NCBI GenBank assembly: GCA_021736575.1 | Contig: JAIPFP010000039.1 | Coordinates: 1-34,008 of the forward strand | Direction: 5' to 3' | DNA from: Pirellula sp. | GTDB lineage: Bacteria; Planctomycetota; Planctomycetia; Pirellulales; Pirellulaceae | DNA: 34,008 bases | Position numbers and translations under genes: made by a program | Part shown: positions 1-34,008 of the stretch, piece after piece | Layout of the letters: each line of letters begins with the position of its first letter | How positions within the stretch are numbered: position 1 is the stretch's first letter | Notes under the pieces: generated by a model | What the model was told of the DNA's origin: nothing | What the model saw: the letters and a program-made list of their open reading frames with translations, nothing else | Databases searched by the model: none

Positions 1-38
1 GAGAACCGGGGCTATCGCCCGTCGGGTATCAGTTTGGT
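1..38 (+). repeat. Partial copy of the GGGCTATCGCCC repeat
   Basis: Bases 1-20 are identical to 4167-4186, and similarity continues through the following TATCAGT segment. The copy is cut by the window edge, so its inverted partner, if any, lies outside. It sits just past the stop codon of the channel gene. Confidence 0.8.
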
Positions 39-64
39 TGACTTGAAGACTCATACCGATGTGC

Positions 65-3000
65 TTATTTGCCAGCGACGCTGAGAATGGTAGTCAATTC
101 GGTTGGAATCGTTCGCAGGTGTAGATCGCGTTGAGGGAACGCGATCTCTATTCCAGCTTCGGCAAACTTCAGCAGGATTTGAGAATGCAAGTCATGCCGC
201 GTTGGCAAGCGTTGCTCAAGATTGGCTAGATAGAACCGCGCCTTGAGATCGAGCGTACTATCTCCAAACTGTTCAAAGAACGCGGTCGGAGCAGGATCGC
301 TCAGTACATTCGGATGTTGAACGCAGACTTCACGAAGCAATGCACAGGCTAGGACGGGATCCGAAGTATAGGATACACCGACTTGGATCGTCATTCGATT
401 GGTCGAATCGGTCAATGTCCAGTTAAGCAGTCGACCTGTAATTAGATCCTTGTTCGGAATAATGAGCTCTTGCTGATCGAAATTGGTAACCGTCGTTGCT
501 CGCATTCGAATCCGTGTCACCGAGCCAGTCGTTTCGCCCAACGTGATGACGTCACCGACTCGAATGGGCTGTTCGAACAGCAAGATCAAGCCCGAAACAA
601 AATTGGCAAAAATCTCCTGCAAGCCGAATCCCAAACCGACGCCCAAGGCGGCAACCAACCATTGAATGCTTGCCCAGCGCACGCCGATACTGTTGAAAGT
701 CATCGCAATGCCGAGGGTCAGAATTGCATATCGGGACAAAGTTGATATGGCGTAGCGAACGGCGTTCTCAAGAGGCAAGTGCTGCAATAACGCTATTTCA
801 AGCAGTCCAGGCAAATTCCGAGCAGCGACGGCGGTCATGATGATTGTGGGTATCGCGATGAGCATATGCGCCAAGGTGATGGGAGTCCGTTCGCTTGGGG
901 TTGTCCCCTCGACGGTCCAGAGCTTGATCGACTCCAAGACTCCAACGGCCGGCAATACGCCTGACCAAATAAACGCGACTGCAGCAATGGCAGCAAACAC
1001 GAGCGTGCTTCGAACCAAGCGAATGGTCTGTGCATTGATTTGGGCTAAATCGGCAGCCGAATCAACCGCGCTAACGGAAGTGTTAGGGGCATGGGATAAC
1101 GCCGCACCGGGATCTCGGCGCCGCGCCTCCTCAAGTCGCTGTCTTGCTTGCGATACAACAATCTGGCGTCGTCGAAGTAGCAGCCACCGGCGAATAAAAC
1201 TAGCAAGCAACAACAAGCCGATCAAAGTAATAAACGTTGTGTGCAAATGCATGGCAAGGCGAATGGCGGTGTAATGATAGCCCATCAAACTCATGGCCAT
1301 CAATGCAAGCGGCCCTGCTGACAGGACGCTATACCAAATGTAACGAAGGCGATCGATCCAACCACCCGCGTTGCGGCTCAAGAAATTGCTAAACACACCC
1401 TTGGTCGGATGCAAAAGGATCGACAAGTAAATAAAGCACAATGACATCAAGAGACTGTATGTCAGTCTGCCAAGCGAGTTCTCCCATTTCGCCTCACCGA
1501 ACTGCGATATCCCGACAATCGTCACCGCCGGGATGGCGAGGTCGATGAACCAACGGAGGTTCTTGCGAAGCGATTGCGTTAGGGAATCAGGCCACTGAAA
1601 GTGATTTTCCGCCAAGCCTCCCGCTCGACTTATTTGCCGGATCATTTCCAACGGGAAAAAATAGCGAGCGCTGACCAACAGCCCCATCGCGATCGATTCG
1701 GCAAATGCGTTGGGTTCGGAAGCGCTCAAGAGTCGCCAACCGATTCCCAGGTGCAAGATTGCAAGAGGAGAACTTAAGATCACACAACCCGCCAATACTT
1801 TCGCTGTTGGTGTGAACGATGTGCAATTGGGCTTGCCTGCCACTTTGCCTTGCAATTCGATCTGCTTCTTGACGCGTTTAAGATTTGCCAACAACACCAG
1901 GTAGCAACTAACGCAAAAAACATAGCCCCACGGGTGAGTTTGCAAATCTTGGAACAAGATCAGCGGTAAACTCCGCCAGTTTTGAAACTCGAAGAGCCAT
2001 TTGAGCGATGGCCAAAGCTGCATGAAATCGTTCTTGCTGATCGGTTCACTGGAACGGATCCACAAAACATTCTCGTCGATGAACGATCGATAGAGCTTGA
2101 CCTGATCGATCGTCTGCTGATTCGTGTCGGCGAGTTTCACTACTTTATCGAAGTAGATCTTCGTGTCCAGAAGAAACTCGTCAACGAGCTTGTTCTCCAT
2201 GGCCGACAGAATACGCTTTTGCTCGTAGGGCGGGGCAGTTGCAAATTGCTCAATTTGATCATAAGTGATCGCCGATCCATTCGCAGGTTCCTCCGCGTTG
2301 TCCGACGATGCCTTCCAATCGTCGAGTTCTAGCTTGAGCGTTTCTGTTGCGAGGATACGCGTTTCATAGTCTCGAAGTTTGAGTTTGAGTTGACTGATGT
2401 CGGGAAGTTCGTTGCGTTGCTTTCTCAGCATCAGACCAACCCAACTATTGAAGTTGGAGACGTGTCGAGATCGTTCGGTTGAAAGTTTGTTCGTGTCCGG
2501 CGCGATCCGATCCTTCATGATTTTGTAGCGGTCGGTCCAAAGCTTAAGTTCGGAGTTTGTGGCGTCGACCTCCATTTGAAGTGCCGCATTTTTTTTGGCC
2601 AATTGCAACCATTCATCCGACCGCTTGAGAATGGCTGCCGCTCGGGATTTGATTTCCGGAGTGTCCGTGGTTGACTTCGCGACCAGCTCTTCCAGTTTTC
2701 GCTTCTGTTCTGCTATTTGGTTTTCGCGACGCTTGCCAAGCTCATCTTTGACTTCCTTGAGTTTGGCGAGTTGAAATTTCTCTTCTGCTAACAAGACTTC
2801 TTTTCGGGCTGGAAGCATTTCCAACTCAGCATCGTAAGTGCGCTGTTCTTGTTCGAGTCTTCGAATGCGATCATTGAGAGCCAGCAGTTTGGATCGAAGC
2901 AAGAGGGTTGTTGCTTCGCGAACCCTTGGGTCGATTCCTTCGGGTGGTGGCAACGCTAACGCTTCGTTGTTCTTTGCGATGGTGGCTTTGTCTTCGGCAA

Positions 3001-3820
3001 TGAGTCGCGGGATTTCGATGCGACGTGCATCGCGGGAGATCATAGCTGCTTCGAAACGAGTTCTGCCGTCGGTTGCGGCTTGCGCTGCTCCTTGAATCTC
3101 CAATTGGTACTTTTGCAAGGTCTCGACACTTGAGGATTCGAGAGATCCCTCCATAAAGACGCGTCGAGGCTGGGGGCTTTCTTTACGTTTCTTGGCTTCG
3201 AGGGTGGCGGCAGGTGCGGCTTCGTAGGCGACCAGGAACTCTTTCGTGACCTTTTCGCTCTCGGCTCGCGATTTCAGTTCCGCCAGGATGGCTTCGTACA
3301 GCGTGATCAACGTTTGCTTGAGGGTTGCATCGATGTCTGTCGCGGCTTGCTGTTGCTGAATGTAATTCATGACCGCTTCCGGTGTCATCGACGAAGCGTC
3401 ACTGACGGGTGTTGCGACTTGCGGGGCAGCATTGTTTTGTTGCGACAAGGGTGGTTGCGCGGCCGCGTTCGATTGCAATGGAGCAGGTGCTGCCCCCGGA
3501 GAATTGCCAATCGTCGGCGGTGTCAAGTTTGGGGAGGGCTGTTGGGCCGTGCGGTAGTTTGGCTGATTCGATGAGTTTGGCTGATTCGATGTGCGAAACT
3601 GCGGGGGAGGCGAGGACGTGTGCGGAGTGGGAACAACGCCGGTTGGCTGGCTATTCTGAGAAGGCGGAGACTGCTGAGGCGGACGATTCGAAGCTCCTGG
3701 ATTTAACTCATTGGGTGGATTCAGATTGATCTGCGCCACAAGACTTGGAAGTGGCAAGAGTGCCAACACGACGCAAAAAAGCAGAAACCGCCAAGTCTTT
3801 GCAATGTTGACGTACGACAT
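65..3820 (-). CDS. MscK/KefA-type mechanosensitive ion channel (MscS superfamily)
   Basis: A large MscS-superfamily channel that should release solutes under hypo-osmotic stress. With the start chosen here it has 1251 residues. A signal peptide (about 1-30, MSYVNIAKTW...SLVAQ) is followed by a Pro/Gln/Asn-rich linker to about residue 150 and a long charged coiled-coil region to about 500. About eleven hydrophobic segments then follow, and a C-terminal MscS domain from about residue 1000. The pore helix reads LGVGLGFGLQEIFANF, followed by the beta domain start RVGDVITLG. This layout and size resemble E. coli MscK (1120 aa). The reading frame is open up to 4150, but that extension runs into an intergenic repeat and lacks a signal peptide. 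The ATG at 3820 directly precedes the signal peptide; 3916 is an alternative. DUF2071 lies upstream on the same strand, separated by about 410 bases. Confidence 0.9.
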   Translation of the reverse strand: MSYVNIAKTWRFLLFCVVLALLPLPSLVAQINLNPPNELNPGASNRPPQQSPPSQNSQPTGVVPTPHTSSPPPQFRTSNQPNSSNQPNYRTAQQPSPNLTPPTIGNSPGAAPAPLQSNAAAQPPLSQQNNAAPQVATPVSDASSMTPEAVMNYIQQQQAATDIDATLKQTLITLYEAILAELKSRAESEKVTKEFLVAYEAAPAATLEAKKRKESPQPRRVFMEGSLESSSVETLQKYQLEIQGAAQAATDGRTRFEAAMISRDARRIEIPRLIAEDKATIAKNNEALALPPPEGIDPRVREATTLLLRSKLLALNDRIRRLEQEQRTYDAELEMLPARKEVLLAEEKFQLAKLKEVKDELGKRRENQIAEQKRKLEELVAKSTTDTPEIKSRAAAILKRSDEWLQLAKKNAALQMEVDATNSELKLWTDRYKIMKDRIAPDTNKLSTERSRHVSNFNSWVGLMLRKQRNELPDISQLKLKLRDYETRILATETLKLELDDWKASSDNAEEPANGSAITYDQIEQFATAPPYEQKRILSAMENKLVDEFLLDTKIYFDKVVKLADTNQQTIDQVKLYRSFIDENVLWIRSSEPISKNDFMQLWPSLKWLFEFQNWRSLPLILFQDLQTHPWGYVFCVSCYLVLLANLKRVKKQIELQGKVAGKPNCTSFTPTAKVLAGCVILSSPLAILHLGIGWRLLSASEPNAFAESIAMGLLVSARYFFPLEMIRQISRAGGLAENHFQWPDSLTQSLRKNLRWFIDLAIPAVTIVGISQFGEAKWENSLGRLTYSLLMSLCFIYLSILLHPTKGVFSNFLSRNAGGWIDRLRYIWYSVLSAGPLALMAMSLMGYHYTAIRLAMHLHTTFITLIGLLLLASFIRRWLLLRRRQIVVSQARQRLEEARRRDPGAALSHAPNTSVSAVDSAADLAQINAQTIRLVRSTLVFAAIAAVAFIWSGVLPAVGVLESIKLWTVEGTTPSERTPITLAHMLIAIPTIIMTAVAARNLPGLLEIALLQHLPLENAVRYAISTLSRYAILTLGIAMTFNSIGVRWASIQWLVAALGVGLGFGLQEIFANFVSGLILLFEQPIRVGDVITLGETTGSVTRIRMRATTVTNFDQQELIIPNKDLITGRLLNWTLTDSTNRMTIQVGVSYTSDPVLACALLREVCVQHPNVLSDPAPTAFFEQFGDSTLDLKARFYLANLEQRLPTRHDLHSQILLKFAEAGIEIAFPQRDLHLRTIPTELTTILSVAGK
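3556..3591. repeat. 18-bp tandem duplication inside the channel gene
   Basis: The 18-mer AGTTTGGCTGATTCGATG occurs twice in a row (3556-3573 and 3574-3591). On the minus strand it encodes the repeated hexapeptide SNQPN(S/Y) in the Pro/Gln/Asn-rich linker of the mechanosensitive channel. It keeps the frame and looks like a recent slippage expansion in a disordered region. Confidence 0.9.
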
Positions 3821-4122
3821 GCCGAAAGCCCCCATTGCGAGGCAAAATCTACGCGATCCCAATACGAGTCGCGCCGAAGGGTTGTTGGCGATAGTCTTTC
3901 TTTCATCCCATTTCATAAGTTGGTAAATAGATGATTCTTGTTTTGCAATCAACCCACGCTTTGTTGGACAAGGCAAATTGGGTGAGTCAGGGGATTTGCC
4001 GTCGCTCGCCCCGATCGCTATTTCCGCTTGTTGCCCCGCGAACTTGGGCCTTTTGTTGTGCCCAATGTTCGCAACATGCTTGTGTGCTAAGCACGTCCGC
4101 AAGTGTTTTTCAACCCAACGCG

Positions 4123-4191
4123 CCGTTGGGCGATAGCCCCGGTTTTCCAATTGCTCGACATTCGTCGAGAACCGGGGCTATCGCCCAATGG
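4123..4191. repeat. Inverted repeat pair, GGGCTATCGCCC family
   Basis: The left arm (4123-4147) and right arm (4167-4191) are reverse complements at 23 of 25 positions, separated by 19 bases. The core is ACCGGGGCTATCGCCC. The right arm shares its first 20 bases exactly with window positions 1-20, and a degenerate pair lies at 5033-5097, so this is a dispersed family. It could fold into a long hairpin in the stretch between the DUF2071 gene and the channel gene. The rest of that roughly 410-base gap (3821-4230) holds nothing else I recognise. Confidence 0.85.
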
Positions 4192-4230
4192 CTATCAGTC
4201 TGTTCCGCTACTACCTGCGTTATTCTGCTA

Positions 4231-4983
4231 TCAAGAGAGTGGAAAGATTTCTACGTTGACACCGCGTGATCCGATCGCATGATCGAATCGTCTCATGGGG
4301 GAAGCGAATCCGTTGAGCTCAAACAAATCTGTCTCGTATTGTTCGACGGACACTTGGCTAAGAGGGTATGGCGTGTGGTGAACTTGGCCCGTTCGCAGTT
4401 TCCCCTGCCGATTCACCGCGAAGAGCAAGTAGCGTTCGGCCAAGAAAAAATCCAACGTCCCAGGCTCTGCATACGAACTTTCAGGATGAATACGATATTG
4501 CAATTGAGTTTGAGTTAGACCCTTTTGTGTTTTTGAATGGGCGCGAAAGGAACGATAATCGATCTCCCCGTCCTTGTTTTTCGGTGCGGACATCTTGGCA
4601 TGCTGATAGGGCAACTGAAACAGTGTTCTGGCCGCCCAGACAGCCAAGGGTTGATTGCAATCGAGCGAAAAGAACCAAACACCTGGCGTTCCAGCTTCAT
4701 CAACCACATATGTCCGCAAGTTGATTTCGAGGAAGTACGAGATCCATGGGAGCGAGGGTGTCCACCGAAAGTGGATGTTCCGCATGTAGAAGGGAACAAG
4801 ACCGAGGTAAGCTTGATCTTCGAAGGAATCGACAAACAAGCCCTTGGGTAGCTTCGCTTGGATCGCGTCGGGTTCCACTCGCCAATGAAGGAACAGCAGA
4901 TCGTTCCAGCTTTGGTACATCAATGCCGACCCATGTGGCCTTTGGCGCAGCGCCAGCCGTTGATCGATCGTTGGTTGCTTCAT
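4231..4983 (-). CDS. DUF2071 (YqjF-like) family protein
   Basis: A 250-residue soluble protein with no signal peptide. The sequence matches the DUF2071/YqjF pattern as I know it: an opening with SWNDLLFLHW, then VEPDAIQAKLPKGLFVDSF, LGLVPFYMRNI, an EINLRTYV strand and a C-terminal segment containing FELNGFASP. The length is typical of the family. The biochemical function is unknown; the fold is related to acetoacetate decarboxylase-like barrels. The ATG at 4983 has a weak AGGT about eleven bases upstream. It is the first gene on the minus strand before the mechanosensitive channel, but a 410-base gap with an inverted repeat argues against a tight operon. Family assignment is fairly sure; function is not inferable. 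Confidence 0.85.
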   Translation of the reverse strand: MKQPTIDQRLALRQRPHGSALMYQSWNDLLFLHWRVEPDAIQAKLPKGLFVDSFEDQAYLGLVPFYMRNIHFRWTPSLPWISYFLEINLRTYVVDEAGTPGVWFFSLDCNQPLAVWAARTLFQLPYQHAKMSAPKNKDGEIDYRSFRAHSKTQKGLTQTQLQYRIHPESSYAEPGTLDFFLAERYLLFAVNRQGKLRTGQVHHTPYPLSQVSVEQYETDLFELNGFASPMRRFDHAIGSRGVNVEIFPLS

Positions 4984-5032
4984 GGCTTTTCTGACCTATG
5001 TGTTTGTCAACGCAAAGAATTAGGGTTCAAAA

Positions 5033-5097
5033 ATTAGCCGTTGGGCGCTAGCCCCGGTTGTTGTCGCAAGAACCGTGGCTATCGCCATTCGGCTAAT
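5033..5097. repeat. Palindromic repeat, divergent GGGCTATCGCCC family
   Basis: The outer arms ATTAGCCG (5033-5040) and CGGCTAAT (5090-5097) are exact reverse complements. The inner arms 5038-5059 and 5071-5092 match at about 17 of 22 positions, with the core GCGCTAGCCCCGG facing CCGTGGCTATCGCC. It is a degenerate relative of the element at 4123-4191. It can form a long hairpin. Confidence 0.8.
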
Positions 5098-5129
5098 CGT
5101 TCCGACTAGAACGTGCTTTGGTGGAGTAA

Positions 5130-5221
5130 GTTGCACGACGCTCCGCCGTCGTGATTCCTGCGATGCGGAGCGTCGCACAACTAAGCGTGATTCCTGAGAC
5201 GCGGAGCGTCGCACAACTAAG
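5130..5221. repeat. GCGGAGCGTCGCACAACT repeat cluster (36-bp period)
   Basis: The 21-mer at 5165-5185 recurs at 5201-5221, a 36-base period that also includes the shared segment CGTGATTCCTG (5150-5160 and 5186-5196). An inverted copy, GTTGCACGACGCTCCGC, begins near 5130. The minus-strand translation gives the repeated VVRRSASQESR peptide, which appears to be a by-product of the repeat and not a protein. Confidence 0.85.
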
Positions 5222-5398
5222 AACGTACCCGAAAACGAAATAAATGTCCGATTGTCCCCTTTTGCTCCGCAAAAGACGACGTTAACGGATCGTTTGCTTC
5301 CCAACTAGCAGCCATTTAACGTTCGCGGGAATTTCGGTTAGAATAGATCGCGGCAATCCTTCCCCACAAAGCTTCCCCATTTTACCAATTATTTTATC

Positions 5399-5407
5399 AG
5401 GAGTGAG
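5399..5407 (+). promoter_or_regulatory. Strong ribosome-binding site for the PQQ-like propeller gene
   Basis: AGGAGTGAG lies directly upstream of the ATG at 5411 with ordinary spacing, and fixes this start. Most other genes here have weak or no such signal. Confidence 0.75.
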
Positions 5408-5410
5408 TTC

Positions 5411-6700
5411 ATGCATCAGCGGTTCAAGTCTTGGAATTCCATTTTCTTCCTCGGACTCGGTTTGACTTTTTCGATTTGCCAAACGACCCTCGGTGACGAT
5501 TGGCCAACCTTTCGGGGGCCAAATCGAACTGCGGTTGTCAACGATCCAAAGCTGCTGAAATCGTGGCCTGCTGAAGGACCCAAGTTGCTTTGGGAAACGT
5601 CGGGAGCTGGTCGTGGGTACGCTAGTTTGGCGATTGTCGGCGATAAAATGTACACTTTGGGCGATGGAGCATCGACTCAAAAAGATGCCGACGAATACTT
5701 GACCTGTTTTGATCGAACAACAGGCAAACAACTTTGGGCCACAAAGACGGGCACTCCCTGGACGAGCGGTCAACCGGACTGGCAAAGTTCTCGCAGCACG
5801 CCAACGGTGGATGACGGTCGAGTATATGTCATAACACCCGACGGTTTACTTGTTTGCTGTCAAGCATCTGATGGAAAAGAAGTTTGGAAGAAGCATCTCA
5901 AGAAGGACCTCGGTGGGAAAAACGCAGATAGCTGGGGATACAGTGAATCGGTATTGATCGATGGAAACAAAGTCATCTGCACTCCAGGTGGGGCGAGCGC
6001 GACAGTCGTCGCTTTGGACAAGAAAACCGGAGAAACGCTTTGGACGTGCAAGAACCCTGACGACCGCGGTGCAGGTCACTCGTCGGTTGGTATCTCCAAG
6101 GTTGGCAATATGAAAGTCTATGTTCAGTCGACCGGCAGCGGCCTGATGGGATTCTCTGAGACTGGAAGCTTGCTTTGGACTTATCCCATCGACAAGACCA
6201 CCTCCGTCATTCCTACACCTGTTGTTCGCGATGATTTGATCTTCTATTCGGTAGGTTACAAACGCGGTGCTGCGCTAGTCAAACAAGTTCCTTCCTCCAA
6301 CGGCAGTGTAACCATCAAAGAAGTCTATGGTTTAATTACCAAGCTGGCTAACAAACATGGTGGCGTGGTCTTGGTCGGAGACCATGTGTATGGCGATTCG
6401 GACGATGCGGGGCGTCCCTACTGCGCTGATCTAATGACTGGCGAAGTTCGATGGGCCAGCAAGGGCTCAGGTTCAGGCTCAGCCGTGGTGGTCGCAGGTG
6501 GTGATCGACTCTACATTCGTTACGCAAACGGCGTTATGGCGTTGGCTGAGGCAGATCCGAAGGAATACAAAGAAGTTGGCTCCTTTAAGATCCCAGAGAG
6601 CGGAAAACGTCCTAGTTGGTCGCACCCGGTCATTCTCGATGGCAAACTCTATCTCCGCGAGCAAGACAAAATCCTTTGCTATGACATCCGAGCCTCTTAG
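5411..6700 (+). CDS. Secreted PQQ-like beta-propeller repeat protein
   Basis: A 429-residue exported protein. The signal peptide spans about 1-28 (hydrophobic IFFLGLGLTF core, cleavage near TLG/DD). The mature N-terminus DDWPTFRGPNR is the hallmark of a very common planctomycete propeller family. Repeated blade motifs with Gly-x-x-x-Trp are visible: GKQLWATKTG, GKEVWKKHLK, GETLWTCKNP, GSLLWTYPID and GEVRWASKGS. Together they indicate a BamB-like/quinoprotein-dehydrogenase-like propeller of about seven or eight blades. No catalytic heme domain is attached, so a scaffold or binding role is more likely than dehydrogenase activity, though this is inference. The ATG has a strong AGGAGTGAG site upstream. 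The next gene starts after about 200 bases containing hairpins, so co-transcription is uncertain. Confidence 0.9.
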   Translation: MHQRFKSWNSIFFLGLGLTFSICQTTLGDDWPTFRGPNRTAVVNDPKLLKSWPAEGPKLLWETSGAGRGYASLAIVGDKMYTLGDGASTQKDADEYLTCFDRTTGKQLWATKTGTPWTSGQPDWQSSRSTPTVDDGRVYVITPDGLLVCCQASDGKEVWKKHLKKDLGGKNADSWGYSESVLIDGNKVICTPGGASATVVALDKKTGETLWTCKNPDDRGAGHSSVGISKVGNMKVYVQSTGSGLMGFSETGSLLWTYPIDKTTSVIPTPVVRDDLIFYSVGYKRGAALVKQVPSSNGSVTIKEVYGLITKLANKHGGVVLVGDHVYGDSDDAGRPYCADLMTGEVRWASKGSGSGSAVVVAGGDRLYIRYANGVMALAEADPKEYKEVGSFKIPESGKRPSWSHPVILDGKLYLREQDKILCYDIRAS

Positions 6701-6754
6701 GCAAGTTTGAGCGGCTGACAGGTAACAACTAGTTGAACGGTATTGACGCGGACG

Positions 6755-6801
6755 GGAAGCGGAGCTTCCAGAGTGTGCGTTACCAAGCAGAGCTTGGTAA
6801 C
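6755..6801. repeat. Two hairpins (GGAAGC/GCTTCC and GTTACCAAGC/GCTTGGTAAC)
   Basis: GGAAGC (6755-6760) pairs with GCTTCC (6764-6769) across a three-base loop. GTTACCAAGC (6779-6788) pairs perfectly with GCTTGGTAAC (6792-6801) across the loop AGA. Related GGTAACGAG / GGGTAATGAG segments follow to about 6850. They lie just after the PQQ-propeller gene and could act as a 3' processing or termination structure, but no T-tract follows. Confidence 0.8.
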
Positions 6802-6902
6802 GAGAACATGAGTTGGGTAATGAGTGCGGGTCAGAGTTGGGTAACGAGCGCATCTAGAGCGAACTATCCGCACGTCTCCACTGTATGACGAGAAGGATTA
6901 TC

Positions 6903-8264
6903 ATGCGAAGAGTCTTGCAGATCATTGGGTTGTTGCTCACGCTAACGATTGTGGAGGCTTTTGCGCAACAACCTCTTTTCGCTGAAGAGCCGATCGAACT
7001 TGGCTCGCGTCGCGAGTTGTTTGTCGATCCATTCCTAATTGCACGCTTGGATAACGTTTCGCTCAAGCTTCATGAGCCCAAGCTTGCTCCACCCATGAGC
7101 GAGCCTGCTAATAATCTTGAGTACGGCACGGTTATCAAGGATGGCGACATTTATCGGCTTTATACACGCGAAGCCCGCGGTTCTAAGTTCGACGGCGATC
7201 AGTCGGAGGTGACTCGTTACTGCGAAAGCCGAGATGGCATCCATTGGACGAAGCCAATGCTTGGACTGGTCGAACTCGATGGGAGCAAAGACAACAATGT
7301 GATCCTTCACGAAGCTCCGTTCTGCCATAACTTTTCGCCTATGTTGGATGCGAGGCCCGGCGTTCCGGCGAGCGAGCGATTCAAGGCGTTGGCTGGCACA
7401 GTCAAGTCGATGCTCTACGCTTTTGTTTCGGCGGACGGGATTCACTGGCGGAAACTCAGCGACAGACCTGTGATCCAATACACGAGTGAATATGCATTTG
7501 ATTCACAGAACGTTTCCTTCTGGTCGGAAAGCGAGCAGTGCTATGTATGTTATTTCCGGCATTTTCTCGACAAGAAACTTAGATCGGTCTGTCGTACAAC
7601 CTCGAACGATTTCATAGCGTGGACCGAAGCGATCCCGATGAAACCTAATTTCGAGGGAGAGCATATCTATACGACCTTGACTCATCCTTATTTTCGCGCA
7701 CCGCATATTTACATTGCAACTCCGACTCGATTTCATCCAGGGCGAGGTGAGAGCACGGACATCCTTTTTATGACGGCTCGCCAGAATAGCCCATACGATC
7801 GAACATTCCGAGAGGCATTCATTCGGCCTGGGCTCGATCCGGAACGGTGGGGCAATCGATCGAACTATGCCGCCCTGAATGTAGTGCCAACGAGTCCAAC
7901 GGAGATGTCGATCTACACAACTCCCTTTCGACGTTTTACCCTTAGAACGGATGGTTTTGCGTCGGTTCATGCGGGTGCCGATCCTGGTACGTTTGAAACC
8001 AAGTTGTTTCGTTTTGTGGGCGATGAACTGTCCATCAATTATGCGACCAGTGCAGCAGGAAGCCTTCGTATTGAAATCCAAGATGACCAAGGGAAACCGA
8101 TTGGTGGTTTTTCCGAGAAGGAATCGATCTACATCATTGGCGACGAAATCGACCGGGTTGTTCGATGGAAAGCCGGCAGCAATGTTCGTGCCTTGGAAGG
8201 TCGCCCGATCAAATTGAGACTATCCATGATCGAATCCGATCTGTTTTCGATCCGTTTTCGATGA
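6903..8264 (+). CDS. Secreted glycosidase-like five-bladed propeller protein
   Basis: About 453 residues with an N-terminal signal peptide (MRRVLQIIGLLLTLTIVEAF, cleavage near AFA or LFA). The mature protein begins IELGSRRELFVDPFLIARL, which opens a family abundant in planctomycetes and Verrucomicrobia. Further markers are the segments TVIKDGDIYRLYTR, TRYCESRDGIHWTKP and DGSKDNNVILHE. These resemble the blades of GH43/GH32-type propellers, so a role in extracellular glycan handling is likely, but the substrate is unknown. An in-frame ATG at 6885 exists; the ATG at 6903 is preferred because AGAAGGA lies six bases upstream. The stop overlaps the start of the sialidase gene by ATGA, implying translational coupling and a shared task. 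Confidence 0.8.
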   Translation: MRRVLQIIGLLLTLTIVEAFAQQPLFAEEPIELGSRRELFVDPFLIARLDNVSLKLHEPKLAPPMSEPANNLEYGTVIKDGDIYRLYTREARGSKFDGDQSEVTRYCESRDGIHWTKPMLGLVELDGSKDNNVILHEAPFCHNFSPMLDARPGVPASERFKALAGTVKSMLYAFVSADGIHWRKLSDRPVIQYTSEYAFDSQNVSFWSESEQCYVCYFRHFLDKKLRSVCRTTSNDFIAWTEAIPMKPNFEGEHIYTTLTHPYFRAPHIYIATPTRFHPGRGESTDILFMTARQNSPYDRTFREAFIRPGLDPERWGNRSNYAALNVVPTSPTEMSIYTTPFRRFTLRTDGFASVHAGADPGTFETKLFRFVGDELSINYATSAAGSLRIEIQDDQGKPIGGFSEKESIYIIGDEIDRVVRWKAGSNVRALEGRPIKLRLSMIESDLFSIRFR

Positions 8265-9523
8265 TCATTTCAAACAAAGGACTCTCCACCTTGACTATCC
8301 TTCTCCGTCATCTGCGTTTTCGAATGATCACGACACTAGCTTCGATGTTCATCACATTGATCTCCATCGCGATTTGCCGCTTGACCTCCGCAGAGGAAAC
8401 CGAGGAGCCGAAACCAATCTATTCCGACGAATTGATCTTTCCGCTTCATCCGCAACACAATCATGCACCTGGGATCGCCGAACTTGCTAACGGTGATCTA
8501 CTTGTTTCTTGGTATCGAGGGTCGGGTGAACGCTCGGCAGATGATGTTGCCGTTTGGGGTGCCCGACAAAAAGCGGGTAGCAAGACATGGAGCGAAGCAT
8601 TCTTGATGGCGGATACGCCGGGCTTCCCGGACTGCAATACTTGCCTCATGACCGATGCCAAGGGGCGATTATGGTTGTTCTGGCCGGTCATCCTCGCGAA
8701 CTCGTGGGAGTCATGCATCACACGATTTCGCGTTTCCGAAAACCCTATTGGGATGGGTTGCCCAAAATGGAACCGGGATAGCATGATTCTTCTCAAGCCG
8801 GATAATTTCCAAGAGGAAGCATTGAAGCAACTTGAGGACCAAATCAAGGGGCTCGGAGGTGAGCTGACCGAACGAAGAGCCAAGACCGTCGAGGCCGTAA
8901 AGGCGAGGTTGGGCGAGAAGCTGTTGCAGCGACTTGGTTGGCAACCGCGCTGCAAACCGACGGTGCTACCTAGTGGACGTATCTTGTTACCGCTTTATAC
9001 CGATACTTATTCGCTGTCGATCATGGCAATCAGCGACGATGAAGGAGAAAGTTGGTTTTCAAGTAAGCCGCTCTTTGGATTCGGTGCTATTCAACCCACC
9101 GTGCTTCGGCGCGACGATGGAACGCTGGTCGCCTATATGCGAGAGAATGGTTACACAGGTTTTGTTAGGCAGAGCGAGTCGAAGGACGAGGGCCTAACTT
9201 GGGGAACGGTTGGTGTTAGCAGCATCCCAAATCCCGGCTCTGGTTTGGATGGCATTCGCTTGGCGAACGGGCATTGGATTCTCATCTGCAATGACACCAA
9301 GAACGGACGCAATCGCCTGACTTTGTTGCTTTCAGACGACCAGGGACTTTCCTGGAAAACGTCCCGATCCATCGAAGATCATGCGGAAGGTTCATATCAC
9401 TATCCAGCGATCATGCAAAGCAAAGATGGCATGATCCATGTCGTCTACAGCTATTTCGTCAAGGAAGGCAAGAGCATGAAGCACGCGAGCTTCAACGAAA
9501 ATTGGATCGGCACTTCCCGCTAG
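8261..9523 (+). CDS. Sialidase-like (BNR/Asp-box) exported glycosidase
   Basis: A 420-residue protein of the bacterial neuraminidase-repeat type, predicted to cleave terminal sialic acid or a related sugar outside the cytoplasm. Three clear Asp boxes (SxDxGxxW) are seen: SDDEGESW near residue 258, SKDEGLTW near 307 and SDDQGLSW near 358. The N-terminal HAPGIAELANGDLLVSWYRG and GLDGIRLANGHWIL segments fit the BNR_2 type of Planctomycetes. The ATG at 8261 overlaps the previous stop as ATGA. A second ATG at 8324 sits directly in front of a signal peptide (MITTLASMFITLISIAI) and may be the true start. The frame is open from 8165, but that extension lies inside the upstream gene. Substrate specificity is not readable here. 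Confidence 0.85.
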   Translation: MIISNKGLSTLTILLRHLRFRMITTLASMFITLISIAICRLTSAEETEEPKPIYSDELIFPLHPQHNHAPGIAELANGDLLVSWYRGSGERSADDVAVWGARQKAGSKTWSEAFLMADTPGFPDCNTCLMTDAKGRLWLFWPVILANSWESCITRFRVSENPIGMGCPKWNRDSMILLKPDNFQEEALKQLEDQIKGLGGELTERRAKTVEAVKARLGEKLLQRLGWQPRCKPTVLPSGRILLPLYTDTYSLSIMAISDDEGESWFSSKPLFGFGAIQPTVLRRDDGTLVAYMRENGYTGFVRQSESKDEGLTWGTVGVSSIPNPGSGLDGIRLANGHWILICNDTKNGRNRLTLLLSDDQGLSWKTSRSIEDHAEGSYHYPAIMQSKDGMIHVVYSYFVKEGKSMKHASFNENWIGTSR

Positions 9524-9538
9524 TTCGACACTACGTAG

Positions 9539-9563
9539 CACAGGCTGCTAGCCTGTGTTTTTG
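9539..9563 (+). terminator. Hairpin plus T-run after the sialidase gene
   Basis: CACAGGCT (9539-9546) pairs with AGCCTGTG (9550-9557) over the loop GCT, followed directly by TTTTT. It lies just past the stop codon at 9523, so it is a good rho-independent terminator candidate. The same stem sequence recurs near 10925 and 10949, so it also belongs to a dispersed repeat family. Confidence 0.7.
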
Positions 9564-9627
9564 AGACTATTGCTGGCTGGCAGCGTTAAAAGCCTATCGC
9601 ACGTGTCTTATCGTTCGAACGCTCGCT

Positions 9628-10620
9628 TTATCGGTTCATCCCGTTGGGCATTCCATTAGGCATTCCGTTTGCCGTGTTCGATACCGCTGGAGGTAGCCCC
9701 GTGCCTGGGGACATCGTTGGTATCGAGTTAGCGACGGCTCCTCCCGGTCCCTGGTTGGAAAAATCGTAACCGGTAGTTCTTGCAACACTGCCCGGTCGAT
9801 ACGGAGCTGCACCATTGTATTGCTGTGTAGCCACAGATGGCATGTTTGGCGGAAAGCCATTTGGCATGCTCGATTGGCTAGGAACAGGCAGCGGTTGTGG
9901 CATTTGGTTTACCGCTCCAGCGTTATACGTGGCGGGTATGGCTTGAATTGAATTGTTCGCAAAGGAAGGTGAACCCATTCCCGCTTGCGGTGAACCTGCG
10001 CCAGGCGGAAGTCCACCGCCGTATGCTAGCGGAAGCGATGGGGGATTTGCAGCAACAGCATTGGTAGGCGGTGCATAACCGGTTGGTCCCGAGGGCTTAA
10101 ATCCGGCAGGAGCGTTGGGAGCATAGCCATTCGACGGAGCGCCGTATCCGCTGATTGCCAAGTTGCTGTTTGGTGTACCGTAACCGCCCTGTGCTGGTGC
10201 GCCATTGGGTCGTGGTTGATTGCCCACCATCCCGTATGGGCCGTTTGTGTAGCCATTGGAGGAGGCGGCTGCACCTGCACCACCCATGTTCGCGGTCGGG
10301 TTGTTGGGTGGCATGTTGAATGTTGGGCCGGATGCGTTGGCCGCACCGTACGGCGAACCGCTTCGACCCGCATTGGCAGCGTTATTGGCAATAGGCGACG
10401 GTGTGTTTCGTTGGGCCGGGCTGACAGGCCCACTTGGACTTCCTGAAGGCATCGCTAGGCTTGGGCTGCTACCCGCAAGGGTGGATTCGCTTGGTTTCTT
10501 GGACCAAGAGAACATGTCAGAGCCTGGCATTTTCCACCCGCTCTTGCATCCAGTTTGTGTTCCAGCAACAACAACTACGACCACTGCGAGTCGTGTCCAG
10601 TTAGCGATTCTCATTCGCAT
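9628..10620 (-). CDS. Gly/Asn/Pro-rich low-complexity putative lipoprotein
   Basis: About 330 residues. The N-terminus has charged residues (MRMRIANWTR), a hydrophobic stretch AVVVVVVAGTQTG and then Cys, which suggests a lipoprotein signal with a non-canonical lipobox. A short segment, SGWKMPGSDMFSWSKKPSE, follows and then about 270 residues rich in Gly, Asn, Pro, Ala, Ser and Tyr. The C-terminus carries a repeated MPNG. No enzymatic domain is visible; the body should be disordered and surface-exposed. I recall proteins with the FSWSKKPSESTLAG-type segment as conserved in Pirellulales, but their role is not known to me. The frame extends to 10668; ATG 10620 is chosen because AAGGG lies upstream and the signal begins there. 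Confidence 0.7.
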   Translation of the reverse strand: MRMRIANWTRLAVVVVVVAGTQTGCKSGWKMPGSDMFSWSKKPSESTLAGSSPSLAMPSGSPSGPVSPAQRNTPSPIANNAANAGRSGSPYGAANASGPTFNMPPNNPTANMGGAGAAASSNGYTNGPYGMVGNQPRPNGAPAQGGYGTPNSNLAISGYGAPSNGYAPNAPAGFKPSGPTGYAPPTNAVAANPPSLPLAYGGGLPPGAGSPQAGMGSPSFANNSIQAIPATYNAGAVNQMPQPLPVPSQSSMPNGFPPNMPSVATQQYNGAAPYRPGSVARTTGYDFSNQGPGGAVANSIPTMSPGTGLPPAVSNTANGMPNGMPNGMNR

Positions 10621-11108
10621 GGCTATCAATTCCCTTTGGTAGCTTGTAACACCTTTGCCAAATTGCAAGGATGCCGTTGATTTGTTTTAGGTAGGTTCGC
10701 TGTAGGAGAACCGAGTTCTTGTCTAGGACGTTTCTGTTTCTTGTTTCGGCAAGCCGGCATCAATACAACAGGCATAATCGGAAAAATTACCCTATTTTCA
10801 AAGGAAAATTCTTCGCAACCTGCCAAGTTGATCGCCACTCCCCCTGTTTTATTTAGCGGATGGGAGCAGTTGAAGTCAATGGAGCAAGAGCGGCAGCATG
10901 AGATATACCCGTAGAACAGACTGCTAGCCTGTGCTTTTTTTAGCTATTACAGGCTGGCAGCCTGTGCTACGTCGTAGTTTTTGGTCTGCCGATCGCCTAA
11001 AGCGAATCCGCATAATCCATTTCCACAGAATTTTTTGCCTCCCATCTTTTTGCAGAGAGCGGCAGGGGCGAGCGGGAGGATCCGTTACGCCGAGACACCC
11101 ATGTCAAC
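10621..11108. other. 488-base gap without a recognisable gene
   Basis: The stretch lies between the low-complexity lipoprotein and the small membrane protein. It contains the ACAGGCTG/CAGCCTGT repeat at 10910-10973. Short open frames (for example the minus frame 10626-10838 and the plus frame from 10931) lack recognisable domains and good start signals. The promoter of the lipoprotein gene should be near 10640-10860; I cannot define it. Confidence 0.6.
10910..10973. repeat. ACAGGCTG/CAGCCTGT inverted repeat element
   Basis: A left part, GTAGAACAGACTGCTAGCCTG, starts at 10911. A right part, ACAGGCTGGCAGCCTGT at 10949-10965, is itself a hairpin (7-bp arms). The two parts are inverted relative to each other around CTTTTTTTAGC. 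It resembles the element at 9534-9560, including the flanking CTACGTAG/GTAGCACAG words. It lies in a gene-free gap. Confidence 0.8.
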
Positions 11109-11315
11109 TTACTTCGCAACTCTTGCGGCAGTTGAAATTCGAATCAGTAGAACACCCGCTTTCAAGATTCCTAACGCAGTCAGCATAACGACAGCAGATT
11201 CGACGATGCGTGGACTTTGCATATCGGAAATAAAGACAAGTCCGGTGCGAACAAGATAGAGTGCCACTAGGATCAGTCCCCAACCTGCCAATTCTCGCAA
11301 CCAAAAAAACATCAT
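11109..11315 (-). CDS. Small two-helix membrane protein
   Basis: A 68-residue protein with two hydrophobic segments: LAGWGLILVALYLVRTGLVF, and VVMLTALGILKAGVLLIRI after a short polar turn. No family is recognised. The frame begins with a TTG at 11342, but the ATG at 11315 (followed by a second ATG) is preceded by GAGAGA and is preferred. It starts 27 bases after the stop of the GH10-like gene on the same strand, so the two are probably co-transcribed. Coding status is supported by the membrane-helix pattern and the operon-like spacing, not by homology. Confidence 0.6.
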   Translation of the reverse strand: MMFFWLRELAGWGLILVALYLVRTGLVFISDMQSPRIVESAVVMLTALGILKAGVLLIRISTAARVAK

Positions 11316-11342
11316 TACTCTCTCAAGAAATTTAGGGGCCAA

Positions 11343-12935
11343 CTAGTGAATATGCAATTGCCGTAGCCTCGCGAGTCCATCGAGCAGTGATCGGTGCTTT
11401 CCGCTCGCCGCGATCAAACCCGCATTTGGATAGGTGTGTTCGTCTCGATCAGAATATTGGTTCCAAATGATTCCATGTACGTTGCTTTTGGCCAACAACA
11501 TCTGCACCACTTCCAAACCATTGACCGGCATTCTATCGCGACGAACCTGCGAAAAGGCTTTCTCGTGCTCTGTGACGTTTGAACCGACAGTTATGGAATC
11601 GGTCACTTCGATGGAGCCGCTGTCGGACATCTGCGACTGGTCCCAGTTGGCACAAACCGGATAAGCCCAGTTGGATACGATGCACGACTTTGCGATCGAG
11701 TTTGGATCGGCTTGCAGATTGCACGGTCCGGAGATCTGGGCGAGCAAAGGCAGCCCCAAGATATTCCAGTGGTCGATCAAATCGGATACGTCGATCAAAT
11801 CGCGAGGCATCGAGCCACCAGGCCAATAATTCAAGTTCAGCTCTAGCCCCAATCCAGACAAACCAAGATCCGCTCGAATCAACGCATCGGCAAAATGCAG
11901 TGGGCTGATTCCATCTGCTTTTTGCCCCAAGTACTCCGCCCAAGGTGAATCAATGGTTAGGACAACCGGCGTTTTCGGATCGCAACGTCGCACGGCCTGA
12001 ATCACGCCAACGGCCAAGTGCAAGACTTGTTCGTCGCTGATGCCAAGCGTGTTGGGTGCGTTTAGTCCAGCAGCCGCAGACCAAAGATGGACTTGTCCGC
12101 GATAGCGCTCAACCACTTGAACCGCATGTTTGCAGACTGCATCGTACAACGAATCAAAGTCATCAAACAAATAAAGCCATTTCGGAATTGCGTGAGCTTG
12201 TAGATTGACAAGCGGACCTGCAAAGATGCGCATTGAATTCTTGCGAGCCCAATCCAATTGTTTGTCGATAATAGCGAATGTTGCGCTTTTGGATTCGGAT
12301 TCGATCTGCCCCAACTCCATCGAAATATGAATGGTGTTGATCGCTGGCACAATTGCTTCGATATCGTTTTGCCAGTTTTTATTTGGTATGAGCTTAACAC
12401 CTAGCAGCGTGCTAAGTTGCTTTTCGGCCTGATGGCGAGCTTGCAACGACTGCGAAATGAAAGCTCTCGACAACGGTTTGGAAGCACCGATTGCAAAATC
12501 GATCGCCGACTGCGCGAATGCAACGCACCGCTCCGGTTCATCGGTGGTCAACACCGCTTGGACGAACGCAGAAACGGCTCTATCCATCAGAGAAGTGTAA
12601 GCTTCCGGAAGTTTTAGGCCAAGTCGAAGCCAATCGATCCCTCGACCACGAATGCGGTGTATGGTTCCTCGCGCAAGCTCGACATGCAGCCAATACGGAG
12701 CGTTTTGGCAACGCAGCGAAGCCGTCGAAAGCATAATCGGTCCATACTCATCCGTAGGCCAAACGATCGAGAGCTTTCCTGATTCGTCCACACTGCGATC
12801 GATGACTAAACAATCGTTTTCGAACCAATTCCGGCTCGCCCACGGAATGCCCTCGATCCCCGAAACGAAGGCTGTGCTCCAGATCTGAGAGTCGTAGCTT
12901 TGAGCATTTGGAACGCGGAATCGCAACTGACCCAT
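11343..12935 (-). CDS. GH10 xylanase-like protein lacking the usual catalytic glutamates
   Basis: A 530-residue protein. Residues 1-170 look like a beta-rich module; from about 185 a GH10-like TIM barrel follows. Barrel landmarks are FAGPLVNLQAHAIPKWL (about 238-254, equivalent to the RGHTLVWHxQxPxW strand), VHLWSAAAG (282-290, where GH10 has WDVVNE), LGLSGLGLELNLNYWPGG, GLPLLAQISG (394-403, where GH10 has PIWITELD) and VHGIIWNQYSDRDEH near the end. In both catalytic strands Glu is absent. It therefore looks like a non-hydrolytic relative or an enzyme with shifted residues. There is no signal peptide, so it would be cytosolic. The ATG at 12935 has no clear ribosome-binding site. A divergent DUF1569 gene starts 197 bases away. 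Confidence 0.75.
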   Translation of the reverse strand: MGQLRFRVPNAQSYDSQIWSTAFVSGIEGIPWASRNWFENDCLVIDRSVDESGKLSIVWPTDEYGPIMLSTASLRCQNAPYWLHVELARGTIHRIRGRGIDWLRLGLKLPEAYTSLMDRAVSAFVQAVLTTDEPERCVAFAQSAIDFAIGASKPLSRAFISQSLQARHQAEKQLSTLLGVKLIPNKNWQNDIEAIVPAINTIHISMELGQIESESKSATFAIIDKQLDWARKNSMRIFAGPLVNLQAHAIPKWLYLFDDFDSLYDAVCKHAVQVVERYRGQVHLWSAAAGLNAPNTLGISDEQVLHLAVGVIQAVRRCDPKTPVVLTIDSPWAEYLGQKADGISPLHFADALIRADLGLSGLGLELNLNYWPGGSMPRDLIDVSDLIDHWNILGLPLLAQISGPCNLQADPNSIAKSCIVSNWAYPVCANWDQSQMSDSGSIEVTDSITVGSNVTEHEKAFSQVRRDRMPVNGLEVVQMLLAKSNVHGIIWNQYSDRDEHTYPNAGLIAASGKHRSLLDGLARLRQLHIH

Positions 12936-13132
12936 GCATGTCTCGACAGGGATACGACTTAGTGAATTGGTAAATGAGCTTGTGAGAAGTTCGGCAGTGT
13001 ACTCGATCCACAGGAGATCAGCAATTTGCTAAAGTGGGTTCGCGGTTGTTTCTAACGATTTGGATTGTCCTGCGGCACTTTCAATGCGAAAATGACGCTC
13101 ATTAACTATTACACTATCGGAGCACTGAGGGC

Positions 13133-13600
13133 ATGCAACGAAGAGACCTACGTTTTGCAAAACTGTCCGAGGTTCAAGAAGACCTCAAGAATCTCGCGTC
13201 AAGGAACTACACAAAAACGGCTCAATGGGATTTGTCGCAAGTGGCCGAACATCTTGCAGACTGGATGACCTTCCCCATCGACGGTTTTCCGAAATCGCCG
13301 TGGATTTTAGGCATTTTGATAGGTGTAATGCGTGTGACTCAAGGGAAATCGCTTTACAAGAAATTCGTGCGCGACCAACGCATGCCGACGGGTCAACCAA
13401 CGATACCCACGACGGTTTACCCGGCAAGCGATAGTTCGGCAAGGTCGGTTGAGCGACTGTTGAAAGCGATCGATCGACTTTCTGCACACCGCGGTCCGAT
13501 CCATCCGTCACCCTTGTTTGGGCAACTCAGTTACGATGAGCTGGTGGCGCTGCAACTGGCCCACTGCGCACACCATCTCAGTTTCTTGGTACCATCCTAG
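13133..13600 (+). CDS. DUF1569 / DinB-like four-helix protein
   Basis: A 155-residue cytosolic protein of the DUF1569 group in the DinB/YfiT-like superfamily, whose members usually hold a metal ion between three histidines in a four-helix bundle. Candidate ligands are H40 in the AEHLADW helix and H144 and H148 in the C-terminal LAHCAHHLSF helix, which matches the family pattern. The central segment (GKSLYKKFVRDQRMPTGQPT) also fits family members. The actual reaction is unknown; relatives are thiol-dependent transferases. The ATG at 13133 has GAGGGC just upstream. Its stop TAG overlaps the stop of the convergent gene in one CTAG. Divergent from the GH10-like gene. Confidence 0.85.
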   Translation: MQRRDLRFAKLSEVQEDLKNLASRNYTKTAQWDLSQVAEHLADWMTFPIDGFPKSPWILGILIGVMRVTQGKSLYKKFVRDQRMPTGQPTIPTTVYPASDSSARSVERLLKAIDRLSAHRGPIHPSPLFGQLSYDELVALQLAHCAHHLSFLVPS

Positions 13601-14340
13601 CGCGTTGCAATGCAGCTTTGAAGCGGTTTCAGGATATTGTCAACAATGTAGTTGTCCATCAGCTCGCGTAACATGCGTTCAAGCCGCATCAATTCGGTTT
13701 TGAAGTCCTCATCCGGTCCAAGCGAATCGAATCGGCGAACGGTCACGTACACGCTCAGCAACTCATCGCCGAACTCTCCGGCTTTTGCTTGAAATACCGT
13801 GGTTCGCGTTTCGAAATTGATTCGTGCGTGCGTCCGAAAGGTATCGTCTAAGGACAACTGAATCACTGGCTCGTAGCTCATCAAATGCGAGCCCGGTCGA
13901 TGCGACATCGCATCAAAACCGGTGGGCATCCCGAGCGCATCGGCCAAGATCTGATTGTGATTTCCGCGACACGAATAGTCGAATCCGTACATAAGTCCGA
14001 TCGACTCGCAATCCAATTTGCTGATTGACATTGCGTACGGCACCACATCGAGTACTTCGCAATGCTGGTCCATAGCTTCTTCCAGCGAGTTGGGATTTAC
14101 GATACCGCTACACATTCGCTTGGGTTCAGCCGCTACCCAGCGGTACGCTCCATGTTCCTTGTCTTCTTCCAGTACGAATTCCCCTTTTTCACGTTGATAG
14201 AAATGTCGAAGCTTGGGGAAGCGGCGTTGCATTTGTTCAAAAAAATGGAGAACGGTTTCGCGTTGGCTGGGCAGGTCCATCTCCGTGTGCAAATGCATGT
14301 TGATATAGAAATCGTCGCTCAGGGAACTGTATGGGTTCAT
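13597..14340 (-). CDS. Conserved hypothetical protein
   Basis: A 247-residue protein that I do not assign to a named family. It has no signal peptide or membrane segment. Visible features are an acidic, aromatic start (MNPYSSLSDDFYINMHLHTEMDLPSQ), an early helical segment FFEQMQRRFPKLRHFY, a central hydrophobic segment GLMYGFDYSCRGNHNQ, and a C-terminal helix rich in Leu, Glu and Arg (LMRLERMLRELMDNYI). The mix of beta strands and a final helix suggests a compact cytosolic domain. The start at 14340 is chosen for the GAGGAA about ten bases upstream; the frame is open to 14448 but overlaps the upstream gene. It lies 88 bases downstream of the metallo-hydrolase gene on the same strand and may be co-transcribed. 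Confidence 0.8.
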   Translation of the reverse strand: MNPYSSLSDDFYINMHLHTEMDLPSQRETVLHFFEQMQRRFPKLRHFYQREKGEFVLEEDKEHGAYRWVAAEPKRMCSGIVNPNSLEEAMDQHCEVLDVVPYAMSISKLDCESIGLMYGFDYSCRGNHNQILADALGMPTGFDAMSHRPGSHLMSYEPVIQLSLDDTFRTHARINFETRTTVFQAKAGEFGDELLSVYVTVRRFDSLGPDEDFKTELMRLERMLRELMDNYIVDNILKPLQSCIATR

Positions 14341-14428
14341 CGTGCTGTATTTCCTCGCAACTTGCTGATGTGATAGCCTCGAAAAGTACTTCCTGACGGG
14401 CACAAGTATAGAGCGATACGCCGTCAAT

Positions 14429-15199
14429 TCAAAGGCTTGACAAGTCAACGATCAGCGAATCGCTTGCAACCACAATCTCCTTGGGCCTAGCTGTCCATAT
14501 TTTTTCATCGACTTTGGCCAATCCCAACGGGTCCGAATCCATCGCCAAAGGGTTGATGTGAGTCAAAATCAAGCGTCGAATACCAGATGCTGCGGCACTT
14601 TCCAGAACCGCAGATGTCCAACTGTGCCCTGTTTTAATAGCTAATTCGATCGACTCGTCAGAAAAGTTGCATTCATGGATCAGCCAATCGACACCTTGGA
14701 TCTCACGCCAGTACTCCGCTTGGGGGCTAGCGGTAGTATCGGTAACATAGGCAAGCGAGAGGTTCTCCCAATCCAGCCGATACCCCACGCTGCCGCCTGG
14801 ATGCTCCAATGGAAACCAGCTACATTTCGCCATTCCAAGCTCAAAACGACGGCCCAAAGCTTCGATCGGATGCCACTCGATCGGGGGCAAAATGGGAAAA
14901 AGTAATTCGTCAAAAAGGTGCTTTCGCACTGCTTCTAGCTTTACGTGTTCACCATAAACGTGGATCTTGCGAAGCGGCGTCACGGAAACATAATCAAGCA
15001 AGAATGTCAGCCCGAAAACATGGTCCATATGCGAATGGCTCAAAAGAATCGAGATTTCCTCAACCTCCAACAACTTTTCAACCCGGAATAGTCCGCTTCC
15101 AGCGTCCAACATCAAGCTATCGTCCGGAATGAAGTAACAACTCGTATGACGCGTTGCACTTGGGTGATACCCTGCCGTTCCTAAGCAGTGCAGTTTCAT
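14429..15199 (-). CDS. MBL-fold metallo-hydrolase, RNase Z-like
   Basis: A 256-residue protein of the metallo-beta-lactamase fold. The metal motif HSHMDH gives H55, H57, D59 and H60; further ligands are likely H133 (LEHPGG), D154 (YVTDTT) and H214 (LTHINPL). This order matches the RNase Z/ElaC-type branch (N-terminus MKLHCLGTAGYHPSATRHTS, as in tRNase Z relatives). The size is below that of classical RNase Z (about 300), so tRNA 3' processing is not certain; it may act on another phosphodiester or thioester. Cytosolic. The ATG at 15199 is preferred over an upstream TTG at 15208 because the motif begins there and GGAG lies eleven bases upstream. The first gene of a probable pair with the conserved hypothetical gene. 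Confidence 0.85.
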   Translation of the reverse strand: MKLHCLGTAGYHPSATRHTSCYFIPDDSLMLDAGSGLFRVEKLLEVEEISILLSHSHMDHVFGLTFLLDYVSVTPLRKIHVYGEHVKLEAVRKHLFDELLFPILPPIEWHPIEALGRRFELGMAKCSWFPLEHPGGSVGYRLDWENLSLAYVTDTTASPQAEYWREIQGVDWLIHECNFSDESIELAIKTGHSWTSAVLESAAASGIRRLILTHINPLAMDSDPLGLAKVDEKIWTARPKEIVVASDSLIVDLSSL

Positions 15200-15448
15200 G
15201 CGTGACAAGCTCCAGTTGTGCCCCTAGCGAGGCCGATCAAGTTCGAGATCGATAGTAATCCGAATATCATACCGCACAAATTCAAGTCGTGGGGCTATCG
15301 CAACACTCCGCGCTCGCCACGATTTCAATTATCATTACCAAAGGTTCTCTCTCCATTTGTCTTCTTTGGCCTGTCGACCATTTTTAATTATCGTTTACGC
15401 GGTCTGGATTGAGACGTAGCCTGACTCGCGAAATTTCGGGGATATGCA

Positions 15449-18400
15449 ATGCATTTTAGACGTATTGATGTTAGCAGCTTTTTATTCCATCTCTCAGGGG
15501 TGGCGATTGGTTTCTCGTTTTGTATGGATGCCCTTCTAGTTGCCGGATCCATGGGAGACTGGGAGTTCATGAAAGACATCCGGCCGCAAGGATACGTTTG
15601 CGGATTTTCAGCGGTGCCGCTGGTGATCGACGGCAAACTCGATGATGCTTCGTGGCAGTCCGCGCCTTGGACCCAGGATTTCGTCGATATCGAAGCCGAT
15701 CGCAAACCCAAGCCTCGCCAACGCACTCGAGCAAAAATGCTGTGGGACTCCCGATACCTGTACATTGCAGCCGAGCTTTCCGAACAACACATCCAAGGGA
15801 GTATCGTCAAGCATGACGCGGTGATCTTCCAAGACAACGACTTCGAGGTTTTTATCGACCCAGACGGAGACAATCACGCCTACTACGAATTCGAAATGAA
15901 TGCCCTTAATACCACATGGGACCTATTTCTCCCTCGACCCTACAAAGATGCAGGCACCGCCGATAATAGCTGGGAGTTTGAGGGGCTCAAGTCCGCAGTC
16001 CATCTGCAAGGCACCCTCAACAATCCGTCCGATATCGACACCGGATGGACGCTCGAAATCGCTATCCCATGGGCTTCATTCGGCAAACACGCGAACAAGG
16101 CATGTCCGCCGAACGACGACGATCGGTGGCGCATCGATTTTTCACGCGTGGAATGGCAGTTCGATATCGTCGATGGCCAATACCGCAAGGTGCCCAACAC
16201 AAAAGAAGACAATTGGGTCTGGTCGCCTCAAGGGATCATCGACATGCACCGACCCGAACGATGGGGCTTCGTTCAGTTTTCAAGTGCCCCCGCAGGCTCA
16301 CAAACGTTTGCACATGACGAAAGTTTGCCGATCCGCGATACCTTGATGGAGATCTACCATCGTCAACGCGCATTCCAAGCGAAAAATGGCAAGTGGGCAA
16401 GCAATCCGCAAGAGCTCGAACTGGGGCAAACTCAGTTGCCTCAGTCTGCCAAGTTGTCGATGCAACTTACGGACGCCGGATACCAGGCAACCATCGAAAC
16501 CTCTGCCAATGGCAAAGCACTCGAACGCTGGCACGTTCAGCAGGACTCGCGACTATGGGAAACTCCCAGTAACCCACGCGTGCAAGCGGCGCTCGACCGA
16601 GCAGGACCAAACCGATCGCAATTGGAAAGAGCTCTTGAACAAGCCACGAGCGAGCACACCGAAGCCATCGAGTTCTTGATCGCCAATATGCCGGAGCGCG
16701 ACCTTCAAAGCCTGTCCGCCGACTTTCTGCTTGAAAACACTCGGTTGGCATACGAAGCATGGAACACTTCAGCCTGGAAGGATAAAATCAGTCGGGAAAT
16801 ATTCTTGAACAATGTGTTGCCCTATGCCAACATCAACGAGAGCCGCGACGAATGGCGCAAGGACTTCCGACAACGATTCTTGCCATTGATTGCCGGCGCC
16901 AAATCGCCCTCTCAAGCAGCGGCCATGCTCAACCAAAAACTGTTCCCTCTGGTCAATGTCCGCTACTCGACCAAGCGTGCCAAAGCAGACCAAAGCCCCG
17001 TGGAATCGATTAAGTCCGGGCTTGCATCTTGCACAGGTCTTTCGATCCTGCTGATCGATGCTTGTCGAGCCTGTGGAATTCCTGCGCGATTCGTGGGAAC
17101 TCCGCTCTGGTCCGACAACAGCGGCAATCACTCATGGGTTGAAGTGTGGGATGACGGCTGGCATTTCACGGGTGCCGCAGAACCCAATGGAGATGAATTA
17201 GACAAAGCATGGTTCATTGGGCGAGCGTCGACCGCCGTTCGCGACAACGCGCTCAACGCAATCTACGCAGTGAGTTTTCAACAGACACCGCAAGCGTTTC
17301 CGTTGGTATGGGACCGTTCCATCGACTACATCCGAGCCGTCAACGTAACCGATCGATACACCAATCTAGGATTCAAACCGCCCGAAGGATCGACGCTCAC
17401 TATGTTTCGCGTTGCGGATGAAGCGAGCCAGCAACGAATCGCTGCGGAGGTCAATGTGCTCGACGCAAATGGGTTGTCCGTCTTCAAAGGGACTTCGAAA
17501 GACGAACGCTTTGATGCCAATGATCATTTGCTGACTTACTTGCCAAGCGGTCAAGAGTTTACGATCGAAATTCGTGACGGACAACGCGTTATCAACGAGA
17601 AATTCCGGAGCGAACCACGCGATAGACCAATCAACTTTACGTTTATTCCTCCTGTTCCACAGGCCAATCAGCCCAAGCCTGCCCCAAGGGCCAATCAGCC
17701 CAAGAGAGAGTCGAACGACGTTTCTTCATCGAATGCAATCGACGGATTGGCTAAGTATCTTGCGGTTGCGTGGGATCAACGTCCTGCAATGGGCGACCAA
17801 GCCTTTGCAAAAGTTCCGCTGACGAAACTCGAAGCGACCGAGGCCATGAAATTGTTATGGGAGGATCATGTCAAGCATCTTCGAGACACTCGCACGGCAG
17901 AGATGGAGGCTCGCGAAATTGTGATTGGCTCGCTTAAGATGCCATTCGCTTACCAAATATTTGGCGAAAAACCGGCCTCAGGAAGGAGCTTGGTTTTATC
18001 GATGCATGGCGGCGGCGGGGCTCCTCCAAGAGTGAATACGCAGCAATGGGAAAACCAAAAGAAGCTATATCAGTTGGAGGAAGGAGTCTACGTGGCTCCG
18101 CGGGCGCCAACCGACACATGGGATCTTTGGCATCAAGGGCACATCGGCGGTTTCTTTGATCGACTTATCGAGAACTTCATCGTATTCGAAGGCGTTGATC
18201 CGAACCGTGTGTACCTCATGGGATATTCGGCAGGCGGTGACGGCGTCTTTCAATTGGCTCCAAGAATGGCCGATCGATTTGCGGCTGCTTCGATGATGGC
18301 GGGTCATCCCAACGAGACGTCCCCGCTTGGACTGCGCAACTTGCCCTTTACCATTCACATGGGGGAAAACGATGCAGCCTACAATCGCAATAAAATCGCA

Positions 18401-18910
18401 GCTACCTGGGCCGAGAAACTCGCAGAACTTCAGCGAAACGATTCGAACGGTTATCCGCATCTCGTCAAGATCCATGCGGGCAAGGGGCACTGGATGGATC
18501 GTCAAGATGCGGAGGCACTCCCGTGGATGGCCAAATACACCCGCGACCCTTTTCCAAAGCGAATCGTTTGGAAACAGGACGACGTCGTCGAGAATCGTTT
18601 CTATTGGATGGCGGTCGATCAAAAGGACATTCGTGATCGGGCGCAAGTCATTGCGAATCGCGATGGACAGAACATTGACATCGTTTCCAAAGACGTCGAT
18701 CAAATCCGAATACGGTTGAATGACAGTATGATTGACTTCGGCCAAAGCGTTCGAATTACATCTAGCAACGCGGTCCTATTCGAAGGCAAAGTCGATCGAA
18801 CGATCGAAGTCATCGCCAAGTCGTTAGCCGAGCGAGGCGATCCAAAGTCCGTATTTCAAGCCGAGGTCAATGTCAGCCTTACAAGTGTTAGCGTTGAGTC
18901 GGGCAAGTAG
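15449..18910 (+). CDS. CBM9-like + transglutaminase-like + alpha/beta hydrolase fusion, exported
   Basis: A 1153-residue protein with three recognisable modules. After a signal-like N-terminus (1-33), a CBM9-like sugar-binding module runs about 48-277 (VIDGKLDDASWQSAPWT, LWDSRYLYIAAELSEQ, DNDFEVFIDPDGD). A transglutaminase/protease-like core runs about 430-640, with Cys528 in SCTGLSILLIDACRACGIPAR, His561 in NHSWVEVWDDGW and the family segment GAAEPNGDELDKAWF. A Pro/Gln linker containing two ANQPK repeats follows. The C-terminal alpha/beta hydrolase has an oxyanion motif HGGGG (853-857), nucleophile Ser927 in GYSAGGDG, probable Asp975 and His1014. It probably binds and modifies extracellular polysaccharide or a peptide-glycan conjugate; this is inference. 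The ATG at 15449 has GGGGAT upstream. Confidence 0.85.
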   Translation: MHFRRIDVSSFLFHLSGVAIGFSFCMDALLVAGSMGDWEFMKDIRPQGYVCGFSAVPLVIDGKLDDASWQSAPWTQDFVDIEADRKPKPRQRTRAKMLWDSRYLYIAAELSEQHIQGSIVKHDAVIFQDNDFEVFIDPDGDNHAYYEFEMNALNTTWDLFLPRPYKDAGTADNSWEFEGLKSAVHLQGTLNNPSDIDTGWTLEIAIPWASFGKHANKACPPNDDDRWRIDFSRVEWQFDIVDGQYRKVPNTKEDNWVWSPQGIIDMHRPERWGFVQFSSAPAGSQTFAHDESLPIRDTLMEIYHRQRAFQAKNGKWASNPQELELGQTQLPQSAKLSMQLTDAGYQATIETSANGKALERWHVQQDSRLWETPSNPRVQAALDRAGPNRSQLERALEQATSEHTEAIEFLIANMPERDLQSLSADFLLENTRLAYEAWNTSAWKDKISREIFLNNVLPYANINESRDEWRKDFRQRFLPLIAGAKSPSQAAAMLNQKLFPLVNVRYSTKRAKADQSPVESIKSGLASCTGLSILLIDACRACGIPARFVGTPLWSDNSGNHSWVEVWDDGWHFTGAAEPNGDELDKAWFIGRASTAVRDNALNAIYAVSFQQTPQAFPLVWDRSIDYIRAVNVTDRYTNLGFKPPEGSTLTMFRVADEASQQRIAAEVNVLDANGLSVFKGTSKDERFDANDHLLTYLPSGQEFTIEIRDGQRVINEKFRSEPRDRPINFTFIPPVPQANQPKPAPRANQPKRESNDVSSSNAIDGLAKYLAVAWDQRPAMGDQAFAKVPLTKLEATEAMKLLWEDHVKHLRDTRTAEMEAREIVIGSLKMPFAYQIFGEKPASGRSLVLSMHGGGGAPPRVNTQQWENQKKLYQLEEGVYVAPRAPTDTWDLWHQGHIGGFFDRLIENFIVFEGVDPNRVYLMGYSAGGDGVFQLAPRMADRFAAASMMAGHPNETSPLGLRNLPFTIHMGENDAAYNRNKIAATWAEKLAELQRNDSNGYPHLVKIHAGKGHWMDRQDAEALPWMAKYTRDPFPKRIVWKQDDVVENRFYWMAVDQKDIRDRAQVIANRDGQNIDIVSKDVDQIRIRLNDSMIDFGQSVRITSSNAVLFEGKVDRTIEVIAKSLAERGDPKSVFQAEVNVSLTSVSVESGK
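17662..17704. repeat. 16-bp direct repeat in the interdomain linker
   Basis: GGCCAATCAGCCCAAG occurs at 17662-17677 and again at 17689-17704, separated by 11 bases. It encodes the repeated ANQPK segments of the linker between the transglutaminase-like and hydrolase modules of the fusion protein. Confidence 0.9.
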
Positions 18911-18956
18911 CGTAAGTAGCTCAAACCGAACTGCTAGCCACTAAAAGGCACAAAGT

Positions 18957-19022
18957 CCACAAAAAGTTTGATAGTTCGATTCAACAGATCAGCCGGTTTA
19001 TGGCTATTGTGAGTTTTTGTGG
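18957..19022. repeat. CCACAAAAA / TTTTTGTGG inverted repeat
   Basis: CCACAAAAA (18957-18965) and TTTTTGTGG (19014-19022) are exact reverse complements 48 bases apart. They lie between the fusion gene and the sarcosine-oxidase gene. Flanking words (CACTAAAAGGCACAAAGT) are AT-rich. It could serve as a weak terminator for the upstream gene or be part of another dispersed repeat. Confidence 0.6.
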
Positions 19023-19132
19023 TTAGGAAAAATGGTAAGGTGCGAGAGAGCTGATAATGCATTGCGTCGACTTGGGATTTCTCCAACATTTGATGCGTTC
19101 CATTTGCAGCGTGGTTGGGTAGATTATTTGCG

Positions 19133-20302
19133 ATGAGATACTACGATGCGGTTGTGATTGGCTTGGGGGGGATGGGTAGTGCGGCTACCTCTCATTTGGC
19201 GACGCGCGGAGTGAAAACCCTGGGGCTCGAACAATTCGATCCCTTGCATACTCGCGGGTCAAGCCACGGAGAATCGCGGGTTATTCGTCAGTCCTATTTC
19301 GAACATCCGAACTACGTACCCTTGCTTCTTCGAGCGTATGAACTTTGGACTCAATTGCAATCCGAATCCGGACTGGATTTGATGACGATCACCGGAGGAC
19401 TCATGATTGGGCGTCCCGACAGTCAAACGATTGTCGGCAGTCAACGGAGCGCCTTGCAGCATCATCTTCGGCACGAAATGCTCACGGCCAAACAAATACA
19501 GGAACGCTTTCCGGTTTTGACACCAACATCAGAACTGGTTGGGTTGTATGAGCAGAATGCTGGTTTTGTTCGACCGGAACGATGCATCGAAGCGCACCTT
19601 GCGAGGGCCGAAGCGGCGGGCGCGGATCTGCATTTTGGAGAGCGATTGATCGATTGGACGCCTTCCTCGAAGAATTCGACAGTCTTGGTGCGAACGACGC
19701 GAGATACGTATGAGACCGGCTCCTTGGTTCTTGCCCCCGGAGCCTGGGCACCGAAGCTATTTAAACTGGACGTTTCACTGCAAGCCGTCAGGCAGATTTT
19801 GTTTTGGATCGAGCCACTTTGTGACCCTGAGGCTTTTGCGCCAGAGCGATTTCCGATTTACATTTGGGAATGCGATGGAGGGGTTCAGTTTTATGGATTC
19901 CCGCAGCACGGGCCAGCCAACGCCGGGATTAAGGTCGCTGTCTTCTATAATGACGATCCGTGCGACCCCGATAACGTAAACCCATTGATAGGAGACGAAT
20001 TCGTACAGCAAATACGATCCTGTTTGCAGAGGCGTATCCCTTGTTTATCGGGGCGAATCGTCAAAGCAATTCCGTGCATGTATACCAATACTCCAGACCA
20101 TCACTTTGTGCTTGGGAAGCATCCGCGATTCCCGATGGTCACGATTGCGTCCCCCTGTTCAGGGCATGGATTCAAATTTTGCAGCGTGATTGGAGAGATC
20201 CTAGCGGATCTTGCAACGACAGGTTCGACGCGTCACGGCATCGATATGTTTTCGCCCACGAGAGAAACGTTAACGACGCCTCGCAGTGGGCTAAGCTACT
20301 AG
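19133..20302 (+). CDS. Monomeric sarcosine oxidase / N-methyl-L-amino-acid oxidase homologue
   Basis: A 389-residue flavoenzyme predicted to oxidise N-methyl amino acids such as sarcosine, giving formaldehyde, glycine and hydrogen peroxide. The N-terminal FAD-binding motif reads VVIGLGGMGSAA (Gly10, 12, 13, 15), and the region RGSSHGESRVIRQSYFEHPNYVPL is typical of MSOX and SolA. The covalent flavin attachment Cys is at position 315 (CMYTNTPDHHFVLG), the same number as in Bacillus MSOX when translation starts at 19133. This agreement supports the ATG at 19133 over the in-frame TTG at 19115. The length also matches the family. Cytosolic. Convergent with the operon ending at 20317; substrate choice within the MSOX/MTOX/PIPOX group cannot be read from this sequence. 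Confidence 0.9.
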   Translation: MRYYDAVVIGLGGMGSAATSHLATRGVKTLGLEQFDPLHTRGSSHGESRVIRQSYFEHPNYVPLLLRAYELWTQLQSESGLDLMTITGGLMIGRPDSQTIVGSQRSALQHHLRHEMLTAKQIQERFPVLTPTSELVGLYEQNAGFVRPERCIEAHLARAEAAGADLHFGERLIDWTPSSKNSTVLVRTTRDTYETGSLVLAPGAWAPKLFKLDVSLQAVRQILFWIEPLCDPEAFAPERFPIYIWECDGGVQFYGFPQHGPANAGIKVAVFYNDDPCDPDNVNPLIGDEFVQQIRSCLQRRIPCLSGRIVKAIPCMYTNTPDHHFVLGKHPRFPMVTIASPCSGHGFKFCSVIGEILADLATTGSTRHGIDMFSPTRETLTTPRSGLSY

Positions 20303-20329
20303 TTACAGGCGACTAGTTACAGGCGACTA
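20298..20329. repeat. 14-bp tandem duplication spanning two stop codons
   Basis: ACTAGTTACAGGCG (20298-20311) is repeated directly at 20312-20325, followed by a partial third copy ACTA. It contains the stop codon of the oxidase gene in copy one and the stop codon of the giant membrane protein in copy two. Both gene ends remain readable. Confidence 0.9.
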
Positions 20330-23300
20330 CCCATCGCTTTGAAGTACGCTTTGATGGCTTCGACGAACTCGGGGTCGTATTCGTCGCGACGCCCCTCTAT
20401 GGTATCTTCCGCCCGCTGCTCTCGTAGATTTCCCCAGTCGCGGCTCGGCTCTCTTGAACGCCCAGGCAACACAAAAGCACCCGGCTCTTGGCCCGCCATT
20501 CCGCGACCTTGCTTGTTTGCTTGGGATTGGGATTGGCCTTGGTTTTGGCTCGACTCCTTGCGTGAGCTATTACGTGTTTGGTTATTTGCCGAACGCTGAT
20601 TCAGCCGATCCTGATTCATGGTACCAGAAAGGTTGTCGGCAGAATTGCGAACCGAATCCTGAAACGAACTTCGGGATCCATTTCGATCGCCCTGTTCTTC
20701 GGCCGACGCTCGCGGTTGCCCTTCGCTCTTGGACGAATTCTCTCCTTGTGCGGATTTCCCATTCGAGCTTGGATCCGCGTTTGTCGAGCGATCCAACTCA
20801 TCCAACATTCTTGCTAACTCACGAGCTGCCGTTTGCTTCTCGTCTCGCTCTTGCTTTGACCCTTTGCTTTGCGAACCTTGATTCGGTCGACTGGAATCTG
20901 CATTGGGATTAGGAATTTCAGTCCCTCGTTGAGACGACTCTGTCGAACCGATCGCTTGATCCAACTGACGGGCCAGATTCGTTAACTCTTGACTTGCTTG
21001 AGTGACGGTATCTTGCAATCCCTGCGTCGCAGGGCGACGAAACGGTTCTTGTATCTCGCTGTCTTGGTTCGCCGTGGCTTGGTCTGCTTCTGAGCGAATT
21101 GCATCGGCGGCAGCGGCATCAAGTTTATCCGCAACTTGCTGAAGCGATTCATTGCTGGTCTTGCCAACCTGCGCCGAAGTTTCGGCAAGAACCTTTGCAC
21201 CGCTGGTATTCCCAAGTCGCTCTTCGTGCCTTGCGCTTCTTGCAAGTTCTTGAGCGGCATCCCCGACCTTTTCCTGAATGCCTTTGTGTTGATTTTTTTC
21301 AGCCGACAACGCAGCCGAAGTACTCCTCGGCTCGGAGAGCGACTTCGTCTCTGGAATGAGTGACGATACTTGCAATTGAAGCTCATCGACTTGTTCCCGG
21401 GCTTTTTCCAATTGCTCGGCTGCTAACGCAGCAATTGGGTTAGGCTTATCGACATCCTTGCGCACCGATTCATCAAACTTGCTTGCACGTAATTTAGCTT
21501 GCTCTGCCAAGCTTTCTGCTTGTCTAACTTCGCTTTGAGCGGTTTGTGCACGGGCAACAAGCTGTTCTTCTTGGATGGATGCGTTCCGAAGGCGTTCTTT
21601 GGACGCATCGTTATCGGGTGCCTTTTCGAGAGCCCGTTTGGCCTCTTGGGTTTGACGCCTGGCGTTCTTCAATGGAGTAGCAAGTTGTTCGGCACGTTTC
21701 TTTGCTTGTTCAAAACGTTGCAATGATTCTTTCGAAGTGTCGCGGGCTTGTTTATTCATTTCCTCGCGAATTTGATTTTGCAGGTTTCGCATTTCGTTGC
21801 GGTTGGCCTGCCGCGTTTGCTCATCTTTTGCTGTGCGAATTTCAATCTTGGGCTCGATCGCCTGGCTGGTTACTTGAATCTGTCGCTGAGCTTGTGCAAG
21901 TTTTTCCGAAAGCGGTTGCAATGACTGTTCGAATTCGAGACGAGTCGATTGCTCGTTCAACCGCTTTACTGAGTTTGCCGCGATCCCTAGTTCTCGCGAA
22001 GATTGCTCCAAAGCGATAGCTTCCGCGTTGCTGCCAGAGCGACTCGCAATAGTCGAAGCCTTTGTAAGAAGTCTGGCAGCAAATCGTTCGGCTTGCTCGC
22101 TGACGGAACGCAGTTTCTCTATTTGCAATCGCTTTTCGCCGGCCAACACCAAATCCGAGTTCTCATTTTGAATGGCCATCGAAAGCTCGTCTTTGGCTGC
22201 GTTTCGTAATTCGAGGGCTACCGCTTGGGCGTTGGCCTTCGAGATTTCCGAGAGTTCGTCCTGCATCAAAGGGTTGGTTTTTAATTCTTGCTCAAGCTTT
22301 TGAAGCAAGTCCAACGGATCGCTTTTGGCCAAGCTCGCCAATTCCTCCGCTCGTTCGTAGTCTTCGGTAGTGTCGCGCAGCGGAATTGCGTCTGGTGGCA
22401 GTGAAGGTTCGTTTGCCGCTTCCGTCGCCAGCATGGATAAATCTTCACGAGATTGAGCGAGCTCTTTTTCGCGGGCGCTGTCGGTATTTTGCGACTGTTG
22501 TTCCAACATCGCGAAATGGTTTGCGACTTTAGTGATGGCGTCGATAGTCGCGGACTCGCGTTGAATGGCCTCGCTTACTTTTTTTGCGAGTTCTAGTTGC
22601 CCCTGCTCTGGTGCACTTTGTTGGTCCTTTGGCCTGGGGTCCGCCATGGCATTCATGGCTTCCAGCGCAGTTGCAATCGAATCTCGCATTGGGGCCGAGA
22701 CAGATTCGATCAGATTCAATGCGGCATCGCTGTCGCGGGCTAAATCCCGCTCAAAGTCTTTCAGTAGGTCTTGTTTGTTGGCCAATTCGATGAGCGCATC
22801 TTGTAGCTGAGAAGTAGTTCTCTCTGCGGCCTGTTGCTGCGTTTGTATTTGGGAAGGCGAAGGCAACTCGGTCACTTGTTTCAATTGCCGCGTCGCGTCT
22901 GCTGCCTTGAGTGCAAGCTGCGAGACGGAGAGTGCATATTTGGCCAGTACCACTCTGGCGGCATCAAGGGTTGGTTTGGCTTGGCTATCGGCGACTGCCC
23001 AGAGCTCTAACATTTCCCTGATATCCTCCGAGGCCGAAAAAACATTCGTATTGTTTGCATCTCGACGTACGCTTAACTTTTGTGAAATACGTTGAGCAGC
23101 TACACACCACCGTAACGCGTTAAACTTTTCGGTTACCGGACCGGGGAACCCCGCTTGCTGCATCCACTGGTGAGCCAATTCGATACGAAGATTCACGCTG
23201 TCCCATTGCTTGGGGTGGACTAGTTGGCCGTCCAATGTTTTCCACTCGTATTGCTCTCGTGGACGAAGGGCTTGGACAGCCAATCTCGCTTCGACGGTTT

Positions 23301-26247
23301 CGTGAGCTGCTTCTAGAATTCGATATGCCTTTGCAATCTCTCTCAATTCTTTGATGATTTCGGCAGCATTCGTTGGTTCGCTCAAGCATCGTTCAAGGTG
23401 GTTGGTCAACGCGCGATGGGCCATTCCCATGTCGATGGGGAACAGTGGGTCGGCAACCGTTCTCAGTTGATGAATGTCGCGTCGATCCAGCATTTGAGCG
23501 AGTGCCGAAATCAAGGGACCTGTCGTTTCTGAGTCCAGTTTATTGACGCGGGACAAAAGTTCATCCGTCGCAAGACTCTTATCTGCGGTGGCCTCGAGAC
23601 GTTGATTAAGCTTTTGCAATAAATCCTCAAAGCTGGTCCAAAGCGATCCACTTTGATTTAGCAATTCCTTGCGGCTGTCGATGGTCACCCAAATAAGGTT
23701 TTCGCCAAGGTTGAATCCCCATCGCATTCCCTTGAGCTCATTCGCACTGCGTTCGATACGTTGCTTTAACTGATTGACAGACTGTGCGCTTTCGTCTGCT
23801 TGAGCGATATCGCGAATTTCCAGACGAGTCTGATCGATCCAACGGTAGAGGTTGCTTAAACCCTCTTTGACTTTTGGACTAACGTTGCTCTCCATGTCGC
23901 TTGCCAACTTGACAACGGAATCCATGGTCTGCTCCGAAATTGTGTTCGAACGAGTCAGTGTTGCAAAATCGGAAACCGTCGCTCGATTCAAACTATTCTT
24001 CTGGTGTTCCATCAATGCCGTGAGGTCTCTAGTGAGCGCGGACTGAAGCTCAAGACCAATAAATTGGCAATAGATTTCAAGCAATCGCTTGGAATGTTCA
24101 CATGTCCGGTCGTACGATTGAAGCATTCGATCGATTTTCCGCACGCGATCGCTTTGATGCCACGGAGCCAATTCGGAAGAAGCGCTTTGAGACGTCGAAA
24201 GCTCCTGAACGTCTGCGAAGTGCTGGATATACTTGAGAAATTCTCGTTCCATTCTTGAAACAGTGCGGACGGTCAGTTCGAGCTCGTTTTGATCGATGCA
24301 ATGCGTCAGGTCGACCATGATTTCTTTGGCAAGCGAACGGATCGCTTGTGCCTTTTCGATTCCTTCGTCCGCCATAACGCGAATTTCTTTCAGCGATGCT
24401 CCCCGTTGACTCTCGGGTACGTTTGCCTCTCGTAACTTGTCGATAAGTGGTCGGATTTGCTCACGCTTGGAACTCATATGTTCCGCAAATGCTCGAATGG
24501 GCGCAACCAATTGAGCCCTCCGAACCAAACTGGCATGCCGGTTTCGGTCGTAACCCGCAGTGGCTATACTGAACTGAACGATGGGCGAATGCGAAACATT
24601 TCCTTTGCGATCGACCACAGTGATTCGCGACGCAACGATATCGCCACTGCTAGCTGGCGAGTCTAACAAATCCCACGCCCATACCGCGTTCGCTTCGACC
24701 AAGTGTTTTGGCTTGGGGTTCGCATCGGAGGTAGGAATAGACGCAGTCTGGTCCACGACCATCAACTCGATCTTTGCTTTCGTTGTCTGCCAATCACCTC
24801 GATTGATGGAAATCTCATTCGAAATTTGTTCGATTGGGAGATTGTCGCTGACGTTCGCGGCGAGTTTGAGAATCTCGTTGGGTGCAACGATGAACGTTGC
24901 CCCCGTATTTGGCGGTGATTTCCAGTAGGTTTCTTCGTTGGCAGCCCAAGCAACCAAAGCACCTGCATCCTCGATGGCTTCAATCCGATACGTAGGGCTG
25001 AAGCTATTTTCGACGTTGATTCCATCGAATTCGAAATTAGAAACCAAGCGCACTTGATAGCGCGCGTTTTCGGTTACGTCGAACTCTGCGGCGTAGCGAG
25101 CCGCGGCGCCCGTACCAAGCGGGAGAGATTCGCTTGGCTTGAGGTTTGACAAAGCCAATGTTTCTTTGCGACCGGACGCCGTGTACTCCAATAAAATCAG
25201 GGCTTTGGCAAGCGTTAAATTGGTATCGATGGCCAAGTGTACTCGACTGCCACTGAGAAGTTGCAAGTCTCCCCGCACATTCGATGTCAGGGTGGAATCT
25301 TGCTTGGTGTATGCTGGGGGTGTGACAGTGGCGTGAAACGCCAACGACTTTGGCCGAGGAACTGGCGTGAGCGTGCGGAAAAGCGTTTGTCCATCACCCG
25401 CAAGCACACGATACCGAGTGATTCTATCGCTAATGGGTACGGACAGCGAGAATCGTAGTGGGTTATTGCTTTCCAACATCATTTTGAGCGTGCGATTGTT
25501 ACCTGGCGATGGAGCACCGTCCTCGACCAATTCCAACGAGGCTTCGCTAGGAACTCCTCCCGTCACGTCAACAACGAACCGCAATGACTGATCCGTCGGC
25601 ACGGACATCGAAGCTGGGCTTGGCTCTAGTACGTCGATTTGAATATTAGATGGCCTGACGAGCGAAACGAATGGAATCATGGCTCTGGCCAATCGTTCCG
25701 AAAATCGAAGGTTCGGAACGTAACTTGCTATTACAAGAACTGCTGCGACTGCAATTGCTGCAGCGGCACTTTGAGCGATTTTCCTCCAAGGCAGCAAACT
25801 CTCGACGTTCAACGTATCCAACTCGCGCGCAACACCTTGTTCGATCGCGGCAATAAACTCTAACGAACCGCGTCGCTGTGAGCCACCATCTCGCCTCAAG
25901 TCAATCGTTGTGAGCAGACTCTCACGGAAATTAGGGTGCGTGTTTTCGAGTGACCAAGCGATATTCTCTTGCGACGGTTGATACCAAAGTCCCTTAAGAC
26001 CAAATGTCCATCCTACGAACAGGGCCAAGACGTAGGAAACACAGATCAATCCCCAACGCCATCCATCGACCAACCAGTGCGTCGCATCAAGCATTGCGAT
26101 AGCGATCGAACAAAGAAACAAGCAGACGAAGGCGTTGAAAAACCCACGAATGATCTGCAAACGCATTTGTCGATCTGCGAATTGTTGCAAGAACGAACCG
26201 ACAGTCTCGCGAGACGAACGCAACGTTTCGGGTAAAGTTCCACTCAT
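20317..26247 (-). CDS. Giant membrane-anchored coiled-coil protein (DUF4175-like)
   Basis: A 1976-residue protein and the last gene of the MoxR operon. Three hydrophobic segments at about 36-57, 64-84 and 157-178 anchor the N-terminus. Positive charges around residues 85-156 suggest this loop is cytosolic, placing residues 180-1976 outside the cytoplasmic membrane. Residues about 190-600 look beta-rich, with repeated domain-like units (IQIDVLEPSPASMSVPTD onward). About 600-1680 is helical and rich in Ala, Gln, Glu and Arg, including long coiled coils. About 1690-1920 is a Ser/Asn/Gln-rich low-complexity tract, and the end (RREQRAEDT-type segment EGRRDEYDPEFVEAIKAYF) is again ordered. The overall resemblance is to the DUF4175 proteins found with MoxR/vWA genes. 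It overlaps the upstream vWA gene by ATGA. The detailed role is unknown. Confidence 0.85.
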   Translation of the reverse strand: MSGTLPETLRSSRETVGSFLQQFADRQMRLQIIRGFFNAFVCLFLCSIAIAMLDATHWLVDGWRWGLICVSYVLALFVGWTFGLKGLWYQPSQENIAWSLENTHPNFRESLLTTIDLRRDGGSQRRGSLEFIAAIEQGVARELDTLNVESLLPWRKIAQSAAAAIAVAAVLVIASYVPNLRFSERLARAMIPFVSLVRPSNIQIDVLEPSPASMSVPTDQSLRFVVDVTGGVPSEASLELVEDGAPSPGNNRTLKMMLESNNPLRFSLSVPISDRITRYRVLAGDGQTLFRTLTPVPRPKSLAFHATVTPPAYTKQDSTLTSNVRGDLQLLSGSRVHLAIDTNLTLAKALILLEYTASGRKETLALSNLKPSESLPLGTGAAARYAAEFDVTENARYQVRLVSNFEFDGINVENSFSPTYRIEAIEDAGALVAWAANEETYWKSPPNTGATFIVAPNEILKLAANVSDNLPIEQISNEISINRGDWQTTKAKIELMVVDQTASIPTSDANPKPKHLVEANAVWAWDLLDSPASSGDIVASRITVVDRKGNVSHSPIVQFSIATAGYDRNRHASLVRRAQLVAPIRAFAEHMSSKREQIRPLIDKLREANVPESQRGASLKEIRVMADEGIEKAQAIRSLAKEIMVDLTHCIDQNELELTVRTVSRMEREFLKYIQHFADVQELSTSQSASSELAPWHQSDRVRKIDRMLQSYDRTCEHSKRLLEIYCQFIGLELQSALTRDLTALMEHQKNSLNRATVSDFATLTRSNTISEQTMDSVVKLASDMESNVSPKVKEGLSNLYRWIDQTRLEIRDIAQADESAQSVNQLKQRIERSANELKGMRWGFNLGENLIWVTIDSRKELLNQSGSLWTSFEDLLQKLNQRLEATADKSLATDELLSRVNKLDSETTGPLISALAQMLDRRDIHQLRTVADPLFPIDMGMAHRALTNHLERCLSEPTNAAEIIKELREIAKAYRILEAAHETVEARLAVQALRPREQYEWKTLDGQLVHPKQWDSVNLRIELAHQWMQQAGFPGPVTEKFNALRWCVAAQRISQKLSVRRDANNTNVFSASEDIREMLELWAVADSQAKPTLDAARVVLAKYALSVSQLALKAADATRQLKQVTELPSPSQIQTQQQAAERTTSQLQDALIELANKQDLLKDFERDLARDSDAALNLIESVSAPMRDSIATALEAMNAMADPRPKDQQSAPEQGQLELAKKVSEAIQRESATIDAITKVANHFAMLEQQSQNTDSAREKELAQSREDLSMLATEAANEPSLPPDAIPLRDTTEDYERAEELASLAKSDPLDLLQKLEQELKTNPLMQDELSEISKANAQAVALELRNAAKDELSMAIQNENSDLVLAGEKRLQIEKLRSVSEQAERFAARLLTKASTIASRSGSNAEAIALEQSSRELGIAANSVKRLNEQSTRLEFEQSLQPLSEKLAQAQRQIQVTSQAIEPKIEIRTAKDEQTRQANRNEMRNLQNQIREEMNKQARDTSKESLQRFEQAKKRAEQLATPLKNARRQTQEAKRALEKAPDNDASKERLRNASIQEEQLVARAQTAQSEVRQAESLAEQAKLRASKFDESVRKDVDKPNPIAALAAEQLEKAREQVDELQLQVSSLIPETKSLSEPRSTSAALSAEKNQHKGIQEKVGDAAQELARSARHEERLGNTSGAKVLAETSAQVGKTSNESLQQVADKLDAAAADAIRSEADQATANQDSEIQEPFRRPATQGLQDTVTQASQELTNLARQLDQAIGSTESSQRGTEIPNPNADSSRPNQGSQSKGSKQERDEKQTAARELARMLDELDRSTNADPSSNGKSAQGENSSKSEGQPRASAEEQGDRNGSRSSFQDSVRNSADNLSGTMNQDRLNQRSANNQTRNSSRKESSQNQGQSQSQANKQGRGMAGQEPGAFVLPGRSREPSRDWGNLREQRAEDTIEGRRDEYDPEFVEAIKAYFKAMGSRL

Positions 26248-28577
26248 ATCAGACCAGCTCGTTTTCTAAGGTACCATTCCAATGCCAACAGCGACATTAT
26301 TGTTGCAAACCATGGGTAGCTTTGCCACAACATGGTCTGAGAGTCGATCGTTTTTCCAGTTCGGTATTGTTTTAGACGTTCGGTGATCGATTCGGCGTCT
26401 TCGAGCATCGCAAAGACTCCACCGGTTGATTCCGCCGTCTGCGTGAGGACTCCCACGTTGCAGGCTAGGGCCTGCGTCTCCACTTCTACAGGAGGCTGCA
26501 CGATAAATTCAGTCTGGACCACCAAGGCTTCTTTTGGAACACCCACGGCTTCCAATTGCACTCGATATTGGCCTTTTGTAAGTGGACCAATCGTGGCACT
26601 ATAGAATCCACGCGCGTCTCGATCTTGAACAAGAGGTATGGCTGCAAATCGTTCACCGTTACGGCTCAGGATTGCTTGCACCACCGCGTCCTCGAGCGGC
26701 AGCGAATCGTCTTGCTTGAGTTTCGCTCTAACAGTGACTTGCTCGTCTGTGGATATCATCCTCAAACCTGAATCGAGCGATGCAAAGGTATCGTTTGTCG
26801 CAAAGGGAGCTCGCATCGTCCAACTCGCGAGCTGATTCCAGAATCGCTGGTGAACCAAATCTGCTACGTTGTAACGCCATCGCCAGGTCTCATCGAATCC
26901 GAGGTAAACGACTCGTCCCTGGCCAAAGAGTTTCGTTGCTATCAGTGGGTATGCTTTGCTGTCGTCATTTTGGTCTACGCCCTCCAGTAGAACTTCCGCT
27001 CCCGGCTCTAGCTCGAATTGTCGAATCGATTTAGGAGTCGGAAGCTCCTGCCAAGACTTCTGATTTGACTCCGTGGTTGTCTCGAGTTGTAACGCAGGTT
27101 GCTCCATCGCTGATTGTGCTAGTCGAAGCGACTTTAATTGTACGCCTTCTTGAACACTGAGCGGCTTCACGGGCATCCATGCAGGCAACGTCTCGTCCAT
27201 AGCAGTGGATTGATCCGTTCGCTTGCTATCGATAATGATCAGACCGCCGCCACTGACGCTTACAAAATCGCTAAGCCAGATCTTTTGTTCAGCGCTGAGC
27301 TGCGGCAAGCTGCTAAGCGACAATAAAACCAGATCGTAGTCAAAGAGTTTTGCACGAGTGTTCGGGAAGTAGTCTCGCTCGAAGGCCGCTCGCCCCAGAG
27401 AAATGCTCGTATCCCAAGCAGCATCGCGACTCAGCGCATTCTTGATATATCGCGTTTCCCAACCACCTCGTCGATCCAGAAGCAAGACGCGATTCCGTCG
27501 TTCGACTCCCCATAACGATGTGCCGAACGAATTGTTCGCCTGCGAAACTTCGATCGCTTTGGATTTGAGAAAAAATGTCAGATCGATCGGCACAGTGGAG
27601 TTGTCCATGCCCGATGGCAATCGTTGCTTGGCTGCATCCAACAGCGCTTCGGCGGGTATCTCAAATTCGATTCGTCGGAGTTCTTGATTCAGAGATTCCA
27701 GCTCTTTCGTCCAAATCGTTGTTCCAAACTGCTCGATCTCGATGCGGTAGGGTGTGCCAGTCGGAGTTCGTTCCTTCATCGTGATCGTGCCTCGGATTAA
27801 ATCGGTCCGAAACACACGTTTGGAATGGTCCACTTTGAGGATACCAAAGTCATCCGGTTCTGATCGAGTTCCGATTCCGATGGTGAAAACAGGAATTCGT
27901 TTGTCCAAAGCATTTGCAGCCGCAGACGACAGGCTTTGTCCAGAATTACTCTGTCCATCGGTTACAAAAACGACCGCTGCCGGCGAATTTGCAATCGACT
28001 CAACCAACGCTTCACCTAGAGCCGAAGCCTGTCCGTCGGCACGGATGGAATCTCGATCTGGCATTGCAGCATTCGACTGCGAGTCCCAAATCAATGAAAG
28101 TGACTTTGGATCCATAGAGCCACTTCGCGCTCCAAGCCACTCGATGCGATGGTTGTCTCGTTGCCTCGCTAACCATCCCTCGGATTGATTGGATTTGCTT
28201 GAACCGCCAAGCAGCCAGCGAAGCACTCGATCGATGCGGCGATCCGGTTCATCCTCGATGGATGCAAGGGATGGTTCCGGGGCGTTCGCCACAGAAATCA
28301 ATGAGTCTCTCGTAGCCATGCTATCCGATAAGTCAAGAACCACGCGTAGTCGACTCAACTCTCCTTCGACCCTTCGGTGGTAAAGCGTCGGACCGGCAAG
28401 CATGAGTATCAGCAAGAAAAAGGCTGATGAACGCAGGACCGGTAGCAACCAGCGAAACGGCCTTCGAATATGTTGGGACTCACGCCAATACCACCGCCCA
28501 ATCCACATCGAACCAACGATAGCAGCGAGCAATACTAGCCACCATGGCCAAAGCCCGGAGAAACGAAGTGTCGTCAT
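26244..28577 (-). CDS. vWA / glutamine-amidotransferase-like membrane protein
   Basis: 777 residues. Two N-terminal membrane helices (about 11-27 and 43-63) flank a positively charged loop (RWYWRESQHIRRPFR). A von Willebrand A domain follows with an intact MIDAS motif DLSDS (Asp82, Ser84, Ser86), predicted to bind a divalent cation and a protein ligand. A class I glutamine-amidotransferase-like region lies near the middle (VLLLDRRGGWETRYIKNAL; FVSVSGGGLIIIDS), without a visible catalytic Cys in the usual elbow. A C-terminal membrane helix ends with RKR. The charge pattern places the bulk outside the cytoplasm. It is the fourth operon gene, overlapping both neighbours by ATGA (28574-28577 and 26244-26247). 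The family pattern is well known in planctomycete MoxR clusters. Confidence 0.9.
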   Translation of the reverse strand: MTTLRFSGLWPWWLVLLAAIVGSMWIGRWYWRESQHIRRPFRWLLPVLRSSAFFLLILMLAGPTLYHRRVEGELSRLRVVLDLSDSMATRDSLISVANAPEPSLASIEDEPDRRIDRVLRWLLGGSSKSNQSEGWLARQRDNHRIEWLGARSGSMDPKSLSLIWDSQSNAAMPDRDSIRADGQASALGEALVESIANSPAAVVFVTDGQSNSGQSLSSAAANALDKRIPVFTIGIGTRSEPDDFGILKVDHSKRVFRTDLIRGTITMKERTPTGTPYRIEIEQFGTTIWTKELESLNQELRRIEFEIPAEALLDAAKQRLPSGMDNSTVPIDLTFFLKSKAIEVSQANNSFGTSLWGVERRNRVLLLDRRGGWETRYIKNALSRDAAWDTSISLGRAAFERDYFPNTRAKLFDYDLVLLSLSSLPQLSAEQKIWLSDFVSVSGGGLIIIDSKRTDQSTAMDETLPAWMPVKPLSVQEGVQLKSLRLAQSAMEQPALQLETTTESNQKSWQELPTPKSIRQFELEPGAEVLLEGVDQNDDSKAYPLIATKLFGQGRVVYLGFDETWRWRYNVADLVHQRFWNQLASWTMRAPFATNDTFASLDSGLRMISTDEQVTVRAKLKQDDSLPLEDAVVQAILSRNGERFAAIPLVQDRDARGFYSATIGPLTKGQYRVQLEAVGVPKEALVVQTEFIVQPPVEVETQALACNVGVLTQTAESTGGVFAMLEDAESITERLKQYRTGKTIDSQTMLWQSYPWFATIMSLLALEWYLRKRAGLI

Positions 28578-30931
28578 GAAACCCCTTGTCCCCTCGACTG
28601 TCGCGTCGCATGCGAACGAGGGGACAATCTCTGTTCCAAAGCAATCTCAGCTAAGAAACAAATCACGAGAGCGGTCCAAAGCCAAGTCCAAATTTCTCGA
28701 CCATGCCAAACGGATCGCGTCGAGTCGAGTAACTCGACAGAGCTGTTTGAAAACCTTGCGTTCCAGGTCTTCGCTAGGTCAGCCATTTCCTTGGATGACA
28801 GGGGCTGCCATTGCGACTCCGCGGAGGATTTCATGACATCTGATTTTACGCAAACTAGGGTTCGATTCAATGCGAAAATAGCCGAGCTCATCTCCTCCAT
28901 GGGATCGGTCGGCGCGAGACCACTAGTCGTTGAATCGGACTCAGTTAATCCCGTGGCGATATACGGTCCTAACAGGCGTGTATCGTTGAAGTGGAATTGG
29001 TGCCCCTCCTCCATTTGAACAATGTCTGATTTTTTGTCTGGTCGCACTACTTGAATCGTTCCGGGTGACGACTTGGAGCTATCGATGGTTTTTGGCGAGA
29101 TTGAGGCGGACCACTCGGAACCCGAGGTGAGCTGACGATCAGGAGGTTCTACCTGAGCTGCATAGGCCGCCAACTTTTGAATCAATGGTAAGAAGGCGGT
29201 ACGGGAAGGCAAATTGGAGTCATCATCGTCACAGGAAGTGCTAACCCACAAGCATCGCCCATTTCCCAAGTTGGTTTGTAGCAACCACGGTTGGTTGTCT
29301 TCGAAACGCACCGCTACGGAGGCACTGAAGGGAGCAAGCATAGCGGCTGGATCGAGCGAGAAAAGAACTCTACTCTCAAAGCGGGCTTTGGCTAAGGATG
29401 CCAAACTGAGTGGCGACATGTCGCGGATGGGAACGAACTCGATTTGTTGCGTGTTGAGGCGAGTCTCCGGTCCGTTGTCGGTGGACTTGAGGGAATTTCT
29501 GCCGGCAAGGTTGGCAATTCGAAGCCCTCCATTTGCGACCGAAGGCCAAGACTGGTACTGATCGATGCGAACGCGATCGCCTAGAAAGACAATGAGGCCA
29601 TTACCTTCGTTGACAAAGTCCCGCAACCAACGCTGCTGTGGTTCGGGTACTTCTGCGACGTTACATAAACAAACAACTCGGGCTGCCTTTAGGAGCAGTT
29701 CACTGAGCTCCTGTGGCTGAACGGATTTGGTGATGACCATGTCTCCCTTTTCTCCATGCAGGATCGAGAATGGCGAGAGCGCCAGCCGTAAGAAATCGGT
29801 TTCGCTCTGCATCGGCTCTTTCTTGCGATCACCGTCCACTAGCAAGATCTGCATGGGCTCTTTTACGACCAAGACACTGGATGATGTGTTATCCGCAGCG
29901 AGCCAGTCGTCTCGAAGGATTTGCGAGCGAAGCAGTTGATCACCCAAGTGCTTCGGGGCCCAGCGAGACCGAACGAGTGCAGTTGTGTTTGCTGGCAACG
30001 AGATGTGCTGCCGATCGATTTCTATATCGTTGGCATAGACTGCAATAGGCACGTTGCTGTAGTCTTGGTCTCCATGATTGCCGATGGTCGTGTTTACAAT
30101 ACACTCTTGCCCAGATGCGACGGTGCTGGGCGATGAAAGGATCGAATCGATAGATAAATTTGACTGTTTCTCGTCTCTTGTCGGAGCAATGTTCACCATG
30201 GCAAACTCGGGTACCACGTCTTGCTTTTTTATGAGTTCAACGAGCTCAAAAGTACTTTCCTTCGAAAGCTTGCTCCAATCGTTGGTTTGATAGTCAGAAA
30301 CCACGACCATTTGACGTCTCGGATGCTGACTTTTGGCGAGCCAGTCCAAGGCCAACCGAAGCGAATTCTCAAGATCAAGTTCACCCGCCGGAACCGTTCG
30401 ATTGATGAGTTGTTCCAATTGAATAGCCAGCTCATCCGGAACTTGACCGTCTATCGTCTCCGGTTTTGTACCGGACAACAAAACCGCCGCATTGCTACCG
30501 GCTGGCAGACCTCCGAGAATTTCGATCGCAGCACTGCATGCTTTGGCGAACCGGGTCGTCCGCCCTGCCAAGAGGTTCGTTTCATCTAAGTCTTTGTTTA
30601 CTTGACCTGTGTTATCCCTTGCAAACATGGACATCGAGTCGTCGATTAGGATTGCGATCGATATGGGAGCTGGCCCGGTTGTTGCCAGCCATGACTGAAA
30701 GAGTGGACGAGACATTGCCAAGGCGAGTAATATCGGCAGCAAGCATCTGAGGAACAACAACAAGAGCTGTTGCCATTGAACCCGTTTCGCATTGACATTG
30801 CGAGAGAATTGCAGCAAATGCATAGCCCCCCAATCGACAGTCACAACTCGATTGCGGTGGAGCAAATGAATGAGCAACGGGATCGTGAATGCGGCGGCTC
30901 CGAATGCGAGGAGTCCGTTGAGAAACGTCAT
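28574..30931 (-). CDS. BatA-like aerotolerance-type vWA membrane protein
   Basis: 785 residues. The N-terminus (MTFLNGLLAFGAAAFTIPLLIHLLHRNR) is the BatA/aerotolerance-type N-terminal domain: two membrane helices (about 5-24 and 55-75) separated by a basic loop. A vWA domain follows with MIDAS DDSMS (Asp97, Ser99, Ser101). A CARDB-like beta segment (NTTIGNHGDQDYSNVPIAVY) and a GATase-like region (QILLVDGDRKKEP) come next, and a membrane helix (TWLWTALVICFLAEIALEQ) lies near the C-terminus, followed by a basic tail. The topology suggests that the main body is outside the cytoplasmic membrane. Third gene of the operon, with ATGA overlaps at both ends. The likely role is as a metal-dependent binding partner of the MoxR chaperone system. 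Confidence 0.9.
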   Translation of the reverse strand: MTFLNGLLAFGAAAFTIPLLIHLLHRNRVVTVDWGAMHLLQFSRNVNAKRVQWQQLLLLFLRCLLPILLALAMSRPLFQSWLATTGPAPISIAILIDDSMSMFARDNTGQVNKDLDETNLLAGRTTRFAKACSAAIEILGGLPAGSNAAVLLSGTKPETIDGQVPDELAIQLEQLINRTVPAGELDLENSLRLALDWLAKSQHPRRQMVVVSDYQTNDWSKLSKESTFELVELIKKQDVVPEFAMVNIAPTRDEKQSNLSIDSILSSPSTVASGQECIVNTTIGNHGDQDYSNVPIAVYANDIEIDRQHISLPANTTALVRSRWAPKHLGDQLLRSQILRDDWLAADNTSSSVLVVKEPMQILLVDGDRKKEPMQSETDFLRLALSPFSILHGEKGDMVITKSVQPQELSELLLKAARVVCLCNVAEVPEPQQRWLRDFVNEGNGLIVFLGDRVRIDQYQSWPSVANGGLRIANLAGRNSLKSTDNGPETRLNTQQIEFVPIRDMSPLSLASLAKARFESRVLFSLDPAAMLAPFSASVAVRFEDNQPWLLQTNLGNGRCLWVSTSCDDDDSNLPSRTAFLPLIQKLAAYAAQVEPPDRQLTSGSEWSASISPKTIDSSKSSPGTIQVVRPDKKSDIVQMEEGHQFHFNDTRLLGPYIATGLTESDSTTSGLAPTDPMEEMSSAIFALNRTLVCVKSDVMKSSAESQWQPLSSKEMADLAKTWNARFSNSSVELLDSTRSVWHGREIWTWLWTALVICFLAEIALEQRLSPRSHATRQSRGQGVS

Positions 30932-31836
30932 TTGCCACTCCTTCGCTTTGCAAGGTAATTCGATAATACCGTGCTATGCGATTCGGAAGTGCGAACAGGA
31001 ATCAGATCGATTCGACTCTGCGCACAGCCTCGTTCTAGCTCGCCTTGATACCGCTGCATGTTTTCAACATAAACTTTACGAAGCTGAATCGGGTCGACGA
31101 GAATTTGATTGGATGCCAATTCCAGTGAACGGAACATGGTTCTGGATTGAAATGGAAAGTCAACTTCATCATCGTCTAAAATCTGAAAGACGATGACCTC
31201 CTGATAATTATTGCGCAAAAGTGTTAGCGACTTTGCAATGGCCTCGGCATCGCCAAAGCAATCGGAGATTAGAATCACCAGCCCTCGGCGTTTGCAGTAC
31301 TGAAGCAAACCGCGCAGGACGATACTAAGATCAGTCTCGCTGCTTGGAACCGAATCGGTCATGGCTTGAAAAAGTGCCTGCAGATGATTCGGGCGACTGC
31401 GGGGTGGTATATAGTTTCGAATCGTGGAATCGAAGGTTGCAAGGCCAACCGCATCTTGTTGGTTGATCAACAAATACGCGAGCGAGGCGGCCAATCGAAC
31501 TCCAAACCCATGTTTGGTGAGCCCTTGCGAGCGCGAACCTGAATACCGCATTGAGCCACTCTGATCAAGCACCAGCGTGCATCTCAAATTCGTTTCGTCC
31601 TCATATTGGCGAATGTAGAGTCGGTCCGTCTTGCCGTAGAGCTTCCAATCGATGTTTCGTGTTTCATCGCCTGGGACGTAGGGCCGGTGCTCTTTGAATT
31701 GAACGCTCGCCCCGATGTGATGCGAACGATGCATGCCTCCGCTGAGCCCTTCCACAACACCTTTGGCGTACAACTGCAAGCCAGTTACGCGCGACAGATC
31801 TTGAGGCGACAACCAACGCAAGAAAGGTAGTTTCAC
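30928..31836 (-). CDS. DUF58 family vWA-like protein
   Basis: 302 residues and soluble. The DUF58 signature FKEHRPYVPGDETRNIDWK (about 48-66) is intact, followed by a vWA-like fold with the MIDAS motif DQSGS (Asp91, Ser93, Ser95) and strands RGLVILISDCFGD and QEVIVFQILDDDE. DUF58 proteins almost always accompany MoxR ATPases and are thought to link the ATPase to its substrate. Unlike many family members, it lacks an N-terminal membrane pair, so it should be cytosolic. It starts 14 bases after the MoxR stop and overlaps the BatA-like gene by ATGA. Confidence 0.95.
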   Translation of the reverse strand: MKLPFLRWLSPQDLSRVTGLQLYAKGVVEGLSGGMHRSHHIGASVQFKEHRPYVPGDETRNIDWKLYGKTDRLYIRQYEDETNLRCTLVLDQSGSMRYSGSRSQGLTKHGFGVRLAASLAYLLINQQDAVGLATFDSTIRNYIPPRSRPNHLQALFQAMTDSVPSSETDLSIVLRGLLQYCKRRGLVILISDCFGDAEAIAKSLTLLRNNYQEVIVFQILDDDEVDFPFQSRTMFRSLELASNQILVDPIQLRKVYVENMQRYQGELERGCAQSRIDLIPVRTSESHSTVLSNYLAKRRSGK

Positions 31837-31850
31837 TGTTGCTCCGCGAA

Positions 31851-32930
31851 CTAATAGGCGACGGCTTTCGCGGAACTTGAATTGGCTTTCCGGCGAGGCA
31901 ACTCCTTGAGCAACCTTACAATGATCGCATCTGTATCGAGACCCTCGGCTTGCGCACTAAAGGTCGGAACAATGCGATGGCGCAACACGGGTGCGGCTAG
32001 GGCCTCGACGTCTTCGGTCGACACATGCAAACGACCATGCAGCAATGCTCTAGCTTTGCTGGCCATGACAATTTGCTGACAAGCTCGCGGGCCTGGCCCC
32101 CATTGAACCCATTGCTGAACCCATTTCAGCGCATCCGTTTCCTTAGGCCTAAGTGCACGGACGACATCGAGTACGAATTGCTTGACATGATCGGGAAGAG
32201 GAACCATACGAACAATGCGTTGAAACGCGAGTATCTCAGGCCCAGAGACTACCGGCGTGATTTGGCCCGAACTGGAACCAGTTGTTCGCTCGATAATCTC
32301 CCCTTCTTGATCGCGTGTTGGATAGTCAACGATCGTTTGAAAAAGAAATCGATCCCGTTGTGCTTCTGGAAGCGGATAGGTCCCCTCTTGTTCAATGGGA
32401 TTCTGAGTGGCGAGAACAAAAAAAGGTTCCGAAAGCTGGTATGTCTTGCCCCCAACCGTGACGCAGTGCTCTTGCATCGCTTCGAGCAACGCGGCTTGAG
32501 TTTTGGGTGGTGTTCGATTGATTTCATCTGCCAACAGGATTTGAGTAAAGACAGGGCCTTTGGCGAAGACCAACTGACGACTCCCAGAATCCGATTGCTG
32601 AATAATGTCGGTACCTGTGATATCCGCTGGCATTAGATCGGGGGTGAATTGGATACGGTGGAATTGCAGATCCATAGCTTGGGCGAGCGATCGGACCATG
32701 AGAGTCTTGGCAAGCCCCGGGACTCCTTCAAGCAAACAATGGCCTCCCGCAAGAATCGCGATCAGAAGCTGTTCGACGGTTTTGTCTTGGCCGACAATAA
32801 CTTGGCCAATCTGAAACCTAATCTTTTCAAAGGTTTCTTGAAGTTGCTTTGCCTGTTGTAAATCATCGGCGTTTGGATGTGGGGTAGGCTGCGTCATGTA
32901 ATCGGGCGTGTTGAGATTAGGGACATCCAT
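31851..32930 (-). CDS. MoxR-family AAA+ ATPase
   Basis: A 359-residue cytosolic AAA+ ATPase of the MoxR group, thought to act as a chaperone that activates or assembles protein complexes. Walker A is GVPGLAKT (69-76, Lys75) and Walker B is ILLADEINR (Asp135, Glu136); sensor 1 and arginine-finger segments are present ([26 protein letters not shown]). The C-terminal lid ([26 protein letters not shown]) is typical. The ATG at 32930 has no strong ribosome-binding site; an ATG at 32897 is an alternative. It is the first gene of the five-gene operon, with its stop 14 bases before DUF58. A promoter should lie in 32931-32995 or upstream of the hydrolase gene; none is obvious. Confidence 0.95.
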
Positions 32931-32995
32931 CTAGCGGAATCCGATTTCCGTCGCCGTATTGTACTCGATTACTTCGCGATAAAGTATCACAGAAT

Positions 32996-33862
32996 TTAAT
33001 CAACCCATTCCCGAATGCACTGAATCAAGCTTCGCCTCGCCTCTCCGTAGGAGTGATCGGCGTTTGCAATCACACGGACGTTTTGACTTGATGGAGTTTC
33101 GATTGTGGTGGATATGACTTCGGACAAAACACGATGAACATTCTTAAAGTTGGAAGAACCCAGCTCAACTTCTAGTTGCCCAAACGTCCACAAGCTCGGT
33201 ACATGGATCGAGTTGGCAAGAGCTATGTAATCGTACTTGTCGCCGCTGCCATACTTGTCGACGTAGGTCGATGCGCAGATCCACATCGGGAGTGGGAATC
33301 GAACCTTCATCACTCGATCCGGATTGCCAGCGGCACATAGCTCCACTGCATCTCGCAAATGCTCTTGAAAAACAGATCCTCTTTCGGGATCCGCAAGCAG
33401 CAGCTTGGTGTTTAATCGAGGTGGGGATACAGCAATCCATCGCTTGACTCGCTTTGGATTCTCGATGACCCACAGGCAACATTTTAAGGCACCGAGACTG
33501 TGCCCAAGAAGCGAAACCTGATGGATCCCTTGGGAATTCAAGAAGCTGAACCACGCGTCCAGATCCTGCTGACATGAGGAAATGGTTTCTATTTGCGAGC
33601 CGACACGCATCGGTGTTGGGCCCGAGTTAAAGCTCAAAATGTCGTGCCCTCGCGTGTTGACCAACAGAATGCCGAATCCTCTGCTGGCAAAAAAACGTGC
33701 TATTTCATCAAGCAACGTGGAACTGTAGAAATTGCTGTTCACACCGTGAACCAAGATCCAAACTTCGTCGCACGGTTCTGGCAACGACATAAAACCATGC
33801 AATTGAACCCCATCGGATGTCGTCGTGTGAACAAGTGATCCCAACACGTGGCAAGCTCGCAA
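32996..33862 (-). CDS. Alpha/beta hydrolase
   Basis: About 288 residues. The fold is recognisable from VWILVHGVNSNF (oxyanion region, His39-Gly40), FGILLVNTRGHD, and the nucleophile elbow LLGHSLGALK with Ser122. A C-terminal His270 lies in ANADHSYGEARR, the usual position of the catalytic His. No signal peptide, so cytosolic. Substrate unknown; the family covers esterases, lipases and peptidases. The frame opens at a TTG at 33862 directly after AGGA, and neither this nor the GTG at 33847 has ideal spacing, so the exact start is open. It ends 65 bases upstream of the MoxR gene on the same strand and may be co-transcribed with that operon. Confidence 0.8.
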   Translation of the reverse strand: MRACHVLGSLVHTTTSDGVQLHGFMSLPEPCDEVWILVHGVNSNFYSSTLLDEIARFFASRGFGILLVNTRGHDILSFNSGPTPMRVGSQIETISSCQQDLDAWFSFLNSQGIHQVSLLGHSLGALKCCLWVIENPKRVKRWIAVSPPRLNTKLLLADPERGSVFQEHLRDAVELCAAGNPDRVMKVRFPLPMWICASTYVDKYGSGDKYDYIALANSIHVPSLWTFGQLEVELGSSNFKNVHRVLSEVISTTIETPSSQNVRVIANADHSYGEARRSLIQCIREWVD

Positions 33863-34008
33863 TCCTGAAAGAAGGCTGTCCGATGCGGCTTAACGAATCA
33901 CTCGGGAATTCTCCGAGCGGCCCGCGCCCACTCGCACTCACTTTAGCGGTTTTTCGTCTGTTTCACTAGGTTTCCCTTTGCATCTGCGCTTTGAAAAGTG
34001 AATCGTTT

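Follow-up and report, generated by a model that had tools for sequence, protein, structure and literature searches.

The protein encoded at positions 15449..18910 of this Pirellula sp. DNA joins, from the N- to the C-terminus, a CBM9-like module, a transglutaminase-like module (TG) and an alpha/beta hydrolase (HYD), and the TG-HYD pair is the stable core of this architecture. With a probability of roughly one half, we read the product as an exported, glycan-targeted two-enzyme protein, which would cut amide-type and ester bonds in one substrate. The gene is a single intact ORF on the + strand of the window (the whole 34,008-nucleotide stretch of DNA that was analysed), as are all features given below. 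It has an ATG start, 1153 codons followed by a stop and no internal stop, and residues 1-1153 are homologous to two relatives, L004 and L005. The initial annotation had described one exported polypeptide made of these three modules, and the profile and fold matches below agree with it for each of them.

Three modules and their predicted catalytic residues

Residues 1-33 (15449..15547) form a hydrophobic N-terminal segment by hydropathy, with a predicted helix at 8-32, and constitute a probable export signal. Similar segments were found on the relatives examined and also on every separate module gene of loci L061 and L095. Judged by this segment, the protein is probably exported.

The CBM9-like beta-sandwich occupies residues 44-281 (15578..16291). 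Pfam CBM9_1 matches residues 60-216 with an E-value of 6.7e-14 and 52.6 bits, above the curated cut-off of 23.4, and the structure profile search identified the CBM9 structures 7nwn (1.8e-5) and 1i82 (1.6e-4). The model matches the CBM9 fold of 4jpq (Z 18.7) and 7nwn (Z 18.2), with parts of the model at low confidence (pLDDT below 50 at 115-127 and 167-170). The sugar in CBM9 is sandwiched by two aromatic (Trp) residues; F127, which is invariant, sits at one of these two expected positions in the alignment to CBM9 structures. The following extension, residues 282-378 (16292..16582), is common to the stand-alone CBM9 relatives in alignment A4 and is mostly of low confidence (block pLDDT 48-70 for residues 291-370). 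Its profile search against structures gave a weak pilin-like match to 8tj2, which is not significant (E 0.13). Across the 18 sequences of A4, the mean column identity is 61% and 77 columns are invariant, including three His and one Met.

The TG module, residues 379-600 (16583..17248), consists of a helical N-part and the core, and Pfam Transglut_core (PF01841) matches residues 481-571 (E 6e-16, 59.1 bits, above the curated cut-off of 23). Modelled alone with AlphaFold2, the module reached a pLDDT of 90.6 and a pTM of 0.81, and its fold matches include TG2 (6a8p; Z 11.8, rmsd 3.5, 184 aligned) and 3isr (Z 9.6). Since the TG profile, run against PDB sequences, returned just 3isr at E 0.38, the membership of the module rests on Pfam and fold. 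Cys528 (17030..17032), the predicted nucleophile, is aligned with the Cys of 3isr in that E 0.38 match. Together with His561 (17129..17131) and Glu578 (17180..17182), predicted to complete the TG triad, it is found in 86/86 close TG ORFs in a recount of all strong-match ORFs, near-copies included. In alignment A1, H561 and E578 are each present in 47/47 rows where covered and C528 in 48/48, including one stray placement in the hydrolase-only row L051. In the model, C528 lies at a helix N-terminus, H561 begins the next strand, and E578 is just past the following strand. Cys528 and His561 had been named in the initial annotation at these same positions; E578 is absent from its residue list.

Classical transglutaminases use Asp as the third catalytic residue. 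The TG module has Glu578 there instead, as do all 86 close ORFs, and Glu also occupies the triad column in 10 of the 11 distant TG relatives covering it, which places the module outside the classical transglutaminases; by profile and fold it belongs to the transglutaminase-like superfamily. Behind the core, residues 647-733 (17387..17647) form an Ig-like/CnaB-like beta-sandwich according to fold matches with 3e8v, a possible TG-family fragment of Bacteroides fragilis (Z 9.9), and the CnaB2 structure 8bdw (Z 8.8).

A flexible linker at residues 737-759 (17657..17725), with block pLDDT of 33 and 44 at residues 741-760, precedes HYD at residues 760-1037 (17726..18559), which is recognized by fold, phmmer and profile. 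Residues 832-1033 match the esterase structure 3wyd with Z 22.0 (rmsd 2.1, 179 aligned), and the sequence matches to it have E-values of 5.2e-6 (phmmer) and 1.9e-7 (profile). Further fold matches are 3doh (Z 20.8) and acetyl-xylan and feruloyl esterases (Z 18-20). The scores stay below the cut-offs of Pfam DLH (dienelactone hydrolase, PF01738; 20.5 bits, cut-off 21) and of the NCBIfam PHB-depolymerase-type esterases NF050058 and TIGR01840 (41.2/150 and 30.7/107.85 bits, respectively). Ser927 (18227..18229), the predicted nucleophile in GYSAGG, aligns with GHSMGG of 3wyd and Asp975 (18371..18373) with an Asp of 3wyd. These two residues and His1014 (18488..18490) are kept in 80/80 HYD ORFs, again counting all strong-match ORFs with near-copies, and each in 51/51 rows of A1 where covered. 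S927 sits between strand 916-926 and helix 928-939 in the model, and an oxyanion-type motif, HGGGG, is located at residues 853-857. From conservation and fold, HYD is an alpha/beta hydrolase with a predicted Ser-Asp-His triad, and the three residues of the complete-looking triad proposed earlier are at the positions named. The C-terminal beta domain, residues 1038-1145 (18560..18883), is mostly predicted strands with block pLDDT of 91-97 and is conserved alongside the hydrolase in alignment A3. The full-length model has a pTM of 0.45, which makes its domain-to-domain arrangement unreliable.

Recurrence and conservation of the combination

Short peptide patterns drawn from each of the three modules retrieved the relatives, and the best 79 of 134 were kept as loci; the 64 rows of alignment A1 were hand-chosen from these, the omitted loci being mostly near-copies and partial ones. 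A search for the same domain order had been proposed in the initial annotation. The same three-part CBM-TG-HYD ORF is present in 14 other loci out of these 79 (best 79 of 134), so the architecture is not unique. All 14 are records with planctomycete titles, mostly Pirellula, Rubripirellula or Planctomycetaceae, with one Schlesneria and one Kuenenia. HYD accompanies TG in 59 of the 63 TG loci (same ORF in 56, adjoining in 3), and TG-HYD genes occur in records titled Planctomycetota, Verrucomicrobia and Fimbriimonadia. In L061 and L095, TG, HYD and CBM9 are three separate adjacent genes, and alternative orders are TG-HYD-CBM (L019), TG-CBM (L055, L056, L121) and CBM-TG (L017, L032). Among the best 79 of 134 relatives, HYD is found without a partner in seven loci, one of them (L075) cut by a contig end, and a stand-alone CBM9-like gene in nine, of which seven are acidobacterial and two planctomycete.

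The phylum sample comprised 149 genomes, and the three module searches used E cut-offs of 1e-20, 1e-20 and 1e-30; matches were called close or strong at 1e-80 (TG, CBM) and 1e-140 (HYD), cuts that were set after inspecting the match lists. HYD lies in or beside the TG ORF in 17 of the 23 genomes with a close TG, the window's own included. Two of the six genomes without a HYD partner are cut by contig ends, and a close TG stands alone on an uncut ORF in three of the 23 (L094, L096, L116). Strong CBM9 matches are located with a TG in 3 of 10 cases. The CBM9 partner is gained or lost more freely than the TG/HYD pairing. On the TG tree, a quick build that retains near-copies and in which two long rows (L120, L121) are joined, the architecture labels need 19 changes; this is an upper estimate, because contig ends truncate some ORFs (L112, L117, L032, L014, L047, L059, L075, L078) and their missing-partner labels may be wrong. 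The starred branches force at least two changes for CBM-TG-HYD and at least five for TG-HYD, and the fusions seem to have arisen more than once.

The whole-ORF dN/dS is 0.159 against L004 and 0.129 against L005. By module, the values against these two relatives are 0.06-0.10 for CBM, 0.04-0.08 for TG and 0.13-0.16 for HYD. The linker is 83% identical to L004 and 60% to L005, with dN/dS of 1.24 and 0.38 over 23 and 15 codons only. An assembly chimera or a decayed pseudo-enzyme is hardly credible as the origin of the gene and was rejected, given the purifying selection, the retention of all six catalytic residues and the recurrence of the three-part ORF in separate records.

For the gene neighbourhood, 46 close ORFs on the same strand were listed, as called by a home-made composition score and not by a gene caller, and 42 were scanned after dropping four near-copies (L010, L108 twice, L045). 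Among the 25 commonest of 55 families are Na/Ca exchangers (4/42), sulfatases (3/42) and GH76 (2/42). Outside the TG/HYD/CBM trio, no constant neighbour was found among the 42 scanned, the commonest family reaching 4/42. Operon context was rejected as a substrate clue, as these neighbours have little in common. Near the acidobacterial stand-alone CBM9 genes, seven of eight ORFs have no Pfam match and one is an outer membrane efflux protein.

Proposed function and its alternatives

In the proposed mechanism, the CBM9-like module would tether the protein to carbohydrate. Cys528-His561-Glu578 of TG would form a thioester with a substrate carbonyl, and the reaction would most likely end in hydrolysis, making the module a peptidase or amidase. 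Ser927-His1014-Asp975, assisted by the HGGGG loop, may cleave an ester in the same substrate. Most TG-bearing loci have TG and HYD fused or adjacent, which suggests that the two act in concert. Furthermore, the same modules are fused or neighbouring in other bacteria and so probably work on one substrate. The combination had earlier been taken to suggest coupled processing, and the coupling part of that idea is supported by the repeated fusion and adjacency. The substrate may be a composite with amide and ester links, for example a glycopeptide or a polysaccharide that is acylated or cross-linked through esters. Fusion and adjacency predict that, in planctomycetes and relatives, a TG-fold enzyme and an esterase cooperate on a single extracellular substrate; once found, this substrate would enlarge by one activity the repertoire that these bacteria use on complex polymers. 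A bolder version is speculative and rather unlikely: a Cys-His-Glu amidase of TG fold and a serine esterase would form a long-lived unit, which CBM9 often recruits to glycans, and would take apart one particular glycan-peptide conjugate, of bacterial or algal origin, that is beyond known enzyme systems.

A point against bond cleavage by TG is that proteins with a TG-like fold may instead act as cross-linkers or acyl transferases, or lack activity. TG could help to construct the cell surface as a cross-linking or acyl-transfer enzyme, either an amide ligase or a true transglutaminase, and the hydrolase would then trim or supply acyl groups. The top VIA-align rows are indeed the cross-linking enzymes TG2, TG3 and factor XIII. 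However, these rows reach Z of at most 11.8 with 12-19% identity, fold likeness proves no function, and the first Foldseek match is 3isr, a bacterial putative cysteine protease. The sulfatases (3/42 neighbours) or glycosidases beside the pair in a few loci also slightly favour degradation, although sulfatases are common in Planctomycetota. We regard a cross-linking role as improbable. In polymer breakdown of another kind, a PHB-depolymerase-like esterase would attack a polyester, a polyamide or a comparable polymer, either stored or secreted, and the CBM would be a mere adhesion module. This would fit the NCBIfam search, where PHA/PHB depolymerase-type esterases match below threshold, and the fold search, where hydrolases of PHB and poly(aspartate) reach Z 18-19. 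It seems an equally poor prospect, as feruloyl, acetyl-xylan and general esterases match the fold equally or better, rows up to 1 Z apart being tied.

The remaining alternative concerns the ligand. Instead of free sugar ends, the CBM9-like module might bind some component of the cell surface or a ligand that is not a sugar, and the protein would then be a housekeeping envelope enzyme. The constraint on CBM is near that on the TG core (dN/dS 0.057 and 0.039, respectively, to L005), and both the strong conservation in A4 and the stand-alone copies in seven acidobacterial and two planctomycete loci point the same way. The nearest solved relatives by profile, 7nwn and 1i82, are nevertheless sugar-binding CBM9s, and this reading is conceivable but somewhat unlikely.

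Relation to known systems and to distant TG relatives

The domains are of known kinds and their combination is recurrent. Neither a description of it nor a characterised protein with this architecture was found in the open-licence PMC literature, among the matches listed, and the initial annotation had likewise known of none. The CBM9-like module shares the beta-sandwich fold and the N-terminal part of the profile with CBM family 9 (PF06452; 7nwn, 1i82, 4jpq), but it carries the conserved extension of ~97 residues and has stand-alone exported-type forms among its relatives. The TG module resembles the PF01841 superfamily in its core fold, with the Cys at a helix start and the His on the next strand, and differs in Glu578 for Asp, the extra helical N-part and the Ig-like domain behind the core. 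HYD is similar to the C-terminal esterase domain of LC-Est1 (3wyd) and to feruloyl and acetyl-xylan esterases in fold, Ser-Asp-His order and GxSxGG elbow. In contrast to these, it has the HGGGG loop and its own conserved C-terminal beta domain, with identity of at most 20% in the listed fold matches and scores below the curated family cut-offs.

Exported TG-like domains in a carbohydrate-degrading context are also described, in the portion of the source consulted, for cellulosomal proteins of Ruminococcus flavefaciens (PMC2930009); as described there, those carry dockerins and are without CBM9 and esterase. Judging by the title of PMC7110780, two activities are likewise fused in one protein in the multimodular carbohydrate esterases of Bacteroidetes, but these are two esterases, with zero occurrences of the word transglutaminase listed for that paper.

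Among the distant TG relatives are double-TG proteins, some of which also contain AhpC/TSA and TPR, so the TG branch has further partners; no distant relative has HYD in the same ORF. The branch with Glu for Asp looks like an uncharacterised subfamily. In L087, the second TG copy (the one examined) is without the Cys, and an upstream ORF has a weak HYD-like match (E 3.8e-6). G012 has distant matches to both HYD and TG on a single contig, ~2.7 kb apart.

The three-module polypeptide

The gene at 15449-18910 (+) is an uninterrupted frame of 1153 residues, which the initial annotation had read as an exported fusion of a CBM9-like module (CBM9), a transglutaminase-like module (TG) and an alpha/beta hydrolase module (HYD). 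The fusion of all three in one intact ORF was confirmed: CBM9_1 and Transglut_core exceed the Pfam cut-off, and HYD, although its family-profile matches are all sub-threshold, has a clear fold, led by the C-terminal esterase domain of LC-Est1 (3wyd; Z 22.0, rmsd 2.1, 179 residues). Other esterases, acetyl-xylan and feruloyl esterases, follow within about four Z units of 3wyd. The CBM9 fold matches 4jpq (Z 18.7) and 7nwn (Z 18.2). Modelled alone, TG (pLDDT 90.6, pTM 0.81) has fold matches in TG2 (Z 11.8) and in 3isr (Z 9.6). The predicted structure places an Ig/CnaB-like sandwich after the TG core, and its top match among rows covering that part alone is 3e8v (Z 9.9), a possible B. fragilis transglutaminase-family fragment. 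The full-length model has a mean pLDDT of 84.6, with the CBM9 region poorly predicted in parts, and does not give the relative domain placement because its pTM is 0.45. Behind the CBM9-like domain lies an extension (residues 282-378; 16292-16582) common to stand-alone CBM9 relatives, with a faint, non-significant likeness to type IV pilin 8tj2 (E 0.13).

Export was assessed by simple hydropathy and motif inspection, excluding rows with fewer than 20 residues before the first domain. The relatives looked at carry a hydrophobic stretch ahead of that domain (best 13-residue mean at least 1.5), and a few show a lipobox-like motif; the stretch is a putative export-type segment.

The gene's own genome holds no second full-length match to the ORF; two further places match in part, in the CBM9 region (E 6.5e-30) and the hydrolase region (E 7.9e-6). 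The alignment with the close relatives L004 and L005 spans residues 1-1153, at best-segment identities of 95% and 89%, and whole-ORF dN/dS is 0.159 and 0.129, respectively. TG (0.079, 0.039) and CBM9 (0.098, 0.057) are the lowest parts, with HYD above them (0.161, 0.133). Highest of all are the linker at 1.24 and 0.38, the signal segment at 0.59 and 0.41, and, against L005, the CBM9 extension at 0.48; for the short parts these figures come from few codons. Together, the full-length relatives and the whole-ORF and per-part dN/dS argue that the gene is maintained as a single functional protein.

Catalytic residues

The proposed Cys528/His561 and Ser927/Asp975/His1014 are borne out by conservation. 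In an alignment of 64 rows selected from the fetched loci, C528, H561 and E578 are present in every covering row (47 rows; the Cys count of 48 includes a stray placement in locus L051), as are S927, D975 and H1014 (51 rows). When every ORF that matches a profile strongly was counted, near-copies among them, Cys-His-Glu was present in 86/86 TG ORFs and Ser-Asp-His in 80/80 HYD ORFs; one locus (L103) does carry the His, the contrary reading having come from a second, spurious profile match. E578, a third conserved TG residue absent from the initial annotation, lies 17 residues past the His, directly behind the next strand of the predicted structure. Classical transglutaminase family members have Asp at the corresponding place. 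Distant TG relatives in other architectures have Glu in this column in 10 of the 11 covering rows (exception L101), and judged by these residues TG looks like a member of a Cys-His-Glu branch.

The partnership of TG and HYD

A contig scan of genomes, read with profiles of the three modules, yielded 79 loci, the best of 134 relatives. Among these, TG-HYD in one ORF is found at 37 loci and the order of the studied protein, CBM-TG-HYD, at 14; the others are CBM alone (9), HYD alone (7), TG-HYD with an adjoining CBM (3), CBM-TG (2), TG-CBM (2), adjacent but separate genes for TG and HYD (2), and one each of three separate side-by-side genes for TG, HYD and CBM, TG-HYD-CBM, and TG-HYD with a second HYD. 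Within the same 79, HYD accompanies TG in 59/63 TG loci (same ORF 56, adjoining 3), and CBM9 lies within or adjoins 23/63. The four TG loci without HYD are L017, L032, which is truncated at a contig end, and L055/L056, one assembly with identical TG. A more distant kind of CBM9, with 32-39% identity to that of the window, occurs in five loci (L018, L019, L053, L055, L056).

The same tendency was examined in 149 genomes evenly drawn from the phylum, the window's own among them, of which 32 have a TG match (E 1e-20), 36 a HYD match (1e-30) and 25 a CBM match (1e-20). TG matches at or below 1e-80 occur in 23 genomes, with HYD fused in 16 and adjacent in one (17/23); the other six comprise two loci truncated at contig ends (L112, L117), one TG-CBM (L121) and three TG alone (L094, L096, L116). 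HYD matches at or below 1e-140 stand together with TG in 13/15 (exceptions, genomes G059 and G112), and CBM matches at or below 1e-80 in only 3/10. TG and HYD thus form the central pair, to which CBM9 is more loosely tied as a third member. The adjacent case, L095, belongs to the window's own family; its genes for TG, HYD and CBM follow one another in a row of three, and each encodes a separate export-type segment. On one further contig (G012:C12, 15250-16224 and 18970-19608), about 2.7 kb separate a distant HYD match (E 3.5e-48) from a distant TG match (E 1.4e-21), a hint that the partnership extends past the close family.

Mapped onto a quick tree built from 86 TG rows, the nine architecture labels need 19 changes, a count inflated by truncated rows, against a shuffled mean of 31.6; well-supported branches alone need at least two changes for CBM-TG-HYD and at least two for the three-gene arrangement. 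L025, with the window protein's module order and a hydrolase of a different subtype (31% identity), sits far from the remaining fusions, in a poorly resolved part. When the same partners fuse and separate again and again, a functional link is the classic conclusion. The initial annotation had proposed coupled processing of a complex substrate; recurrent fusion and adjacency support a coupling, particularly of TG and HYD; the substrate and the reaction are putative. At L087-L093 (e.g. L088:945-4088, minus), distant TG relatives lie within proteins roughly 900-1200 aa long that hold another TG-like copy; the second copy of L087 lacks the Cys, and an AhpC/TSA domain was found in three of four Pfam-scanned proteins (L087, L088, L090; not L089), with TPRs in two of the three.

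Literature and genomic surroundings

Searches of open-licence PMC papers combined transglutaminase with CBM9, Planctomycetes or Planctomycetota, esterases or domain fusion; among the matches listed, none describes the CBM9/TG/esterase architecture by title or abstract start. The domain kinds are known and their combination recurrent, its description not being found among those matches. R. flavefaciens has dockerin-bearing exported TG-like proteins (PMC2930009). The main text of a planctomycete CAZyme survey (PMC11131199) contains the word transglutaminase 0 times and CBM9 once.

The gene is flanked upstream by a metallo-beta-lactamase-fold gene (14429-15208, minus) and downstream by an FAD oxidoreductase (19115-20302, plus). 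No constant neighbour beyond the trio appears among 42 neighbours scanned across loci, so the substrate is not revealed by the genomic context. A weak, below-cut-off GH family 10-like ORF (11343-12935) and a sialidase-type BNR repeat protein (8165-9523) are nearby. A MoxR ATPase - DUF58 - BatA/VWA - VWA row (26244-32930, minus) is followed by a 1976-aa ORF (20317-26247) with no Pfam match. In one TG-HYD clade (L035, L036, L038, L040, L067), the directly upstream same-strand ORFs share a cluster and match the Na/Ca exchanger family in all three scanned singly; this family accounts for 4/42 of the pooled neighbours.
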